Assembly (NCBI GenBank): GCA_040754335.1
Contig: JBFMCV010000001.1
Coordinates: forward strand, 186,001-250,000
DNA from: Thermodesulfobacteriota bacterium
GTDB taxonomy: Bacteria > Desulfobacterota_D > UBA1144 > Nemesobacterales > UBA2774
Direction: 5' to 3'
DNA length: 64,000 nt
The position numbers and the translations under genes are program-made. Under the pieces are notes generated by a model. That model was given only the letters and a program-made list of their open reading frames with translations. It was not told where the DNA came from and ran no database searches. The first letter of the stretch is position 1. Each line of letters starts with the position of its first letter. Positions 1 through 64,000 of this stretch are shown one piece after another.

Positions 1-309
1 TTTCTGGCATCTCACCTTGTCTTTGAAGGCGGAGCATTTGAGAACATCGTCATAGGTCCTGTATGTGAAAATACTCGGCCTGAGTTTCGCTTCCACTATC
101 ATCTTCCTGAAGGGGCAGTAAAAAGTCTTCATCGCGGCCCTACGCGACAAGCTGCTGTCTTCTTTTAGAAAATAGATGGATATGGCGACGAGAACACCGA
201 ACGCAACGAGCACGGGCAGCACAACGTATGGAATCGCAAACGAAACTAATAGTAAAACAGCCAGAATCAAACCGCCGAAAATTGAAATAACTATATTGAA
301 CTTACCCAT
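1..309 (-). CDS. Small Cys-containing membrane protein, C-terminus cut off by the window edge
   Basis: The reading frame is open from an ATG at 309 down to base 1, giving 103 codons. A strong Shine-Dalgarno (AAGGGGGTG) sits about 6 bases before the ATG. Residues about 4-50 are almost entirely hydrophobic, enough for two membrane segments. The following soluble part begins KTFYCPFRK and continues with DDVLKCSAF and RCQK. From memory, small conserved Cys proteins of many environmental bacteria share a YCP, a CSAF and a further Cys in this order, which suggests metal or haem binding, but I cannot name a family or function. The gene is divergent from the cupin gene to its right. Confidence 0.6.
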   Translation of the reverse strand, partial: MGKFNIVISIFGGLILAVLLLVSFAIPYVVLPVLVAFGVLVAISIYFLKEDSSLSRRAAMKTFYCPFRKMIVEAKLRPSIFTYRTYDDVLKCSAFKDKVRCQK

Positions 310-568
310 TATATTCACCCCCTTTCAACGTTATTTCAATGTGATTTATGGTGCATAATTTGTGCCGGATGGCGGTGACGTTATAACCCGTAAGAACTTG
401 CTATTTTTTATCTATATATTTTGAAATGCCCTTATTGTCGGATATTCTGACACTATCCTGCTAAACCGATCGATATGGTAGTGAGGTTACTGCGGCTGGA
501 TAGGCTGGTTATAGTAATGTCCGTATAGCGGAATATAAGTTCTTATTCTTCCGCGCCAGGAGGAATAA

Positions 569-1048
569 ATGTCACAAGATAAAAGGCCGGTCGCCGTCAA
601 TGCAGCCGATGCGCCTGTAAGGTCAAAGCCCTCGAACTACCCCGAGCCGTTCGCTTCCCGGATGGCGGGCAGGGAGAAGCGCCCGCTAGGAGACCTGTTT
701 GGCCTTGCCAACTTCGGCGTCAACCTCACGCGCCTGGCGCCGAACGCAATGTCGTCTGTCCGGCACTACCACACCAGGCAGGACGAGTTTATTTACATCC
801 TGGAGGGGCGCCCTACCTTGCATACCGATGAAGGCCGCACTGTGCTCTCTCCCGGTATGTGCGCGGGCTTCAAGGCCGGCATTGGCAATGGACATCACCT
901 TATCAACGAAACCGATAGGGACGTCGTGTACCTCGAAATAGGGGACAGAACTCCGGGTGACGAAGGACACTATCCCGACGACGATCTCAAGGCTGCGCTT
1001 GAGGACGGCAAGTGGCGGTTCGTCCACAAGGACGGAACGCCTTACTGA
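569..1048 (+). CDS. Cupin-domain protein
   Basis: This 159-residue soluble protein has one cupin barrel. Motif 1 contains RHYHTRQDEFIYILEG, where two His and a Glu would bind a metal. Motif 2 lies around PGMCAGFKAG and GNGHHLIN, supplying the third His. AGGAGG lies 5 bases before the ATG, which fixes the start. The length and the tail after the barrel fit the single-domain cupins often described as resembling mannose-6-phosphate isomerase or sugar-binding proteins. The substrate is unknown. It stands alone, with a 300-base gap after it. Confidence 0.85.
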   Translation: MSQDKRPVAVNAADAPVRSKPSNYPEPFASRMAGREKRPLGDLFGLANFGVNLTRLAPNAMSSVRHYHTRQDEFIYILEGRPTLHTDEGRTVLSPGMCAGFKAGIGNGHHLINETDRDVVYLEIGDRTPGDEGHYPDDDLKAALEDGKWRFVHKDGTPY

Positions 1049-1243
1049 TTGTCTTAACTCAAGGCCTGATCGTTCTCAAAGCTTAATCAACCCGCACCTA
1101 CTATTATGTCGGAAACGACATGGCAAGGCGTACAATCGAATCAGGCCGTGTTAATTGATTTTGAGCCGGTTTCTTCGGAAGCGGCTTGCTCCCCGCATGT
1201 CTTGTTAGCTTCCTCGCTAAATTACTATCGAAATTCAATTCAA

Positions 1244-1271
1244 TTGACATTAGAATTATGCGTGCTATTAG
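1244..1271 (+). promoter_or_regulatory. Possible sigma-70 promoter of the secreted protease
   Basis: A perfect TTGACA (1244-1249) is followed after 16 bases by TATTAG (1266-1271), about 73 bases before the protease ATG. The -10 match is only fair. The rest of the 1049-1344 gap shows no gene and no convincing hairpin. Confidence 0.3.
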
Positions 1272-1344
1272 CCACTTGTGCGCAGCATATCTTTACTATT
1301 CCAAATTTCCGGTTCTCACCCGGTTTAAGAAAAAGGAGTGGAAG

Positions 1345-2424
1345 ATGATAAGACATTGTATATCTGTTCTCGCGGTTATTTTTTTAGGTCATTCTTTATT
1401 CTTTGCGGATTCAGCTTCTGCTCAACTATTGAGCCAGTTAGTAAGTGAAGAAGAGCTGCGTCCCGCTGTAGAGGTTCAAAGAAAAAATGAAAATAAACTC
1501 TTTGATAACCCCGGGGTGGTTGCAGTAGGAGTAGGTTTAACCGAGGATGGGAGCGGACCGGCTGTACACGTTTACTTAAATACAAACGCACCCGGAGCCT
1601 CGGCTTCCGCCATTTCGAGCCGGTTAAACGGTGTGCCCGTGAGGGTATTCGAAACGGATGAGGTTATCGCATTGGACGGTCCGCCGGGAAATAACCATAA
1701 GCAGACATTCGCTCCCCCCGTTCCGATGGGTGTATCCACCGGAAGCGTCAGCATATCCGGGGGATTTGTTACTATAGGGACTCTGGGATATAGAGTCTTT
1801 CGGTTAGGGCAGCCGAATAATGTGGGTTACATCACGAACAACCATGTTGCCGGAAGCTCGGGTACAAATCTCTGCCCGGCCATGATTAACCCCGCAAATT
1901 TACCTCCGTTCCGCCTGGCTCAGTGTCAGCCCTCTCTCTCCGATGGTGTCGGCTGTGCATCCTCGATAGGAAACCTGGTCCAGGCAGTCCCTATTATCAT
2001 GGGGGGACTTTATCAAAATACGGTGGATGCGGCTTTTGTGAAGAGCAACCGTAACCTGGTAAATAAAACCATACTGGACATCGGCGATCCAAGTCCGCAG
2101 CTGCAGGCTCCGGCCGTTAACCTGGTTGTCCGGAAAAGCGGCAGGACTACTGGTATTACGCAGGGTACGATACAATCGATCAATGTCACGGAAATAGTAT
2201 CTTACGGTGCGTGCGGGGTAGCCAAGTTTGTAGGTCAGATAGCCATCGTTCCGGGTGCCTTCTCTGCAGCGGGGGACTCCGGGTCGCCTATCCTTGGCGA
2301 CACAGATTCTTCAGGCCGTAGAAGACCGGTCGGGCTCCTTTTCGCTGGTTCATCTAATGTTACGTTTGCAAATCGTATCAGCGATGTTTTGGGGGCTCTG
2401 CATTCCGCGATAGATACTAAATAG
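1345..2424 (+). CDS. Secreted trypsin-like serine protease
   Basis: The chosen start (MIRHCISVL) follows AAAAGGAG and gives a normal signal peptide ending near ADSASA. The frame is open further upstream to 1186, but that extension has no ribosome site and would hide the signal peptide. The 359-residue product has the chymotrypsin-fold triad in order: His in TNNHVAGSS, Asp in TVDAAFVK and Ser in AGDSGSPILG. A domain of about 90 residues between the signal and the His region (containing AVGVGLTEDG) may be a pro-region or a substrate-binding domain. It probably acts in the periplasm or outside the cell. There is no obvious operon partner. Confidence 0.85.
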   Translation: MIRHCISVLAVIFLGHSLFFADSASAQLLSQLVSEEELRPAVEVQRKNENKLFDNPGVVAVGVGLTEDGSGPAVHVYLNTNAPGASASAISSRLNGVPVRVFETDEVIALDGPPGNNHKQTFAPPVPMGVSTGSVSISGGFVTIGTLGYRVFRLGQPNNVGYITNNHVAGSSGTNLCPAMINPANLPPFRLAQCQPSLSDGVGCASSIGNLVQAVPIIMGGLYQNTVDAAFVKSNRNLVNKTILDIGDPSPQLQAPAVNLVVRKSGRTTGITQGTIQSINVTEIVSYGACGVAKFVGQIAIVPGAFSAAGDSGSPILGDTDSSGRRRPVGLLFAGSSNVTFANRISDVLGALHSAIDTK

Positions 2425-2540
2425 TCACTGCGCAGATACGACTCACTGGTCTTGAACTATGTTACCGTTGTCATGGACGCCACAATTACGTATCGGCCGC
2501 CCGCACTTTAATTCCCGTACGGATCGATAATATTAACAAG

Positions 2541-4178
2541 CTATCTCACTTTTTTCGCCAGCGCCGTCGTGAGCCTTTTGTGCGCCTCGGACCTGTCTTC
2601 CGGGTCTATGTGGACGTCGAGGATGTAATAGTTTTCACTGTCGCCGATGGCCTTGGTCAGCGCCTCTTCGAGCTCGTCCTCGGTTTCGACATCGAAGCCG
2701 ATTCCGCTCCCGAAGACTTCGGGCAGACGGCCGTATCTCCAGTTAAGCACGTCGTTGAATCCGCCGTCGATCATCGGGCGCTCCGTCCCGTAACCGCTGT
2801 TGTTGAACACGATTATGATCGGGTTCTGCTTGAATCTGACTATCGTGGACAGCTCCATACCGGTCATCTGGAACGCACCGTCACCGACGAGGACGAGGGG
2901 ACGCAGGTCAGGCCTCGCCGCCTGCACCCCGAGGCTTGCAGGAACCGCGAAACCGAGCGAGCAGTAGTATGCGGGGCATAAAAATTCCGTTTCTCTCTGA
3001 ATGACCATATCCAGAGCCCCGAGCATGGCATCGCCGGGGTCCGCGATCACGACCGTTTTTTCGTTAAGGTGCGAGTTAAGTGTCCTGAACATGAAATTCA
3101 CACTGACCTTCTTGTTCTTGACAGGACGCGGGTGTGTAGGCAGAGGGGGGTTCGGTATCTTCGTGCTCTTCCGTCGGCGGATGTTTCCTTTTAAAAGCCC
3201 GTTCATAAAATCGTAAATGCTTATGTCTTCATACGTGTGGTATTTGATGGACACGCCTTCGCTCGTGGCGTATATTGTGTTCGTCCGGTCGATCTTCGCC
3301 GTATAGATGCCGAGATTCACGTCGGTCATAAAAGCGCCCAGGAGAATCAGGCAGTCGCTCGACTCCACGTATTCCCGGACGGCTTCCCTCCCCATCGCCC
3401 CCTCGTATACGCCGATGCAGAGCGGATGAGTCTCGCTGATAACGGATTTCCCCAGTATCGTTGTAACGAAAGGTATATTCGTTTTATCGAGGAGCTCCAT
3501 GAGCTCGTCCTGGAGTCCGAAACGGTGTATCTCGATCCCCGCTATTATGACGGGCTTTCTTGACTTGTTTATCATGGCGGTCGCTTCCGCGAGCGCTTCC
3601 TTGAGTGTTTCGGACTCGCTTCCCGGAGATTCCCGGCGGAGCGCCTTGTACGGTTTTACGGGAAGCGCTACGATGTCCCGCGGCAGCTCGATATACACCG
3701 GCCTTTTATATCTCAGGGCTGAATCTAGCACGCGGTCGATCTCGAGCGCGGCCGTCTCTGCGTCGTCTATGAGGACGGAATCGACCGTCAGCTCGCGGAA
3801 TACCTTGAGCTGTGTATCGAATTCCCTGACCTTGTGGTGGAGGAGCGGGTTTCTGAGGCGCTCCTTTATGCCGGGGGCTCCGCTGATGACCACTACGGGG
3901 GATTTTTCGGCGTATGCCTGAGCGGTCGTGTTGGCTACTTTCAGGCCTCCGACGCAGTATGTGATGCATACGACCCCTATCCCCTTGACCCTGGCATATG
4001 CGTCGGCCGCGAACCCGGCGCCCTGCTCGTCGCATGTGTTTATCAGCTTCAGCTTGCTCTCTTCGATCTCCTTGAAGAAACTGAGGGCATAATCGCCCGG
4101 AACCCCGAACACGTGCCGGACACCCAGGTCGTAGAGTTTCTTGATGAGGTATTGACCGACTGTCGTATGATTCCGCAT
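2541..4178 (-). CDS. Thiamine-diphosphate decarboxylase of the pyruvate/indolepyruvate decarboxylase type
   Basis: The product is 545 residues, the usual length of pyruvate, indolepyruvate and phenylpyruvate decarboxylases. Family catalytic residues are visible: Asp in VPGDYALSF, Glu in CDEQGAGFAADAYAR and the paired His in LLHHKV. The C-terminal cofactor motif starts VGDGAFQMTG and ends FNNSGYG. This pattern favours a 2-oxo-acid decarboxylase over acetolactate synthase, which lacks the His pair. The start at 4178 (MRNHTTVG) has GGAGG upstream. The frame extends to 4325, but that stretch looks non-coding. The substrate cannot be read from the sequence. The gene is alone on the minus strand. 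Confidence 0.85.
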   Translation of the reverse strand: MRNHTTVGQYLIKKLYDLGVRHVFGVPGDYALSFFKEIEESKLKLINTCDEQGAGFAADAYARVKGIGVVCITYCVGGLKVANTTAQAYAEKSPVVVISGAPGIKERLRNPLLHHKVREFDTQLKVFRELTVDSVLIDDAETAALEIDRVLDSALRYKRPVYIELPRDIVALPVKPYKALRRESPGSESETLKEALAEATAMINKSRKPVIIAGIEIHRFGLQDELMELLDKTNIPFVTTILGKSVISETHPLCIGVYEGAMGREAVREYVESSDCLILLGAFMTDVNLGIYTAKIDRTNTIYATSEGVSIKYHTYEDISIYDFMNGLLKGNIRRRKSTKIPNPPLPTHPRPVKNKKVSVNFMFRTLNSHLNEKTVVIADPGDAMLGALDMVIQRETEFLCPAYYCSLGFAVPASLGVQAARPDLRPLVLVGDGAFQMTGMELSTIVRFKQNPIIIVFNNSGYGTERPMIDGGFNDVLNWRYGRLPEVFGSGIGFDVETEDELEEALTKAIGDSENYYILDVHIDPEDRSEAHKRLTTALAKKVR

Positions 4179-4427
4179 TAGGAGTCCTCCGGAGCGTGAA
4201 ATTTTCTTCAGTCTAAATTTAATCCCTTCCCGGCCCGTGTCAAAAACGGAAATCCATTTCACGTATGAAAACCTGAGCTTGGTTCCGGAACGCGCACTAT
4301 GTGAGGGGGAATTGAAATAACCCACAACAGCTTACTGAAGACTGGACTATCTGCGGACCATAAATAACCTGCCGTGTGCGTAATCAGTTTGCATCATATG
4401 ATCTTGGTAATTATACCCGGGAATACC

Positions 4428-5207
4428 TCAGGCTCCGGAGACGTGCATGCCTACCCATTCGCGCAGCCGTTTCACGAAACGGCCGGGGTGGTCCATGTGC
4501 ACCCAGTGGCCTGCGTCCTCGAATACCTCGAGGATCAAGGCGGGGAAATGGGCTCTGAGGAGCTCCTCGTGCTCCCAGACTTTATATTCGGACCTGCCTC
4601 CCGCGATCACGAGTGTAGGTCCTTCGTAAACCGCCCGGGGAGGGAGCTCGAAGGTTTCTTCCGCTGCGAACCTCTCTAGCTCGGGAAGGTTGCAGCGCCA
4701 GTAAAATTCTTCCGCGTCGTTCCGTCTCAGGTTCTGAAGTAAAAACTGCCGCACAGCCGGGTTCGGGATTTTCCCCGACAGTGCCCTGTCGGCGTCCGCA
4801 CGTATGCTGATGGTTCTAAGGTCGAGCTCCATAAGGGCGTCGAGTATCTTCCTTAGCCCTTCTGATCTGCGCCCCGGGACTATGTCCACAACTACGAGGC
4901 TCGAGACCGCCGCCGCATCCGATGTCGCTACCGCTATGGCCGCGAGCCCGCCCATGGAATGTCCCACAATGTGAGGCGGCCCCTCGCAGTTAGTCTCGAT
5001 AAGATGCAGGATGTCGTCCCGCATCGCCTCGACGGTGTGAGGGCCGTGAGGAGAATCCCCGTGGTTCCTTAGATCGGGGACGATCACGCGGCAGTCTTCG
5101 GACAACTCCCGCATGATGCGCTGCCAGTTCCGAGAGGACCCCAGGAGTCCGTGCAGTATGACGACTTCGGGGCCTGAGCTCCCGGATTTAATAATGTTGA
5201 GTTCCAT
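4428..5207 (-). CDS. Alpha/beta hydrolase, esterase YbfF/ABHD11-like
   Basis: This 259-residue protein has a classic alpha/beta-hydrolase layout. The oxyanion-loop motif is LHGLLGSSRNW, the nucleophile elbow is VGHSMGG (Ser) and the catalytic His is in EDAGHWVH. PDLRNHGDSP after the second strand is characteristic of the short-chain acyl esterase group that includes YbfF and human ABHD11. It is cytosolic, with no signal peptide. The MBL-fold gene upstream on the same strand is 82 bases away, so the two may be co-transcribed. The substrate is unknown. Confidence 0.85.
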   Translation of the reverse strand: MELNIIKSGSSGPEVVILHGLLGSSRNWQRIMRELSEDCRVIVPDLRNHGDSPHGPHTVEAMRDDILHLIETNCEGPPHIVGHSMGGLAAIAVATSDAAAVSSLVVVDIVPGRRSEGLRKILDALMELDLRTISIRADADRALSGKIPNPAVRQFLLQNLRRNDAEEFYWRCNLPELERFAAEETFELPPRAVYEGPTLVIAGGRSEYKVWEHEELLRAHFPALILEVFEDAGHWVHMDHPGRFVKRLREWVGMHVSGA

Positions 5208-5289
5208 CTTTATTTTTCTTCCGTCGTGGATAGGTCTACGTGCATTCGCACGGTCAAGCTTTTCACATGGCCGGACGCTCCGGATGACC

Positions 5290-6174
5290 TCATGACCGGA
5301 ACTTTTTCCAGTAGCGCACGAGTCCCCCTACGTTCATCCAGAACGGGTCGGCCAGCTCGTATGCTTCGATTAATTCTTTGTCCGCTCCTGCCTTGACGAG
5401 TATCTCTCTGAACATACTTTCCATCTCGATTATCATTTCCTCTTCGGTCTTTCCCTGTTTCAGTCTCTCCTCCGTCCATTCGGTAACTTCGAGAAGCCTG
5501 TTTTCGAGCTCTTTCAGGTGGCGTTCTGCATCGTCCGACTTGCCGAAATGAGTGAGATACATGGCTTGCGGTTTCAAGTTCATTATTTTTCGTATCGACT
5601 CCCGCCAGAGCTCGATGTTGATATCAGGCGGAGGTGTCGGCGGCAACACCGGGCCGTTTTCTATGCGTATGCCGGCCGTGTCTCCCGTGAACAGGACATC
5701 GTCCACGAGATAAGAATGATGGTGTGACGCGTGCCCGAGTGTTTCAACAGCCTCGATACTGATATTCCCGATTTTTTTCTTTTCCCCGTCCCGGATTTCA
5801 TGAATATTATCCCTCGCTATGGGCCTGATTTCGCCCCAGAGCGTTTCCATCTGTTCGTTGTAAATCCGTCTTGCGGATGCAACGAGCTTTACTGGGTCGG
5901 CCAGATGCGGGGCCCCGGCCGGGTGAACGTGGATCCTTGCGCCTGAGTCGGCAAAGCGCCAGGCTGCGCCTGAGTGATCGAGGTGAATGTGAGTGACAAA
6001 AACGTTTCTTATGTCTTTTATGTAGTAACCGAGATCGTTCAGGCTCTTTTCGAGCTTGTGGAAAGTCGTATCGGGACCGGTCTCAATCAGTACGGGTCCG
6101 CCGCCGTTTTCGATAAGAAATGATGCTATAACCCGATCTTTGAAGAAGTGATGGTCTATGGTGTGTATCTTCAT
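5290..6174 (-). CDS. Metallo-beta-lactamase-fold hydrolase
   Basis: The 294-residue protein carries the di-metal motif THIHLDHSG, then a His in TLGHASHHHSYL, an Asp in FTGDTAG and a final His in YLTHFGKS. These are the ligand positions of the glyoxalase-II/metallo-hydrolase superfamily. After the fold there is a helical tail of about 80 residues rich in Glu and Lys (TEWTEERLKQGKTEEE), which is typical of stand-alone members annotated only as MBL-fold hydrolases. The extra His residues after the second metal motif may be part of the site. It lies upstream of the alpha/beta hydrolase on the same strand. The substrate is unknown. Confidence 0.85.
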   Translation of the reverse strand: MKIHTIDHHFFKDRVIASFLIENGGGPVLIETGPDTTFHKLEKSLNDLGYYIKDIRNVFVTHIHLDHSGAAWRFADSGARIHVHPAGAPHLADPVKLVASARRIYNEQMETLWGEIRPIARDNIHEIRDGEKKKIGNISIEAVETLGHASHHHSYLVDDVLFTGDTAGIRIENGPVLPPTPPPDINIELWRESIRKIMNLKPQAMYLTHFGKSDDAERHLKELENRLLEVTEWTEERLKQGKTEEEMIIEMESMFREILVKAGADKELIEAYELADPFWMNVGGLVRYWKKFRS

Positions 6175-6294
6175 TTAAAAAACTCCGGATAGTTTTGAAT
6201 TTGTGTCTGTGTACGCAAATGTTCCTGTCTGTTATGATGTAGAATCTATGTGTAAAAGCTCTCGTCGCTCACAACAAATTACAAGCCCGGTCAA

Positions 6295-7131
6295 ATGAAT
6301 ATACTCGAATTCTCCTCGCTCGTCTTTCTCGGCTCTCTGCTCGCGGGCTTCCTCGGCTCGGCGACGGGCCTGGGCGGCGGGGTTGTGATAGTGCCTCTCC
6401 TGGTGCTCGGTTTCGGCGTTGACATACGGTACGCTATGGGCGCGTCCCTGGTTTCGGTTATTGCGACCTCTTCTGCGGCGGCCTCCGCTTACGTAAAGGA
6501 GGGGTTCAGCAACATAAGGGTAGGGATGTTTCTCGAAATAGCCACAACGGCAGGCGCCGTCGCCGGAGCCGCCGTAGCCACGAGCATCGCCCCTTCGGCG
6601 ATCGCGGTAGTATTCGGACTCGTGCTTCTGTATTCCGCCTACCAGTCCGGCTTCTCCCGTCACAAAGACTCTGCTCCCGGAGGGCCCGACAATCTGGCCA
6701 CGCGGCTCAGGATGAACTCAGAATACCCGACGCCGGAGGGTCCCAAGAGTTACTATGTCCGCGCGGTGCCCGGGGGCTTCGGGATCATGTTTATTGCAGG
6801 CGCTCTTTCAGGGCTGCTCGGCATAGGTTCGGGGGCGCTCAAGGTGATAGCCATGGATCAGGTCATGCGCCTGCCTTTCAAGGTCTCGACGACTACGAGC
6901 AACTTCATGATCGGCGTCACCGCCGCCGCGAGCGCTGGCGTTTTCTTGAACCGCGGGTACGTCGATCCGGGTCTCGCCATGCCCGTGATGCTGGGCGTGC
7001 TCTTCGGCTCTCTTGCCGGCACCCATTTTCTGCTGAGGGTGTCGACACGAGTTCTCCGAATCGTTTTCGCGGCCGTTATTCTGGTGCTTGCTATAGAGAT
7101 GCTGTATAAAGGGCTTGCAGGGGGGTTCTGA
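6295..7131 (+). CDS. TauE/SafE-family permease
   Basis: This 278-residue integral membrane protein has two similar halves of about four helices, each opening with a glycine-rich segment: LGSATGLGGGVVIVPLLVLGFG near residue 22 and AGALSGLLGIGSGALKV near residue 168. That duplicated Gly pattern is the TauE/SafE signature. Members export sulfite, sulfonates or organic anions, and the substrate here is unknown. A DUF1634 protein starts 4 bases after the stop, a pairing commonly seen for TauE/SafE genes, so the two probably form one transcription unit. Confidence 0.88.
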   Translation: MNILEFSSLVFLGSLLAGFLGSATGLGGGVVIVPLLVLGFGVDIRYAMGASLVSVIATSSAAASAYVKEGFSNIRVGMFLEIATTAGAVAGAAVATSIAPSAIAVVFGLVLLYSAYQSGFSRHKDSAPGGPDNLATRLRMNSEYPTPEGPKSYYVRAVPGGFGIMFIAGALSGLLGIGSGALKVIAMDQVMRLPFKVSTTTSNFMIGVTAAASAGVFLNRGYVDPGLAMPVMLGVLFGSLAGTHFLLRVSTRVLRIVFAAVILVLAIEMLYKGLAGGF

Positions 7132-7135
7132 TTAG

Positions 7136-7522
7136 ATGGAAAAGAAAGGCGGAATGAGCGATGAGCGGATCGATCTGATAATCGGCAACCTTCTCAGGGT
7201 AGATGTGATATTATCTGCTGTATTCGTCTTGACAGGCGCCGTTATTTACCTGATACGGCACGGCGCGGAGATGCCGGATTACGGCGTCTTCACGGGGGTG
7301 CCCAAGAACCTGCGCGGCCTCAGGAAGATAGTAGAGGCGGCGTGGCAGATCAGAAGCGTGGGAATTATACAGCTGGGACTTTTACTGCTCATCGCCACAC
7401 CCGTCGCGCGCGTCGTTTTCTCGGTCTTCGCGTTCCTGTTGCAGCGTGACTATATGTACGTCGTTTTTACGCTGATCGTGCTTACGGTGCTCCTCCTCAG
7501 CATAACGGGGGTAATAATTTAA
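7136..7522 (+). CDS. DUF1634 membrane protein
   Basis: The 128-residue protein has three hydrophobic segments, near residues 27-45, 78-98 and 106-127. It has the DUF1634 feel: an N-terminal NLLRVDVILSA segment and a middle loop running VEAAWQIRSVGIIQLGLLLL. The start at 7136 has a run of six G about 10 bases upstream. An internal ATG at 7154 (MSDERID) is possible. It probably works with the TauE/SafE permease just before it, but no biochemical role is established for the family. Confidence 0.75.
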   Translation: MEKKGGMSDERIDLIIGNLLRVDVILSAVFVLTGAVIYLIRHGAEMPDYGVFTGVPKNLRGLRKIVEAAWQIRSVGIIQLGLLLLIATPVARVVFSVFAFLLQRDYMYVVFTLIVLTVLLLSITGVII

Positions 7523-7542
7523 CCTCGATGCGGGGTCCGAAG

Positions 7543-8586
7543 ATGAACCGGAATAAAGAAATTACGATCGACGGCTCATACGGCGAAGGCGGCGGGCAGA
7601 TTGTCAGGACAGCCGCCGCATTGTCCGCGATAACGGGCGTTCCCTGTCGTATTTACAATATCAGGATGAACCGGAAGAATCCGGGCCTCGCGCGCCAGCA
7701 CGTGCTGGGTCTGAGGGCGCTCGCGCGTCTCTCTGGCGGAGAGCTCACTGGCGATAGTCTCGGGTCGACCGAGATAACGCTCGTTCCCGGCAGGATGACT
7801 TCTGCTTCGCTCGACGTCGATATCGAGACCGCGGGAAGCATCACGCTCCTCCTGCAGACGCTCCTGCTGCCGTCCTTCTTTGCTCCCGGAACGGTACATA
7901 TCGGCTTTCACGGCGGTGCGACCGACACGTTCTTCTCGCCCGTGATCGATTACCACAGGTTCGTCTTCTCGAATTTGCTCGCAAGGCTGGGGCTCAGTTG
8001 TGTGACCGAGGTCGTGAGGCGCGGTTTTTACCCCAGGGGCGGAGCCGAGGTCGGAGTCAAGGTTATACCGGAAAGCGTTTCGAATTGGATATGCACGGAG
8101 CGTGGACGCTTGCGTAAGATTCTCATTCTGTCGGGGGCCGCCGAGGTACTGAAACCCAGACGGGTTTCGGAGCGTCAGGCGGAGGCCGCTTTAAAAACTC
8201 TCGGCTTCGGAACCGGGGTGCCGATCGAAAACGTAGTCGAATACTTCCCGACGCTATCGGCAGGGAGCACCATCACAATAGTCGGCGAGTTCGAGAATAC
8301 GGCGATAGGTGCGGATTCCCTGGGCAGTCCGGGGAAGAGGGCGGAGGCCGTCGGAGACGGAGCAGCCCGGATGTTCCTCCATGAATTTAATTCAGGCGCA
8401 TGTCTCGATGCGCACGCCGCCGACCAGGTCCTTCCTTATCTGTCCATGGCGGAGGGGGTGTCCCGGTTCACCACTTCCCGAATCAGCAGGCACACTGAAA
8501 CGAATATATGGGTCTTAGGCAGGTTTCTGGATAGAAGAATAGAGGTCGAGCCGCTCGGCGCGGGGGCGGTTATAAGGATTACATGA
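7543..8586 (+). CDS. rtcA: RNA 3'-terminal phosphate cyclase
   Basis: RtcA converts RNA 3'-phosphate ends to 2',3'-cyclic phosphate through an adenylylated His. The N-terminal GSYGEGGGQIVRTA motif is the family hallmark, followed by NIRMNRKNPGLARQH. The C-terminal SRFTTSRISRHTETN segment includes the region where the catalytic His of the family lies. The length, about 347 residues, is normal. The start at 7543 (MNRNKEI) is preferred because a G-rich stretch lies about 8 bases upstream. An ATG five codons earlier (7528) is an alternative. No rtcB or rtcR is visible nearby. Confidence 0.9.
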   Translation: MNRNKEITIDGSYGEGGGQIVRTAAALSAITGVPCRIYNIRMNRKNPGLARQHVLGLRALARLSGGELTGDSLGSTEITLVPGRMTSASLDVDIETAGSITLLLQTLLLPSFFAPGTVHIGFHGGATDTFFSPVIDYHRFVFSNLLARLGLSCVTEVVRRGFYPRGGAEVGVKVIPESVSNWICTERGRLRKILILSGAAEVLKPRRVSERQAEAALKTLGFGTGVPIENVVEYFPTLSAGSTITIVGEFENTAIGADSLGSPGKRAEAVGDGAARMFLHEFNSGACLDAHAADQVLPYLSMAEGVSRFTTSRISRHTETNIWVLGRFLDRRIEVEPLGAGAVIRIT

Positions 8587-8656
8587 CAGCTACTCCAGAC
8601 TGAAAATAATTATCCGTAGTGGACTCTTGCACCTGGGTTGTGTTCTCTTAAGAGGC

Positions 8657-8912
8657 TTATCGTATGACGCCCGGTATTTCTTCGTGTAAACCCTCTCAAC
8701 CGCTACGCTCTCAGCCCACGCAATGAATTGAAATACAACGCCGACGGCTCCCTCTGCCTGTACATTCAAAATGCGTCTCCCCCGGCGCTGACGAGGAATC
8801 CAACTGGCTTCCTGCACAGAAAGACGATTCCATGCCCTGCTTGTCGAACGAGACGCCCCCCTCTATACTCGACGGCTCGTGGAGCCCTCCGTCCCTTATT
8901 CTGGTGAAGTAA
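8657..8912 (+). pseudogene. Decayed C-terminal remnant of a DUF1214 (DUF1254-type) protein
   Basis: No frame is open through this interval, but pieces of the DUF1214 C-terminal pattern follow one another in shifted frames. First comes LSYDARYFFV. After a stop and frameshift near 8687 comes NPLNRYALSPRNELKYNADG followed by SLCLYIQNASP. After a second shift near 8770 come GADEESNWLPAQ and, just before the TAA at 8910-8912, ILDGSWSPPSLILVK. In intact DUF1214 proteins these segments lie in one chain in this order. The N-terminal part of the gene is missing. This explains the gap between rtcA and the AraC gene and suggests that a larger gene cluster once stood here. Confidence 0.7.
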
Positions 8913-8934
8913 TCAGCGCGACAGCACATTCTTT

Positions 8935-9924
8935 CTAATATCGCGTTTTATTCAATGTCTCGGACGGCGACTCCCCGTAAAGGCTCTTGTATTCGACGGA
9001 GAACCTGCCGAAGTGCCAGAAGTGCCACTTGGCCGCGATGTCGGTTACCGTTGTATCTTCGGGGTCTGCTATTAGCAGATCTCTACGGGCTCGTGCATAC
9101 CTCACGAGCCTGAGATACCTGATCGGGCTTATCCCGAAAAATTCCTGGAAAGCATAATAGAGTGTTCTCATGCTGATACTTAGGGCGGAGCAGAGGTCTA
9201 GCAGGTGTATTGGCTTATAGGAATTGGCTTTCAGGAAATCGATAGAGAGCTTAATAATATGCTCGTGTGTTTTTTTGCCTCTGCGTCTCTTTGAAGCTGT
9301 ATTTAATGTATTGCTAAGGATTAGTATTTGGGAGTTGATCAGGGACCATTCCATTCCCTTGATAACATCCGGATTCTGAAATATCGCCGGATTTGAATTC
9401 ACAAGCTCGGTTATTTCATTCACAATATCGTAGAACAAATCGAGAGACGCATATTCCTGACACCTTAGGTATGCTGATACACTTTTTCGTGTGTCTAACT
9501 TTACGTTCAATGGATCGAGAATGGACTCCTCGAAATGATTAGGTTTGAATGTAATGTATGTCCATTTGCATGAACCGTTTGTAGTGGCCATGTAATCTGA
9601 ATTTTTTCTGTAGAACATGAAAGATTTGCCGTCGATGTCATAGCCGTTGCAGATGGTGGGAAAATCCCCCGTGATTTTAAAAACCATTCCGCTCCTCACC
9701 TTATCGGTTGTAGCGTTTGCCAGGTGTCCAGCTCCGAAGTGTCCCACCTGCAGGTTTATGTTCTCCAGGAAGACTTGCGTCAGGCTCGAAGGAAATTCAG
9801 ACCGGCCTAGTTGCATAAGTTCAATGTCGGCATGTTTTATATACTGCGCCAGTTCTTCAAGCTCCTCTGTTTCAATTCTGACCAGAAAACCGGGAGTCGT
9901 TGCCGGGATTTTATCTTCTTTCAT
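8935..9924 (-). CDS. AraC-family transcriptional regulator
   Basis: The 329-residue protein has a variable N-terminal sensor domain of about 210 residues and a C-terminal AraC DNA-binding domain. The latter shows two helix-turn-helix units: HLLDLCSALSISMRTLYYAF and VTDIAAKWHFWHFGRFSVEY, ending in YKSLYGESPSETL. The WHFWHFGRFS spelling of the second recognition helix is common among regulators of the FeaR/EutR/OruR kind. The N-terminal domain includes QVGHFGAGHLANATTDK, also seen in such regulators. It is divergent from the exported-protein block. The first of three identical 20-bp sites starts 42 bases upstream of its start codon. Confidence 0.88.
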   Translation of the reverse strand: MKEDKIPATTPGFLVRIETEELEELAQYIKHADIELMQLGRSEFPSSLTQVFLENINLQVGHFGAGHLANATTDKVRSGMVFKITGDFPTICNGYDIDGKSFMFYRKNSDYMATTNGSCKWTYITFKPNHFEESILDPLNVKLDTRKSVSAYLRCQEYASLDLFYDIVNEITELVNSNPAIFQNPDVIKGMEWSLINSQILILSNTLNTASKRRRGKKTHEHIIKLSIDFLKANSYKPIHLLDLCSALSISMRTLYYAFQEFFGISPIRYLRLVRYARARRDLLIADPEDTTVTDIAAKWHFWHFGRFSVEYKSLYGESPSETLNKTRY

Positions 9925-9965
9925 TCCTTAATATTTTCACTTCCGTATATGAATTTTCCGTAAAT

Positions 9966-9985
9966 TTGCAAAATTCGGATAGACA
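9966..9985 (+). promoter_or_regulatory. 20-bp repeated site, copy 1 (candidate AraC operator)
   Basis: The sequence TTGCAAAATTCGGATAGACA occurs here exactly. It is followed by ATTTATC and then ATTATA at the same distances as in copy 2. It lies 42 bases upstream of the AraC gene and points away from it. Within about 75 bases downstream is an ATTGATATTA stretch and then a run of G, both also found after copy 3, so this looks like a promoter region whose own gene has been lost. The rest of the 452-base gap (9925-10376) holds copy 2 and no convincing gene. Confidence 0.55.
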
Positions 9986-10214
9986 CGATTTATCAAGGAT
10001 TATATATTGGCACACAGATGCTTTTCAAATTTATTGATATTAAAGAGATCACTATGAATGGGGCTCGTTAAATGTATTAAAGGGGGTAACGTGCGCCGAC
10101 TGCCATGACCCAAATAATCTCAAACCGAGAGGAAGGGGACAATGAGCTTTATTAGGGTTGCCCGATGGCAGAAGGGCACGATGCCCCCTCTCCTCAATAG
10201 ACAATTTTATCATA

Positions 10215-10234
10215 TTGCAAAATTCGGATAGACA
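10215..10234 (+). promoter_or_regulatory. 20-bp repeated site, copy 2, upstream of the Cys-rich repeat gene
   Basis: This is an exact copy of TTGCAAAATTCGGATAGACA in the same orientation, 142 bases before the ATG at 10377. It is followed by ATTTATC and ATTATACAAT, which can supply a -10 element about 17-20 bases downstream. A regulator bound here would sit over the -35 position, as class II AraC activators do. That role is inferred. Confidence 0.55.
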
Positions 10235-10376
10235 TTATTTATCGATAATTATACAATAAAATGGAGGGGGTTAGGACCGCAAATACAACACAAAAACACA
10301 ATAAATTATTATTTAGTCTGAGGAAGTTACCTGCATTATATGGAATTGAGCAGATAACAAAATAAAGGAGATCATT

Positions 10377-10766
10377 ATGAAGATATGCAGAGGGGTTTTA
10401 GTATGTATCGCTATAGTCTCAGTCGCTCTTTATACATCCTTCTTGGGCGGTGTAGCAGCGTTCGCCCAGGGGAAGGGTGCCTGTGCGGGTGACGTACAAA
10501 CATTCTGTAGCGAAGTTCAACCCGGGCAGGGAAAGATAATTCAATGTTTGAAGCAAAATATTGAGTCGCTATCCCAGGGTTGTAAGGACCGTATCCTGGA
10601 AGTCGCAGAACAGGTTGCCGGGGCTAACCAAGCATGTGAGGAAGATATTTTCACGCTCTGTCCGGGTGTTCCAGCCGGAGGGGGGCAGGTTGCACAATGC
10701 CTCAAGGCTAATCAAGCCCTGCTTTCTCCCCAATGCGCGGCCGCGATGTCTGAGGTGGGGAACTGA
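10377..10766 (+). CDS. Exported cysteine-rich repeat (GLG1-like) protein
   Basis: The 129-residue protein has a signal peptide ending near AAFAQG. It then has two copies of a Cys repeat of roughly 55 residues: CAGDVQTFCSEVQPGQGKII with CLKQNIESLSQGC, and CEEDIFTLCPGVPAGGGQVA with CLKANQALLSPQC. Four Cys per repeat at these spacings match the cysteine-rich repeat of Golgi glycoprotein 1, found in many bacterial exported proteins of unknown role. AAAGGAG precedes the ATG. It is the first gene after copy 2 of the 20-bp site, so it is likely under the same control. Confidence 0.82.
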   Translation: MKICRGVLVCIAIVSVALYTSFLGGVAAFAQGKGACAGDVQTFCSEVQPGQGKIIQCLKQNIESLSQGCKDRILEVAEQVAGANQACEEDIFTLCPGVPAGGGQVAQCLKANQALLSPQCAAAMSEVGN

Positions 10767-10864
10767 AGCCGGGATTAGGTTGCACCCTGTTGTATTGATG
10801 GGTTGGATAGGTAAGTCGGAGTTCATAAATGAGTTCATGAAAGAAACAGGGGGCATGGATTGTG

Positions 10865-11476
10865 ATGTCGGCTCTTGGTTTGTTGCTTGCTGCGGGGACG
10901 GTCAGCGTTCAGCAAACAGGATAAGGTGATCAGAGTAAAAGTGCGCAGGAAGCAATGGCCGTGGCGAAGCGGATGGCGGATTTTCTGTCCCAGCTCCAGC
11001 GCTTCAGCGTTACGGCAGATATAGGCTTCGACGCGGTGCAGGACGACGGCCAGAAGATCGAGTTCGGAGAGACCCGCAAGGTCCTGGTCGACCGTCCGAA
11101 CCGTCTCCGCGTAGAAGAGACCAAGCGTAACGGGTCTGAGAGCGAGCTGATATTCGATGGCAACACCATCATGCTCTATTACGCGAAGGATAACGTTTAT
11201 GCATTGGCGGACAGACCGGGTACAATCGACGACGCCGTTTCATACTTCGTCAACGACCTCGGCATGCGCTTGCCTCTTTCACAGCTCCTTAACAGCAAGC
11301 TTGGCGCGAATTTGTCAGGACGGAAACGGTCCGCCTCTTATGTTGAGAAATCGTCCATTAACGGCATTCCTTGTGATCAAATCGCTCTCCGCGTGGCGGA
11401 TGTCGACATGCTTCATGTATTGAGCCAGCTCGTCAATCTCCCGAGCAGCGAGCCTTATAAATGGGAGGGTTATTGA
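10865..11476 (+). pseudogene. Broken DUF2092-family gene
   Basis: The open stretch 10955-11476 (173 codons) is plainly a paralogue of the intact DUF2092 gene at 12361: ADFLSQLQRF, DGQKIEFGETRKVLVDRPNRLRVE, ELIFDGNTIMLY, DNVYAL and INGIPCDQIALRVADVD all align in order. It lacks a signal peptide. In the same frame upstream, a hydrophobic leader (MSALGLLLAAGTVSV) from 10865 is cut off by a TAA at 10922-10924, and a more distal ATGAAA at 10837 is out of frame. After VADVD the C-terminal third of the family (the W-x-x-WI region onward) is missing and replaced by 22 unrelated codons. It is most likely a pseudogene, though a short cytosolic product from 10955 cannot be excluded. Confidence 0.65.
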
Positions 11477-11532
11477 AGATGGAGCAGTTACAGGATCCAT
11501 TGTCTAAACATTTTTTCACAATTTGAATCATA

Positions 11533-11552
11533 TTGCAAAATTCGGATAGACA
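11533..11552 (+). promoter_or_regulatory. 20-bp repeated site, copy 3, upstream of the lipoprotein gene
   Basis: This is a third exact copy of the site, same orientation, 163 bases before the ATG at 11716. A TATAAT begins 17 bases after its end (11570-11575), the best -10 match of the three copies. It would drive the run lipoprotein, DUF2092, collagen-like genes. Confidence 0.55.
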
Positions 11553-11715
11553 ATAATATCAATCGGACTATAATAAAAAAGGGGGTATCTGCAAAAATTC
11601 ATTGATATTAGTTCGCAATTAATATCCAAATGTTATCAATAAGTTGCAGAATTCACTCAAAATTTGTTTTGTAATCATCTTGCTTAGCACGCGGCAAAAA
11701 AGGAGATAACAAACG

Positions 11716-12276
11716 ATGAAAATATCAGCTAATTCCCTCAAAACCTTGAAAGACTCCCGTCTGGTGCTTGTTTTGGCGGCAATGCTGCTGGCAATCGTTA
11801 TGGGGATTGGTTGTAAACCTTCCTCAAGCCAGACTCCGCAGCTAATGTTTGTACAGAGTGCGGACGACCTCAAGGTGGATCCTGTTGCAAAAACCTTCCG
11901 GCTGCTGAATGTAAACCAGCAGACCCTGTACTTCTCCGACCGTCCGGTGCGTATCGCCGGGCATCTCAAAATGACTGATTATCTCAAGGAATGGACAGCG
12001 AAAGCCGGCAAGGACAACTTTGGCGCGGACCCTCCGAATGCCACGCTATCCGTTTATGAGCCGGGAAAACCTGACAATACCACCGTTGTGGTCGAGATCA
12101 CCAACCCGGTAATCGACGGTTCAGACCTAATCTATAACTACAAGATCATAGAAGGCACAATGCCTGCCGCTGGAGGAGCAACCACGCTGTTCATTGATTG
12201 GATCGGGGTCGGCGGCGGTGTTGGAGCCGGCTTCCACGGGGTCGGTGTAGGTGCCCGCGGTCCCGGCGTCTTATAA
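11716..12276 (+). CDS. Probable lipoprotein of unknown function
   Basis: The 186-residue protein opens with a basic N-terminus and a hydrophobic stretch. It reaches a Cys at MGIGCKPSS, a usable though not ideal lipobox. The mature part has YFSDRPVRIAGHLKMTDYL, ADPPNATLSVYE and TLFIDWIGVGGGV. From memory, small exported proteins found beside DUF2092 genes share the SDRP.RIAGH and DPPNA.LS segments. It ends in a Gly/Val-rich tail (GVGGGVGAGFHGVGVGARGPG) that echoes the tails of the collagen-like gene and its paralogue nearby. AAAAAGGAG precedes the ATG. No function is known. Confidence 0.75.
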   Translation: MKISANSLKTLKDSRLVLVLAAMLLAIVMGIGCKPSSSQTPQLMFVQSADDLKVDPVAKTFRLLNVNQQTLYFSDRPVRIAGHLKMTDYLKEWTAKAGKDNFGADPPNATLSVYEPGKPDNTTVVVEITNPVIDGSDLIYNYKIIEGTMPAAGGATTLFIDWIGVGGGVGAGFHGVGVGARGPGVL

Positions 12277-12360
12277 CCTGCCTGGCTCGGGTTTCAATAA
12301 CGTTATTGCCGATAAGTCGATCTATGAACTATTTTTGAATGAACATCAGGGAGGGTATTC

Positions 12361-13131
12361 ATGAGCTGCAGGAATAAATTGTCGAGTTTAATAAACATAA
12401 AAGCCGTTTTAGTCTTATTAATACTGATCTCGGTGTTGCCCGTGCGAAGTTATGGCGACAGCCCGGACGTTGATCCCAAGGCCGATCAAGTGTTGCGCAA
12501 AATGAGCGACTACCTTGCTCAGCTTCAGCAATTCAAGATACAAACCGAAAACGCGCTTGAGATCGTCCTCATATCGGGCCAGAAGATTCAGTACAACAAT
12601 CAGGTTGAAATCGCAATAAAGCGACCTGATAAGCTTCGTGCCGACAGAAAGGGGGAAGTTTATGACCAGGAATTCTATTATGACGGTAAAACGCTTACGC
12701 AATACAGCGAAGGCGCTAACGTATATGCCACTATAGAGGCACCGCCCACCCTAGATGGAGCACTTGACTTTGCCATGGCGACCCTCCATATCGAAGCTCC
12801 GGGGGCCGATTTAGTTTACAGTAATTCTTACAATATCCTTATGGAAGACGTTATATCGGGGATTTACGTTGGGATGACTATCGTGGACGGAGTAAACTGC
12901 CATCATCTCGCTTATCGCAAAAATGACGTTGACTGGCAGATTTGGATAGAAGACGGCGATAAGCCTTTGCCCAAGAAATTTGTAATTACGACTAAATGGT
13001 TGACCGGCGCGCCTCAATATACGATAACAGTCAAAAGCTGGGACTTATCCCCAAAGCTTAAAGACGACATGTTTACATTTGTACCCCCTAAGGACGCACA
13101 GAAAATTGAATTTGTTCGTTATACGAATTAA
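12361..13131 (+). CDS. DUF2092-family exported protein
   Basis: This 256-residue protein has a signal peptide ending near VRSYGDS and one full-length DUF2092 domain. Landmarks are KADQVLRKMSDYLAQLQQF, IAIKRPDKLRAD, FYYDGKTLTQY, VDGVNCHHLAYR, DVDWQIWIEDGDKPLPKKFV and a closing DMFTFVPPKDAQKIEF. The fold is likely related to LolA-type lipid-binding proteins, which bind hydrophobic ligands in the periplasm; that is family-level inference. GGGAGGG lies about 8 bases before the ATG. It is the intact counterpart of the broken copy at 10865-11476. Confidence 0.85.
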   Translation: MSCRNKLSSLINIKAVLVLLILISVLPVRSYGDSPDVDPKADQVLRKMSDYLAQLQQFKIQTENALEIVLISGQKIQYNNQVEIAIKRPDKLRADRKGEVYDQEFYYDGKTLTQYSEGANVYATIEAPPTLDGALDFAMATLHIEAPGADLVYSNSYNILMEDVISGIYVGMTIVDGVNCHHLAYRKNDVDWQIWIEDGDKPLPKKFVITTKWLTGAPQYTITVKSWDLSPKLKDDMFTFVPPKDAQKIEFVRYTN

Positions 13132-13171
13132 GTGGGGAAACGAAATTAGGTAGCAGTATAGGAGAAGAGTC

Positions 13172-13507
13172 GTGAGTATCGTTCTAAGAACTTTAATAAT
13201 CTCGGGTTGCCTGTTTTTAATGTTTTCCATTGATGTTCCGAATGACATACCGTCAGGAGTAGATGTTGTGTCTGAGGCAAAGGCCGGCCCAGCCGGTCCC
13301 GGCGGTCCTGCAGGTCCTGGTGGCCCAGCCGGTCCCGGCGGTCCTGCTGGTCCTGGTGGCCCAGCCGGTCCCGGCGGTCCTGCTGGTCCTGGTGGCCCTG
13401 CTGGTCCGGTTGGAGTTGGGGGAGTTGGTATTGGGGGTCCGGTTGGTGTTGGTGGAGTTGGTGTTGCGGGGGTAGCCCGACAAACGACTAGAACAGTTGC
13501 CAGATGA
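13172..13507 (+). CDS. Exported collagen-like Gly-X-Y repeat protein
   Basis: GTG start after GGAGAAG. The 111-residue product has a signal peptide (cleavage near SEAKA), then an unbroken collagen-type run of GPA and GPG triplets from about residue 38 to 80, and a Val/Gly-rich end closing VARQTTRTVAR. Bacterial collagen-like repeats form trimeric rods, usually at the cell surface. Here the rod would be short, about 14 triplets. The first 40 residues and the VGVGG..GVAGVAR segment match the next gene, so this is a paralogue in which the repeat has expanded and the C-terminal domain is absent. Confidence 0.7.
   Translation: MSIVLRTLIISGCLFLMFSIDVPNDIPSGVDVVSEAKAGPAGPGGPAGPGGPAGPGGPAGPGGPAGPGGPAGPGGPAGPVGVGGVGIGGPVGVGGVGVAGVARQTTRTVAR
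13286..13408 (+). repeat. 36-bp tandem repeat encoding the collagen-like run
   Basis: Three near-perfect 36-bp units (13286-13321, 13322-13357, 13358-13393) plus a partial fourth, each beginning GGCCCAGCCGGTCCCGG or a close variant. Each unit encodes 12 residues, GPAGPGGPAGPG. The near identity at synonymous positions indicates recent expansion by slippage or unequal exchange, so copy number probably varies between strains. Confidence 0.85.
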
Positions 13508-13613
13508 CTACTTTATAACAAGAAGAGCACCCACTGAGGATGCTCTAATGATCGAGTTCGTAACACAAATAAAGCAGGGTTTATGAATCAATTGATGATA
13601 ATGGAGGAAAGCC

Positions 13614-14093
13614 ATGTTGACAGTTACTAGGACGTTAATATTTTCAAGCATTCTATTTCTAATGTTTTCCATAGATGTACTGAATGAAATAAAGTCGGGA
13701 GTAAATATTGTTACTGAAGCGAAGGCATGGATTCCCGGTCCGGTAGGTGTCGGAGGATTCGGTGTCGCGGGGGTAGCCCGTCGCACCACGAGGAGAGTAG
13801 TTGTCGGGACTACTGCAGTGGTGACTAGCGCCGCAGCGACTACCGCCGCTGTGGATGCTACGTATGCTGCCACGGCTCCGCCACCCCAACAAGTCGTCGT
13901 TGTCGATCAAACACCACAGGTCGCCCCGCAGTCTGGTACGGCTGTACCTATAGGTACGACAATTCTGTCCTTGCCGGCAGGTTGCTCATCAGTATCAGCG
14001 GCAGGGGGGACTTATTTCAACTGTGCCGGGGTTTATTACCAGCCTTCTTATCAGGGGAACACCCTGGTCTATATTGCTGTACCGACGCCATGA
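13614..14093 (+). CDS. Exported protein with Val/Thr-rich middle and Tyr-rich C-terminal domain
   Basis: The 159-residue protein has a signal peptide ending near VTEAKA. Its N-terminus is clearly paralogous to the collagen-like protein before it (LFLMFSIDV, SGV.IV.EAKA, GVAGVAR). A low-complexity Thr/Ala/Val stretch follows, then PPPQQVVVV, and a compact C-terminal domain: GTTILSLPAGCSS, YFNCAGVYYQPSYQGNTLVY. That last pattern resembles the DUF6515-like domain of many small exported proteins, where two Cys could form a disulfide. The role is unknown. It is the last small gene before the DUF3604 operon. Confidence 0.72.
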   Translation: MLTVTRTLIFSSILFLMFSIDVLNEIKSGVNIVTEAKAWIPGPVGVGGFGVAGVARRTTRRVVVGTTAVVTSAAATTAAVDATYAATAPPPQQVVVVDQTPQVAPQSGTAVPIGTTILSLPAGCSSVSAAGGTYFNCAGVYYQPSYQGNTLVYIAVPTP

Positions 14094-14180
14094 GTCATTG
14101 TAGAGATGCTGTGATTAATAGTAGATTATCAGATTTATTTGTGTGAACACCAAACTAGAATTATTAAAGAGGGGGTAGTT

Positions 14181-16493
14181 ATGGAGATCAAAAAGCAAGT
14201 ATTTTTTATCCTTGCGTTTGTTTTCATCACCATGCCGACTTTCGCCGAAGAAACCCCGCAGCGTAACGCCTATTTCGGCGAAACCCACGTCCACACGAGC
14301 TGGTCGCTCGACGCTTTCAGCATGGGGAACACAATCACCAATCCCGGCGACGCGTACAAGTACTTCAAGGGTGAGCCGATCAAGCACCCGCTGGGTTACG
14401 AAGTAAAGATCGACACGCCGCTCGACTGGGCAGGCGTTACTGACCACTCCGAATACGCAGGAGTGGTCCAGGCCGCAAACGAGCCTGGCTCCCCGGTCAG
14501 TAAGATCCCGGAAGCTGCACCCCTGGTCCTGAAGGCCAGGACGAAAGAAGAAATGACGCGGGTCGCCCTGTACGCCATCAACACTTTGGCCTCCGGGCCG
14601 CCCATAAAGGCTCTCATGTCTCCGGAGATAGCCGGCACGGTTTGGAAGAAGAACGTCGAGCTCGCCGAGCAAGCGAACCAGCCCGGGAAGTTCACGGCTT
14701 TCTGCTCCTACGAATGGACCTCGATGCCGAACAACATGAATCTCCACCGCAATATCTTCTTCAAAGACTGCGCCAAGGTGCCGGCGATGCCCTTCAGCGC
14801 TCTCGACTCTTTCGACCCCGTGGATCTCTGGAGCTGGATGGACACGCAGCGGAAAGCAGGCAACGAGCTCCTTGCAATCTCGCACAACGCCAATCTTTCT
14901 GACGGCCGCATGTTCCCGACCGAGGTCGACATCAAAGGCCGCCCGATCGATGCCGCCTATGCCGCGTCACGTGTCCGCAACGAGCCGCTGATCGAGATGA
15001 AGCAGCTCAAGGGCACCTCGGAGACTCACCCCTTGCTCTCGCCCACAGACGAATTCGCCAATTTCGAGATCATGTCGGTTCTGCTTGGAAATCCGCCGGG
15101 CCGCATTCCGCACATCGTAGGTAGCTACGTCCGGCAGGCCTTGAAGGACGGCCTCGCCATGCGGGATACCGAAGGTTTTAACCCCTACAAGTTCGGCTTC
15201 GGGGCCGGGTCGGATTCGCACAACACCGCAGTCCCGTACCGTCAGGACAACTTCTTCGGCGGTCATTCTTTTACGGACGGTACGATCGAGGTGCGCATGT
15301 CCGGCACACTGGTCGGCGGGATGTTCGACGCGCGCACCGAAGGCACCGGCGGGCTGACCGGCGTATGGGCCGAAGAGAACACGCGCGCCTCGCTGTTCGA
15401 GGGCATGAAGCGCAAGGAAACTTTCGCTGTCAGCGGCCCTCACATCAAGGTGCGCCTATTCGGAGGCTGGGAGTATTCTCCTGAGATGGTGGAGCAAAAG
15501 GACTGGGTCAAGGCCGGTTATGAAAAGGGCGTGCCGATGGGTGGCGACCTGCCGCCTATGAAGTCCGGGGCGCCTACCTTCATGGTGTGGGCGGTAAAGG
15601 ACCCGACTTCCGGCAATCTCGACCGCATACAGATCGTAAAGGGCTGGACGAAGAGCGGCCAGAGCTTCGAGAAGATATTTGATGTGGTCTGGGCAGGCGA
15701 CCGCAAGCCTGACAAATGGACGGGTGTGGTGCCGCCGATCGAGAGCACTGTGGACATCGACAACGCTACCTACACCAACACAGTCGGCTCGACGGAGCTT
15801 AAGGCGGTTTGGACCGATCCGGAATTCGACCCCGGTTTGCATGCCTTTTACTACGCCCGTGTGCTGGAGATACCGACGCCGCGCTGGACAACGATCCAGG
15901 CGAAACAGCTGGGTATCGCTCCGCCTGATGTCGCATCCGCCACTATACAGGAGCGTGCATGGACTTCGCCGATCTGGTACACCCCGAGCGCCGAGGCGCA
16001 CAAGAGCGCAAAGCCCGGACTCACGGTGACCGACCTGAAGAATAAGGGTGCGGTGCAACTCGACGACGCTCAATTGAAGGCGCTGATCGTGGAGAAGTCG
16101 GTATGGTTGCAGAACACAGTGACGGGTGACAAGTACATGATCATCTACGGCGCCCTGGGGAAAGGGGCCACTGCCGAACCGCTCACACCTGTCGAGCCCG
16201 GGTACGTTACCCAGCGTTTTCCAACCAACCAGGGACAGTTTCAGGTACGGTACGTCGGAAAGGATGTAGCCACGCAGAGCCTGACAGGCGATACGTTCGA
16301 TGCCAGCTATCTCGGCACCTCCCGGACGTACAACATTCAGAACGGCATGATAGTCACGGAGCTAGTCGGCACGCCCATCGAGATATCCGTTTACAAGATG
16401 GGTGACAAATATTACGGAGCGCGCAGCAATGAGTTCGGGTATGCAAACTACGAGATTATTCCCGCTGTGGCGGAACTGAGCCCTATACGGTGA
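14181..16493 (+). CDS. DUF3604 exported protein, PHP-like metal-site motifs
   Basis: The 770-residue protein starts at 14181 after GAGGGGG, giving a signal peptide cut near TFAEE. A frame extension to 14139 has no such site. The mature N-terminus, YFGETHVHTSWSLDAF, and the later GVTDHSEYAG, AISHNANLSDG and AGSDSHNT segments are the DUF3604 hallmarks. The spaced HxH, D-H and SDSH positions look like those of PHP-type metal-dependent phosphoesterases, so a metallohydrolase role is plausible but not shown. It is followed by a PpiC-type foldase gene and a HupE/UreJ gene, an arrangement I recall from other DUF3604 loci. Confidence 0.88.
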   Translation: MEIKKQVFFILAFVFITMPTFAEETPQRNAYFGETHVHTSWSLDAFSMGNTITNPGDAYKYFKGEPIKHPLGYEVKIDTPLDWAGVTDHSEYAGVVQAANEPGSPVSKIPEAAPLVLKARTKEEMTRVALYAINTLASGPPIKALMSPEIAGTVWKKNVELAEQANQPGKFTAFCSYEWTSMPNNMNLHRNIFFKDCAKVPAMPFSALDSFDPVDLWSWMDTQRKAGNELLAISHNANLSDGRMFPTEVDIKGRPIDAAYAASRVRNEPLIEMKQLKGTSETHPLLSPTDEFANFEIMSVLLGNPPGRIPHIVGSYVRQALKDGLAMRDTEGFNPYKFGFGAGSDSHNTAVPYRQDNFFGGHSFTDGTIEVRMSGTLVGGMFDARTEGTGGLTGVWAEENTRASLFEGMKRKETFAVSGPHIKVRLFGGWEYSPEMVEQKDWVKAGYEKGVPMGGDLPPMKSGAPTFMVWAVKDPTSGNLDRIQIVKGWTKSGQSFEKIFDVVWAGDRKPDKWTGVVPPIESTVDIDNATYTNTVGSTELKAVWTDPEFDPGLHAFYYARVLEIPTPRWTTIQAKQLGIAPPDVASATIQERAWTSPIWYTPSAEAHKSAKPGLTVTDLKNKGAVQLDDAQLKALIVEKSVWLQNTVTGDKYMIIYGALGKGATAEPLTPVEPGYVTQRFPTNQGQFQVRYVGKDVATQSLTGDTFDASYLGTSRTYNIQNGMIVTELVGTPIEISVYKMGDKYYGARSNEFGYANYEIIPAVAELSPIR

Positions 16494-16539
16494 GCAATAT
16501 GATAGGATACAAGAGGGACTATTTCGCAGGAGAAGGTCG

Positions 16540-17457
16540 ATGAAACAATTGTTGCGCGAGCCTCTCCTGCATTTCCTTCTGATAGGACTCCTGTTGTTCG
16601 GTGTGTATGGATACATGCACCGAGGTAATGGGGGAGACGAGTCGTCCAATCAGATAGTCCTGACCATGGATGACCTACGTCTGATGAACTCGTACTTTGT
16701 TTCGCAATGGCATCGCCAGCCGACTCCGGAGGAATTCCGGGCAATGGTGGAAGACAGGGTCCGTGAGGAAGTTCTCTACCGCGAGGCTTTGGCGATGGGT
16801 CTCGACAAGGACGATACCATTGTGAAGCGCCGCATGGCACAGAAGATGCAATTCCTGGCCGAGGATGTCGCCACCGCTCGTGAACCGACGACCGCAGAGC
16901 TCAAGGCGTGGTATGAAAAGAATACCGACGCGTTCGCGTTGCCGAGCCGCATCAGCTTTCGTCATTTGTACTTTTCTCCAGATCTTCGGAGTCAGAGTGT
17001 GCACGATGATGCGGTGAAAGCCCTTGAGGAAATAGCCGGCGAGCCGGAAGACTCGATGCTCGCCGCATCTCTCGCCGATCAGTTCATGTTCCAGGACTAT
17101 TACGCGGACCGTACGACGGAGCAGTTAGCCAAGGAGTTCGGCCCCCAGTTCGCGACAGCTGTGTCCAAACTGGAGGCAGGCATGTGGCAGGGTCCGGTCG
17201 AGTCCGGCTACGGCTGGCACTTGGTGTTCGTCGATTCAGTGATCCCGGGCCGTATTCCCGCATTCGAAGAAATTGAGCCGGATGTGAAGACCGCGTGGCT
17301 TGGCGAACAAAAGCAAAAGACCTGGGAGAAGGCTTACCGGGAGATGCGCGTGAAGTACGAAGTGCTTCTGCCCGCACCTTCCAATGAATCGGCGAAAGCA
17401 TACGTTCCACCCCCAAAGAAACAGGCTCCCGCTCTCTCGGGGGAGGCTCCGCTGTGA
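16540..17457 (+). CDS. Membrane-anchored parvulin-type peptidyl-prolyl isomerase
   Basis: The 305-residue protein has one N-terminal membrane anchor (residues about 9-25) and a periplasmic part. A SurA/PpiC-like helical region (MVEDRVREEVLYREALAMGLDKDD) precedes a parvulin-type domain (SRISFRHLYFSPD to VESGYGWHLVFVDS). The parvulin domain is diverged, and isomerase activity is uncertain. The C-terminus is Pro/Lys-rich. It overlaps the HupE gene by 4 bases (GTGA) and follows DUF3604 by 46 bases. The likely job is folding exported partners made from this operon. Confidence 0.82.
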   Translation: MKQLLREPLLHFLLIGLLLFGVYGYMHRGNGGDESSNQIVLTMDDLRLMNSYFVSQWHRQPTPEEFRAMVEDRVREEVLYREALAMGLDKDDTIVKRRMAQKMQFLAEDVATAREPTTAELKAWYEKNTDAFALPSRISFRHLYFSPDLRSQSVHDDAVKALEEIAGEPEDSMLAASLADQFMFQDYYADRTTEQLAKEFGPQFATAVSKLEAGMWQGPVESGYGWHLVFVDSVIPGRIPAFEEIEPDVKTAWLGEQKQKTWEKAYREMRVKYEVLLPAPSNESAKAYVPPPKKQAPALSGEAPL

Positions 17458-18491
17458 CGAGGTACTCTTCCACCGTTTTTCTCAAGCTCGCTCTCGCGAC
17501 AATCTTTGCCCTGCTGGCAGGAGTTTTCATATCGGTTCCATTTACCCAGGCGCACGAGACACGCCCTGCTTACCTTGAAATCAAGGAAACCGGTCCCGGC
17601 CGGTTCAGCGTGCTCTGGCGCACCCCTGTACTCTCGGGCATGCGCCTTCCGGTCATTCTGAAATTTCCTGACGGTGTGCGCGATGTTACTGAGCCGGTGA
17701 TACAGGAATTAACGGACTCGCTCCTCGAGCGCCGAGTAGTCGAAGCTGAAAGCGGCACGCTCGCCGGGAAGCGTATCGAGTTTGTCGGGTTGCAGGCCAC
17801 TATCACCGACGTTCTCGTTCGGGTGCAGACGCTAGACGGAGTATACTCGACCACGCTCGTTAAGCCCTCACAGCCCTGGATGGAGATATCTGCGCCGAAG
17901 GGGCCGCTTGCTGTGGCGGGCGCCTACCTTGTCCATGGTATCGAGCACATTCTCTTCGGCGTAGACCATCTCCTCTTCGTACTCGCCCTCGTGCTCATAG
18001 TAAGAAGCTACCGTGTCCTGCTCCTGACTATCACTTCATTCACTGTCGCGCACTCAATCACACTCGCACTTGCAACGCTGGGCGTCGTCAATGTGCCCGG
18101 CCCTCCTGTGGAGGCTGCGATTGCGCTTAGCATCCTGCTCGTTGCCGTAGAAATCGTCCGGCAGGAGCGGGGACAGTCCGGCATGACGGCGAGGTGGCCG
18201 TGGGTGGTCGCATTTTCGTTTGGTTTGCTGCACGGTTTCGGCTTTGCCGGTGCTCTCACTGCAATTGGGCTTCCGAAGAGTGACATCCCTCTGGCATTGT
18301 TCACGTTCAACGTCGGGGTCGAAATCGGACAATTGGCGTTTATAGGCGCGGTTCTCGTTGTGATTGCGCAGGCGAGACGAATTAAGATCGCTCCGATCTT
18401 CGACCGTTACGCATTGCCCGCGGCAACATACACGATAGGAGCATTAGCGGCTTTCTGGTTCATCGAGCGGTTGGTTGGGTTCTGGAGATGA
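17454..18491 (+). CDS. HupE/UreJ-family membrane protein with periplasmic N-terminal domain
   Basis: GTG start overlapping the stop of the upstream gene. The 345-residue product has a signal or anchor segment ending near TQAHETRPAYLE, then a domain of about 120 residues outside the membrane, then six or seven helices. The membrane part shows the family's His-rich motifs: VHGIEHILFGVDHLLF, FTVAHSITLAL and GLLHGFGFA. HupE/UreJ proteins are linked to nickel or cobalt uptake, but the long form with an extra domain is widespread beside DUF3604 genes and its substrate is unknown. A metal supply role for the DUF3604 protein is an inference. Confidence 0.85.
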   Translation: MTRYSSTVFLKLALATIFALLAGVFISVPFTQAHETRPAYLEIKETGPGRFSVLWRTPVLSGMRLPVILKFPDGVRDVTEPVIQELTDSLLERRVVEAESGTLAGKRIEFVGLQATITDVLVRVQTLDGVYSTTLVKPSQPWMEISAPKGPLAVAGAYLVHGIEHILFGVDHLLFVLALVLIVRSYRVLLLTITSFTVAHSITLALATLGVVNVPGPPVEAAIALSILLVAVEIVRQERGQSGMTARWPWVVAFSFGLLHGFGFAGALTAIGLPKSDIPLALFTFNVGVEIGQLAFIGAVLVVIAQARRIKIAPIFDRYALPAATYTIGALAAFWFIERLVGFWR

Positions 18492-18523
18492 ACATTCGAT
18501 AATTTTTGATAGGAGGTTGGGAG

Positions 18524-19510
18524 ATGAAAAATTACTTCGTGTATGCGATTCTAATAATTATATCGATTTCTTTTTCCATGGGAAATTCTGCTTTCGCTCA
18601 GGCCGACTGGGTAAACGAGCGACTGAATGACGAGAGCGGCCTGAGCTGGTTGGACGGAGGGTCATACCGGATAGCGTTTAGTGACGGGGGTGATTCTTCG
18701 GAAGCTGCCGGAAACGAAACGCTCTACGCACAGGCCGACGAGACTACCACTGATACAACCTACATCGAAGCTCCGTCGAAAGAATGGCATTTCTCCATTA
18801 TCCCTTATTTATGGATGATGGGGATAAACGGGAAGGTGGGAGTAAAGGGCCGGACCGCGAATGTAGATGTTTCATTTTCTCAAATATTCGAGAACCTGGA
18901 TTTCGCGGCCGAGGTCCACATGGAGGCGTGGAGGGAGAGGTTTGGATTTTTTATCGATGCAACTTATTCGAAGATAGCATTGACGAAAAATGTGTCGCTC
19001 AGACAGGACCGCACTCTCAATATCAAAAACGTGAGTCAGTTCTTTCTCGGAGAATTTGGAGGATTTTACAGGGTTGGCACATGGCCCATAGGGACTGTAA
19101 GTTCCGAATCCAAGACAAAAACTTCGATTACATTTGATCTGCTCGGGGGCGGACGTTACTGGTGGCTTGAAGATGAAATAGATTTGAGAGGCCCGCTCGG
19201 TCAAAATCCTGAGTTCAGCGGGAGCGAGAGCTGGTTCGATTTCATCGTCGGCGCGCGTGCCAAGCTGGACATTAACAAATTTTTCATTGCGCTGAGGAGC
19301 GATATAGGCGGGTTCGGATTCGGCTTCTCTTCGGATATCTCCTGGAATATCGCCGGATACATCGGCTACGAGCTGCCGTGGTATAAGATAACGCCGATAA
19401 TCGGCTACAGGGCGCTATACGATAAATACTCGAACGGGAGCGGGAACAACCGTTTCTTGTGGGACGCGTGGATGTACGGCCCGCAGATCGGGATCGGATT
19501 CCAGTTCTGA
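18524..19510 (+). CDS. Outer-membrane beta-barrel-type protein
   Basis: Start at 18524 after AGGAGG gives a signal peptide ending NSAFAQAD in a 328-residue product. After a linker of about 70 acidic residues, the body shows alternating hydrophobic strands beginning WHFSIIPYLWMMGINGKVGV and including VSFSQIFENLDFAAEVHMEAW. It ends YGPQIGIGFQF with a C-terminal Phe, the usual signature of BAM-assembled barrels. Proteins with this SPYLW.xGI.G opening are common uncharacterised outer-membrane barrels. It follows the HupE gene by 32 bases and probably belongs to the same unit. Confidence 0.78.
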   Translation: MKNYFVYAILIIISISFSMGNSAFAQADWVNERLNDESGLSWLDGGSYRIAFSDGGDSSEAAGNETLYAQADETTTDTTYIEAPSKEWHFSIIPYLWMMGINGKVGVKGRTANVDVSFSQIFENLDFAAEVHMEAWRERFGFFIDATYSKIALTKNVSLRQDRTLNIKNVSQFFLGEFGGFYRVGTWPIGTVSSESKTKTSITFDLLGGGRYWWLEDEIDLRGPLGQNPEFSGSESWFDFIVGARAKLDINKFFIALRSDIGGFGFGFSSDISWNIAGYIGYELPWYKITPIIGYRALYDKYSNGSGNNRFLWDAWMYGPQIGIGFQF

Positions 19511-19713
19511 AAATTGGATGCAAGTATCACCGGATATTGGTAACCCGTAGTGTATATACCTGAGCGGGAGATATTCACGGTTTACGAACGGCTTGATACT
19601 GCCTGCACTTTCTGTCCCCTCCACATTGTTTCTCCCCTTCATCTCTTGTTTGGGAACATTGCATATTGATAAAAATAGGAGCTGCATTAATATTTGTGGC
19701 AAAGGAGAAAGAA

Positions 19714-20304
19714 ATGAAGATACGATCGCTTACGGTGATCATTACACTTCTGATTTTCGGGGTCCTTCTCTCCCCGGCAACTGGCGTAGCACAGCAGGAA
19801 GATGAGACAGGGGTCGTGTTAAAGCCGTCTCCTGATGTAATCAGCAAAGCAGAGAACCCCTCTCCTCCCCCCGACGCGAAAGAGGGTTCCTCGATCGGCG
19901 AGGACGGCATGACAGTGAACACCCAAAATTCCCCCAGAGATACAGATTTTCTCTGGATTCAGGAGATAGACACGGACGGCAACGGAGATATGGAGTCCGC
20001 GAACCTCATTTGGGACGGCGAGGACAAGATCCTCTACTTCTATTATGAGGGCGATTTCAAGTGCAAAAACGGAAAAACGGCCAAGGGTGCGGCGCTTATA
20101 GGCGTGAACGGAAAAGACAATCCTCGGAACAAGCCTGCAGGCTCCGGTTTTTACGCCGTATCCCTCGACAAGGGTGAATGCGGCGCGGAGGAGGCGGGGC
20201 TCTGGGGCTGCAGGTTCGACACGGCCGGGAATCCCACGGTATGCGGTGTCGTGGGGTTAGACGACAAATACGACGATATTGTCATACTGACGGCGAGTGA
20301 ATAA
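19714..20304 (+). CDS. Exported protein of unknown function with a calcium-loop-like motif
   Basis: Start at 19714 after AAAGGAG gives a 196-residue protein with a signal peptide ending near TGVAQQ. A Pro/Ser-rich linker follows, then a compact domain. The segment DTDGNGDMESANLIW has the D-x-D-G-N-G-D spacing of EF-hand or dockerin calcium loops. Four Cys lie later (FKCKNGK, GECGAEE, WGCRF, TVCGVV) and could form two disulfides. I do not recognise a family. The gene stands alone, 200 bases after the beta-barrel gene. Confidence 0.7.
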   Translation: MKIRSLTVIITLLIFGVLLSPATGVAQQEDETGVVLKPSPDVISKAENPSPPPDAKEGSSIGEDGMTVNTQNSPRDTDFLWIQEIDTDGNGDMESANLIWDGEDKILYFYYEGDFKCKNGKTAKGAALIGVNGKDNPRNKPAGSGFYAVSLDKGECGAEEAGLWGCRFDTAGNPTVCGVVGLDDKYDDIVILTASE

Positions 20305-20359
20305 CGACCGCTTCGTTCTACAGTGACTAAATAATCCGGGAAACCATCGGGAGGCAGTT

Positions 20360-20758
20360 ATGAAGATATTGAAGGATGCTTTTGTAATTGCATATATACT
20401 TGCTGCACTGGCTGCAATAAATTTTACAACGGCTCAAGCCGGTGCTCTCAACGCGGACAGCATCGTCGGGAAATGGAAGGACCCCGACGGCTCAGCAGTC
20501 GTTCGGATCGAGAACAAGGGCGGTTACTACGAAGGAGTTGTCGTGGAGAACGCCGAAAACCCGGGCTCAGTTACCACTGTGGTTTTCAAAAACCTTGTAT
20601 ATGACAATACGGACAGCATCTGGAAAGGGACCGTATATTCGATTAAAAAGAATAAGGACTTTAACGTCAAGATCAGTATGGACTCGGGCGACAGCTTCAC
20701 AATGACCGTAAAAGCGGGCCTGGGATCCAAGAAGTTCGAGTGGGCGCGGGTCGAATAA
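20360..20758 (+). CDS. Exported DUF2147-like small protein
   Basis: The 132-residue protein has a signal peptide ending near TTAQAGA, followed by IVGKWKDPDGSAVVRIENKG and later IWKGTVYSIKKNKDF and a final FEWARVE. The G-x-W-x-x-P/D-D-G opening, mid W-x-G and closing W-x-R/A are the DUF2147 pattern, which has a lipocalin-like fold, though the match is loose. GGGAGG precedes the ATG. It lies 55 bases after the preceding exported protein. The function of the family is not known. Confidence 0.65.
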   Translation: MKILKDAFVIAYILAALAAINFTTAQAGALNADSIVGKWKDPDGSAVVRIENKGGYYEGVVVENAENPGSVTTVVFKNLVYDNTDSIWKGTVYSIKKNKDFNVKISMDSGDSFTMTVKAGLGSKKFEWARVE

Positions 20759-21016
20759 CAGTTCTTCCCGGATGCTGCTCCACTCCGCATGTTCACCCAG
20801 TGGTAGAAGGGCTTCCATTCTTTATAACTGCCGGGGCTACCGCCATTCGCACGGAGATTATTGAAATACCCGCCATATCCTTCCGATATTGAATAATTTT
20901 TGAGAAGCAATAGAATTAACTGGAAGCTGCCACAGTGCGCGAACGGCGTGTTCATCGTTACGGGGAGCACGGCGTCCGTGGCGTCCCGTAGCTGGGAAGT
21001 CCGGATTATTATAAAG

Positions 21017-22348
21017 ATGCTTAAGAGAATTTTCCTTAGTGTTATATGCATTATATCTGCGGCCGCGGCCGGCTGCGGCGGGAGTTATTCCCCAAAGCCG
21101 CCTGAGGAGGTCTCATTCCTCGACAGGGCGGAGACGCAGAGCCGCGGCGGTCTAACTGTTTCCGTGGCCGTGCTCAGCCGCGAGGAGAGCGAGGAGGTCT
21201 TCGGGGTGGACCTGGCCTCAAACGGAGTCCAGCCCGTCTGGCTCGACATTGAGAACAATACGGGAAAGCCTTACTTCTTTATGCCGATCGCTCTCGACCC
21301 CGACTATTTCTCGCCTAACGAAGTCGCCTTCATGAACCACCTCAAGTTCAACCGCAAGGCCAACAGAGATATGGACGAGCATTTCTCTGAATACGGTATT
21401 CAAATAGAGTTCATTATGCCGGGCGAAAGGGACAAGGGGTTCGTATACACGAACCTCGATCCAGGCTTGAAGTTCGTGAACGTTACGCTATACGAGATAG
21501 ACGGTACCGAGAATTTCTTTTTCTATTTTGAAGTGCCCGGTATTCAGCCGGACTACGAGAACGTCGATTTCTCGTCCCTCTATACGAAGGACGAGATAGT
21601 GTATATAGACGATGAGACCGAGCTCCGAAAAGCTCTCGAAGCGCTACCCTGCTGCACGACGGGGAGCGACGGCGGCGGCGGAGGAGAGCCCGTAAACGTA
21701 GTCCTGATAGGCGACCCGGACGACATATCGTCCGCGGTCGTGCGGAGGAAATGGGATGTTACGGAAGCCGAAACGGGAAAGTTCAGGTTCGATCTCGGCC
21801 GGGCGTTTTCTCCGGAAAGCTACAGGACATTCCCGATGGCGAGTCTATATCTCTTCGGCAGAAGGCAGGACGTGAGCCTTCAGAAGTCTAGACGTGTGAC
21901 GGACGCGTCGTACCGTCAGAGGAATACGCTCAGGCTCTGGCTCACGCCCTTGAGATTTAAGGGCCAGACGGTCTGGGCCGGAGCCGTGAGCAGGGACATC
22001 GGCTCCGACCTCAGGATCAGGAAATACTGGTTCGCAGCGCAGGAGATAGACCCCGATATCGACGAGACGAGGGACTATCTTGTGGAGGACCTGGTGCTCT
22101 CCCAGAACGTACGGAGGCTGGGCTTCGTGGACGGCGTGGGTGTGTCATCGTCAGCGGATCCGATGTATAACCTTAGCAAGCTCCCCTGGTGGTCTGACGG
22201 CTACAGGGCGGTGCTTCTCTTCGTGAAAGACCAGATAACGCTCGGGGACCTCGATTATTTCGGTTGGGAAGACGTCGGCGTCATTTACGACGGAAGCGGG
22301 AAGGGGACAGAGACGATGGCTCCCGCCCGGGAAGACGGGGGAGAGTGA
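21017..22348 (+). CDS. LssY_C-domain lipoprotein, first of a tandem pair
   Basis: The 443-residue product opens with a lipoprotein signal (AAAAGCGGS). A frame extension to 20900 would hide that signal. The N-terminal half contains RAETQSRGGLTVSVAVLSREES and FGVDLASNGVQPVWLDI. The C-terminal half is the LssY_C type: YRTFPMASLYLFGRRQD, NTLRLWLTPLRF, GAVSRDIGSD and IDPDIDETRDYLVEDL. LssY-related domains occur in envelope proteins of unknown biochemical role. The next gene, 5 bases downstream, is a full-length paralogue, so the pair arose by tandem duplication. Confidence 0.78.
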   Translation: MLKRIFLSVICIISAAAAGCGGSYSPKPPEEVSFLDRAETQSRGGLTVSVAVLSREESEEVFGVDLASNGVQPVWLDIENNTGKPYFFMPIALDPDYFSPNEVAFMNHLKFNRKANRDMDEHFSEYGIQIEFIMPGERDKGFVYTNLDPGLKFVNVTLYEIDGTENFFFYFEVPGIQPDYENVDFSSLYTKDEIVYIDDETELRKALEALPCCTTGSDGGGGGEPVNVVLIGDPDDISSAVVRRKWDVTEAETGKFRFDLGRAFSPESYRTFPMASLYLFGRRQDVSLQKSRRVTDASYRQRNTLRLWLTPLRFKGQTVWAGAVSRDIGSDLRIRKYWFAAQEIDPDIDETRDYLVEDLVLSQNVRRLGFVDGVGVSSSADPMYNLSKLPWWSDGYRAVLLFVKDQITLGDLDYFGWEDVGVIYDGSGKGTETMAPAREDGGE

Positions 22349-22353
22349 TTCGA

Positions 22354-23766
22354 ATGAGATCCTATCTGAAGGAACGAATGACGCGGTTTCGGATGTTATT
22401 CTTGATTTCTTTGAGTCTGCTGCCTGGAATATGGGGCTGTGCGTCCTACTGTGCCAGCCAGGACCCGGAGGATGAGAGCATGTTCAGCACACCGTCCGCC
22501 AAGGGGTGTAAAGTATATTCGCCTTCCCCGGACCCGGCGAAGGACGTGCCGTTCAAGGTCAGGGCGGAGACTCAGACGGAAGACGGCATATCCGTCTCCG
22601 CAGTCGTTTTGAGTGATGACGAAAGCGAGAAGATATTCGGCGTCGACCTCGCCGGGAACGGCATTCAGCCTGTCTGGCTCGAAATCAGAAACACGACGGA
22701 GAAGCCCGTCACTCTGATTTACGTCGCTACCGACCCCGGATACTACTCCCCTAACGAAGCCGCGTACACGAACTACAGCTACGCGAGCCCGGTCAACGAA
22801 GAGATGAACGAGTACTTCAACAAGCAGAGCATCAGGAGGGAAATACCGGCCGGAGGCGAGTTGTCCGGATTCTTTTACTCGAACTGGGACCCGGGCATCA
22901 AGTATCTCAACGTAAGCGTCTACGGCGAAGACAGGGAAAAAAACTTCGTATTTTATTTCGTCATACCCGGCATAAAGCTCGACTACCAGAGGGTCGACTG
23001 GGACACTCTTTACAAGGAGGACGAATACGCTAATTACGAGACCGAGGAAGAGCTCCGCAAGGCGCTCGAGGCCGTCCCCTGCTGCGCCACGAGGAAGGAC
23101 GGCACAGGCAAGAACGACGCGCTCAATTTCTTCGTCATAGGGGATACCGACAATATCGTCTCAGCGTTTATAAGGAGGGGATGGGACGTCACCGAGCCTA
23201 TCTCGGCGAGCTCCGGCTGGAGAGCGTTCAAGGCATATTTCTCTGGAACCAGATACAGGACTTCCCCGATGAGCACAGTTTTCGTATTCAAGAGAGCCCA
23301 GGACATAGGGCTACAGAAAGCTAGGTCAACGATACACGAGCGGAACCACCTCCGACTCTGGCTCATGCCCGTCCGGTATAAGGGCATGGACGTATGGATA
23401 GGGTCGGTGAGCCGGGACGTGGGCTCCTACTTCACGTTCAGGACGCCCTGGCTTTCGGCTCACGCGATAGACCCTGATCTCGACGAAGCGAGGACATATC
23501 TCGTGCAGGACCTCCTGTTCTCCGGAGGCGTTGAGAAATTCGGATATATAAAGGGTATAAAACCGGCGACGCCCGATAACCCGCACAGGAACTTTATGAA
23601 GCAGCCGTGGTGGACAGACGGATACCGGGCCGTGTTCCTCTTCGGCGACGAGACGGTCACGCTGAACGAGCTCGATTTCTTCGACTGGGAATGGGCGGGG
23701 GAAGACGGCCCGCAGGTCATCGAATTCATTAAAGCTATGAGCGCAAAGAAAAGAACGGAAAACTAG
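22354..23766 (+). CDS. LssY_C-domain lipoprotein-like protein, second of a tandem pair
   Basis: The 470-residue protein matches its upstream neighbour end to end (AETQTEDGISVSAVVLSDDES, FGVDLAGNGIQPVWLEI, FVFKRAQDIGLQKARST, HLRLWLMPVRY, SVSRDVGS, IDPDLDEARTYLVQDL). The start at 22354 follows GGGGGAGAG. The signal region is longer than in the first copy and ends LPGIWGCASYC, so it is probably also a lipoprotein, with three extra Cys within 75 residues that the first copy lacks. The two may form a heteromer. It is co-transcribed with the first copy. Confidence 0.76.
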   Translation: MRSYLKERMTRFRMLFLISLSLLPGIWGCASYCASQDPEDESMFSTPSAKGCKVYSPSPDPAKDVPFKVRAETQTEDGISVSAVVLSDDESEKIFGVDLAGNGIQPVWLEIRNTTEKPVTLIYVATDPGYYSPNEAAYTNYSYASPVNEEMNEYFNKQSIRREIPAGGELSGFFYSNWDPGIKYLNVSVYGEDREKNFVFYFVIPGIKLDYQRVDWDTLYKEDEYANYETEEELRKALEAVPCCATRKDGTGKNDALNFFVIGDTDNIVSAFIRRGWDVTEPISASSGWRAFKAYFSGTRYRTSPMSTVFVFKRAQDIGLQKARSTIHERNHLRLWLMPVRYKGMDVWIGSVSRDVGSYFTFRTPWLSAHAIDPDLDEARTYLVQDLLFSGGVEKFGYIKGIKPATPDNPHRNFMKQPWWTDGYRAVFLFGDETVTLNELDFFDWEWAGEDGPQVIEFIKAMSAKKRTEN

Positions 23767-24064
23767 GTTCCTCCGTCCGGCACAAAAACCGACTGATTCG
23801 GGGCCCCGTGACAGTCACGAACTCCGAGGACGTTGAGATCCACTCTGTCGTGTGTCCTATATTACGACAATCCTGTTAGAATTCGCGAGACTGTTTCCAG
23901 GCCTTTACACTTCGCTAATGCGTTCAATGTATTGACGTTAAACTGAATTCTACTGTGGTTTCGTTATATTCTTCAATCAGTAACGGTTATTCGTAGACCG
24001 CACCTGCACATCCGCTGTAGTCGATGTTTCACTTGGTATGTTCCTTGCTACTTCTTTAGGAGTG

Positions 24065-24649
24065 ATGAAAGTGTATCCGATTGAATTATCGCTCAAAGAC
24101 GATACGAAGGTCGTTATCAGGCCTCTTCTCGATGAGGATTACATATCCATGCGGGAGTTTTTTTCAGCGATCCCTAGAGAAGACCTGTTTATTTGTAAGG
24201 ACGATGTTGTCAGATGGGAACCGATCGAAAACTGGTTCGTGCACTTGAGTCATGAAAGGGTGGTCGAGCTTGTGACTCTTAGGAATAACGAGATTTTAGC
24301 GAAGGGCACACTCTATGCCCAGGACCGATACTGCTTGCATGCAGCTGAGTTGAAGCTCATAGTCCGTCCGGATTGCAGGGGTCTGGGGATCGGGTCCCGG
24401 ATGTTCGACCTCCTGTTCCATGCGGGACTTAGCTACAGTTTTCATAAAATGATATCGAGGTATTTCACGGACAACCTGAGCTTCATCAATATCCTCGGTC
24501 ATTATGATTTCGAGCCTGAAACCGTGCTACAAAATTATGTGCTGTACGAGGCCGCGAATGAATGGAAGGATCTCGTTACCGCATCCTGCAATATGCGAAT
24601 CAGGGCAGCGGACTTGAAACTGCAAGTGCATACTGCCCGGCACCCGTGA
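24065..24649 (+). CDS. GNAT-family N-acetyltransferase, first of a tandem pair
   Basis: The 194-residue protein has a GNAT fold: substrate-side IRPLLDEDYISMREFFSAI, strand AAELKLIVRPDCR and the acetyl-CoA loop RGLGIGSRMF, ending in a helix with FINILGHYDFEPE. The start MKVYP is chosen because the paralogue at 24696 starts identically; a frame-extended ATG at 24038 is possible. The substrate is unknown. The 298-base gap before it (23767-24064) shows no gene or clear signal. Confidence 0.78.
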   Translation: MKVYPIELSLKDDTKVVIRPLLDEDYISMREFFSAIPREDLFICKDDVVRWEPIENWFVHLSHERVVELVTLRNNEILAKGTLYAQDRYCLHAAELKLIVRPDCRGLGIGSRMFDLLFHAGLSYSFHKMISRYFTDNLSFINILGHYDFEPETVLQNYVLYEAANEWKDLVTASCNMRIRAADLKLQVHTARHP

Positions 24650-24695
24650 CAGAGTAGGTATGGTCGTTGAAATACGATTTGGATCGTGATTAAAG

Positions 24696-25280
24696 ATGAA
24701 AGTGTATCCAAATGAGTTTTTGCTCAAAGATAAAAGCAGTGTTATTATCAGGCCGCTCCTTGAGGAGGACTGCGAGCTCGTACAGAAGTTCTTTTCGGCG
24801 ATTCCCAGGGACGACCTCCTTATTTATAAAGACGACGTTACGAAGTGGGAGTCGCTCGAGAACTGGTTCCTGAACCCCAATTACGAAAAAGTTGTCGAGC
24901 TTGTGACTCTGTGTGGGAACGAGGTCGTGGCAAAGGGCACTCTCCACGCCCAGGGGCTTTACTGGCCCCACGCCGCCGAGGTGAAGCTGATAGTCCATCC
25001 GGAGCACAGGGGGCTGGGTATCGGTTCCCAGATGTTCAACCTGCTCCTCTATGAAGGGCTCAAACACCAGTTCCAGAAAATAATCGTGAGGTATATTCCG
25101 GACAACACCAGCTTCGTGAAGATTCTCGGCCATTACGGGTTTGAGCCGGAGACTGTGCTCAACTATTATGTCTTGGACGAGGCCACGAACGAGCAGAAGG
25201 ATCTCGTCATTGCCTCCTACGACCTGCAGAACTGGGAGCGCAGGTTCGAGTTTTATACCTTTATTTACGGGAATAAATAG
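24696..25280 (+). CDS. GNAT-family N-acetyltransferase, second of a tandem pair
   Basis: Also 194 residues and closely similar to the gene before it along the whole length: IRPLLEEDCELVQKFFSAIP, AAEVKLIVHPEHRGLGIGSQ, NTSFVKILGHYGFEPETV. It diverges only in the last 15 residues. Both carry the R/H-x-x-G-x-G/A pyrophosphate loop needed for acetyl-CoA. It lies 46 bases after the first copy and 98 bases before a histidine kinase gene. Distantly related GNATs form parts of protein acetylation systems, but nothing here fixes the substrate. Confidence 0.8.
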   Translation: MKVYPNEFLLKDKSSVIIRPLLEEDCELVQKFFSAIPRDDLLIYKDDVTKWESLENWFLNPNYEKVVELVTLCGNEVVAKGTLHAQGLYWPHAAEVKLIVHPEHRGLGIGSQMFNLLLYEGLKHQFQKIIVRYIPDNTSFVKILGHYGFEPETVLNYYVLDEATNEQKDLVIASYDLQNWERRFEFYTFIYGNK

Positions 25281-25378
25281 AATTATCCTTCGGTACCTTG
25301 CAGTTGTAACTCTCCGTATAAGATGATATTCTCATCCTAGATTGAAAACTTAAAAATTTTACCCCGGAAGTTATCGGC

Positions 25379-26932
25379 ATGAAGGATCTGAAAAAGACGA
25401 AGAAAGAGCTTGTTTCAGAACTGGAAGAGCTCAGGGAGAAGGTCAAATCCTATGAGGATCGGAATGACGACGAGGGGGAAGAATTATTCGGGAACAATTA
25501 CAGCTTCATGGTCGAGTCCGTACCTTGCGGAATCGTTATGACGGACGATACCGGGAAAATTATTTTCGTGAATTCCCTCGTAAACAGGATGCTTAGATAC
25601 GAGGACGGCGAGCTTCTTGGAAAAAGTATCGAGGCTCTCGTTCCGGAACGTTTTCGCAGGCCTCATGCAGTATACAGAGATACATTCATGGAGTCGCCGA
25701 TTGCAAGACCGATGGGTAGAGGACGAGACCTCTTCGTCCGCAGGAAGGACGGGTCCCAGTTTCCGGTGGAGATAGGCCTTAACCCTGTGAAGACGAAAAA
25801 AGGGTTCGTAGTGCTCAGTACCCTGATCGATATCACGGAAAGGAAATTAGCTGAAAGGCTGTTGCATGAAGGCGAGGAGAGACTGCGCGGTATCATGGAT
25901 AATACGACCGACGCGGTGCTGCTATTCGGCAGTGACGGGCGGATCGAATCCATAAACAGGGCGGGGCTGCTGCTTTTTACTGGGAGCGAAGATGGGGAGA
26001 TCGAGAACATTTGGGAAATTATAACTCCCGAACATAAAGAGAGCTTTTCGGCGAAGCTGAGAAACGCGAAGGAAGGTATTCAGGTAGCCGACTTCGAGAC
26101 GGAAATGATAAAGAAAGACGGAAGGCGGGTTCCTGTGAGCATCAGCCTTGTTTACATGAACCAGGGTGGGGAGAAGTACATAGAGACCGTGAGGGACATT
26201 TCCGCAAGGGTGGCTATGAGAAAAAAAATAATTGAGCTCGAAAAGTCCCAGATAGTCGGCAGGATGGCCGAAGGCTTTGCCCACCACATGGGTACACCGC
26301 TTGCTTCGATGCTGCTCAGGGTCCAGATGCTCAAGGAAGACATATCGACTATGCCGGAATACGGCGACATACTTGAGAAATTGGACTCGGTTGAGAGACA
26401 GATTCTCTACGGACAGAAGGTAATACAAAGGCTCCTAAAGTTCGTAGGAGATCCGCGGAGCGAAAAGAGCGCTGAGGACGTGTCGTCCATCCTCATCGAA
26501 TCGGTCGATCTTATCAGGCCTCTTCTCAAAAAGAAAGTTATAGAAGTGACCGTGGATGCGAGGGATAGTTTGTTTATACTCACCGATACAAACCTGCTTC
26601 ACCTCGTGTTTACGGATACTATTATGAACGCGGTCGACGCGATGCCCGGCGGCGGGTCGCTCACTCTAACCGCTTCCGATGGTATAGTGCCGGGTTACGC
26701 GGTTATAACAATAAACGATACCGGCGCCGGCATACCCAAAGAGATTATTCCATACGTATTCGAGCCCTTTTTTACGACGAAGCCCCCCGGGATGGGCACG
26801 GGTCTCGGCCTCTCCGTTGCAAAACGTATCATAAGCGACCACGGCGGCGAGATTTCCATAAAGAGCAAGGAAGGGAAAGGGACCACCGTTACTATAAAAC
26901 TCCCGATATTTTCGGAGGAGCGGACATCGTGA
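25379..26932 (+). CDS. Cytosolic PAS-PAS sensor histidine kinase
   Basis: 517 residues without a membrane segment. An N-terminal coiled coil (residues 1-33) precedes two PAS domains (about 41-155, ending VVLSTLIDITERK; and about 165-278, ending IETVRDISAR). The phospho-acceptor helix contains GFAHHMGTPLASM with candidate His 302/303. The ATPase domain has an N-box (DTIMNAVDAMPGGG), DTGAGIP and GMGTGLGLSVAKRI. Lack of a transmembrane sensor points to an internal signal such as redox state or a small ligand. The stop overlaps the start of the response regulator by 4 bases, so they are a cognate pair. Confidence 0.9.
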   Translation: MKDLKKTKKELVSELEELREKVKSYEDRNDDEGEELFGNNYSFMVESVPCGIVMTDDTGKIIFVNSLVNRMLRYEDGELLGKSIEALVPERFRRPHAVYRDTFMESPIARPMGRGRDLFVRRKDGSQFPVEIGLNPVKTKKGFVVLSTLIDITERKLAERLLHEGEERLRGIMDNTTDAVLLFGSDGRIESINRAGLLLFTGSEDGEIENIWEIITPEHKESFSAKLRNAKEGIQVADFETEMIKKDGRRVPVSISLVYMNQGGEKYIETVRDISARVAMRKKIIELEKSQIVGRMAEGFAHHMGTPLASMLLRVQMLKEDISTMPEYGDILEKLDSVERQILYGQKVIQRLLKFVGDPRSEKSAEDVSSILIESVDLIRPLLKKKVIEVTVDARDSLFILTDTNLLHLVFTDTIMNAVDAMPGGGSLTLTASDGIVPGYAVITINDTGAGIPKEIIPYVFEPFFTTKPPGMGTGLGLSVAKRIISDHGGEISIKSKEGKGTTVTIKLPIFSEERTS

Positions 26933-28284
26933 GCGCTGAAAGATTCAAGGTGCTGGTTGTTGATGATGACAGGGAATACGTCGAGGCGGTGAAAGAGCTG
27001 CTCCACCGTAACAGCTATGATGTAGTTACTGCGTTTTCCGGAAAAGAGGCGCTTGAGCGGGCGGCAGAAGACGGAAGAGTCGGCCTCGTGCTCCTCGATC
27101 TAGTGATGCCGCTTATGGACGGTTTCACTCTGCTCGAAAAACTTCAGGAGATAATACCCGAAACAACGATCATCATGGTCACCGGGCAGGGGACCGTGCA
27201 GACGGCTGTCGAGGCCATAAAGCGAGGCGCGAAGGATTTTATCACGAAGCCTTTCGATAAGGACGTTCTGCTGAACAAGCTTGACATGATCAGGAAGGCG
27301 GAGGAGCTCGAGGATAAAGTCAGCACGCTGAACGTGCTTCTTTCGGAGAAGTACGGCTTCGACAATATAATAAGCGGCTCGAAGCTTATGAAGACTGTTT
27401 TCGAGAGGGCTTCCGCCGCCGCGCACAGTAACGCCCCCGTATTCATAGTGGGCGAGACTGGCACGGGAAAGGAGCTCCTCGCCAAGGCAATACACCTCCG
27501 CGGCGAGAGAGCGGGCAAACCCTTCGTCGGCGTCAATTGCGGCGCTATACCGAAGGAGCTTCTCGAGTCGGAGCTTTTCGGTTACAGGAAAGGGGCGTTC
27601 ACGGGAGCGGTAAGGGATCACGAGGGGCTCTTCGTCGCTGCCGAGAAGGGGACGATATTCCTCGACGAGATAGGCGAAATGCCCAAAGACCTGCAGGTGA
27701 GGCTCTTGAGGGTGCTTGAGGAATACAAGGTGAGACCTTTAGGGTTTACACAGGAAGTAACGCTCGACGTGAGAGTAATATCTGCGAGCAATCATCCGAT
27801 CGAAGAGCTCAAGAAGACTTATCTCAGAGAAGACCTCTTTTTCAGACTCGCCGTAATAGTGATCGAACTGCCGCCCTTGAGAGAGAGGAGGGGGGATATA
27901 CCTCTCCTTATCGACCATTTCATCAACAGGTTCAATAAAAAATATTCGAAGAAGGTGAAGGGGCTCTCCGAAGGGGCTTTCAGCTCGCTATACAACTACC
28001 ATTTCCCCGGGAACATAAGGGAGCTCGAAAACCTCATCGAGGGTATCATAGCCGTCATACCTCCGGGGAAGAGCACGGTGACGGAAAAGGAGCTCAAGGA
28101 GCACCTGCTCTGGCAGCAGCCGAAGGGTTCGGAACACCAGCTCCTGGCGCTCGACAGGCTCGAAAAGTTCGCTCTCGAACAGGCGCTCAGGGAATGCAAG
28201 GGCAACAAATCAAGGGCCGCCGACATTCTCGGCATCTCGAGAGACACGCTTTACAGGAAGTTAAAGCAGTACGGTGTGGAGTAA
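26929..28284 (+). CDS. NtrC-family sigma-54 response regulator
   Basis: GTG start overlapping the kinase stop. 451 residues with three standard parts. The receiver has its acidic pocket at VVDDDRE and phospho-acceptor Asp57 in VLLDLVMPLMDG. The AAA+ domain has Walker A GETGTGKE at 175-182 and the sigma-54 contact loop GAFTGA at 222-227, followed by GTIFLDEIGEM. A C-terminal Fis-type helix-turn-helix reads NKSRAADILGISRDTLYRKL. It should activate sigma-54 promoters when phosphorylated by the PAS kinase. Target genes are not evident in the window. Confidence 0.93.
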   Translation: MSAERFKVLVVDDDREYVEAVKELLHRNSYDVVTAFSGKEALERAAEDGRVGLVLLDLVMPLMDGFTLLEKLQEIIPETTIIMVTGQGTVQTAVEAIKRGAKDFITKPFDKDVLLNKLDMIRKAEELEDKVSTLNVLLSEKYGFDNIISGSKLMKTVFERASAAAHSNAPVFIVGETGTGKELLAKAIHLRGERAGKPFVGVNCGAIPKELLESELFGYRKGAFTGAVRDHEGLFVAAEKGTIFLDEIGEMPKDLQVRLLRVLEEYKVRPLGFTQEVTLDVRVISASNHPIEELKKTYLREDLFFRLAVIVIELPPLRERRGDIPLLIDHFINRFNKKYSKKVKGLSEGAFSSLYNYHFPGNIRELENLIEGIIAVIPPGKSTVTEKELKEHLLWQQPKGSEHQLLALDRLEKFALEQALRECKGNKSRAADILGISRDTLYRKLKQYGVE

Positions 28285-28365
28285 CGGTTTCGTAGCCCCG
28301 CCCGCATGTCTTCCCGGTCCCCGTTTCTGCACACGACCGGCACGCCTGTCGATTCCGTGTCCTGA

Positions 28366-29121
28366 TTATTTGCTTTCGCCCGGGTATCCGCTTCCGGATT
28401 CCCCGCCGCCCGCGGCGCATATGGAGCTCCCGCGGTCGATTTCACGGGACGGTATCATGTGTATTGCAAAGTTGGCGAGCCCTGCGGATATCAGCATCAT
28501 CCCGGCTATGAGCGCTACCTTCCTTGGAGCGATGCTTATCGATTTCTTGTATATGATCGGGAAAAAGGACAGCGCGGGTATCGTGCCCAGCCAGAATATG
28601 AAGAGCATAAGTCCGCCGTAAAGAGGGTTTTTCACGGCTACGGCGCCGATTACGAATATATAAACCCATCCGCAGGGTACAAACCCGTTCACGAGTCCGA
28701 GCGTGAGTGACGCGAGCGGTTTTTTCTGTGTGAGAGCGAAGCGCGCCGGCACAGTCAGCAGGGACGTGACGAGCCTCCCAGGCACCAGCTCGAGATGTTT
28801 CCCTCTGGCTATATTGTAACCTGCGTATATTAAAAAGAGCGACAGCAGGATCAACGAGACCCTCGAAATAAAAGGGTAGTTGCTGCTGAGGAACTTCTCT
28901 CCGAGCAGTCCGGCCAACACCCCGAGCGACAGGTAGCTTGCGAGCCTCCCCAGGTGGTAGAGGGGCAGGTAACCGAGCCTGCTGTGCACGGTAACGGCCA
29001 GAGGGCCGCACATGACAGCGCAGTGCGAGCTCCCGGCGAGGCTGGCTATGAAAACCCCGACCGGCACCGAAAGGTACGACCAGCGGCTTATAACCTCGCT
29101 AAGTTGACTTAGGTCCGACAA
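28366..29121 (-). CDS. TauE/SafE-type (COG2836-like) membrane protein of the cbb3 operon
   Basis: A 251-residue membrane protein with about six helices. The SSHCAVMCGPLA motif near the N-terminus and GLVNGFVPCGWVY in the second half are hallmarks of the small SafE/DsbD-like family that accompanies cbb3 oxidase genes and is thought to act in copper handling or oxidase maturation. I choose a TTG start at 29121 because GGAGGAGG lies 9 bases upstream of it. The in-frame ATG at 29151 has no ribosome site. The gene overlaps the end of ccoG by 23 bases. Confidence 0.8.
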   Translation of the reverse strand: MSDLSQLSEVISRWSYLSVPVGVFIASLAGSSHCAVMCGPLAVTVHSRLGYLPLYHLGRLASYLSLGVLAGLLGEKFLSSNYPFISRVSLILLSLFLIYAGYNIARGKHLELVPGRLVTSLLTVPARFALTQKKPLASLTLGLVNGFVPCGWVYIFVIGAVAVKNPLYGGLMLFIFWLGTIPALSFFPIIYKKSISIAPRKVALIAGMMLISAGLANFAIHMIPSREIDRGSSICAAGGGESGSGYPGESK

Positions 29122-30535
29122 GCTTGAGGTCCTCCTCCAGTTTAATCTCATTGTTTTTCGGGTCTACGAAATCAAGCTTTATGGACTGGGTCCCGCTTTT
29201 CTCCGTTATGTCCTTGGGGAACTTGACGAAGAAGTGGATGGTCACGTCCTTACCGCCCTCGAGGTTGATCGTGTCGCTCGGGGTAATAATCTCGACGTCC
29301 TTTTCGTCCCATTCTTCAGGCAGCGCCATTCTGAGGCTCACACTATCGAAGGTCTGGTTCTTCACGTGCATCTTGAAGTGGTTTATTACCTCGTCTTCTT
29401 CGTCTTCCTCGCCTTCTTCCTTTATGATCTGGAACGGGGCGTCCTTTCCGCGGAGTATCGTGACCACGATCTCCTCCCGTTTCTGAACGGAGAATGCGAG
29501 TGCGCTCACGACAGCTATGAGGAGGACGATGTATATCGCGACCCTCGGCCGGAACCATCTGGCCTTGAGCCCCTTGAGAGCCCTCCCTCTAGCGTATCTT
29601 ATGAGCCCCTTCGGTCTTTCTATCTTCTCCATGACCTCGTCGCACGCGTCAATACATGCCGTGCACCCGATGCATTCGAGCTGGAGACCGTTCCTTATAT
29701 CTATACCCGTCGGACAGACGGCGACGCACTTGTAGCAGTTGATACAGTCGCCTTCAGTCTCTCCCGGCTTGAGGCTCCCCCTTCTGGGCTCGCCCCTCAC
29801 GGGGTCGTAAGAAACTGTGAGCGAGTCGTCATCCATAAGCACCGACTGGAACCTGCCGTAAGGGCATACTATTATGCAGAACTGCTCCCTGAACCATCCG
29901 AAGTCAAAGAGGAAAACGGCCGTGAGAAAGGCCATGATTATGAAGATCGTCCAGTTCTCGCCCGGGTTATGCTGTGTCATCTCGACGAGCCTGTCCGCCC
30001 CCACGAAATAAGCGAGGAAACTATGGGCGATCACGAGGCTTACGATGATAAACAGGGTCCAGAGCACAGCCAGCTTCAGGAATTTCACGGCGTCCCACGG
30101 GGCCTGTGCGAGGTTACGCTGCTGGACGTGGCTTCCGATGATGAGGTATTCGAGCCTCCTGAATATGCCGTCTATGAATACCGTCTGCGGGCACGCCCAT
30201 CCGCACCATATCCTCCCCCATACCGCGGTCACGAACGCGAGCCCTATTGTGAGGAACGCCAGTATGAAAAAAATCAGCGGCGCGTCGTGAGCCCAGAACG
30301 TGAGGCCGAAAATCGAGAATTTCCTCTCCCCGATATTGAGGAGGAGCGCCTGGTGCCCGCCTATCTTTATCCACGGGAGAACGAGGAAAAAGACGACGAG
30401 GAGTATCTCCGTAACGGTCCTGAGGTTCCGCCAGAAGCCCGTAACCTGCGCCGGGAAAATGAATACCCTCTTCCCCTTTTCGTCCATGGTCGCCGGGCGC
30501 TCGTCCGGGAGATGTCTTTGGTCGAGAACTTTCAT
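29099..30535 (-). CDS. ccoG: CcoG, iron-sulfur accessory protein of cbb3 oxidase
   Basis: 478 residues. The N-terminal half has about five membrane segments with WCGWACPQTVF between them. A ferredoxin-like region follows with two 4Fe-4S motifs, CINCYKCVAVCPTG and CIGCTACIDACD. Then come one more helix and a C-terminal immunoglobulin-like domain of about 120 residues. This is the normal CcoG/FixG architecture; CcoG reduces copper for cbb3 oxidase assembly. It starts 13 bases after ccoP. CcoH, often the next gene, is not present in this operon. Confidence 0.94.
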   Translation of the reverse strand: MKVLDQRHLPDERPATMDEKGKRVFIFPAQVTGFWRNLRTVTEILLVVFFLVLPWIKIGGHQALLLNIGERKFSIFGLTFWAHDAPLIFFILAFLTIGLAFVTAVWGRIWCGWACPQTVFIDGIFRRLEYLIIGSHVQQRNLAQAPWDAVKFLKLAVLWTLFIIVSLVIAHSFLAYFVGADRLVEMTQHNPGENWTIFIIMAFLTAVFLFDFGWFREQFCIIVCPYGRFQSVLMDDDSLTVSYDPVRGEPRRGSLKPGETEGDCINCYKCVAVCPTGIDIRNGLQLECIGCTACIDACDEVMEKIERPKGLIRYARGRALKGLKARWFRPRVAIYIVLLIAVVSALAFSVQKREEIVVTILRGKDAPFQIIKEEGEEDEEDEVINHFKMHVKNQTFDSVSLRMALPEEWDEKDVEIITPSDTINLEGGKDVTIHFFVKFPKDITEKSGTQSIKLDFVDPKNNEIKLEEDLKLVGPKST

Positions 30536-30548
30536 CTTTTACTTTATA

Positions 30549-31121
30549 TCAGTTCTTATGCTCTATCATCTGTCCCTGGGGCGCTTTCGCTCCGGGCGGG
30601 TTAGTGCCGTGTATGCTGTAAACATAAGCCGCCACGTCTTCCTGAAGGGCGGCAGGTATGACCCCTTTCCAGGGCGGCATGCCTTTGTCCGGCACTCCGT
30701 CGTTCATTACTTTAAGTATAGCAGGAATAGACCCGTCGCCGTGTATCCAGTAATCGTCCGTGAGGTTCGGGCCGATGATCCCCTGTCCCTTGTCCCCGTG
30801 GCACGGCATACACTTGGTCAGGAATTCTGCTTTACCCTTCGCGATGGCTTCGGGATCGGATACGAGCGCCAGATATTGCTCCTCGGTCTTGGCTTCTCCG
30901 GCCTCTTCGGTCTTTTCCTGCTCCGTTTTTATTGTGCTCATCTCCGAGGCCAGTTCCTCGTCGAGCGTAGGGCCTCCGAATATCTGGTAATACCCGAAAT
31001 AAATGACGGCGAATATCACGGTGATGTAAAAAGTCATGAGCCACCACCCGGGGAGCGGGTTGTTGAGCTCCCTTATCCCGTCGTACTCGTGGTCCTGGAT
31101 CAGTTTTTCTTTCTCAGTCAT
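30549..31121 (-). CDS. ccoP: CcoP-type cbb3 oxidase subunit with a single haem c
   Basis: 190 residues, starting at 31121 after AAAGGAGG. There is a short N-terminal tail (DHEYDGIRELNNPLPGWW, the CcoP signature), one membrane helix at about 25-46, an acidic Glu/Lys linker, and one cytochrome c domain. The domain has CMPCH at residues 104-108 and the Met ligand in KGMPPW near 148. Most CcoP proteins are about 300 residues with two CxxCH sites; only one is present here, with no room for a second. Electron entry into this oxidase may therefore be shorter than usual. Confidence 0.9.
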   Translation of the reverse strand: MTEKEKLIQDHEYDGIRELNNPLPGWWLMTFYITVIFAVIYFGYYQIFGGPTLDEELASEMSTIKTEQEKTEEAGEAKTEEQYLALVSDPEAIAKGKAEFLTKCMPCHGDKGQGIIGPNLTDDYWIHGDGSIPAILKVMNDGVPDKGMPPWKGVIPAALQEDVAAYVYSIHGTNPPGAKAPQGQMIEHKN

Positions 31122-31293
31122 TGCTGTCCTCCTTTGTTCTGAATCTCTCATCCTCGAGGGGAAGGAGCTCCATCTCCTCTATCTCCGCTTTCGGCTTCTT
31201 CCACGCCCAGAGGACGATTACTACGAAAGCCGAAAGGAATATGATGAGCGCGATGATGATGATATCTATATCCGTGAAGTAGGATAGGGCTAT
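31114..31293 (-). CDS. ccoQ: CcoQ-like subunit with no standard start codon
   Basis: A 59-codon frame fits exactly between ccoNO and ccoP. It reads IALSYFTDIDIIIIALII at the start, with one membrane helix (to about residue 31, VLWAW), then KKPKAEIEE and LPLEDERFRTKED, which is the CcoQ pattern of one helix, a basic turn and an acidic P..DDE tail. There is no ATG, GTG, TTG or CTG at the right place. The likeliest start is the ATA at 31291-31293, which overlaps the ccoNO stop (ATAG), just as the other genes of this operon overlap by 4 bases. It overlaps ccoP by 8 bases. The protein-level match is convincing; the start is not settled. Confidence 0.6.
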   Translation of the reverse strand: MALSYFTDIDIIIIALIIFLSAFVVIVLWAWKKPKAEIEEMELLPLEDERFRTKEDSND

Positions 31294-33452
31294 CTGTTTG
31301 ATGATGCGACCCCCTGCTGGGACGTCTTCTTGCCCAGACTCTGGAGATATGCGATGATCGCTATGACTTCCGTGTCCTTCACCGATCCGAGCGAAGGGTC
31401 CTGAGAGAGGAGACCCTGGTAAACAGCGGCCGCCTGTTTCTCGGCGTCGATATCGGCGTTAGCGACCTCCTCGTCCTTATAGGGCACGCCGAGCATCTTC
31501 ATGACGCTAAGCTTCTTTCTCAGGATGTGGTAATCGATCTTCGTCGAGGCGAGCCACGGGTATGCCGGCATAATGGACCTGGGCGTGATCTCCCGCGGGT
31601 CGATCATGTGGCGGAGGTGCCACATATCGGGATATTTACCCCCGACCCTCGCAAGGTCAGGCCCCGTCCTCTTGGACCCCCACTGGAACGGATGGTCGTA
31701 CATGGATTCCTCGATCGTGGAGTTGGCTCCGAACCTGAGCACGTCATACGGGAGCTTCCTTATCATCTGGGAATGGCATACGTAGCAGCCTTCCTTTATG
31801 TATACGTCCCTGCCTGCGAGCTCGAGCGGGGTATAGGGCTCGGTCTTTGTCGTCTGCGGAAGGTATTTATAGATCGCGAGCGTCGGTATGATTTCGATTA
31901 TAGATCCCACGATGATCGAAATGAACAAGAGTACAGTGAAGATCAGGGACAGGGCTTCGAGCTTCCTGTGCCCCGTGCCGAGCGCGGTGACGTCAGCCGA
32001 GCGCGCGGGCACCTCGACGGCCATAGCTTTCACGCCCTTGGGCGCATTCGCGATCGTCATCCATACGTTGTAAATAAGCATGAGGAACCCTACCAAAAAG
32101 AGGGCGCCGCCCGCGAACCTCACGTAATAGAGCGGAGCTATCCTCATCACCGTCTCGACGAAGTCCGGATATACGAGCTGGCCGTTCTCGCCTATGGCCC
32201 TCCACATGAGGCCCTGCGTGATGCCGCTCGCCCACATGGAGATATAGTAGAGGAGTATGCCGAGAAGGCCTATCCAGAAGTGCCAGTTCATGAGCCTCTG
32301 GCTGTACATGTTCGTATTCCAAAGCCTCGGAACGATGTAGTAAATGATCCCGAACGTGAGGAAGCCGTTCCACCCGAGCGTCCCGCCGTGCACGTGTCCT
32401 ATGATCCAGTCCGTATAGTGCGCGAGGGAGCTCACGGATTTTATGGATAGCAGCGGTCCCTCGAAGGTGGACATACCGTAAAATGTGACTGCCACCGCGA
32501 GGAACTTGATTATGGGGTCCGTGCGCAGCTTTGTCCACGCCCCCCTCAGCGTGAGTAATCCGTTTATCATGCCGCCCCAGCTCGGCGCCCAGAGCATTAC
32601 GCTGAATATCATCCCGAGAGTCTGCGCCCAGTCGGGAAGGGCGGTATTCAGGAGGTGGTGCGGGCCCGCCCAGATGTAGATGAATACCAGAGACCAGAAA
32701 TGGATTATAGAGAGCCTGTAGCTGTATATAGGCCTGTTCGCCGCTTTGGGCACATAGTAGTACATGAGACCCAGGAACGGAGTGGTCAGAAAGAACGCTA
32801 CGGCGTTGTGGCCATACCACCACTGGACGAGTGCGTCCTGCACCCCTGCATAAACCGGATAGCTCTTTAACATCGCCACCGGTATCTCAATCGAGTTCAC
32901 GACATGCAGCAGCGTGATCGTCACTATTGTAGCGATGTAAAACCATATCGCCACGTAGAGGTGACGGACTCGCCTTATCGCTATCGTGCCGAAGAAATTG
33001 ACTGCGAACACCACCCAGACGACTGCTATGGCGACGTCGAGCGGCCATTCGAGCTCAGCGTACTCCTTCCCGTGGGAGTAGCCGAGGGGGAGCGTGACGA
33101 GGGCGCCCACAATGATCAGCTGCCATCCCCAGAAATGAAAGTTGGATAGAAAATCCGAGAAGTTCCTCGTCTTGAGGAGACGCTGCGTCGAATGGTATAC
33201 GCCGGCGAAAATAATATTGCCGCCGAATGCGAATATGGCGGCGTTCGTATGGAGCGGCCTGATCCTGCCGAACGTGAGCCATGGGAGCTCGAGGTTGGCA
33301 GGCCAGTACGCGAGCTGGAGAGCCGCCAGCAGGCCGACTACGAAAGCCGCCGCTCCCCAGAATATCGTCGCATAGATAAATTTCTTGACGATGTCGTCGT
33401 CGTAATAAATATTTTCCGTGATAGCGGCGCTTCCCGCTCTGACATCACTCAT
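31290..33452 (-). CDS. ccoNO: Fused CcoN-CcoO, catalytic and monohaem subunits of cbb3 oxidase
   Basis: 720 residues combining two subunits usually encoded separately. Residues 1 to about 480 are CcoN: haem and copper ligands appear in RPLHTNAAIFAFGG, WWYGHNAVAFF, AGPHHLLNTA and GHVHGGTLGWNG. After a short linker, a helix at about 495-522 begins the CcoO part. Its haem c site is CYVCH at 556-560, and the Met ligand is probably in RSIMPAYPW. The protein reduces oxygen and pumps protons with high oxygen affinity. Fused CcoNO proteins are known in some other phyla. It overlaps ccoS by 4 bases upstream and the ccoQ-like frame by 4 downstream. Confidence 0.95.
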   Translation of the reverse strand: MSDVRAGSAAITENIYYDDDIVKKFIYATIFWGAAAFVVGLLAALQLAYWPANLELPWLTFGRIRPLHTNAAIFAFGGNIIFAGVYHSTQRLLKTRNFSDFLSNFHFWGWQLIIVGALVTLPLGYSHGKEYAELEWPLDVAIAVVWVVFAVNFFGTIAIRRVRHLYVAIWFYIATIVTITLLHVVNSIEIPVAMLKSYPVYAGVQDALVQWWYGHNAVAFFLTTPFLGLMYYYVPKAANRPIYSYRLSIIHFWSLVFIYIWAGPHHLLNTALPDWAQTLGMIFSVMLWAPSWGGMINGLLTLRGAWTKLRTDPIIKFLAVAVTFYGMSTFEGPLLSIKSVSSLAHYTDWIIGHVHGGTLGWNGFLTFGIIYYIVPRLWNTNMYSQRLMNWHFWIGLLGILLYYISMWASGITQGLMWRAIGENGQLVYPDFVETVMRIAPLYYVRFAGGALFLVGFLMLIYNVWMTIANAPKGVKAMAVEVPARSADVTALGTGHRKLEALSLIFTVLLFISIIVGSIIEIIPTLAIYKYLPQTTKTEPYTPLELAGRDVYIKEGCYVCHSQMIRKLPYDVLRFGANSTIEESMYDHPFQWGSKRTGPDLARVGGKYPDMWHLRHMIDPREITPRSIMPAYPWLASTKIDYHILRKKLSVMKMLGVPYKDEEVANADIDAEKQAAAVYQGLLSQDPSLGSVKDTEVIAIIAYLQSLGKKTSQQGVASSNR

Positions 33453-33634
33453 TTGTCCGTGTCCTCCTTAGCTTGATTGTTCTTTTTATTCGTTTCATAA
33501 TCGTCGAGAAGCATCCTGTGGCCGGGGGTTTCGAGGTCGTCGTACTGCCCCTTACCGGCAGCCCAGATAAAAGCCGCGAGGAATACGAGCGCAATCGCAA
33601 TCGAGACTCCGAGTGTCAGGAAAATAATGTTCAT
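33449..33634 (-). CDS. ccoS: CcoS, cbb3 oxidase assembly protein
   Basis: 61 residues: one N-terminal helix (IIFLTLGVSIAIALVFLAAFIW) followed by GKGQYDDLETPGHRML, the usual CcoS pattern of a Q-[YF]-D-D-L/x-P sequence after the helix. CcoS is needed to insert haem and copper into CcoN. ATGA-type overlaps with ccoI upstream and ccoNO downstream show tight translational coupling. Confidence 0.92.
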   Translation of the reverse strand: MNIIFLTLGVSIAIALVFLAAFIWAAGKGQYDDLETPGHRMLLDDYETNKKNNQAKEDTDK

Positions 33635-36084
33635 GCCCGCGAAGCCCCCTCCCTGCTCCTTGTCTTGCTCTGGCCGTAAAGCGAGGAGAATATGAGCAGC
33701 ACCGAGCTGAGCGGCATGAGCACGGCAGCGGCAAGCGGGTTTATAAAACCCATGAGCGCGAAAGCCCCCGCGGTTACGTTATACGTTATTGAGAAGGCGG
33801 TGTTCCTTCTTACGGTTTCACGTATAACCCTGCCGTGGTCTATCAGGTCCAGGATCGTGAACAGGTCGTTTTCGAGTATATAGGCGTCCGAGACCTTCAT
33901 GCTCTCCCCGACGCTTCCCTGTATAGCCACTCCCACATCGGAAGAAGAGAGCGCCCCCGCGTCGTTGAGCCCGTCCCCTATCATCATTGAGCCGCCGTGC
34001 TCGCTCACGATCCGGGATTTCTGCTCCGGGGTCTCTTCCGAGAATACGTTCTCGAGCGGTATCCCGAGCTTGCGGGCGACCTGCCCGACATTAGTTTCCT
34101 TATCCCCGGACAGGATATACAGGATGTAGCCCCTTTTTTTAAGCTCGGCAACTACGAACTTCGCATCTTCCTTGAGTGAATCCCCGAGGAGTATTTGGGA
34201 AACGGGCTCCCCGTCTTTCCGTATGACTATCCTCGTCGCTATTATTTCGTTGACTTCGTTAGGCCCGGATAAGTCACTCTCCGCTGTAAGCGAATAGAGA
34301 TGCCCCCCGGCCTGTCCCTCGACGCCCTTCGAGAATATGTGTCTGAAGCCGCTCACTTCGGGTATATCGAGGTCTTCCCCCGATAGGTGCGTGACTATAG
34401 CCCTTGCGACCGGGTGCTCCGACCGACGCTCGATCGCGAGCACGGCGGCGCGGTCCTCTTCCGGGAGAGAGTCCGTGTCCCAGCTGAGGATCCTGTAAAC
34501 TCCGTTCGTAAGAGTCCCTGTCTTGTCGAAGAATATGTTCCTTATGCGCGGCAGCTTGTCGAAAATCTTCGCGTCCTTTATCAGTATCCCCTTGTCGGAG
34601 GCGGATTTGAGGAACATGCCGAACGACAGGGGCAGCACGAATACGAATGCGCATGGGCATGAAATGAGTATGAAAGCGATCGTCCTTTCGAGTGCCTCCG
34701 AAGCGCCGTAATAATAAGAGACCGCGAAGAAGGAAACTGCGGCAATAATGCCCACGGCGAATGTGAATACGGTCGCGTACCTGTCGCTGTACGTGGAAAG
34801 TCCGATCTTGCTCCTGTAGTTTTTCTCCACTTCTTCGAGTATCCGTCCGATCCTGGTGGAGCTCCCGGTCCCCGTGACCTCGAGGACGGCCTCGTCCGAA
34901 TCGAGTATCGAGCCCGCGTAAACGGTCTCCCCTCTGGATACGGTGCGGGGGATATTCTCTCCCGTTAGCACTGACAGATTGACCTCGGCCTTCCGTGACA
35001 GCAGCCTGCCGTCGGCCGGGAAGCGTTCGCCCCGGACGAGCTTGATTCTCTGTCCGGCCCCGAGGGATTCCACGGGCTGATAGAAGAACTGCCTCGCGCC
35101 TTCGTCCCTGACGAGCACGCGGTTCGATGAAAAGAGACTCTTTATCAGCGGCTCGCAGTCATTTAGCCGCTCCTGGATCGTCTTCAGGAAATACCTGCTC
35201 GCCAGCAGCAGGAAAACGAACATGCTTATCGAATCGAAATAGACCTCCCGGCTCCCGCTGAGGTAGTTGTACGCGCTTATGAAGAAACCCGCGAATATTA
35301 CGAATACGATCGGGATGTCGACGGTCGCGCGTCCGGTTCTGACTGAGCCGAGCACGCTCCTGTAGAAGGGGAGGGAGCAGTAGGTGACCACAGGGAGGGA
35401 CAGTACTAGACTGAGAAGCGTGAATTGCTCCTCGAATACCCCCCGCGCGCCTGCGTATATTGCCGCGGAGAGGAGCATGATGTTCCCGGCGCATACGGCC
35501 GCGACCGACAGCCTGATGAGAGATTTCCTGTTCTCTCTTCTCTTGAGCCCGCTCGCGTCTTCATCTGTTTTGAGCGGGTGCGCCCTGTAACCGAATTTCT
35601 TTACCGTCTCGGGAAATGACGAGAAATTTTTTTCAGGCGTGAAATTGACGGTCGCCGTATTGTCGGACATGTTGAGCGATACGGATTCTATCTCCGGCAC
35701 GAAGTCCGGTATCTTCTCTATCAGCCAAAGGCACGCGGCGCATTCTATCCCCTCCACGTAGAAGTTCATCGTACGAGGGTTCTCTTTCTTCACGTATAAT
35801 TCGGCGAAGCTCTCGCCGTCGAGGTATCCGTAGTCCTCCCCTGTTGCCGGGTCTGCCGGGGGGGTTGTTCTTAATATGTTCTGCGATTCCCTTATGCCGT
35901 AGTAATCGTCCAGGCCGAGCGCGCCCAGGAGCTCATTCACCGCTCTGCATCCGTTGCAGCAGAAGAGCTTGCCGTTTGATTCTATGGTGTTGGACGAATC
36001 CAGGGTTTCGCCGCAGTGGAGGCACCGGCAGTATGGTAAAACTTCTCCGGAAGCGTTCTCTCTCGTAGCTGTCGTATTCGCCAT
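33631..36084 (-). CDS. ccoI: CcoI, copper-type P1B ATPase for oxidase maturation
   Basis: 817 residues. N-terminal zinc-ribbon-like Cys region (residues 20-46, CLHCGETL, FCCNGC), then a heavy-metal-associated domain with GIECAACLW (Cys115, Cys118). The P-type ATPase core follows with eight membrane helices, TGEN at 374-377, the copper-path motif CPC at 476-478, DKTGT from Asp520 and GDGLNDAGAL. This layout is typical of FixI/CcoI, which exports copper for cbb3 oxidase assembly. It is the first gene of the cco operon and overlaps ccoS by 4 bases. Confidence 0.95.
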   Translation of the reverse strand: MANTTATRENASGEVLPYCRCLHCGETLDSSNTIESNGKLFCCNGCRAVNELLGALGLDDYYGIRESQNILRTTPPADPATGEDYGYLDGESFAELYVKKENPRTMNFYVEGIECAACLWLIEKIPDFVPEIESVSLNMSDNTATVNFTPEKNFSSFPETVKKFGYRAHPLKTDEDASGLKRRENRKSLIRLSVAAVCAGNIMLLSAAIYAGARGVFEEQFTLLSLVLSLPVVTYCSLPFYRSVLGSVRTGRATVDIPIVFVIFAGFFISAYNYLSGSREVYFDSISMFVFLLLASRYFLKTIQERLNDCEPLIKSLFSSNRVLVRDEGARQFFYQPVESLGAGQRIKLVRGERFPADGRLLSRKAEVNLSVLTGENIPRTVSRGETVYAGSILDSDEAVLEVTGTGSSTRIGRILEEVEKNYRSKIGLSTYSDRYATVFTFAVGIIAAVSFFAVSYYYGASEALERTIAFILISCPCAFVFVLPLSFGMFLKSASDKGILIKDAKIFDKLPRIRNIFFDKTGTLTNGVYRILSWDTDSLPEEDRAAVLAIERRSEHPVARAIVTHLSGEDLDIPEVSGFRHIFSKGVEGQAGGHLYSLTAESDLSGPNEVNEIIATRIVIRKDGEPVSQILLGDSLKEDAKFVVAELKKRGYILYILSGDKETNVGQVARKLGIPLENVFSEETPEQKSRIVSEHGGSMMIGDGLNDAGALSSSDVGVAIQGSVGESMKVSDAYILENDLFTILDLIDHGRVIRETVRRNTAFSITYNVTAGAFALMGFINPLAAAVLMPLSSVLLIFSSLYGQSKTRSREGASRA

Positions 36085-36206
36085 TGCAGTCTGGTTAACT
36101 CTTCAGCGTTTAATACCAGCAATAACTATGCCACTGCAAACACTAATGAATACGATATTCCCCGCATAGGTGCGGTGTCGATTGTCAGATATTAAGACAG
36201 AACACT

Positions 36207-36234
36207 ATTATAGACGTAATTATGCGGATGCAAA
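36207..36234 (-). promoter_or_regulatory. Possible promoter of the cco operon
   Basis: Read on the minus strand, TTTGCA (36234-36229) is followed after 16 bases by a perfect TATAAT (36212-36207), placing transcription start about 115 bases before ccoI. The -35 match is weak. I did not find a clear FNR-type TTGAT-N4-ATCAA box, which might be expected for a low-oxygen oxidase. Confidence 0.35.
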
Positions 36235-36317
36235 TAATTAACCCAGTCTCGACCTTAGCTCAATGATACCTGAAAAAATATAGCGAACAGAAATCTGAAT
36301 ACGAAATTCACTATCTT

Positions 36318-36413
36318 TTAACTGAACCACAGATAAAACCAGAGGGCGAAAAACACACCAATTGCCGTGAGGAAAAGAATGGCCCCGAGGTTCTGACCGG
36401 AAGAATCTTTCAT
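36318..36413 (-). CDS. 31-residue membrane peptide upstream of the cco operon
   Basis: A short frame reads MKDSSGQNLGAILFLTAIGV and then FFALWFYLWFS before the TAA. It is one membrane helix with a short polar N-terminus and a very aromatic end. GGGAGG lies 5 bases before the ATG, stronger than for many longer genes here. It lies 234 bases upstream of ccoI on the same strand. Tiny single-helix subunits are known in terminal oxidases (CydX in cytochrome bd, CcoM in some cbb3 enzymes), so an oxidase-associated role is an attractive guess from position only. Confidence 0.5.
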   Translation of the reverse strand: MKDSSGQNLGAILFLTAIGVFFALWFYLWFS

Positions 36414-36483
36414 AACGACCTCCCTAAGCGTCTCTAGGTCGATTATATAATTGTTCCGGGCCTGGAATCAACAGGTTTTTTCT

Positions 36484-36975
36484 TTATCCGGGCCGGCTAT
36501 CGACCAACAGATCCTTCCTCATTTTGAAGCACTCGATCTCCACGCCTTTCCTTTTCTCGACTACCGGACGCTCGAGTCTGAAGCCGAGCCTTTCAAAGAG
36601 CGGTTTCGATACCCGGCTGGCGTCCGTGGTAAGGTATCCGGATCCTTTCGTGGCTGCATAGTGTTCTAGGCGCTTATAGATATCGGTCGCTACCCCCATT
36701 CTGGAATATTCTTTTACGGTGTAGAGAAATTCTATATGATCGAGCGGCTTGAGCTGTCCGAACGCAATGAGTCTGTTCCCCGATTCCGCGACGAGCGTGA
36801 GCCCTTCGGTGAGCCTGTGCCTCAACTCCTCGATCTCGTCCGCATAAGACGCCCACGCCTCGACCTCTTCGGGAGTGTATATCCCTATCGCGATCTCTCT
36901 TACCGACTTACTGTATAGCGCGGCGATATCTTCGGCGTCCTCGGGCTTATACCTTCGTATGTTGAGAGTGTGCAT
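36484..36975 (-). CDS. GNAT-family N-acetyltransferase
   Basis: 163 residues with GNAT landmarks: IRRYKPEDAEDIAALYSKSV at the start, GQLKPLDHIEFLYTVKEYSRMGVATDIYKRL containing the acetyl-CoA loop R-x-G-V-A, and a final strand ending LFERLGFRLERP. The IYTPEEVEAWAS segment is typical of small GNATs sometimes compared with ElaA/YafP proteins. The substrate is unknown. It is on the minus strand, upstream of marC-like and flavoprotein genes but separated by 56 bases. Confidence 0.85.
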   Translation of the reverse strand: MHTLNIRRYKPEDAEDIAALYSKSVREIAIGIYTPEEVEAWASYADEIEELRHRLTEGLTLVAESGNRLIAFGQLKPLDHIEFLYTVKEYSRMGVATDIYKRLEHYAATKGSGYLTTDASRVSKPLFERLGFRLERPVVEKRKGVEIECFKMRKDLLVDSRPG

Positions 36976-37030
36976 AAGGTCATCCGCTTCCGCGTCCTTT
37001 GATCACTTCCGGGGCACGATGGGAGAAATT

Positions 37031-37654
37031 CTAGCCGTGTATGAAATCCAAAATGCCGAGCATAACGAACTGAACGCCTATGCAGATGAGGAGGAATCCC
37101 ATTATGCGTGTCAGTATTGTGACTCCGTAATTACCCAGCAATCTTTTGACGCCGCCCGCGATTCTTAAAAGGATAAACGTGATAGTCGCTACAACTAGGA
37201 TACCGAGGGATTCCGCGGCATATTCCATCTTCGATCCCGCATTGGCTGCCATGCCGACGGTCACCGCTATCGCCCCGGGCCCGCTGAGCATAGGCATTGC
37301 GACGGGAGTAAACGCTATGTCTTCGTCTGCTGTTTCTACCCGGGCTCCCTGGAATTGCGGGTCTCTTTGCTCGGGGTTAAGCATCCTGAACCCTATATAG
37401 ATGATGATTATACCGCCCGCTATGCGTATTCCCGGAAGCGAGATGCCGAAGAACTTCATTATCAGCACGCCTGCGACGAGGAACACGATCAGTATGACCG
37501 CCATGTAAACGGAGGCCAGGAGCGCCTGTTTCCGGCGTTTGCCGTCGTCCATGTCCTTCGACAGGGATATGAATGTGACGGCGACCGAGAACGGGTTCAC
37601 TATGGGGAGGAGAGAGACGATGGTTCCGAGTAGTATCTGCGTGAAGTCGCTCAC
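37031..37654 (-). CDS. MarC-family integral membrane protein
   Basis: 207 residues with six predicted helices and the family's conserved segments LLPIVNPFSVAVTFISL near the N-terminus, GIRIAGGIIIIYIGFRML in the middle and TPVAMPMLSGPGAIAVTV before the second half. It was once thought to be a multidrug-resistance protein; the family's real function is unknown. The permuted flavoprotein gene lies 14 bases upstream on the same strand, so the two may be co-transcribed. Confidence 0.9.
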   Translation of the reverse strand: MSDFTQILLGTIVSLLPIVNPFSVAVTFISLSKDMDDGKRRKQALLASVYMAVILIVFLVAGVLIMKFFGISLPGIRIAGGIIIIYIGFRMLNPEQRDPQFQGARVETADEDIAFTPVAMPMLSGPGAIAVTVGMAANAGSKMEYAAESLGILVVATITFILLRIAGGVKRLLGNYGVTILTRIMGFLLICIGVQFVMLGILDFIHG

Positions 37655-37668
37655 CTTACTATTTTACA

Positions 37669-38808
37669 CTAAACGGCGGGTAGTCCCTTCCAGAATTCCG
37701 ACTGTCTCGTGAATATGCGCTCCGTAACATCGGGGTCGGGGGCAAGGCTCCAGTTCCCGTAATCTCTCGACCCTCCGAGCATTATGCCGTCCGAGCGCGG
37801 CATCATGTATATGCCGGCTCCGTGTACGAGCGTGATGTAATCCACTTCGGGCTGAGGGAGGAGCACGATGAGCTGCCCTTTTACGGGCTCGAGCTCGTGG
37901 TCGCCGAAGAGGAAGTACGAGCCCAGTCCCGTGCAGTTCATTATAAGAGGCTCCCTCAGCGTAAGGAGCTCTCCGATTCCGCTGAAATTCCTGACGAATA
38001 TCTTCCCGCCGTCCTTCCTGAAGTCGTTCATCACCGCGTTTAGATAGGTCGGTGAATCTATGAGCATCGTCCTTAACGTTATGCACGTGGGCTCGTCGAA
38101 CGGGTACTGGCCGGGGACTAGCGTCGTGAGCTTGCCGTAAATCTCGGGGAGCTCGTGTATGGCGTCCGGGAGGTCGGCGATCGTGTACCCGAAATAGAAA
38201 TTGTCGACGACCCTCACCCCGTAGTAGCTCCCGATCAGCTTCCTGTAATACCCGAACGAAAGCCTCGACGCGCGAATGAATTCGTTATAGAACCGGGTTG
38301 TGATTCTATTTTCGTCGAATACAGTGAACGGGGACCACTGACCTGCCGCCACGTTCGACGTCGTGTTGGGCGGAAGATCTTTGGCGTATATCGTGACGTC
38401 GTATCCCTTGAACTGCATTAGTCTGGCTGTCGCAAGCCCCACGGCCCCGCATCCGATCACGGCGCAGCTCCTGTGTCCGAGCGGTAGCGCCTTCTCCACG
38501 GCGATGTGCGCCGTGCCCCACGAGAGCGTAAGCCCGCCTCCGCCGTGCCCGTAGTTGTGAACTAAGTCTTTGTTCGCGAGCCTGTCGTACCGCACGACGA
38601 ACCCAGAGGGGCGGAAGGGTCTCAGGCCGACTGCCTGCCTCACTACCCTGTCGCTGGAGACATTCACCATCGGGAAGTTCCGGTATGGCTTTACGGGAGG
38701 CCTGGTTACCTTTTTGGGAGCGCATGCGCCGGAGACGACTGCGGAGAGGAGCCCCATCCCCGCGAGCTTTATCAGTTCCCTTCGGCTTAGCTGATAATTT
38801 TCAGGCAT
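37669..38808 (-). CDS. Exported FAD oxidoreductase, circularly permuted D-amino-acid-oxidase type
   Basis: 379 residues. The N-terminus (QLSRRELIKLAGMG, then VSGACAP) looks like a Tat signal ending in a possible lipobox, fitting export of a folded flavoprotein. The DAAO signature HNYGHGGGGLTLSWGTA lies at residues 84-100, before the Rossmann motif VIGCGAVGLATA at 117-127. In ordinary D-amino-acid oxidases the order is reversed: Rossmann first, signature last. The chain ends IYMMPRSDGIMLGGS plus about 35 residues, corresponding to the middle of a normal DAAO. The order therefore indicates circular permutation. The substrate is probably an amine or amino acid, unproven. Confidence 0.82.
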   Translation of the reverse strand: MPENYQLSRRELIKLAGMGLLSAVVSGACAPKKVTRPPVKPYRNFPMVNVSSDRVVRQAVGLRPFRPSGFVVRYDRLANKDLVHNYGHGGGGLTLSWGTAHIAVEKALPLGHRSCAVIGCGAVGLATARLMQFKGYDVTIYAKDLPPNTTSNVAAGQWSPFTVFDENRITTRFYNEFIRASRLSFGYYRKLIGSYYGVRVVDNFYFGYTIADLPDAIHELPEIYGKLTTLVPGQYPFDEPTCITLRTMLIDSPTYLNAVMNDFRKDGGKIFVRNFSGIGELLTLREPLIMNCTGLGSYFLFGDHELEPVKGQLIVLLPQPEVDYITLVHGAGIYMMPRSDGIMLGGSRDYGNWSLAPDPDVTERIFTRQSEFWKGLPAV

Positions 38809-38870
38809 TCGTTCCTCAGATAAGGAAATCCAGCATCAGCATGAGTTCCAATCTACATCTTACGTTTTAA

Positions 38871-38905
38871 TTCCCTCCTTTGTAAAGGAGGGGTAGGGTG
38901 GATTT
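38871..38905. repeat. Palindromic intergenic element, possible terminator or REP-like repeat
   Basis: CCCTCCTT (38873-38880), a TGTA loop and AAGGAGGG (38885-38892) make an 8-bp hairpin followed by GTAGGGTGGATTT. This element type is found dispersed between genes in many environmental genomes. It lies between the methyltransferase stop and the flavoprotein start, both minus-strand genes. Confidence 0.5.
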
Positions 38906-38964
38906 GTAGTTATATGTTGCTTAGAGCAACTGCGGCATATCAAATGTCCGCCGTGACTCACTGC

Positions 38965-39687
38965 TCATTTAATCCCCACAAACGCCGCGAAGCACGCGTT
39001 CTTGTGGAGCACGTCCGTATGTCTGAACCCGACCCGCTTCATCAAATCAATCTGATACATGAGGCTCCGGGGCGTGTCTTCTTTGTCGATGTAATCGAAC
39101 ACCTTCCCGCTGTAGCCGGGGCCGCCGACCGATTCGAGGTATTCACGGTACCTCGCCCACATAACATGCTGTATCTCTCCGTTCTTGCTGAATACCATGT
39201 CGCTAACGAGGAACACGCCGCCCGGTTTGAGGAGAACGTATATCTTCCCGAAGCAGCTTTCCCAATCTGCGTCGTCCCGGAGGTGATGGAGCACGGCTGC
39301 GGCGACGATTATATCATAGTGCGCGGAGGGCAGGGTGAGCTCCCTGAAATCCCCGTGGAAGGTTCTTACAACTCCGGCGCTCTCGTTCGCAAGACGCTCC
39401 CTCGCGCGCTCGAGCATCGGGAGGCTGAGATCTACGAGATCGCAGTCGAGGCCGCCCTTTCTCCTGAGTAAAGCTATAGTATTGTTCCCTGCGCCGCAGC
39501 CGATATCGAGCACGTTCCGCGCGTCGGGTTTTATCCTGACTGCAAGCTCGGATATGAGGTCGAGCATGATAGGGGCGTCTATAACGGCCTTCTGCCCGGT
39601 CTCGAGATTGGAGAAGCGCTCGACGTCCGCGTCGAACCTCTCTCTTATCTCTCTGACAGTGGATTTCTTATCGGCGGGCGTTTTCAT
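38965..39687 (-). CDS. Class I SAM-dependent methyltransferase
   Basis: 240 residues. The SAM-binding motif I is VLDIGCGAGNNTIALL. An acidic strand end follows in CDLVDLSLPML, and motif IV is in DIIVAAAVLHHL. The post-core segment (VFLVSDMVFSK, DTPRSLMYQIDLMKRVGF) is like that of small-molecule methyltransferases of the UbiE/Methyltransf_25 kind. The substrate is unknown. The start codon lies inside the end of the upstream GNAT gene (20-base overlap), so the two are translationally coupled. Confidence 0.85.
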   Translation of the reverse strand: MKTPADKKSTVREIRERFDADVERFSNLETGQKAVIDAPIMLDLISELAVRIKPDARNVLDIGCGAGNNTIALLRRKGGLDCDLVDLSLPMLERARERLANESAGVVRTFHGDFRELTLPSAHYDIIVAAAVLHHLRDDADWESCFGKIYVLLKPGGVFLVSDMVFSKNGEIQHVMWARYREYLESVGGPGYSGKVFDYIDKEDTPRSLMYQIDLMKRVGFRHTDVLHKNACFAAFVGIK

Positions 39688-40177
39688 GGCGTAATAGTCT
39701 ACCTTCCCGGAGCGTCAGCGCCATCGGTATGTGTATCACGCCGTGTATGACTTTTTCCTCTCCCGTCCGGACGAAGCCGAGGCTATCGTAGAAGGGCACT
39801 GCGTAGCGGGATGAGTGGACAGTAACTTTTTTGGGAGGGCGGCTCTCTGATTTGATCCTGTCGAGCGCGGCATTGAATATCTCCTTCCCGATACCCCTCC
39901 TGTGGAAAGCCTTGTCGACGAATAGCATAGAAACGTGCCTCATCTCCCTTATCTCTATCATCCCTGCTATAGCGCCATCCGCCTCGGCTACGAGGACGAA
40001 GTGGCTGCCGTCAGAGCGTTTTCTGAGCGCGCGCGGGTTGGCGTATCTGAAGAACTCTTCTATGCCTTCCTCGGGAAAATCCGGGGCTATATATTCATTG
40101 AACGACCTTGCGACGAGGTTCGAAACCTCGACCTCCTCGCCGGGGTTCATTAATCTGATGCGTGTTGAGTTGTTCAT
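39668..40177 (-). CDS. GNAT-family N-acetyltransferase
   Basis: 169 residues. MIEIREMRHVSMLFVDKAFHRRGIGKEIF contains the central strand and the acetyl-CoA loop R-R-G-I-G. VTVHSSRYAVPFYDSLGF is the usual C-terminal pattern. The substrate is unknown. The last 20 bases overlap the methyltransferase gene, so the two enzymes may act in the same process. Confidence 0.87.
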   Translation of the reverse strand: MNNSTRIRLMNPGEEVEVSNLVARSFNEYIAPDFPEEGIEEFFRYANPRALRKRSDGSHFVLVAEADGAIAGMIEIREMRHVSMLFVDKAFHRRGIGKEIFNAALDRIKSESRPPKKVTVHSSRYAVPFYDSLGFVRTGEEKVIHGVIHIPMALTLREGRLLRHENARR

Positions 40178-40242
40178 CGAAATAAAAAATAGAGTAGGTG
40201 CTGCGTTAAAGATGAATAGAGTCTATAACTAGTTAAACAAAC

Positions 40243-40602
40243 TCACCCCCGCACCCAGGCCTTCGCCTCTTCCTTCTCCTCGAAGGGGAAGAATTTGACC
40301 TCGACGTTGGGGACAAGCTTGGATGCGAAGTCGACCCAGGTCTTCATCCATCCCTTCTCGGAGACGACCGCTTCTCTCTCGACGTCACGCCAGTGCTTCA
40401 AGCTGTAATGCAGGTCCTTCATGAAGGTGTTCACGGACATGCCCTTGAACGCCTCGACCTCGGCATAGACCCTGAGCTTCTTATGCTCCTTCAGCATCTC
40501 CTCCATCATGCCTACGAGCTTGTCGAACTCGTCGTCCTCCATCTTCCCGCTCAAACGGAACCCGATTATATTCCCTTCATCGAAGGGTATGATTTCGAGC
40601 AT
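40243..40602 (-). CDS. SpoIIAA-like (STAS/SEC14-fold) protein
   Basis: 119 residues with the pattern IIGFRLSGKMEDDEFDKLVGMME, LRVYAEVEAFKGM, RDVEREAVVSEKGWMK and a closing EVKFFPFEEKEEAKAWV. This is the SpoIIAA-like domain found in many bacteria; it has a STAS-type fold but no known phospho-switch partner. The closing F..EE...A..W is characteristic. It is on its own here. Confidence 0.82.
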   Translation of the reverse strand: MLEIIPFDEGNIIGFRLSGKMEDDEFDKLVGMMEEMLKEHKKLRVYAEVEAFKGMSVNTFMKDLHYSLKHWRDVEREAVVSEKGWMKTWVDFASKLVPNVEVKFFPFEEKEEAKAWVRG

Positions 40603-40633
40603 TCATACCTCCCCGCGCTCACGGTCTTGCCGA

Positions 40634-41413
40634 CTATTGAGCTCCTTGCTTGCCCAGCACGTTCTCGACGCAGAATACGATCATGCGGTAATCGTATGTG
40701 TTCCCCTTCTTCCAGAGCGAGCTGCAGTTCTGAATGGTCTGCTTTTCTCTCGATCCCGCCGGATATATGCGGTTCATCTGGTTTAGCTTCGCAAGAGCCT
40801 CGGTCTGGTTCTTGACGCAGTATTCCTGCATCCTCTGGTCGGCAGGCCACGTCGAAGCGCACATCTGCGCGATCTTGTTGTCGGGCGCGGCCGCGGCAGG
40901 AGCCTGTACCTGCGGGTTCATGATAAGCCTGTTCACCTGCCTTATCTTCGCGTCGGCGTCTATGAGCCTCTGCCTGCCGTCGTATCCCATCTTGGCTTTC
41001 ATATTGTAATCGGGCTCGGTGCAGGCCCTGGTATAGAGACTGAGCCCGCTTATGTAATCGCCGATCGCGAGCAGCGCAGTCGACTGCACGCTTGTCATCC
41101 TCGGGGGAGGGGGGATGCTGTTCAGGCGCACCCTGAGGCCTTCCACTATGCCCTGGTAGTAGCCGAACTCGTAAGAGCAAACGTCAGAGCTCGAGTTCTG
41201 GAGGCTCACGGCTTTCTGACTCACCGATTTGCCGACCTCCGAGAGCTCATAAAGTATAGGGGTGATCTCCTTGAGGTAAATCTTTTCCTTATTATTGTAG
41301 ACCACGGCTTCCGCGTCGCTCTCGCCGAACGGGTCGTAAGGGCATACCGCCATTATGATTAGCGCGAAGAGCGGGACTAGATGCCTAACTTGAGAAAGGG
41401 TCATTCTGTCCAT
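40634..41413 (-). CDS. Exported two-part Cys protein, short paralogue of the 47.5-kb gene
   Basis: 259 residues with a signal peptide. The N-terminal half is helical (KIYLKEITPILYELSEVGKS, then a Cys in SDVCSYEFGYYQGIV and RACTEPDYN). The C-terminal part has Cys at MCASTWP, EYCVKNQ, QNCSSLWKKG and VFCVENVL. The same two parts in the same order occur in the 562-residue protein at 47487-49175, where a long acidic linker separates them. I do not recognise a named family. The four C-terminal Cys suggest two disulfides in the periplasm. Confidence 0.7.
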   Translation of the reverse strand: MDRMTLSQVRHLVPLFALIIMAVCPYDPFGESDAEAVVYNNKEKIYLKEITPILYELSEVGKSVSQKAVSLQNSSSDVCSYEFGYYQGIVEGLRVRLNSIPPPPRMTSVQSTALLAIGDYISGLSLYTRACTEPDYNMKAKMGYDGRQRLIDADAKIRQVNRLIMNPQVQAPAAAAPDNKIAQMCASTWPADQRMQEYCVKNQTEALAKLNQMNRIYPAGSREKQTIQNCSSLWKKGNTYDYRMIVFCVENVLGKQGAQ

Positions 41414-41615
41414 TCTGTTTTATACCTCCTGTATTCTCAGACCCCGGTTGCCGGGACCCCGGGCATTCATTAAAAATAAATTACATGATTATCAAGCGAC
41501 TTCTAAGCCTAATTTTCTTTATCGAACGTAGAAGCCCAACGCACTTTCCGGTTCATAAAGTGCTGTTTGAACAAGTTTCCCGGGCTACACAGCCCATTTC
41601 GTCCGGGCGCCCCTC

Positions 41616-42149
41616 TTATTCCTTGAATTCCTTCGCAAGAGGTGCGTCGAACTCGACGTCTATCTTGGGACCGTCGGCAGCGGAATCGTCTATAGTCAGC
41701 TTTCCCGCCATTTTGTCTGCGGTGTCCGCCGTCAACGCGAGCGCGGACAGGTCGTCGTTCCCGGAATACTGCATCATCCCGTCGTTCGTGACGACCCAGT
41801 AAACGACCCTGACCGTTCCTCCGAAGTCCTCTCTCCCGACGGTCATGCCTTCCGTGAGCCCGGTCGCGCACGAGGCCGTCTTGCATTCGGAAATTTTCTG
41901 GCCTATATCTGTTGGGGTGAGGATCACGGTGCTCACGGTTTTGCTCGTATCGAACATGTCCGGACCCTTGACGAGGTACGCGTATTTCAAATCCACGGTC
42001 TTGTCTTTGATCTTGAGCGTCCCCTTGGCGGTTCCGCTGGCGGCGTAAGCCTTTGCGGCGAATAAAGCCGATCCGCCGGTTCCAAGGACGAATGCAAGAA
42101 ACAACAGTAACGAAAAAAGGTATAAACGTGCTGGAATTCTCCCGATCAT
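41616..42149 (-). CDS. Exported protein of unknown function
   Basis: 177 residues with a clear signal peptide (cleavage near KAYAASG). The mature part begins KGTLKIKDKTVDLKYAYLVKGP and includes a Cys pair (SECKTASCATG) that could form a disulfide. YAYLV is a segment I associate with small bacterial secreted domains that bind or cover surfaces, but I cannot name the family. It ends KIDVEFDAPLAKEFKE. It is on the minus strand, 200 bases upstream of the preceding paralogue gene, with AAAAGGAG before its ATG. Confidence 0.68.
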   Translation of the reverse strand: MIGRIPARLYLFSLLLFLAFVLGTGGSALFAAKAYAASGTAKGTLKIKDKTVDLKYAYLVKGPDMFDTSKTVSTVILTPTDIGQKISECKTASCATGLTEGMTVGREDFGGTVRVVYWVVTNDGMMQYSGNDDLSALALTADTADKMAGKLTIDDSAADGPKIDVEFDAPLAKEFKE

Positions 42150-42213
42150 GCTACATCTCCTTTTGCTCGTATTAGGGACACGGCCCGGAACTCCATACCC
42201 TTTCTGACGGTAA

Positions 42214-42229
42214 TCGGATACGTATCCGA
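42214..42229. promoter_or_regulatory. 16-bp perfect palindrome between divergent genes
   Basis: TCGGATACGTATCCGA is an uninterrupted palindrome in the 248-base gap between two divergent exported-protein genes (starts at 42149 and 42398), 65 bases upstream of the minus-strand gene. Its length and position suit a dimeric repressor site. No matching regulator gene is adjacent. Confidence 0.35.
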
Positions 42230-42397
42230 CCCCTCTGCGCCCCGGGAATTCGGCAAGCCTCGCCCTTATTTCCGAGATTATGCGCTAGCTCCATTTCACA
42301 GTCAATGGTGTCCGAAATATTAGATGACGATCCTGATTGTCTCGTGGTTTGGCAATTACCGGCGTTTGGGATATATTGATGGGAAGAGGTGGGGAAT

Positions 42398-42865
42398 ATG
42401 AAATACATTCCTTTAGCGGTGCTGTGCATTCCCTTTATTCTTTCAGGCTGCATCGAAGTAGGCGATTCGGGCACAAACCCGATACAGGGAGAGGTCGTCG
42501 AGAGGAGGGCCCTCACCGATGAAGAGGTCGCGGTATGGAACGAGCAGGCGGAGTGCATGGAGACCGAGAGCAAGTCGAGGCCGGACATAGAGGACCTGAA
42601 CGCGACCGACGTTCCGGTCGTCCCCGAGATCACCATCAGGAAAGACCTCATGTGCGGGAATATCCCTCCTGATAACCTCATCGCCTGTCAGTCGGAAGAT
42701 GAAATTGCCATACTCGACGGCCTCGACCAGGAGACCTTCAACAGGGCTTTGAGGCATGAAGAAATCCATTACATTCTCTTTTTCGAGACAGGCAACGGCG
42801 ACGGCGGCCACAAGAGCATATGGTTCAACATCGATGAAAGCCCCTGCCCCGAGTCAGGGCAGTAA
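42398..42865 (+). CDS. Lipoprotein with an HExxH motif
   Basis: 155 residues. The start at 42398 (MKYIPLAVL) gives a textbook lipobox (FILSGC). Near the C-terminus, ALRHEEIHYILF contains HEEIH, the zinc-binding HExxH pattern of metallopeptidases, followed by GDGGHK with a third His 16 residues later. Several Cys (AECMET, LMCGN, LIACQ) may form disulfides. A tiny lipid-anchored peptidase is possible, but the match rests on a five-residue motif that can arise by chance. Confidence 0.7.
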   Translation: MKYIPLAVLCIPFILSGCIEVGDSGTNPIQGEVVERRALTDEEVAVWNEQAECMETESKSRPDIEDLNATDVPVVPEITIRKDLMCGNIPPDNLIACQSEDEIAILDGLDQETFNRALRHEEIHYILFFETGNGDGGHKSIWFNIDESPCPESGQ

Positions 42866-43024
42866 CAGTCTTTGTGCTCATTGCTCCCGGCCGGGCTGTT
42901 CCCGAGGCCGGAACACTGTGTCTAAATGCCTGAATTTGCTTGACTACGCTACCCTTTGAGGTAGCTTATCAGCGGTTTCACCCTTGCTGCTACAAAACTA
43001 CAAATTAAGGTATAAATTGAAAAC

Positions 43025-44125
43025 ATGGGACTAAAATGCGGAATAGTAGGGCTTCCCAACGTCGGGAAGTCCACACTTTTTAATGCGCTCACGAACGCCG
43101 GGGCCGAGGTCGGGAACTTCCCCTTCACCACTATAGACGACAACGTCGGGATAATACCGGTCTCGGACGAGAGGCTATACAAGATAGCAAGCCTCGTGAA
43201 GCCCCAGAAGATAACGCCCAGCTATCTCGAAGTTGTCGACATAGCGGGGCTCGTCAAAGGGGCTTCGGAAGGGAAGGGCAAGGGCAACGCCTTCCTTGCG
43301 AGCATCAGGGAAGTGGACCTCATTCTCCATACCGTCCGCTGTTTCGAGGACGACAACGTCATGCACGTCGAGGGCTCGACAGACGCTCTCAGGGACATAC
43401 ATATAATAGAGGACGAGCTCGTGCTGAAAGACCTCGAGACCATCGAGAGGCGCGAGGAAAGGCTCCAGTCGCAGGCGAAGAGCGGGGACAAAAAGACAAA
43501 GGAGACGCTCGAGATAGTTACGCGTCTCAGGGAATTCATAGAGAACGGGAACAAGGTCAGGAACTTCCCACTGGATGAGGAATCCGCAAATGTAGTGAGG
43601 GAGATGTATCTCCTGACGAGGATACCGGTCCTCTACGTGTGCAACGTCGGCGAAGAGGACATTCCCGACGCCTCCGGTAACGAAGAGGTGCGGAAGGTCA
43701 GGGAGTACGCCGGGAAGGAAGGCTCCGAGGTCATAGTACTCTCGGCCAAGATAGAAGCCGAGATAGCCGAGCTGCCCTACGAAGAAAAGAAGCTTTTCTT
43801 GAAGGAGCTCGGTCTCGAAAGCTCGGGCCTCGACAGGCTCGCCAAGGTCGCTTATGATAAACTCGGATTGATCACGTATTTCACGCAGGGGCCAAAGGAA
43901 GTGAGGGCCTGGACGGTAAAGGCCGGGGCGAAGGCGCCTCAGGCCGCGGGTGTGATACACTCCGACTTCGAGAGGGGGTTCATACGCGCCGAGACAGCGG
44001 CATACGATGACTTCATCGCTGCCGGCTCCGAAGCAGCCCTGAAAGAGGCCGGGAAAATGAGGTCGGAAGGGAAGGAATACGTGGTGAAAGACGGGGACAT
44101 ACTCCTCTTCAGGTTCAATGTATAA
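43025..44125 (+). CDS. ychF: YchF/OLA1-family P-loop ATPase
   Basis: 366 residues, the normal length. G1 is GLPNVGKSTLFNAL, G3 is DIAGLVKGASEGKGKGN, and the G4 position reads CNVGEED in place of NKxD, which is why YchF prefers ATP. A coiled-coil insert lies in the middle and a TGS domain at the end (YFTQGPKEVRAWT, HSDFERGFIRAE). YchF binds ribosomes and is linked to translation and stress. It overlaps pyrD by 8 bases. Confidence 0.96.
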   Translation: MGLKCGIVGLPNVGKSTLFNALTNAGAEVGNFPFTTIDDNVGIIPVSDERLYKIASLVKPQKITPSYLEVVDIAGLVKGASEGKGKGNAFLASIREVDLILHTVRCFEDDNVMHVEGSTDALRDIHIIEDELVLKDLETIERREERLQSQAKSGDKKTKETLEIVTRLREFIENGNKVRNFPLDEESANVVREMYLLTRIPVLYVCNVGEEDIPDASGNEEVRKVREYAGKEGSEVIVLSAKIEAEIAELPYEEKKLFLKELGLESSGLDRLAKVAYDKLGLITYFTQGPKEVRAWTVKAGAKAPQAAGVIHSDFERGFIRAETAAYDDFIAAGSEAALKEAGKMRSEGKEYVVKDGDILLFRFNV

Positions 44126-45221
44126 AGAGATAATAAGGCCTATACTCGACAGGCTCGATTCCGAAACATTCCACAACATAGCGAGGGAATCATTACATCT
44201 TGCGGAAATGACGCCGCTTACGCTGAGGCTCGTCGGGCTTTTCGCGGACGGGCGCGAGAGGTTCACGGACAAGAGGCTACGCTCAACTCTTGGTGGCGTC
44301 GAATTCGAGAACCCGCTCATTGTCGGCGCGGGATGGGATAAAGCTGGGCGCGCTATCATGGGCCTCTGGCAGCTCGGCTTCGCGGGCGTCGAGGTGGGCT
44401 CGGTGCTTGAGTACAGGCAGCCGGGGAACCCGAAGCCAAGGCAGTTCATGCTCTCGCCCGGCGTCGCCGTAAACTGGCTCGGGTTCAACAGCCCGGGCAT
44501 GGACGTAGTGGCGAAGAACCTCTCCAGATACGAAGGCGCGCCCGTGAGGGTAGGCATAAGCATAGGCATGAACAGGGATGTCCCCCACGACGATTCCCCG
44601 AGAGCGCACGCCGTCGTCGCGGAGAGGCTCTACGGATACGCCGACTATTTTGCTATAAACGTAAGCTCCCCTAATACGCCCGGCCTCAGGATGCTCCACG
44701 AGAAGGGGAGGAAGCGAGATATAATACAGGCCGTGAACGACGCGATGGAAGCTAAGGGCGGGAGGAAGCCGCTCTTCGTCAAGATCGCGCCCGAGCTCGG
44801 CTTTAAGGAAGTGGACGACATACTGGAGGTCGCGGTCGAGCATTCGATCACGGGGATAATAGCCGCCAATACTGCGGACGTGCCCGAGATGAAGGCAAAA
44901 TACGGAGAGAGGTGGAGGAGCCAGCCGGGAGGGCTCAGCGGGGACGACGAGGATTACAGAAGGATGACCACGGAAAAAGTCGCTCACATTTTCAGGCAGG
45001 CGGGCGACAAGCTGGAGATAATCGGGGTAGGCGGGATCAAGAACGCCGCGACTGCTTTAGAAAAAATAAGAGCCGGAGCAAGAGCGCTTCAGATCGTGAC
45101 CGCGATAAGGGGGGAGGGAACGGCAGTAGCCGGGAAGATCAACCGCGGGATTGTCGAGTACATGGAGAGAGAAGGGGTCAGGTCGCTCGACGAGCTCGTC
45201 GGCGTCGATGCGGGGAAGTGA
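44118..45221 (+). CDS. pyrD: Dihydroorotate dehydrogenase, quinone-dependent class
   Basis: 367 residues with an N-terminal helix (YKEIIRPILDRLDSETFHNIARESLHL) used by class 2 enzymes to dock on the membrane. FMN and substrate motifs include NPLIVGAGWDKAGRAI, NWLGFNSPGMD, NVSSPNTPGLR and the late VGGIKNAATALEKIRAGA. Ser in NVSSPNTPG region serves as the class 2 base. It oxidises dihydroorotate to orotate in pyrimidine synthesis, passing electrons to quinone. Its start lies within the end of ychF. Confidence 0.95.
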   Translation: MYKEIIRPILDRLDSETFHNIARESLHLAEMTPLTLRLVGLFADGRERFTDKRLRSTLGGVEFENPLIVGAGWDKAGRAIMGLWQLGFAGVEVGSVLEYRQPGNPKPRQFMLSPGVAVNWLGFNSPGMDVVAKNLSRYEGAPVRVGISIGMNRDVPHDDSPRAHAVVAERLYGYADYFAINVSSPNTPGLRMLHEKGRKRDIIQAVNDAMEAKGGRKPLFVKIAPELGFKEVDDILEVAVEHSITGIIAANTADVPEMKAKYGERWRSQPGGLSGDDEDYRRMTTEKVAHIFRQAGDKLEIIGVGGIKNAATALEKIRAGARALQIVTAIRGEGTAVAGKINRGIVEYMEREGVRSLDELVGVDAGK

Positions 45222-45250
45222 GGCTGGATTTCCGGTTTTTCTTCTATGTC

Positions 45251-45277
45251 TGTCATTCTGAATTTATTTCAGAATCT
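45251..45277. repeat. Palindromic intergenic element
   Basis: ATTCTGAA (45255-45262), loop TTTAT and TTCAGAAT (45268-45275) form an 8-bp hairpin preceded by TGTC and followed by CTGATTTTG. It lies between the converging ends of pyrD and argJ and could act as a bidirectional terminator. The TGTCATTCTGA spelling is that of repeats dispersed in many genomes. Confidence 0.5.
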
Positions 45278-45369
45278 GATTTTGTTTGCTCATTTTTAAA
45301 ATGCCGGAATTTGAATCTGTTGTGTGTCGCGGCTGGAAGCGCTCCGGCGTTCTATATGTTTAAAGCTAT

Positions 45370-46548
45370 CTACGTCCTGTAATGGGCGTTTATTTTCAAA
45401 TAGTCATAAGTGATGTCGCTCGTTATAACGAACGAAGCCCTCTTCCCGGTCTTGAGGTCGAGAGTGATAGAGAACCTGGGCGTCTTCATTATCTCTAGCG
45501 CCTTGGCCTCGTCCATCACCTGCTTCGAGTTCCTCAATATTTTATGATCCCCTATATAGAGGTCGAGCCTGTCGGGGTTGAAATCCACCCCTGCTCTGCC
45601 TGCCGCGGCTACGATCCTCCCCCAGTTCGGATCCTCTCCGTAGAGCGCGCTCTTCACGAGTAACGACGTGCCTATCGTCCTCGCGACGCTCTCGGCGTCG
45701 GCCACTGACCTCGCTCCCTTGACGATAATCCTGACGGTCTTCGTCGCCCCTTCTCCGTCCTTTACGATCATCTCGGCGACCTCGGAAGCCGTCTCGGTCA
45801 CTGCCTGCTCGAGCTTCCTGTAGTTGGTCCCCGTGAGCCCGATTGCGGTGTTACCGAGCTTGCCGTTTGCGAGCATCAGTACCGTATCGTTCGTCGACGT
45901 ATCACCGTCCACGATTATCTTGTTGAACGAGTTATCGACCGCGCTCCTGAGCACCTTCGCAAGCGTCCTCTTCCCGACGTTTATGTCCGTGAGTATGTAT
46001 GCGAGCATCGTCGCCATGTTGGGCATTATCATCCCAGCGCCCTTTCCTATGACGCACACTGTACCCGTCCTGCCTCCTATGCCGACTTTCGTGATCGCGT
46101 GCTTCGGGAAGGCGTCCGTCGTCATGATGGCCTGGGCCGCATCGGGCAGTCCTTCCTCGCTCAGCTCCTCTACGAGACGGGGCATAGCTTTATTTATCTT
46201 GTCGACCGGGAGCGGGCCCCCTATAACCCCGGTCGAAGAAGGGATGACGAGGGACTCGTCTATGCCGAGCTCGCCAGCCGCGCACTCAGTTGTGAGGAGC
46301 GCGGCTTTCAAGCCGGCTTTTCCCGTAAACGCGTTTGCAACGCCGCTGTTTATGAGTACCGCCTGGCATAGCCCGCTCTTTATCCGCTCCATTCCCACGA
46401 GCACGGGCGGAGCCTTCACGATATTTGTCGTAAACAGACCCGCCGCCCTGGCAGGCTTTTCCGAGAAGATGAGGGCCAGGTCCTTTTTCCCTCTCTTTTT
46501 TATTCCGCACGATATGCCGCTTCCTGCGAACCCGGGAACCTTTATCAT
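45370..46548 (-). CDS. argJ: Bifunctional ornithine acetyltransferase/N-acetylglutamate synthase
   Basis: 392 residues. KGAGMIMPNMATMLAYILTD contains the self-cleavage point, before the Thr of MATML, that splits ArgJ into alpha and beta chains. The oxyanion region (SSTGVIGGPLP), DGDTSTNDTVLMLANG and the closing DLYIGDHKIL region are typical. It makes ornithine and N-acetylglutamate in the cyclic arginine pathway. It overlaps recO by 4 bases. Confidence 0.95.
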   Translation of the reverse strand: MIKVPGFAGSGISCGIKKRGKKDLALIFSEKPARAAGLFTTNIVKAPPVLVGMERIKSGLCQAVLINSGVANAFTGKAGLKAALLTTECAAGELGIDESLVIPSSTGVIGGPLPVDKINKAMPRLVEELSEEGLPDAAQAIMTTDAFPKHAITKVGIGGRTGTVCVIGKGAGMIMPNMATMLAYILTDINVGKRTLAKVLRSAVDNSFNKIIVDGDTSTNDTVLMLANGKLGNTAIGLTGTNYRKLEQAVTETASEVAEMIVKDGEGATKTVRIIVKGARSVADAESVARTIGTSLLVKSALYGEDPNWGRIVAAAGRAGVDFNPDRLDLYIGDHKILRNSKQVMDEAKALEIMKTPRFSITLDLKTGKRASFVITSDITYDYLKINAHYRT

Positions 46549-47252
46549 ATCTTGAGCTCCTCTATGAATTTCGATGAATTCAGTTTCTTTTCAGTGTGGT
46601 ATTCGGTGAATTTCGAAAACAGCTTTATGTATTTGAGCACCTTGCTGGGCTCGATTTCCATAGACTCCCTGTCCCTGAGGAACGCACCCGAGAAAGCGAC
46701 GCCGTTTTCCGCACCGCCCCCGCATTCAGCGCACAGCGCGCCCCCTTTTTTTACGCTGAAGCGCGCGCCTTTTCCCGCTTCTTTCCCGCATTCAGCGCAT
46801 AGGTCTATACTCGGCCCGTAACCCGAGAGCGTAAGCGTCCCTAGCTGGAACCCGAGTACGAGGGGCATGGCGCTCTTCCCGCTGTCGAGCCCTCTCAGAG
46901 TGTCCGCCAAGAGGTTGAACATATCCTCGTTCGGAGATTCTTTGGGGAGGAGTATTTCCGCGGATTCGGTCATGAAGCTCCCCCACATGAAGAGCTCCAG
47001 GTCTTCCATCATGTGCCGGAATACCTCTACCGTTTCGATGTCCTCGAGGAACCTCATATCACCCGGCTTTTCCCTGAACCTCGCGCGGAAAAGGACGAAG
47101 GGCTCGAGCCTGCCGCCGAAACGCTTTCGGCTCGATTTCGCGTTCTTTGCGAAGGCGTTTATCTTTCCGAAATCCCTCGTAAACAGCGTTAGAACGTAAT
47201 CGGCGTCGCCGTGAGGGCGCTTGCGGAGAAGTAACGCTTCTGAGCTTTTCAT
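46545..47252 (-). CDS. recO: DNA repair protein RecO
   Basis: 235 residues. An N-terminal OB-fold (KSSEALLLRKRPHGDADYVLTLFTRD, NAFAKNAKSSRKRFGGRL) is followed by a helical part and a zinc site made of CAECGKE and CAECGGG. RecO loads RecA with RecF and RecR. Its stop overlaps the argJ start. It is the first gene of the pair on the minus strand. Confidence 0.92.
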   Translation of the reverse strand: MKSSEALLLRKRPHGDADYVLTLFTRDFGKINAFAKNAKSSRKRFGGRLEPFVLFRARFREKPGDMRFLEDIETVEVFRHMMEDLELFMWGSFMTESAEILLPKESPNEDMFNLLADTLRGLDSGKSAMPLVLGFQLGTLTLSGYGPSIDLCAECGKEAGKGARFSVKKGGALCAECGGGAENGVAFSGAFLRDRESMEIEPSKVLKYIKLFSKFTEYHTEKKLNSSKFIEELKI

Positions 47253-47486
47253 TAAACTGATATTATTACTAAAAACTGATGAGTTGGCGAATTACCGCAC
47301 GCTTTTCCGCCTTCGGAGTCCACATTCGACAAGGGCTGGACGACGTCCCGCCCCCGCTCAGGGAGCTCCTGTGAAAAAATCTCAGGGGTTCACTAGAGTT
47401 GCGGGCGCGGTTCTTTTATAATATTACTCTCCGCGGTGATGTGCGGATACCGAGGGTGATGGAATTAGATCGTTAGGGAGTATGTT

Positions 47487-49175
47487 ATGCGTAAACCGTC
47501 CTTTAGCAGGGGTGAGAGGATAGGGGGAGCCGTTTATTCTCTTTTCATCCTGGTGTTATTTTTAACGGCACAGTGGCTTCCCGGGATATCACTCGCTCAG
47601 GGGGTGTTCAGCGCCGCCGAGCAGATATACCTTAAAAACATTACACCGCTTCTGTATGAGTTCTCCCAGGCTGCGGCCGGCGTGAGCGATTCCCTGCTTA
47701 AGCTGCAGTCCGCCACCCCCGAGGAGTGCGCGTCACAGTTCGCGGATTACAGGGGCATAGTCGGCTCCATCTCAAAGCAGCTCGGCTCTCTTACTCCGCC
47801 GACCAGGCTCGAAACCGTTCACCAATATGCGACTCAGTCCCTCGACGGTTACTCGGCGGGGCTCGAGCTTTACTTCAAGGCCTGCACCGAAGAGGATTTC
47901 GGAGTGAAGGAGAGCCTCGTCAGCCAGGGTGGCGTATCTATCAATAAATCCGTCGTCGCTCTGGGAAAGGCATACGAGGAGATCGAGAACGTGAAGGCGG
48001 CCGGACCGGCGGTCGTTAAGAATGAAGCGGCCGAACAGATTACGGAAAGCGATATTACTGACAGGGGGGCAGCGGAATACTCTCCACCCGATGAAGTGGA
48101 CACTGAAAGCGAACCGGACGCTGCCCCGGGACCGTTGACTCCAACCCCGGAAGTGAAAACTAAAGCGCAGGTGTTAGCCGAGATATCCGAAAAGGTGCAG
48201 GCCGATATGGAAGCACGGGAAGAAGCGGAAGCCGAAGTACTAGAGCCGGATACCGCCGTCGTTGAGACGCCCACGGTTGTCCGGCCTGTAGAGGAAGCAA
48301 CTGAACCTGAGCCTACGGTCGAAGAACCCGAGGTAAAAACGCCGGTGAAAGAGGGGACACCGGAACCCCCGGCTGCGGAGCCGGCTCCCGCACTGTCGGA
48401 GAACATTCAGGTGAAAACCGAGGAAACTCCTGCGGCCGAGCCGGCCCTTCCCCCGTCGGAAAACAATCCGGTGAAAACCGAACAGGCGGCAACTGCCGAA
48501 CCACCTCAGGAAGTGAAGACCGAAGAGGTGACGCATGCCGACCCCTCACAAGCTGAGAAGGATACCGCCGAACCCCCTCAAGAAGTGAAGACCGAAGAGG
48601 GGATTGAGAAAACGGATGAAGACAAGAAACCGGATAAAGAAGACATCGAGAGACTCAATCAGAAGATAATGGAGCAAGCCAAAGCCGTACAGACGAATGC
48701 TGACATGAAAGAAACGAGCTCAAGTGAATCTGAAACACCTCAATCTAAGGCAACGGATGAAGAAAAGGCTGCCGGCACGTCTGCACCGCCGGACGCCGTG
48801 TCTGCCGACAACTCGAATACATCCAAAGCCGCGCCACCGGCTGACGCGGAGGAGGTCGCTGCGCTGCCTCCGGGAGAGGCTGACGAGGAGCTCAAGGAAG
48901 AAGCCCCAGTGGACGACGTGAAATCGTGGTGCCGGGAAAGGTATCAGACACCGTCTGAGCAGGAAAGCTGCATGAAGCAGAGGGCGGTGGCGAAGGACAA
49001 GATCGACAAGCTGTCCGGCAAATTTTCTAACGGGAGCAAGGAGAGGGGCGTCCTCGACAAATGCATGTCCGACTGGAAAGAAGGGAGCACATATAACTAC
49101 GAGATGGTGATCTCCTGCACGCAGTTTTTCTGCACGCAAAGCGATATCGAGAGCTGCAAGGACCTGAGCAAGTAG
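47487..49175 (+). CDS. Exported protein with a long acidic Pro/Glu linker between two Cys-bearing domains
   Basis: 562 residues with a signal peptide. The N-terminal domain (residues about 35-175: QIYLKNITPLLYEFSQAA, TPEECASQFADYRG, KACTEEDFG) and the C-terminal domain (last 80 residues: WCRERYQ, SCMKQRA, KCMSDWKEG, ISCTQFFCTQ) match the 259-residue gene at 40634. Between them lies about 290 residues of low-complexity Glu/Pro/Ala/Thr sequence with repeated EVKTEE, PPQEVKTEE and AEPA.PPSE motifs. Such a linker would be extended and could span periplasm or peptidoglycan. No family is recognised. Confidence 0.7.
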   Translation: MRKPSFSRGERIGGAVYSLFILVLFLTAQWLPGISLAQGVFSAAEQIYLKNITPLLYEFSQAAAGVSDSLLKLQSATPEECASQFADYRGIVGSISKQLGSLTPPTRLETVHQYATQSLDGYSAGLELYFKACTEEDFGVKESLVSQGGVSINKSVVALGKAYEEIENVKAAGPAVVKNEAAEQITESDITDRGAAEYSPPDEVDTESEPDAAPGPLTPTPEVKTKAQVLAEISEKVQADMEAREEAEAEVLEPDTAVVETPTVVRPVEEATEPEPTVEEPEVKTPVKEGTPEPPAAEPAPALSENIQVKTEETPAAEPALPPSENNPVKTEQAATAEPPQEVKTEEVTHADPSQAEKDTAEPPQEVKTEEGIEKTDEDKKPDKEDIERLNQKIMEQAKAVQTNADMKETSSSESETPQSKATDEEKAAGTSAPPDAVSADNSNTSKAAPPADAEEVAALPPGEADEELKEEAPVDDVKSWCRERYQTPSEQESCMKQRAVAKDKIDKLSGKFSNGSKERGVLDKCMSDWKEGSTYNYEMVISCTQFFCTQSDIESCKDLSK

Positions 49176-49229
49176 TGACTGTATTGCTCTCCGGAAGGGA
49201 ATCGGCAACTTACACTAATGCCGTAACAT

Positions 49230-50582
49230 CTAGAAAATCAGCATCGCGATAAAGAGATAGAAGACCGACCCGAAAATATCGTTGAACATGGTGAGGAAGG
49301 GTCCCGAGGCCGCCGCGGGGTCGAACCTGAATTTGTGGAGCAGGAGAGGGGCCGCCACACCTATGAAGGACGTGGCCATGGTGGCAGAGACCATCGCGAT
49401 GAACACCGAAAGGGCGATCTTTATCACCTCCGGCTGATCGTAGCTTATCAGACCGCCTATTATTGCCGCGATTATGCCGCATATGATTCCGAGCGATATA
49501 CCCACCTTCACTTCCGAAAGGATGATCCTGAGAATCTGCCTTATGTTGATTGTCCCCATGCCTATGCTTCTTATGATTATGGTAGTTGTCTGGAGCCCCA
49601 CGTTCCCCCCGGTCGCCATTATCGCCGGCATGAACGCCGCCAGAATCGCTACTTTCTTGAGAGTCGGCTCGAACGCGTAGACGATGATAAAGGCGATGAA
49701 TAATTCGCCTATGAGCGTCATCAGCAGCCACGGAGTGCGGAGCGCGATCCTCGTCCGCGTGGGAGTGAATATCGGGTGGAGCGTTTCTCCGACGCCAGCC
49801 ATCTGTAGAATGTCCTCGGACGCCTCTTCGGTCACGACGTCGAGTATGTCGTCGGCCGTGATCCTTCCGAGGAGAACGCCCCTCCCGTCTACTACAGGCA
49901 GCGACAGTATGCCGTACTTCTGGAAGATCTTCGCGACCTCCTCCTGGTCCATATAGGGTGTCGCCCGGTGCTCGACGGGCTCCATAATGTTCGAGACCCT
50001 CGAGCTCGGGGTCGCGAGCACGAGTCTGCTGAGCGATATCTGCCCGAGGAGCTTGTCGTCCTCGTCTGTTACGTAAATAAGATAAAAGTCTGCGATTTCG
50101 TCTGCTATAAGCCGTATCCAGTTTATCGTGTCCCGGACGGTGAACTTTTCGGAGACCTTCACGAGCTCGATCTGCATGATGCCGCCCGCCGAGTCGTCCG
50201 GGTATTTGAGGAGCGGCTCTACGTCCCTCAAATCCTCGGGGTCCATCTTGGCCATCACGTCGCTGGCTGTCTGTTCCGGGAGCTCCCCGATGAGGTCGGC
50301 GGCGTCGTCCGACTCCATCTCCTCGACTATTTCAGCGATCTTCTCCGCGTCGAGCTCGCCGAGTATCTCTTCCCTATGCTCGGGGCCGAGCTCGAGTATG
50401 ACTTCAGAAGCGGTGTCCGTGTCGAGCGCTTCGAGGACTCTCTGGTGGTCTTCGGGGTCGAGTGTCTGGAGCAAGCCTGCTATCTCCGAAGGGTGGACCT
50501 CGGCCAGCAGGGCCTTTATCTCCTGGATCTTGCCCTCGTGGAGACTGCTGGATATTTTTTCGGCGAGTTCGGGTCTCGGCAC
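49230..50582 (-). CDS. mgtE: Magnesium transporter MgtE
   Basis: 450 residues from a GTG start with GGAG upstream. The N-terminal acidic helical domain (residues about 1-120, IKALLAEVHPSEIAGLLQ) and two CBS domains (PDDSAGGIMQIELVKV, PYMDQEEVAKIFQKYGIL) make up the cytosolic magnesium sensor. Five helices follow (TPWLLMTLIGELF, AFMPAIMATGGNVGLQ, DPAAASGPFLTMFND). MgtE is a magnesium-gated channel. I saw no magnesium riboswitch in the short upstream gap. Confidence 0.95.
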   Translation of the reverse strand: MPRPELAEKISSSLHEGKIQEIKALLAEVHPSEIAGLLQTLDPEDHQRVLEALDTDTASEVILELGPEHREEILGELDAEKIAEIVEEMESDDAADLIGELPEQTASDVMAKMDPEDLRDVEPLLKYPDDSAGGIMQIELVKVSEKFTVRDTINWIRLIADEIADFYLIYVTDEDDKLLGQISLSRLVLATPSSRVSNIMEPVEHRATPYMDQEEVAKIFQKYGILSLPVVDGRGVLLGRITADDILDVVTEEASEDILQMAGVGETLHPIFTPTRTRIALRTPWLLMTLIGELFIAFIIVYAFEPTLKKVAILAAFMPAIMATGGNVGLQTTTIIIRSIGMGTINIRQILRIILSEVKVGISLGIICGIIAAIIGGLISYDQPEVIKIALSVFIAMVSATMATSFIGVAAPLLLHKFRFDPAAASGPFLTMFNDIFGSVFYLFIAMLIF

Positions 50583-50681
50583 GATTTTCTCCGCCCCGTT
50601 GGAATAGAGGGTTAGTGTATAGAAGAGGGAGTAAAAGTAAAGTAGAATGAAGCCTTACCCGGAGAAACACCAGCGCATAAA

Positions 50682-51524
50682 ATGAACGGCATAAGGAACT
50701 TCGCTAATTTTATCAAGTTCGAGCACACGCTTTTTTCGCTCCCCCTTATTTTTTCCGGGGCTTTCCTCGCCTGGGGAGGACTGCCTGAGCTCCATCTGCT
50801 CGTGCTGATTATACTGGCGGGAACCGGCGCAAGGACGGCCGCGCTCGCGCTGAACAGGATAATCGACAGGAAGATAGACAGCGAGAATCCGAGGACGGAG
50901 GGGCGCGAGCTGCCCTCGGGCAAGATAAGCCTCGCATCCGCCCTCGGCGTCACTCTCGCGGGCCTGGTTCTTTACTTCGCCTCCGCCTATTTCATATGCG
51001 ACCTCGTACTCTATCTATCCCCTATACCGATAGTCGTTTTCATCGTTTACCCGTTGATGAAGCGGTTCACTCCCCTCTGCCATTTCGGAGTGGGATTGGG
51101 ACTCGCGCTTGCTCCTCTCGGTGGATGGGTCGCGGTCACGTGCTCGACGTCGGGACTGTTCCCGGCCGTAATGCTCTCCTTATTCACATTCTTCTGGGTA
51201 TCGGGGTTCGACATCATCTACGCCACGCTCGACGAGGAATTCGACAGGAAGAGCGGCGTGCGCTCGATGGTGGCTGTCTACGGCAAAGGGACGGGGCTCT
51301 ATATCGCCGGCCTGCTCCACTATGCCGCATTCTTCTGCATCGCCTTTATCTACTTCTTTATGTTCAAGACGATAGCGGCAGGCGCGCTTCTCGTCTTGAT
51401 CGGTTTACTCCTTTATTTAGAGCATAAAAAGTCGGAGAACGTCGACCTGGCGTTCTTCAAGATCAATATAGCCGTGGGCTTCGCCGTCTTCCTTTTTGTC
51501 CTCTCTGGGATATACTTACCGTGA
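50682..51524 (+). CDS. ubiA: UbiA-family prenyltransferase (MqnP-like by context)
   Basis: 280 residues with about eight helices and both Asp-rich sites of the UbiA family: ALNRIIDRKIDSENPRT and DIIYATLDEEFDRKSG. It attaches a polyprenyl chain to an aromatic ring. In the downstream unit lie UbiX-, UbiD- and MqnE-type genes, and MqnE belongs to the futalosine menaquinone route, so prenylation of a dihydroxynaphthoate intermediate (MqnP role) is more likely than a ubiquinone step. The stop overlaps the next start by one base. Confidence 0.88.
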   Translation: MNGIRNFANFIKFEHTLFSLPLIFSGAFLAWGGLPELHLLVLIILAGTGARTAALALNRIIDRKIDSENPRTEGRELPSGKISLASALGVTLAGLVLYFASAYFICDLVLYLSPIPIVVFIVYPLMKRFTPLCHFGVGLGLALAPLGGWVAVTCSTSGLFPAVMLSLFTFFWVSGFDIIYATLDEEFDRKSGVRSMVAVYGKGTGLYIAGLLHYAAFFCIAFIYFFMFKTIAAGALLVLIGLLLYLEHKKSENVDLAFFKINIAVGFAVFLFVLSGIYLP

Positions 51525-52075
51525 TGCGAACTATTGTAGGATTCACGGGCGCTTCCGGCGTGGCGTACGGCGTCGACTTCCTGAGGAGGTGTCCCGACGA
51601 CAAGTTCCTTATAGCGAGCAAATGGGGGAAGAGGGTGCTTCACGAGGAGCTCGGTCTCAAGGTTGAGGAGCTGAGGCCCTGGGTCAGGGAAATTTACAGC
51701 GATTCCGACCTCGCGGCCCCGTTTTCATCCGGCAGCAACCACTTCGATTCGCTTGTCATCATCCCCTGCTCCATCTCCACTCTGGCGAAGATAGCTAACG
51801 GCATCGCCGATACCCTAATCACCAGGATAGCGCAGGTGGCGCTCAAGGAGAGGAGGAGGCTCGTCATAGCCCTCCGGGAGACCCCGCTTAGCTCAATCGC
51901 GCTCGAGAACGCGCTAAAGCTTTCGAGGGAAGGGGCAATCATAATGCCCATAAGCCCGCCCCATTATATAAAAGCCAACACTGTGAACGACTTGATCGAA
52001 GGCTATGTCGATAAGGTTTTGAACATCATAGGGGTAGGGGCCGGCAACGGCTGGAAGCACGACGAGCTCGATTAG
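51524..52075 (+). CDS. ubiX: UbiX-type flavin prenyltransferase
   Basis: 183 residues. GFTGASGVAYGVDFLR at the N-terminus is the flavin-phosphate loop, and NHFDSLVIIPCSISTLAKIANGIAD, LIVTRI-like LITRIAQVALKERRRLVIALRETP and MPISPPHYIK are family motifs. UbiX makes the prenylated FMN cofactor that UbiD needs, and the next gene is ubiD. I place the start at the ATG at 51524 (overlap with the ubiA stop, ATGA-like); a GTG one codon earlier is possible. Confidence 0.93.
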   Translation: MRTIVGFTGASGVAYGVDFLRRCPDDKFLIASKWGKRVLHEELGLKVEELRPWVREIYSDSDLAAPFSSGSNHFDSLVIIPCSISTLAKIANGIADTLITRIAQVALKERRRLVIALRETPLSSIALENALKLSREGAIIMPISPPHYIKANTVNDLIEGYVDKVLNIIGVGAGNGWKHDELD

Positions 52076-52202
52076 ACCATGTACCCTTTCCGGGGTATAT
52101 TTCAGGGGTTACTAATTCCGTAATAGCCTTGATGGCGGATATTAAGTCTGATGCGGAATTATCTGCAATTTAAAAGAAATAATACAATCAGAACCTCTTC
52201 AA

Positions 52203-53978
52203 ATGCCGAAAAAGCAATTCTATGACCTGCAGGAATACATAAGGTATCTCGAAGCGATAGGGGACCTCGTGCGCGTGAAGGCCGAGGTCGACCCGATACT
52301 CGAAATAACGGAGATTTCCTCGCGCGTCATAAAGGAGAGGGGCCCTGCTCTTATATTCGAAAACGTGAAGGGCGCGGCATACCCCCTCGCAATAAACCTC
52401 TTCGGGTCTGAAGAGAGGGTCGAGCTCGCGCTCGGCAGAAAGCCCCGTGACGTTGGGGAGGAGTTGGTCGAGCTCTTTCACAAGGTGAACCCGCCTTCGC
52501 TTAAATCTTTTTTCTCCGTCCTCCCCAAAGCATATGACCTCCTGTCCATGAGGACGAGGGGCGTTAAATCGGGCGCGTCGCAGGAGGTCGAGGAGCGTCC
52601 CGACCTCTCGAAGCTCCCTATCATAAAGTGCTGGCCGCTCGACGGCGGGAGATTCATCACTCTCGGGCTAGTTCTCACGCAGGACCCGGTAACTAACAGA
52701 AGGAACCTCGGCATATACAGGCTCCAGATTTACGACGAGAAAACGACGGGCATGCACTGGCACCCGCACAAGGGCGGGGCCGCCCATTACCACGAGGCCG
52801 GCAAGCTCGGACGGGACCTCGAAGCCGCCGTAATCCTCGGGGGCGACCCCAAAATGATATTCACCGCCATAGCCCCGCTCCCCGAAGGCATGGACGAGCT
52901 CGCGTTCGCGAGTTATCTGAGGGGGAGGCCCATACCGATGGTGAAAGGCAGGAGCATTTCCATCTCCGTCCCGGCAAACGCGGAGTTCGTCATCGAAGGT
53001 GTAGTGCCTTGGAATGAACTCAGGGTCGAAGGGCCCTTCGGCGACCACTTCGGTCATTATTCGATGGAAGCCGATTTCCCCGTATTCCACGTGAGCGAGA
53101 TAACACACAGGATAAACCCGGTCTATCCGGCGACGGTCGTGGGTAAACCCCCGAAGGAGGACGTTTTCCTCGGCATGGCGGCGGCAGACATGTTCTCGCC
53201 GCTCACGAGGATAATCCACCCCGAGGTGAAGGACATGTGGGCGTATCCCGAAGCCGGGTTCCACAATCTCCTCGTCGTCTCTGTGGACGAGCGCTATCCG
53301 CGTAATGGAGTCAAGGCCATGCTCGCGCTCTGGGGCACGGGACAGCTCCTGCTGACGAAGGTTATGATTACGGTTTCGAGCGACGTCAACCCCCGCGACT
53401 GGGAGGCGGTGCTCGCGGAGATAGGCGAGAACTTCGATCCGGGCGAGGACTTCCTCATGATACCCTGGGCGCCGCTCGACACGCTCGACTTCACGAGCGG
53501 GAAGCTCAACGTCGGGAGCAAGATGGGCATTAACGCCGTGCGCAAGAAAGGGGACGCGAAAACCAGGCGGAAGGTCCCCGCCCGCGTGCCCGACCCGAGG
53601 GATAAGCATAAGGAGATACTCGACTGGAGGCTACTGCCGGGCGGGATACTCGCGCTCAAACTCGAAAAGAATCCCAAGGAAATGCTTAAAAAGATGTTCG
53701 AGACGCCGGGATACGAGGACCTGAGGATAATCGCCGCCTTAAGCCCGGACATAGACCTCCGGGACGACACGGAGCTCATATGGGGCATATTTACGAGGTT
53801 CGACCCCTACCTGGACGTGATATTCGAGCGGACCGAGCTCAGAGGCTCGGCGGTAATTTACGGCGGCAGGATGGGGATAGATGCGACGATAAAAAGCTGG
53901 TATCCTCTTGTAATCGAGATGTCGGAGGACGTGAAGGAGACGGTAACCGGAAGATGGAAAGAATACTGGATGAAATAG
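52203..53978 (+). CDS. ubiD: UbiD-family decarboxylase (menaquinone pathway by context)
   Basis: 591 residues, longer than classical UbiD by a C-terminal extension. Landmarks are DLQEYIRYLEAIGDLVRVKAEVD, NLGIYRLQ (prenyl-FMN binding Arg region), MHWHPHKGGAAHYHEA, EFVIEGVVPWNELRVEGPFG and DHFGHYS, with the Glu and Arg residues used in catalysis. It would remove the ring carboxylate of a prenylated naphthoate in the futalosine route. The last 25 bases overlap mqnE. Confidence 0.9.
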   Translation: MPKKQFYDLQEYIRYLEAIGDLVRVKAEVDPILEITEISSRVIKERGPALIFENVKGAAYPLAINLFGSEERVELALGRKPRDVGEELVELFHKVNPPSLKSFFSVLPKAYDLLSMRTRGVKSGASQEVEERPDLSKLPIIKCWPLDGGRFITLGLVLTQDPVTNRRNLGIYRLQIYDEKTTGMHWHPHKGGAAHYHEAGKLGRDLEAAVILGGDPKMIFTAIAPLPEGMDELAFASYLRGRPIPMVKGRSISISVPANAEFVIEGVVPWNELRVEGPFGDHFGHYSMEADFPVFHVSEITHRINPVYPATVVGKPPKEDVFLGMAAADMFSPLTRIIHPEVKDMWAYPEAGFHNLLVVSVDERYPRNGVKAMLALWGTGQLLLTKVMITVSSDVNPRDWEAVLAEIGENFDPGEDFLMIPWAPLDTLDFTSGKLNVGSKMGINAVRKKGDAKTRRKVPARVPDPRDKHKEILDWRLLPGGILALKLEKNPKEMLKKMFETPGYEDLRIIAALSPDIDLRDDTELIWGIFTRFDPYLDVIFERTELRGSAVIYGGRMGIDATIKSWYPLVIEMSEDVKETVTGRWKEYWMK

Positions 53979-55063
53979 AAAAGCTCTGTTTTGACAAGGA
54001 GCTGTTCCCGATAATAAATAAAGTTGCAGGCGGGGAGCGCTTGTCCTTCGAGGACGGCCTTACGGTGATGAACACGCCTGACCTCAACACGGTCGGCATG
54101 CTGGCCGATTACGTGAAGAGGAAGAGGGCGGGGGACAAGGTCTATTTCGTCGTCAACCGTCACGTGAACCCGACGAACATATGCGCCATATCGTGCAAGT
54201 TCTGCGCGTTCGGCACGACGAAGAAATCAGCGAACGCATACGAGCTCTCGCACGAGCAGATACTTTCGCTCTTGAACGACGACATTCGCGAAGTGCACAT
54301 CGTAGGCGGCCTCCACCCCGAGTGGAAGTTCCAGGACTACCTCGACATCGTGAAGCTCGTAAAGGACCACTACCCGAAGACTCACGTCAAGGCGTTCACG
54401 GCTGTTGAGATAGACTGGTTCACCGAGATAAGCGGCATGGGTCTCGAAGAGGTTTTAGAGACGCTGAGGGAGACCGGAGTGGACGCGCTCACGGGCGGAG
54501 GGGCAGAGATACTGCACCCCGACGTGAGGAAGAAGATATGCGCGCCCAAGACTATTGCCACCCGGTGGGAAGAGATACATGGCCTCGCGCACAGGATGGG
54601 GATACCTACTAACGCGACCATACTATACGGTCACATCGAAGAGCCATTCCACGTGGTCGACCATTACGAGAGGCTGAGGAGGATAGAGGACGAATCGCCC
54701 GGGTTCTTCGCCTTCATACCTGTGCTCTTCCAGCCCGAGAACACAGGACTCAAGAAGCAGGTGAAGTTCGTCCCGGCGTCTTACGACCTCAAGATACACG
54801 CGCTCGCGAGGCTATATCTCGACAATTTCCCCCACATCAAGTCCTACTGGATAACGCTCGGGGAGAAGATGGCCCAGGTCGCGCTACATTACGGGTGCAG
54901 CGACGCCGACGGGACTATAATGCGCGAGAAGATAATCCACGACGCGGGAGCGCCGTCCGAGCTCGGGCACACGCGGGACTTCATGGTGAACATGATTAAG
55001 AACGCGGGGTTCGTGCCTGTCGAGCGCGACGCGCTCTACAACGAGGTAAGGGTTTACAATTAG
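53954..55063 (+). CDS. mqnE: Aminofutalosine synthase MqnE, radical SAM
   Basis: 369 residues. CAISCKFCAFG is the radical-SAM iron-sulfur motif. VNRHVNPTNIC before it, HIVGGLHPEW, GGGAEIL and PENTGL later are those of the MqnE/CofH-like group, and MqnE makes 6-amino-6-deoxyfutalosine from chorismate-derived enolpyruvylbenzoate and SAM. The chosen start (MERILDEI) sits inside the end of ubiD. The frame extends to 53780, but that part is ubiD-coding DNA. Adjacent prenyltransferase and decarboxylase genes fit menaquinone synthesis. Confidence 0.93.
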   Translation: MERILDEIEKLCFDKELFPIINKVAGGERLSFEDGLTVMNTPDLNTVGMLADYVKRKRAGDKVYFVVNRHVNPTNICAISCKFCAFGTTKKSANAYELSHEQILSLLNDDIREVHIVGGLHPEWKFQDYLDIVKLVKDHYPKTHVKAFTAVEIDWFTEISGMGLEEVLETLRETGVDALTGGGAEILHPDVRKKICAPKTIATRWEEIHGLAHRMGIPTNATILYGHIEEPFHVVDHYERLRRIEDESPGFFAFIPVLFQPENTGLKKQVKFVPASYDLKIHALARLYLDNFPHIKSYWITLGEKMAQVALHYGCSDADGTIMREKIIHDAGAPSELGHTRDFMVNMIKNAGFVPVERDALYNEVRVYN

Positions 55064-55094
55064 AGCTTCAGTATGTAAGCCGCGACAAGCCGCC

Positions 55095-55121
55095 CGTTCG
55101 TCCTGAGCTTGTCGAAGGACG
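55095..55121. repeat. Dispersed palindromic repeat
   Basis: CGTCCT (55099-55104) and AGGACG (55116-55121) flank GAGCTTGTCGA. The motif TCGTCCTGAGCTTGTCGA is a repeat spelling seen between genes in a great many bacterial genomes. Here it follows mqnE and probably terminates the quinone unit or is a REP-like element. Confidence 0.6.
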
Positions 55122-55251
55122 ATTACAATCCCCGCACATATCACGGATGTACAATACTTCTTCCTAGGCTTGTCTTATAATCCACAAAATAAAATTTACA
55201 CTTGCAAACTCGTTCGTTTTAATTAATCCTTTTACTTAACACAGGGGGTGC

Positions 55252-55584
55252 ATGAATATGAAAGCTGGAACAACCCTACTTACGTCTTCCGCAATCTTAT
55301 TACTCTTATTGGTGTCAGGATTATTCTATTTAGGCAACCAGCCGGCTGAATCACAACAGCCCCAGGACATAAGCATTGCGGGTCAGGGCTTCGGTCCTGA
55401 TCTGTATTCGTTACAGGATCCGGCTCCGTCGTCGGGAATCGTCGTCGCCCTGGCGAACTGCGGGAGCGAGACCTGCTCCCCCGAGCAGTGCTGCTGCCTC
55501 AACACCGACACGGGCGCGCAGTGCTGCAGGCCTAACAGCGCGGGCAACTGCGTCGAGTCCTGCAAACGAAGCAGCCCCTGTTAG
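55252..55584 (+). CDS. Small exported Cys-rich protein
   Basis: 110 residues. The N-terminal hydrophobic segment (SAILLLLLVSGLFYLG) is a signal peptide or anchor. The last 45 residues carry ten Cys: CGSETCSPEQCCCLN, QCCRPNS, CVESCKRSSPC. That density suggests a knotted disulfide fold or metal binding. A GGGGGTG site precedes the first ATG; a second ATG two codons in is possible. No family is recognised. Confidence 0.65.
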   Translation: MNMKAGTTLLTSSAILLLLLVSGLFYLGNQPAESQQPQDISIAGQGFGPDLYSLQDPAPSSGIVVALANCGSETCSPEQCCCLNTDTGAQCCRPNSAGNCVESCKRSSPC

Positions 55585-55651
55585 TCCGAGAAGTAAAGCG
55601 GCCGATTATTAATAATTCAGACAACTGTAGTACTAATAAAAAGGTTGTTCC

Positions 55652-56539
55652 ATGTCTTTAGTAATGGCCATGCAGTTCGGAGACCGTATATGCATTCTTT
55701 CTGATTCCATGATCTCCGATACGAATACGACCGGCAGCGATGTCATACCCGGTCAGCTCAAGACGATAGTCCTCAATAAAGAGGTCTCTATCTCGTACTC
55801 GGGTCTGACGAATAAAGCCATATCCAGGATACGCGAGATTCGGGCGGATATGTCGAAGAGGGTGTATTTTGACGAGGTGCTTGAGTCCTTAACGGAGTTC
55901 ACCGCGGATGAGAAAGGAGAGGTCGCTTTCATCGTGTCGTCGCACATGGGCATACCGAAGCTCTACAAGATCGCGGACGGGCAGATTCACTACGGGCTCG
56001 ACACATACTGGATCGGGAGCGAGGAGGCAGCCGCGCGCGTGCTCGATAGATTCGGGAAAGACGATCTGGTAATAAGCGAGCTGCCGAACAGTATGACGCA
56101 GGAGGAATACAGGTTCAGGGAGGCGTTTAGAAATGCGGTATATGAGAAGGATCTGCCGCATGCAGGTGGGCTGATATTCGATTGCATAGGGACGCCGAAG
56201 GGATACAGTTATAACAACTACGCCGTGGTGCACACGGGCGACAGGATGGCCCTCGATATTACGGAGGATTATACCGCCAGGTGGGCTTACGATAATCACG
56301 GAATGGAGAGCTATTCGCTGAGTCTCGTTTCTCCGAAGGAGCGGAGCCTTGCCGTGACAGGGGCGTTCTTCGAGCGGAGCAACACGGGTTTCATATATTC
56401 GCCGCTCGACCCCTGCCTCGATCTCAAGGGGAGCAAGGCGCTCGGGAAGCCCAAGACGGTTCATCCCGTATCTCTAAGCGGGTTCGTCAACGAGGTCGCG
56501 AGATATGCGTCGAGGCTCGAGACGTATTTGGGGGGATGA
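55652..56539 (+). CDS. Possible Ntn-hydrolase (proteasome-beta-like N-terminus)
   Basis: 295 residues, cytosolic. After the initiator Met the sequence reads SLVMAMQFGDRICILSDSM. If Met is removed, Ser becomes residue 1 and the Asp of LSDSM falls at 17, the Thr1/Asp17 spacing of proteasome beta, HslV and Anbu chains. A Lys is at 36 (QLKTIV) where Lys33 is expected, allowing a three-residue insertion. VSISYSGLTNKAISRI follows like the next strand of the Ntn core. The rest (GLDTYWIGSEEAA, TPKGYSYNNYAVV) is not diagnostic. Function is unknown; the motif fit is the only evidence. Confidence 0.6.
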   Translation: MSLVMAMQFGDRICILSDSMISDTNTTGSDVIPGQLKTIVLNKEVSISYSGLTNKAISRIREIRADMSKRVYFDEVLESLTEFTADEKGEVAFIVSSHMGIPKLYKIADGQIHYGLDTYWIGSEEAAARVLDRFGKDDLVISELPNSMTQEEYRFREAFRNAVYEKDLPHAGGLIFDCIGTPKGYSYNNYAVVHTGDRMALDITEDYTARWAYDNHGMESYSLSLVSPKERSLAVTGAFFERSNTGFIYSPLDPCLDLKGSKALGKPKTVHPVSLSGFVNEVARYASRLETYLGG

Positions 56540-56565
56540 GACCACTATTGACGTGTGTCTGTAGC

Positions 56566-57030
56566 CTAGTTTAGATCTTTTAAGCTCAGATACTTACTAA
56601 ACTTTTTACTAGCAATTTCTACTTGCGAACTAAACCAAGTCACTAGGCTTAATTGTTCATTTACTAATTCTGTACGTCTATCTCCTGTTGGTAATGACTC
56701 ATAAGAAGCAACAATTGCATGTATTTTTAAGGCTTTTTTATACATTTCATCTGTATATTCTAGAATTTCCTTATCGAAGAGAAATTCTGCTTCCCTCGTT
56801 TCTCTTAGAAATTGAAACGCCCTATCTATATCAACATCTGCTTTTGACACAATATAAGATATAAAGGTCTTTATAGACAAATAGATTTCAAACCTTTTGT
56901 CATATAGTTCAAATCTTAGCCTGTTTTTGTTAGTTCTATATTGTTGATAAGCTATATATGCCGTCAGAATTGCTATAATAGGCACAAGAACAGCAGAAAG
57001 TGTGTCAATTATTAATTTTGTAGTTTCCAT
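56566..57030 (-). CDS. Small membrane-anchored helical protein, AT-rich
   Basis: 154 residues. One N-terminal membrane helix (VLVPIIAILTAYIAYQQY), then a helical cytosolic part beginning RTNKNRLRFELYDKRFEIYLSIKTFI and containing FLRETREAEFLFDKEILEYTDEMYKKAL. Small proteins with the E/D-x-R-x-x-V/I-Y and FLRET..A.FLF patterns are a common uncharacterised family. It is AT-rich, unlike the genes on either side, and diverges from the AAA-TOPRIM gene 129 bases away, which suggests transfer as a pair. Confidence 0.65.
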   Translation of the reverse strand: METTKLIIDTLSAVLVPIIAILTAYIAYQQYRTNKNRLRFELYDKRFEIYLSIKTFISYIVSKADVDIDRAFQFLRETREAEFLFDKEILEYTDEMYKKALKIHAIVASYESLPTGDRRTELVNEQLSLVTWFSSQVEIASKKFSKYLSLKDLN

Positions 57031-57159
57031 ATTGTTATGAATTTTTCGGTTTTCGATTTATTAAAAAGTCTTGACCCCTCCAACATTGATTATTTATAAT
57101 CCAATTATAGAAATAATAATCTTTATCCAACTTATGTGTTTGAATAATACCATTTAAAG

Positions 57160-58827
57160 ATGATAAAGAGTATAAAGCTTAAATTCGGTCGAGCTCCGAC
57201 CTTACAGGCTGAGACAATAGAGACTACACCCGTAACATTATTTGTCGGTCCAAATAACTCAGGAAAAAGCAAAGTCTTAAGTGAAATTTATCAATTTTGC
57301 CAAAATGGATCCCAAAATACACTAAATCTCATATTTGACAGTCTCGAATTTGAAACATTTACTGCGGAACAAGCTGAAGATAAAATCAAATTCAGCCTGT
57401 TAAAACCTCGACATGGAGAAGCAGTTCTTGATAATCATGTAATAATTGGCAAAAAAGGTACACGCCATAATGTAAATAGATCGCAACTATTAGAGGCGGT
57501 TAAAAACCCAAATAACCGCCCTTCACATTTTTGTTCCTGGTATCTGTCTTATAATACTCTTATCTTGGATGGCAATAGTAGAATTAACTTAATCAATCAA
57601 CAGCCAGCTGGTGATTTACAAATACCACAAAGCACATTTCAAGTATTGTTCACTGATGATAAAAAAAGACACGAAGTGCGTCGAATTATAAAAGAAGCAT
57701 TTGATCTATATTTTGTGATCGATCCTACACATCTAGGACAATTAAGGCTGAGACTAGCTCTTTATGCACCTTTGAATGATGCACAAGAGCGAGGTATTCA
57801 TGATGAATCAGTTAGTTATCATTCCAAAGCAATGCCTATTGAGAATTCGAGTGATGGGGTTAAAGCATTCACGGGCATTATTACAGAAATTATTGCAGGA
57901 GATCCTGCGGTTCTACTTATTGATGAACCCGAGGCATTTTTACATCCTGCACTTTCGTTTAAATTAGGGAAAGAGATTGCACGTGCTAGTCATAAATCTG
58001 AAAAGAGACTTTTTATTTCAACTCACAGTACGAATTTTGTAATGGGATGCATACAATCTGGGACGCCAATAAATATAATTCGACTTACATATCGTAATGG
58101 AACAGCCACTGCTAGGGTACTTCCGAAAAATGATATTTTGAGACTAATGAGAAGTCCTTTATTAAGATCTACGGGGGTACTTGGAGGAATATTTTATGAA
58201 TTCGTCGTCGTTACTGAATCGGATTCCGATCGTGCATTTTATCAAGAAATAAATGAAAGATTGGTATTATATGATCCAGATAATGGGATTCCTAATTGTT
58301 TGTTTTTGAATGCACAAAATAAGCAAACTGTGCATACAATCATCCGTCCATTACGTGAATTAGGCATACCTGCTGCAGGAATCATCGATTTAGATATGAT
58401 TAAGGAAGGTGGTTCAGTTTGGACCAATTTCTTAAAGGGTGGTTTTATTCCGGAACTCGAACATAGCTCACTTGCTCAATTGCGTAATTCAGTGAAAACT
58501 AAATTTGAAGAAACTGGCAGGGATATGAAAAGAGACGGAGGAGTTGCACTTTTATCACCAAATGATCAAGAAGCAGCCAATAATTTACTTGATCAATTGG
58601 CGGATTATGGTCTATTTGTAGTGAGGGGGGGCGAATTAGAGTCGTGGCTGCCTACACTACAGAGTTCTGGTCATGGACCTGACTGGCTTGTCGATGTTTT
58701 TGAAAAAATGGGCGAGGATCCGGATTTGCCCAATTATATGAAACCTGTTAGTGGCGATGTTTGGGAATTTATAGGACGTGTTAAGCACTGGTTGACTAAT
58801 GCAAACCGAAAGGGAATACCCACCTGA
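57160..58827 (+). CDS. OLD-like AAA ATPase with TOPRIM nuclease-type domain, AT-rich
   Basis: 555 residues. An ABC/SMC-type ATPase with Walker A GPNNSGKS at 30-37, Walker B VLLIDEPEAFLHP near 248-260 and the switch His in ISTHSTNF. A TOPRIM-like region follows: VVVTESDSDRAFY with Glu353, and IIDLDMI with the Asp410/Asp412 pair. This is the architecture of OLD-family nucleases, many of which are anti-phage genes (Gabija GajA, P2 Old and others). No UvrD-like helicase partner (as in Gabija) is next to it. The marked AT bias points to recent transfer. A defence role is an inference. Confidence 0.8.
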   Translation: MIKSIKLKFGRAPTLQAETIETTPVTLFVGPNNSGKSKVLSEIYQFCQNGSQNTLNLIFDSLEFETFTAEQAEDKIKFSLLKPRHGEAVLDNHVIIGKKGTRHNVNRSQLLEAVKNPNNRPSHFCSWYLSYNTLILDGNSRINLINQQPAGDLQIPQSTFQVLFTDDKKRHEVRRIIKEAFDLYFVIDPTHLGQLRLRLALYAPLNDAQERGIHDESVSYHSKAMPIENSSDGVKAFTGIITEIIAGDPAVLLIDEPEAFLHPALSFKLGKEIARASHKSEKRLFISTHSTNFVMGCIQSGTPINIIRLTYRNGTATARVLPKNDILRLMRSPLLRSTGVLGGIFYEFVVVTESDSDRAFYQEINERLVLYDPDNGIPNCLFLNAQNKQTVHTIIRPLRELGIPAAGIIDLDMIKEGGSVWTNFLKGGFIPELEHSSLAQLRNSVKTKFEETGRDMKRDGGVALLSPNDQEAANNLLDQLADYGLFVVRGGELESWLPTLQSSGHGPDWLVDVFEKMGEDPDLPNYMKPVSGDVWEFIGRVKHWLTNANRKGIPT

Positions 58828-58940
58828 ATCATGATTGTTTTTAAATTCTGCCAATTAAACCACAATTTCCCCCTTGAAATGTGCGGATGAACCCTTATTA
58901 TATATTTGATAAACTTTATCGAAGGAATGGGGTGAAATAA

Positions 58941-59225
58941 ATGATTAATACGGACAACTTAAGTCATACGGGCACCAAGTTTTCCCGGAGCTTCTATCTC
59001 GGCAACATACAGAGGGCGACCCTCAACAAGCCTGTGGATGATCTGAGCGAGAAAGAGCAGTATCAGTTCACCTGCCTTTCCGAGCAGATGAGATGGGGCA
59101 AGGAAAACGGTTACAACCTCGTTCTCACCCGCGACAGCGAGCAGATCGACTGCTGGATGATAAGGGATACTTCCATGGACGACCTCAACCCGCTCTTCAA
59201 AAAGACGATCCTCCAGGTTTTCTGA
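58941..59225 (+). CDS. Small protein of unknown function
   Basis: 94 residues with no signal or membrane segment. GGAATGGGGTG precedes the ATG. The sequence SFYLGNIQRATLN, RWGKENGYNLVLTRDSEQIDCWMIRDTSMDDLNP is well balanced and uses codons like the surrounding host genes, so it is probably real. I do not recognise a family. It lies just outside the AT-rich insert. Confidence 0.6.
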   Translation: MINTDNLSHTGTKFSRSFYLGNIQRATLNKPVDDLSEKEQYQFTCLSEQMRWGKENGYNLVLTRDSEQIDCWMIRDTSMDDLNPLFKKTILQVF

Positions 59226-59426
59226 TAGTACACAACTGCCAAAAAATATGATGCTTTTTCCCGGCCGGGCATTCAGCCCGCAAGGGTTTTCATACCATGT
59301 CCGGGAGTTAGGTGCCGGGCGGATACTGTTTAAATTATTTTTCCTCGTGCCCACGCGCCGCTTTTCTAAATCCTGAAATAGTGTTAATATGTTGGGTAAG
59401 TTATCGCGGTTGCGCCGGAGTTATTT

Positions 59427-59753
59427 ATGAGTGATTATGACTCAATAATAGAAAGGTTGAGAGCAAGGAAAACCGAGCTTGAGAGCAGGCTTGGCAAGGT
59501 GGAGACATCCATGAGGAAGACCTATGCCAAGGACTGGGAGGAGCAGTCTATTGAGCGCGAGAACGACGAGGTAGTGGATGCGCTCGACGAGACGCTGCGC
59601 ACGGAGCTCAACCAGGTAAACTCCGCCCTCTCTCGCGTGGAGAAGAACGAGTACGGCATTTGCGCCGTTTGCGACGACCCTATCCCTGTGGCCCGCCTCG
59701 AAGCGCTCCCGTACACCGACCGCTGCGTGAGCTGCGCGAGCGAATCCGAGTAG
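59427..59753 (+). CDS. DksA/TraR-type zinc-finger protein
   Basis: 108 residues: a coiled-coil N-terminal half (RLRARKTELESRLGKVE, ETLRTELNQVNSALSRVE) and a C4 zinc finger made of CAVCDDPIPVARLEALPYTDRCVSC. This is the TraR/DksA C4-type layout; such proteins act on RNA polymerase through the secondary channel or bind other regulators. The finger is intact. The N-terminal half is shorter than in E. coli DksA. No operon partner. Confidence 0.86.
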   Translation: MSDYDSIIERLRARKTELESRLGKVETSMRKTYAKDWEEQSIERENDEVVDALDETLRTELNQVNSALSRVEKNEYGICAVCDDPIPVARLEALPYTDRCVSCASESE

Positions 59754-59917
59754 CGCGTACCCATCCGGAAACCGCGGTTTTTTACCCTAATACAACAGAT
59801 TTTCCCTCCTATTGTTAAGCTACTGTTAACTTTTTTGACTTCAAAATGCTTTCCGTTTATAAAGTTCAATAAATATCGCTCGGTCGAATTTTCTCGTGCG
59901 GACGGAGGCATAGCCCC

Positions 59918-60265
59918 ATGGAGATGAAGGTCATAAGGGAAGACGACGAACTTACTCACGTGAAGCTCTCGGGCAGGGTCGATCTCGAGGGAATAGGAGA
60001 CCTCGACCTCGAATTTACGAGACATACGGTCACCCGCAGGAAACCTACGCTCGTGGATATATCCGAAGTCGATTACATCGCCTCCATAGGCCTCAGAATG
60101 CTCGTGACAGCGGCCAAGGCGCTCAACAAGTTCGGCGCCAGGCTCGTGCTTCTCAACCCTCATCCGGACGTTGAAGACGTGCTCCGGACAGCCGGCTTCG
60201 ACAAGGTGATGCCCATAGAGCACGATTACGAGAGGGCGCTCGAAAGGTTGAGAACGGCCGCCTGA
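59918..60265 (+). CDS. STAS-domain anti-sigma factor antagonist
   Basis: 115 residues. VKLSGRVDLEGIGDLDLEF opens the STAS fold, and VDISEVDYIASIGLRMLVTAAKAL holds the regulatory Ser in ASIG (the phosphorylation site of RsbV/SpoIIAA types). It is the first gene of a three-gene partner-switching set: STAS antagonist, receiver-PP2C phosphatase, HATPase kinase. When dephosphorylated it should sequester the anti-sigma kinase. The sigma factor is not encoded nearby. Confidence 0.9.
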   Translation: MEMKVIREDDELTHVKLSGRVDLEGIGDLDLEFTRHTVTRRKPTLVDISEVDYIASIGLRMLVTAAKALNKFGARLVLLNPHPDVEDVLRTAGFDKVMPIEHDYERALERLRTAA

Positions 60266-60377
60266 GATCAGGCGGATTCGAAAGGACCCCTTACCCCGAT
60301 AAAAACAGCAGGCATTGCAGAATATATAAAGGATGTGGAGCGTATCCGGCTGTTCTCCGCATTCCGGACCCTGAGCT

Positions 60378-61583
60378 ATGGCAAATAAAATTTCGGAAGA
60401 CTCTCTAGCCGTCTCCTACGCCGCGCCCGCGACTATCCTAGTGGTCGACGACGACCCCGATCTTGAGCTCATCGTGACCCAGAAATTCAGGAGGCAGATA
60501 AGGAGCGGCGAATTCCATTTCATATTCGCCCGCAGCGGCGAAGACGCGCTCGAAAAACTGAGAGAGAATGTGATCGACGTCATCCTCACCGACATCAAGC
60601 TGCCGGGCATGGACGGGCTTACGCTTCTTTCGAGGCTGAAGACCCAATACCCGCTCATCAGGACCGTTATAATCTCGTCATACGGGGACATGAGGACGAT
60701 AAGGAGAGCGCTCAACCTGGGGGCGTTCGATTTCCTTACGAAGCCCATAGACTTCGACGACCTGGGTATCACCATTACAAAAACGATCGAAGAGGCCCTT
60801 GCCTTGAAGCAGGCGGTGAAAGACAGGGAGCGCCTCGCCGCGATACGCCAGGAGCTCGACGTCGCCCGCAGGATCCAGCTTTCGATGATCCCCGGAATAT
60901 TCCCCGCCTTCCCCGGGAGGCGCGATTTCGAGATATTCGGCGAGATAATCACTGCCCGTGAAGTTGGCGGCGACTTCTACGACTTCTGCATGATCGACGA
61001 CGACAGGCTGTATTTCGCGATAGGAGACGCGTCCGGCAAAGGCGTGCCGGCTGCTCTTTTCATGGCGGTGACGAGGACAATGGTCAAGGCGGACGCGGTG
61101 AAGGGCCTTTCGCCCGAGAGGTGCCTTTCCGAGGCGAACAAGATACTCTGCATGGAGAACGAGTTCTCCATGTTCATCACGGTCTTCACGGGCGTGCTGG
61201 ATACGAGAACGGGGGAGATCGTCTACAGCAACGGCGGGCACAAGCTCCCGATCATCATCCGCGGAGGGAGCGGGCCCGAGATGCTGGAGAACACCGAGGG
61301 CATAGCATTGGGCGTTATAGGAGGGGATTCGCTCTACGGCTTAAAGTCCGTGAAGCTCGAGCCCGGGGACGGTATCGTACTCTACAGCGACGGCGTGACG
61401 GAGGCTGTGAATAAGGACGGGGCACTCTTCACGGACAGGAGGCTCAGGGAATTGCTAGCGACGGACGGTTTCGAAAACCCACGCGACACGGTCGGGAGGA
61501 TATTGAGGGACGTCGAGGAGTTTTCCCGCGGAGTCCATCTCACGGACGATATTACGGTGCTTGCGCTCAGATATAATAAGTAA
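60378..61583 (+). CDS. Response regulator with PP2C-type (SpoIIE/RsbU) phosphatase output
   Basis: 401 residues. Receiver domain with VVDDDPD and phospho-acceptor in VILTDIKLPGMDG, ending FDFLTKPIDFDDL. A coiled-coil linker leads (AIRQELDVARRIQLSMIP) to a PP2C-like phosphatase: VGGDFYDF, GDASGKGVPAALFM, SNGGHKLPII, LYSDGVTEA and LTDDITVLAL supply the metal-binding Asp residues. Phosphorylation of the receiver should control dephosphorylation of the STAS protein upstream. The likely kinase is not next to it. Confidence 0.93.
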   Translation: MANKISEDSLAVSYAAPATILVVDDDPDLELIVTQKFRRQIRSGEFHFIFARSGEDALEKLRENVIDVILTDIKLPGMDGLTLLSRLKTQYPLIRTVIISSYGDMRTIRRALNLGAFDFLTKPIDFDDLGITITKTIEEALALKQAVKDRERLAAIRQELDVARRIQLSMIPGIFPAFPGRRDFEIFGEIITAREVGGDFYDFCMIDDDRLYFAIGDASGKGVPAALFMAVTRTMVKADAVKGLSPERCLSEANKILCMENEFSMFITVFTGVLDTRTGEIVYSNGGHKLPIIIRGGSGPEMLENTEGIALGVIGGDSLYGLKSVKLEPGDGIVLYSDGVTEAVNKDGALFTDRRLRELLATDGFENPRDTVGRILRDVEEFSRGVHLTDDITVLALRYNK

Positions 61584-61588
61584 TAGTT

Positions 61589-62002
61589 ATGAATTCCGAT
61601 CTCTCGATCCGGCTCAAAAACAGCTTTAGCGAATTATCGCGCCTGAAGGACGCGCTGAATACGTACTGCGAGTTCAGGGAGCTGCCGTCGAATATAGTCT
61701 TCGCGCTTACGCTTTCCCTCGACGAGGTCGTAACGAACGTCATTTCATACGGGTACGACGACCACGACGAGCATAATATAGATGTCACCCTGCGGTCGGG
61801 GCAGGGGGTGATAGAAATAGCCGTCGAGGACGACGGGAAGCCGTTCAACCCTCTCGAATACAAGACGCCAGACCTCAAATGCCCGATAGACGAGAGGCCC
61901 ATTGGCGGGCTCGGCATCTATCTGGTCAAGACGTATATGAGCGAGCTCGAATACAGGAGGTTAGGGGGGAAGAACCGGCTCGTTATGAGAAAGAACATAT
62001 GA
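61589..62002 (+). CDS. HATPase anti-sigma factor kinase (RsbW-like)
   Basis: 137 residues. SLDEVVTNVISYGY is the N-box and DDGKPFNPLEY, RPIGGLGIYLVKTYM the G-boxes of the RsbW/SpoIIAB ATPase fold. It starts 5 bases after the phosphatase gene. It should phosphorylate the STAS protein and bind an unknown sigma factor or other partner. Together the three genes make a standard switch. Confidence 0.92.
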   Translation: MNSDLSIRLKNSFSELSRLKDALNTYCEFRELPSNIVFALTLSLDEVVTNVISYGYDDHDEHNIDVTLRSGQGVIEIAVEDDGKPFNPLEYKTPDLKCPIDERPIGGLGIYLVKTYMSELEYRRLGGKNRLVMRKNI

Positions 62003-62024
62003 GCAGCCGAGCTCACTGTCCGCG

Positions 62025-62885
62025 TTAAGTTTGTATCTCGGCGCCGCTGCATTCTTGGATGTCGTCGCGGAATTCGAGCTTGTAGTCCTTTCGGTCTGTT
62101 ACGTTGGGGAAATCGAGCCCGTCGACCGGGTAGGTTCTTTCGGACGATCTCGTCGGTTCTTGATTGAGCCTCTTGTTTTCGAACGTCATCTCTACCGTGT
62201 CGGGTATGCCGCGCTCGTCAATCACACCGCCGTTGTTGATATGGACATGAACGATGTCGAGTGATTTTTCAAGGTTGCTCACGCTTCTACAGACATCTTC
62301 GAGCATAGTGTCGACGTGGTGAAACTCTACAGCAATCCCTGTAATCCTATCGAAGTAGTCCTCAAGTCCGGGAAGTGATTGGTACTCCCATCCTTCTATG
62401 TCCATTTTGATAAAGACACTGGCTGTCGAGGGTATCCTGGAAAATATTTTATTGAAATTAGTTTGAGATACCGGGTCATCGCCTATTGCTTCCATGAAGT
62501 GTTTTCTGTTGCCTGAGAAAAATACTCTGAATCTCAAGGGACGTAATATTTTAGATAGTGAAAACCGCCTTAAGTGATCGAGGCGCGGACGACGCAGGAA
62601 TAAATTCACGCTTTTAACTGTGTTCCTCGTTAGTTGAGTGGCGCTTATACTATGGTCGTAGCAGTGGACAGGACACCGCTTTCGCTTATGAAAATCCTCC
62701 TCGAAAGTCCAATCCGTCCCTACTCCGAGGCCGACTAGGAAATCCGTATTCCTGATTATACTTTCTGTAACTACATATCCTCCGTCGTTTCTCGATCCGA
62801 GCCTCACGACATTGTCGCGGTGACGCGGCTTCCATGAGGAAGGGAGGTACGCCACATATTGGCTATCGGCTTTAATATCCATCAT
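62025..62885 (-). CDS. FkbM-type SAM methyltransferase
   Basis: 286 residues. NVVRLGSRNDGGYVVTESI and FLVGLGVGTDWTFEEDF make up the N-terminal part, then VFIKMDIEGWEYQSLPGLEDYF, the FkbM signature (KxDIEGxE), and later VEFHHVD and VHVHINNGGV. Several such proteins methylate sugars or O-antigen. It uses two adjacent ATG codons at its start (62885 or 62882). It converges on the switch genes. The 299-base gap after it to 63184 has only the promoter noted below. Confidence 0.8.
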   Translation of the reverse strand: MMDIKADSQYVAYLPSSWKPRHRDNVVRLGSRNDGGYVVTESIIRNTDFLVGLGVGTDWTFEEDFHKRKRCPVHCYDHSISATQLTRNTVKSVNLFLRRPRLDHLRRFSLSKILRPLRFRVFFSGNRKHFMEAIGDDPVSQTNFNKIFSRIPSTASVFIKMDIEGWEYQSLPGLEDYFDRITGIAVEFHHVDTMLEDVCRSVSNLEKSLDIVHVHINNGGVIDERGIPDTVEMTFENKRLNQEPTRSSERTYPVDGLDFPNVTDRKDYKLEFRDDIQECSGAEIQT

Positions 62886-63137
62886 AATGATTACAATATA
62901 TAAGCGTTATGCTTTCGGTCAATAGCGGGACATAAAGCTTCTGACTAAAATGAAGGGTCTAGAAATTGGAAGGCAAGGGAGGAGAGAGCGTCTGACAATT
63001 TGGAAGTCTCATTAATTCTTGCATATGCGGAATGCATGAATTCTTTTTTCAACAGCAGAGCGATTTCCGGTCTTCTTAGGCTTTCCGGCGGCCCGGAACA
63101 ACAGTTTACTCTCCTTTCGGTTTCCCTCTATTGATAC

Positions 63138-63143
63138 TATAAT
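63138..63143 (+). promoter_or_regulatory. Possible -10 element before the oxalate-decarboxylase-type gene
   Basis: A perfect TATAAT lies 42 bases before the ATG at 63185. The sequence 17 bases upstream (TTTCGG) is a weak -35, so an activator or an extended -10 would be needed. Nothing else stands out in 62886-63184. Confidence 0.3.
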
Positions 63144-63184
63144 TAGCCGGCAATACCAACCTTTAACACCGGAGGCCAGAAACC

Positions 63185-64000
63185 ATGGCGAAGTCCGCAT
63201 CTAAGAAATCCAAGAAGGGTAAGGGGAATTCTGTTAAGAAATCATCGAAGGGAAATGCGTTACGGTTCACATACGACCTCGAGGGTCAGAAGCCCGCAGT
63301 ATGGAAGGCCGGGAATTCCAAGGAGGTCTCCGTAAGGGAGCTGCCCATATCGAAGGGGATCGCGGGCGTGTCGATGCGGCTCAGGCCTGGCGGCATACGG
63401 GAGCTCCACTGGCACGCGATCGCGGCCGAATGGGGGTTCTTCATAACCGGAAATGCCAGGGTTACCGTTCTCAACCCTGACGGCCAGTGGGATACTCAGG
63501 AGTACGGCCCCGGTGATATTTTCTTCATACCCATGGGGCACGCCCATTATATCGAAAGCATCGGAGGGGACGAATGCCATTTCATACTTGCGTTCAATAA
63601 CGGTGCCTTCAACGAATTCAGCACGTTCAGCGTTACGGCGTGGATCGCACAGACTCCGAAAGAAGTGCTGTCGAAAAATTTCGGACTGCCCGGGAAGCTG
63701 TTCGATAAGTTTCCCAGGAAAGAGGTCTACATGGCTCTGGGCGAGATCCCCGGGAAAAAGGCGCTCGGGCAAAGGGGGCGGCAGAATACGGCGAGACTCG
63801 GGCACAAGTTCCCGCTCCGGGCACAGGAGGGGAAGGTCTATCCGGGAGGGACCGTGAAGATGGCCGACGTCAGCAATTTCCCCGTCTCTGATAATATGGC
63901 CGGGGCATTGATGACTCTCAAGCCGGGGGCGCTTAGGGAAATGCACTGGCACCCGAACGCAAACGAGTGGGGATACCTGCTCGGGGGCAAGCTCAGGATC
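63185..64000 (+). CDS. Oxalate-decarboxylase-type bicupin, C-terminus outside the window
   Basis: The frame is open from an ATG at 63185 (GGAGG upstream) to the last base, 272 codons. A Lys/Ser-rich start of about 20 residues is followed by cupin 1 with RELHWHAIAAEWGFFITG and cupin 2 beginning REMHWHPNANEWGYLLGG, the manganese-binding motifs of oxalate decarboxylases. The lid between them reads FNEFSTF where Bacillus OxdC has SENST with its catalytic Glu; the Glu is kept, which favours decarboxylase over oxidase activity. The family is usually near 380 residues, so about 110 are missing here. Confidence 0.85.
   Translation, partial: MAKSASKKSKKGKGNSVKKSSKGNALRFTYDLEGQKPAVWKAGNSKEVSVRELPISKGIAGVSMRLRPGGIRELHWHAIAAEWGFFITGNARVTVLNPDGQWDTQEYGPGDIFFIPMGHAHYIESIGGDECHFILAFNNGAFNEFSTFSVTAWIAQTPKEVLSKNFGLPGKLFDKFPRKEVYMALGEIPGKKALGQRGRQNTARLGHKFPLRAQEGKVYPGGTVKMADVSNFPVSDNMAGALMTLKPGALREMHWHPNANEWGYLLGGKLRI

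Follow-up and report, generated by a model that had tools for sequence, protein, structure and literature searches.

Our analysis indicates that the window, a stretch of 64,000 nucleotides from a Thermodesulfobacteriota bacterium, probably (about 0.55) carries an inducible, horizontally mobile envelope hydrolase locus with XylS-like regulation and a DUF3604-PpiC-HupE core. The firmest part of this reading is the conserved triad of DUF3604, PpiC and HupE itself. A first-pass annotation had described positions 8657-20758 as a block of mostly exported proteins from uncharacterised families, and the block is real: the families are matched by Pfam and the triad recurs across phyla. Checked by Pfam and by reading the ORFs, the earlier gene list was essentially correct (Table 1), except that a DUF6515-like gene and three copies of an identical 20-mer had been overlooked. 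Both of the small exported proteins on that list are present, one of them being DUF2147. By Pfam, two LssY_C proteins extend the gene community past 20758, to about 23766. The earlier annotation treated all the genes as one system; the locus instead has a tight operon at its core and, around it, a looser gene set that reassorts, with the regulator end partly decayed.

Table 1. Features of the locus, with positions counted from the first letter of the window.
Feature	Position	Strand	Evidence
DUF1254/DUF1214 gene remnant, 3' part of DUF1214	8650..8912	+	DUF1214, E 2.7e-10
AraC/XylS-family regulator	8935..9924	-	HTH_18, E 7.6e-20
Putative operator 1, TTGCAAAATTCGGATAGACA	9966..9985	+	exact repeat; XylS consensus plus -35 TAGACA
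Putative operator 2, upstream of Cys-rich gene	10215..10234	+	exact repeat; TAGACA-17-TACAAT
Exported Cys-rich (GLG1-type) repeat protein	10377..10766	+	Cys_rich_FGFR PF00839, E 1.4e-15
Truncated DUF2092 pseudogene	10865..11476	+	Pfam, E 6.7e-40; stop in signal-peptide region
Putative operator 3, upstream of SDRP gene	11533..11552	+	exact repeat; TAGACA-16-TATAAT
Exported SDRP/DPPNA protein, unnamed family	11716..12276	+	motif; 27 invariant columns in 8 relatives
Intact DUF2092 (LolA-like) periplasmic protein	12361..13131	+	PF09865, E 1.5e-79, full model
Collagen-like Gly/Pro repeat ORF, exported	13172..13507	+	sequence; no Pfam family
DUF6515-like small exported protein	13614..14093	+	PF20125, E 0.0012, below cut-off
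DUF3604, predicted periplasmic PHP-fold metallohydrolase	14181..16493	+	PF12228, E 6.6e-210; AF2/Foldseek
Membrane-anchored parvulin (PpiC-type) foldase	16540..17457	+	Rotamase_2, E 7.8e-18; kept beside DUF3604
Ang-1-type HupE/UreJ_2 metal permease	17454..18491	+	PF13795 (HupE_UreJ_2), E 2.4e-48
Putative outer-membrane barrel	18521..19510	+	conserved homologues only; no Pfam match
Small exported protein, no family	19711..20304	+	sequence, Pfam
DUF2147 exported protein	20360..20758	+	PF09917, E 3.2e-8
LssY_C-domain exported protein 1, outside earlier interval	21017..22348	+	PF14067, E 5.4e-32
LssY_C-domain exported protein 2	22354..23766	+	PF14067, E 5.1e-41

Scanning genome contigs, we found DUF3604, PpiC and HupE all present in 27 of 28 close DUF3604 relatives with enough flanking sequence, from several phyla. 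Among the distant relatives, the three genes were together in 15 of 37. In 39 of 45 loci a possible HupE start overlaps the stop codon of PpiC; in the window the overlap is 4 bp. The distances of the triad members are correlated (r 0.75-0.85). Counting against the main reading, the nearest relatives of PpiC differ from those of DUF3604. Comparing gene neighbourhoods, as the earlier annotation had proposed, we thus found co-occurrence beyond the source genome, and the objection that these families keep no common company elsewhere fails.

DUF3604 is predicted from its AF2 model (pLDDT 87.9) to have a PHP fold. The top Foldseek match of the model is BVU_3505 (PDB 3e38), a two-domain PHP-like phosphoesterase (prob 1.00, E 2e-4), and the PHP domain of RNase AM is also matched (7ug9, prob 0.98). 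BVU_3505 differs in having 343 residues and 9% identity to DUF3604, and the large extra domains of DUF3604 keep the query TM-score down to 0.23. A UNC119/RhoGDI-like match was too weak to use. At the level of Pfam, PF12228 is the sole match at E<0.1 and the PHP models give none; a profile of 48 DUF3604 sequences matches no PDB chain. Nine residues are invariant in the 48 aligned sequences (H35, H37, D43, H88, E177, H188, H234, D344 and H346), and these His/Asp/Glu residues are candidate metal ligands in the expected PHP motif order. The secreted PHP phosphodiesterase Sb-PDE of Sphingobium TCM1 likewise belongs to the PHP superfamily and has a signal peptide and nine predicted metal ligands (PMC5460133). 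However, Sb-PDE has 441 aa and matches PF02811, whereas DUF3604 has about 770 aa without PF02811, and its activity is a prediction. The statement that this gene set has no described pathway holds for the literature searched, where DUF3604 is almost absent: a single paper names it, in a table only.

The genes around the triad reassort between genomes. Rhizobium plasmids carry the triad together with Cys-rich, SDRP, DUF2147 and DUF1254/1214 proteins, and one further genome (G003) has part of the community, with DUF2092, DUF6515-like and barrel genes. Around SDRP genes, DUF1254, Cys-rich, LssY, DUF2147 and DUF2092 families were met 15 times in 146 kb, compared with 0 in 150 kb of control plasmid DNA. 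SDRP relatives occupy 45 places in 16 of the 58 genomes of the phylum and 63 plasmid records, all from Rhizobium and its kin; in Rhizobium, Cys-rich relatives adjoin the SDRP proteins. In favour of horizontal transfer, DUF3604 itself occurs in 3 of the 58 genomes, and the window copy nests with Betaproteobacteria (support 100/100). Barrel homologues lie beside DUF1254, arylsulfatase and LssY genes in one locus (L155, 496 bits) and with the triad in another (L098, 277 bits). Relatives of the first LssY_C protein are found in L155 and in Rhizobium SDRP loci, and in other loci DUF2092 is followed by DUF6515-like ORFs. Elsewhere the same community also includes sulfatase, FGE and HAD genes.

Several of these accessory proteins resist assignment. 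The SDRP protein has no Pfam or NCBIfam match, and its AF2 model (pLDDT 68) gives no significant structural match. The earlier annotation had called it a lipoprotein; the SDRP/DPPNA motif is present, but the lipobox is weak and relatives lack the Cys, so this label is unsure. DUF2092 has been assigned as a LolA relative (PMC4520260). The window proteins belong to the same family and show weak LolA similarity too, with E values against LolA models of 0.0023 and 7e-5 that remain below cut-offs. DUF2092 may carry a hydrophobic ligand, as suggested earlier, in agreement with this published LolA-like assignment.

The regulator end is partly decayed. The suspected DUF1214 remnant was confirmed by Pfam on a reading joined across one frame change; what is left at 8650-8912 is the 3' part of DUF1214, and intact DUF1254 and DUF1214 domains are absent. 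A congeneric genome (L163) has an intact DUF1254/1214 gene in the same position, directly after RtcA. DUF2092 had been reported twice, and both copies are matched; however, the first is a pseudogene covering model positions 3-152 of 212 (Pfam), and an intact close relative of it is present in L098.

This pattern bears on a reading that we consider rather unlikely, in which two unrelated modules became neighbours by chance in a gene-collecting region: a decaying AraC-controlled cluster of exported proteins (AraC, Cys-rich, SDRP, DUF2092) and an independent DUF3604-PpiC-HupE operon. The pseudogenes lie only near the regulator, the 20-mer sites are confined to the AraC module, and the triad alone suffices in many genomes. 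Moreover, the two modules are joined here and not in G040 or G042, and no other genome seen has the site joined to the triad. The same two gene sets are nevertheless co-located in Rhizobium plasmids and partly in G003, with different gene orders and in different phyla, which speaks against this reading.

Judged by its sequence, the window HupE is an Ang-1 'anglerase'-type permease, for which Cu/Ni binding and transport would be expected. According to passages of a Nat Commun 2025 article (PMC12537917), Ang-1 anglerases bind Cu and Ni, carry the PF13795 (HupE/UreJ_2) permease domain, and have a signal peptide followed by a periplasmic domain with His as the probable first mature residue. The window HupE has this permease domain as well. 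In the window and in nearly all of 46 aligned sequences, A-x-A and then His follow the signal peptide (cleavage site read by eye), and an H-x5-DH motif is invariant. The HupE profile found no solved relatives by sequence. As anglerase neighbours, the same passages name DUF4198, IndA-like and PfkB proteins and name no DUF3604 or foldase, whereas here almost all close relatives have the DUF3604-PpiC partner. The predicted PHP fold, the candidate ligands, the triad and the Ang-1 signature give good support to the earlier idea of an envelope metalloenzyme system in which DUF3604 is combined with a foldase and a metal importer. However, HupE homologues import metal into the cytoplasm, which makes metal supply by HupE to a periplasmic DUF3604 less than obvious.

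One could instead regard the locus as serving metal homeostasis, with Ang-1-HupE removing periplasmic Cu/Ni to protect or remetallate DUF3604 and other Mn/Fe/Zn enzymes, hydrolysis being secondary. The metal binding described in parts of PMC12537917, a Cys-rich neighbour that may bind metal and the nine invariant candidate ligands of DUF3604 agree with it. We find this improbable, since no metal-responsive regulator was found, the nearest named regulators (AndR, EutR) are organic-compound responders by name, and the sulfatase-FGE-HAD neighbours indicate substrate turnover.

The AraC/XylS-family regulator has a C-terminal double helix-turn-helix (HTH_18, Table 1; HTH_AraC, E 5.7e-11). Its best NCBIfam similarities, AndR (5.3e-27) and EutR (1.2e-25), are both far below the family cut-offs. 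The window holds three identical copies of the 20-mer TTGCAAAATTCGGATAGACA, with 0 copies expected in shuffles, and the 20-mer is found nowhere else in this genome. We take the three as putative operators of the regulator. At Pm, the XylS site TGCAN6GGNTA overlaps the -35 box by two bases, with two sites per promoter (PMC4225500). All three window copies contain this consensus; the -35-like TAGACA begins at the last TA of the site, and each copy has a -10 at the proper distance. Operator 1 lies 42 bp upstream of the regulator start, is oriented away from it and has the downstream promoter TAGACA-17-TATATT; the operator 3 promoter agrees with 11 of 12 consensus positions. Unlike Pm with its two direct repeats, each window promoter has one site and a second repeat was not found. 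The regulator also differs, and the window targets are envelope proteins instead of aromatic catabolism. The regulator thus appears XylS-type in its mode of action, without being a XylS ortholog.

A 58% ortholog of the regulator occurs in another genus (G040), where a site with two mismatches lies between it and a divergent DUF1254/1214 gene; DUF2147 is again found beside this ortholog, as it is in Rhizobium triad loci. The 20-mer is exact in G037 and G042, and the same site precedes an FGE-sulfatase-HAD operon in a third genus. That the 20-mer is a mobile or structural repeat is very improbable: the G037 copy does lie outside a clear promoter context, near a contig end resembling transposase-like sequence, but the XylS consensus with its 2-base -35 overlap and properly spaced -10 in the three window copies, the site adjoining the regulator ortholog in another genus and the absence of the 20-mer elsewhere in this genome all oppose it. 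Regulation shared by several phyla was rejected. Upstream of genes in DUF3604 loci the XylS motif shows no enrichment (2 sites, compared with 1-2 for control patterns), and the Ensifer AraC proteins near the locus are unrelated to the window regulator and lack the site, so the regulation is not common across phyla. Loosening the motif to expand the regulon gave 17 matches, about as many as a reversed control pattern, and only the full 20-mer was specific. A weak site with 7 mismatches near a distant AraC of G042 was discounted.

For the inducible envelope hydrolase locus, we propose the following mechanism. The regulator would bind TTGCAAAATTCGGATAGACA, overlapping the -35 box, and activate the plus-strand genes as XylS does at Pm. 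DUF3604, PpiC and HupE would act as a stable three-gene operon core, in which DUF3604, exported to the periplasm, would act as an ester hydrolase with a trinuclear metal site of the PHP type and, most likely, a phosphoester as its substrate. The conservation of the anchored parvulin and of the Ang-1-HupE permease is observed; the parvulin would fold DUF3604, and the permease may capture and move the metal tied to it, in a direction that is presumed. The SDRP, Cys-rich, DUF2092, DUF2147, LssY_C, barrel and DUF1254/1214 proteins would be accessory envelope parts travelling in changing combinations. The sulfatase, FGE and HAD genes of the community elsewhere suggest a sulfate- or phosphate-esterified organic compound as the target. 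A bolder version, which we hold tentatively and at less than even odds, treats the triad as a single dedicated machine. In it, the periplasmic PHP hydrolase would have a foldase and a metal-capture permease of its own; the machine would have spread between phyla by transfer and would be linked to sulfatase and LolA-like carriers in a so far undescribed pathway that acts on sulfate- or phosphate-esterified compounds.

Almost nothing has been published on the DUF3604 family, whose members are secreted proteins of about 770 residues. If it does share a conserved operon with a foldase and a permease that captures metal, the family would gain a biochemistry open to testing, and Ang-1-HupE proteins would gain a specific protein partner. 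With the XylS-type sites, a regulon could be read in a lineage whose genomes, as represented here, are mostly fragmented, and the sites offer a reporter for finding the inducer.

Repeating the gene calls of the block against Pfam, we upheld the first-pass annotation's picture of a run of exported proteins, with corrections, and the revised content is listed in the table.

Features of the exported-protein block (window coordinates)
Feature	Position	Strand	Basis
DUF1254/1214 gene remnant	8650-8912	+	Pfam
AraC regulator	8935-9924	-	
Cys-rich repeat protein	start 10377	+	
DUF2092 pseudogene, truncated	about 10865-11476	+	
SDRP/DPPNA exported protein	start 11716	+	
DUF2092, intact	start 12361	+	
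Collagen-like ORF	start 13172	+	
DUF6515-like	start 13614	+	
DUF3604	start 14181	+	
PpiC	start 16540	+	
HupE	start 17454	+	
Putative barrel	start 18521	+	
Small exported protein	start 19711	+	
DUF2147	start 20360	+	
Two LssY_C proteins	reach 23766, past the original block end (20758)		

Two genes have decayed. The DUF1214 piece scored E 2.7e-10 with its frames joined, and a congeneric genome (L163) carries an intact DUF1254/1214 gene at the matching position, right behind TauE-DUF1634-RtcA (RNA 3'-phosphate cyclase). That trio (6295-8586) is syntenic in L163 and is therefore host background, outside the acquired block. DUF1254/1214 proteins match VPA0106 and VPA0735, both solved but uncharacterised. 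In the first DUF2092, a stop interrupts the signal region and the match ends at model position 152 of 212; G003, another genome of the phylum, keeps an intact close relative. A short frame at 10085-10135 (+), behind the first candidate operator (9966), reads TCADCHDPNNLKPRG and resembles a CxxCH heme-binding fragment, possibly left from a c-type cytochrome gene.

The firm core of the block is an operon of DUF3604, PpiC and HupE. In a scan of genome_contigs for DUF3604 relatives, PpiC and HupE lay near the gene in 27 of the 28 close ones whose flanks were long enough and in 15 of 37 distant ones, so the co-occurrence reaches beyond this genome; the hosts include Pseudomonadota, Acidobacteriota and Gemmatimonadota, among others. 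The PpiC stop reads NTGA in 39 of 45 loci, and an overlapping HupE start is therefore possible. The distance matrices for DUF3604, PpiC and HupE are correlated (r 0.75-0.85; 0 of 2000 permutations as high), with a contribution from shared host ancestry. In seven loci (L060:5759-6901, L011, L012, L013, L020, L021, L033) DUF3604 and PpiC are separated by an unnamed protein, about 380 aa long and with CPLCLG near its start; it has no Pfam match and is absent from the window. Rhizobium sp. Pop5 (L170:16373-18614) has DUF3604-X-PpiC followed by three consecutive genes annotated HupE/UreJ.

The accessory genes also recur elsewhere. Rhizobium plasmids combine the triad with DUF2147, DUF1254, a Cys-rich protein, OmpA and an SDRP protein, and one of two such loci has an AraC gene. 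G003 bears two DUF3604 genes and, with them, PpiC, HupE, the barrel, DUF2092 and a DUF6515-like protein. Across six plasmid loci with SDRP genes (146 kb in total), 15 genes are annotated as DUF1254, Cys-rich, LssY_C, DUF2147 or DUF2092; control stretches totalling 150 kb, taken from three of those plasmids, have none of these five families. Within the host phylum, a single run in G039 contains the barrel (496 bits), two DUF1254 genes, LssY_C and an arylsulfatase, and in G034 (L147:8668-11051) an FGE-arylsulfatase-HAD operon precedes three SDRP genes. An exported ORF, Gly-rich or DUF6515-like, repeatedly neighbours DUF2092 (L104, L106, L098, L114, L042; window 12361-14093), and the two form a pair that recurs independently of the triad.

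Of 58 genomes in the phylum, 3 carry DUF3604. The copies from the window and from G003 group with one from a betaproteobacterium (support 100/100). Horizontal transfer is the simplest reading, with the caveat of misbinned contigs in the relatives.

The AlphaFold2 model of DUF3604 (pLDDT 87.9) matched 3e38, a two-domain PHP-like phosphoesterase, with Foldseek probability 1.00, the only match below E 0.001; the PHP domain of RNase AM came next (0.98). Neither Pfam nor profile searches matched it to PHP models at the sequence level. Counted from the codon at 14184, H35, H37, D43, H88, E177, H188, H234, D344 and H346 are invariant in 48 DUF3604 sequences, with identity down to 34%. They stand in PHP motif order, and by our reading of the motifs they would be the nine PHP metal ligands. 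Since a secreted PHP phosphodiesterase, Sb-PDE, is known (PMC5460133), periplasmic phosphoester hydrolysis by DUF3604 is plausible.

The window HupE carries a PF13795 domain and an invariant H-x5-DH motif, the motif having a role in nickel transport. In nearly all of 46 HupE members the signal peptide ends in A-x-A with a histidine immediately after. A histidine so placed is the hallmark of Ang-1 anglerases, for which a 2025 paper (PMC12537917) showed Cu and Ni binding and proposed feeding of the permease. A search of the collected literature for the term DUF3604 returned no mention in that paper.

The gene community has one readable candidate operator. The 20-mer TTGCAAAATTCGGATAGACA occurs in three exact plus-strand copies (9966, 10215 and 11533; 0 expected in shuffles), and no further copy within 3 mismatches exists in the whole 3.26 Mb genome. 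Among the 58 genomes, only three others have it within 2 mismatches: G037 and G042, of different genera, exactly, and G040 with two mismatches. The G040 site separates the regulator's 58% ortholog from an intact, divergently oriented DUF1254/1214 gene; in G042 an FGE-arylsulfatase-HAD operon lies downstream, and a more distant AraC relative (27%) is encoded. Three of the 58 genomes encode an AraC relative at E<1e-30, and each of them has the site. The G037 copy (L099:5091-5381) lies near a contig end, adjoining an apparent transposase remnant. The G042 relative (L109:1082-1363) adjoins a fragment of a formylglycine-generating-enzyme-like gene, another link between this AraC type and sulfatases.

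Within the 20-mer lies the XylS consensus TGCAN6GGNTA. Promoter-like sequences were called independently of it at each of the three sites, with spacers of 16-17 and 10-11 of 12 positions matching consensus, and their -35 hexamer is TAGACA, the final six bases of the 20-mer. The XylS-type site therefore shares two bases with the -35 box, an overlap reported to be essential at Pm (PMC4225500). Among NCBIfam models, AndR and EutR come closest to the regulator, both far under cut-off.

In the literature searched, a single paper names DUF3604, in a table, two name DUF2092, of which one places it in the LolA fold, and we found no description of the whole set; the gene community is real and new to that literature. 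The first-pass annotation had proposed a metalloenzyme system in the envelope, and the predicted PHP fold, the Ang-1 signature and the triad conservation give that proposal partial support, with hydrolysis, folding and metal handling as its putative parts. The regulator would bind the 20-mer and act as an activator, perhaps also of the triad; PpiC would fold DUF3604, and HupE would handle its metal, moving it either inwards or outwards. The target may be an esterified, perhaps hydrophobic, compound, because the partners include a sulfatase and LolA-like proteins. DUF3604 itself would hydrolyse a phosphoester.
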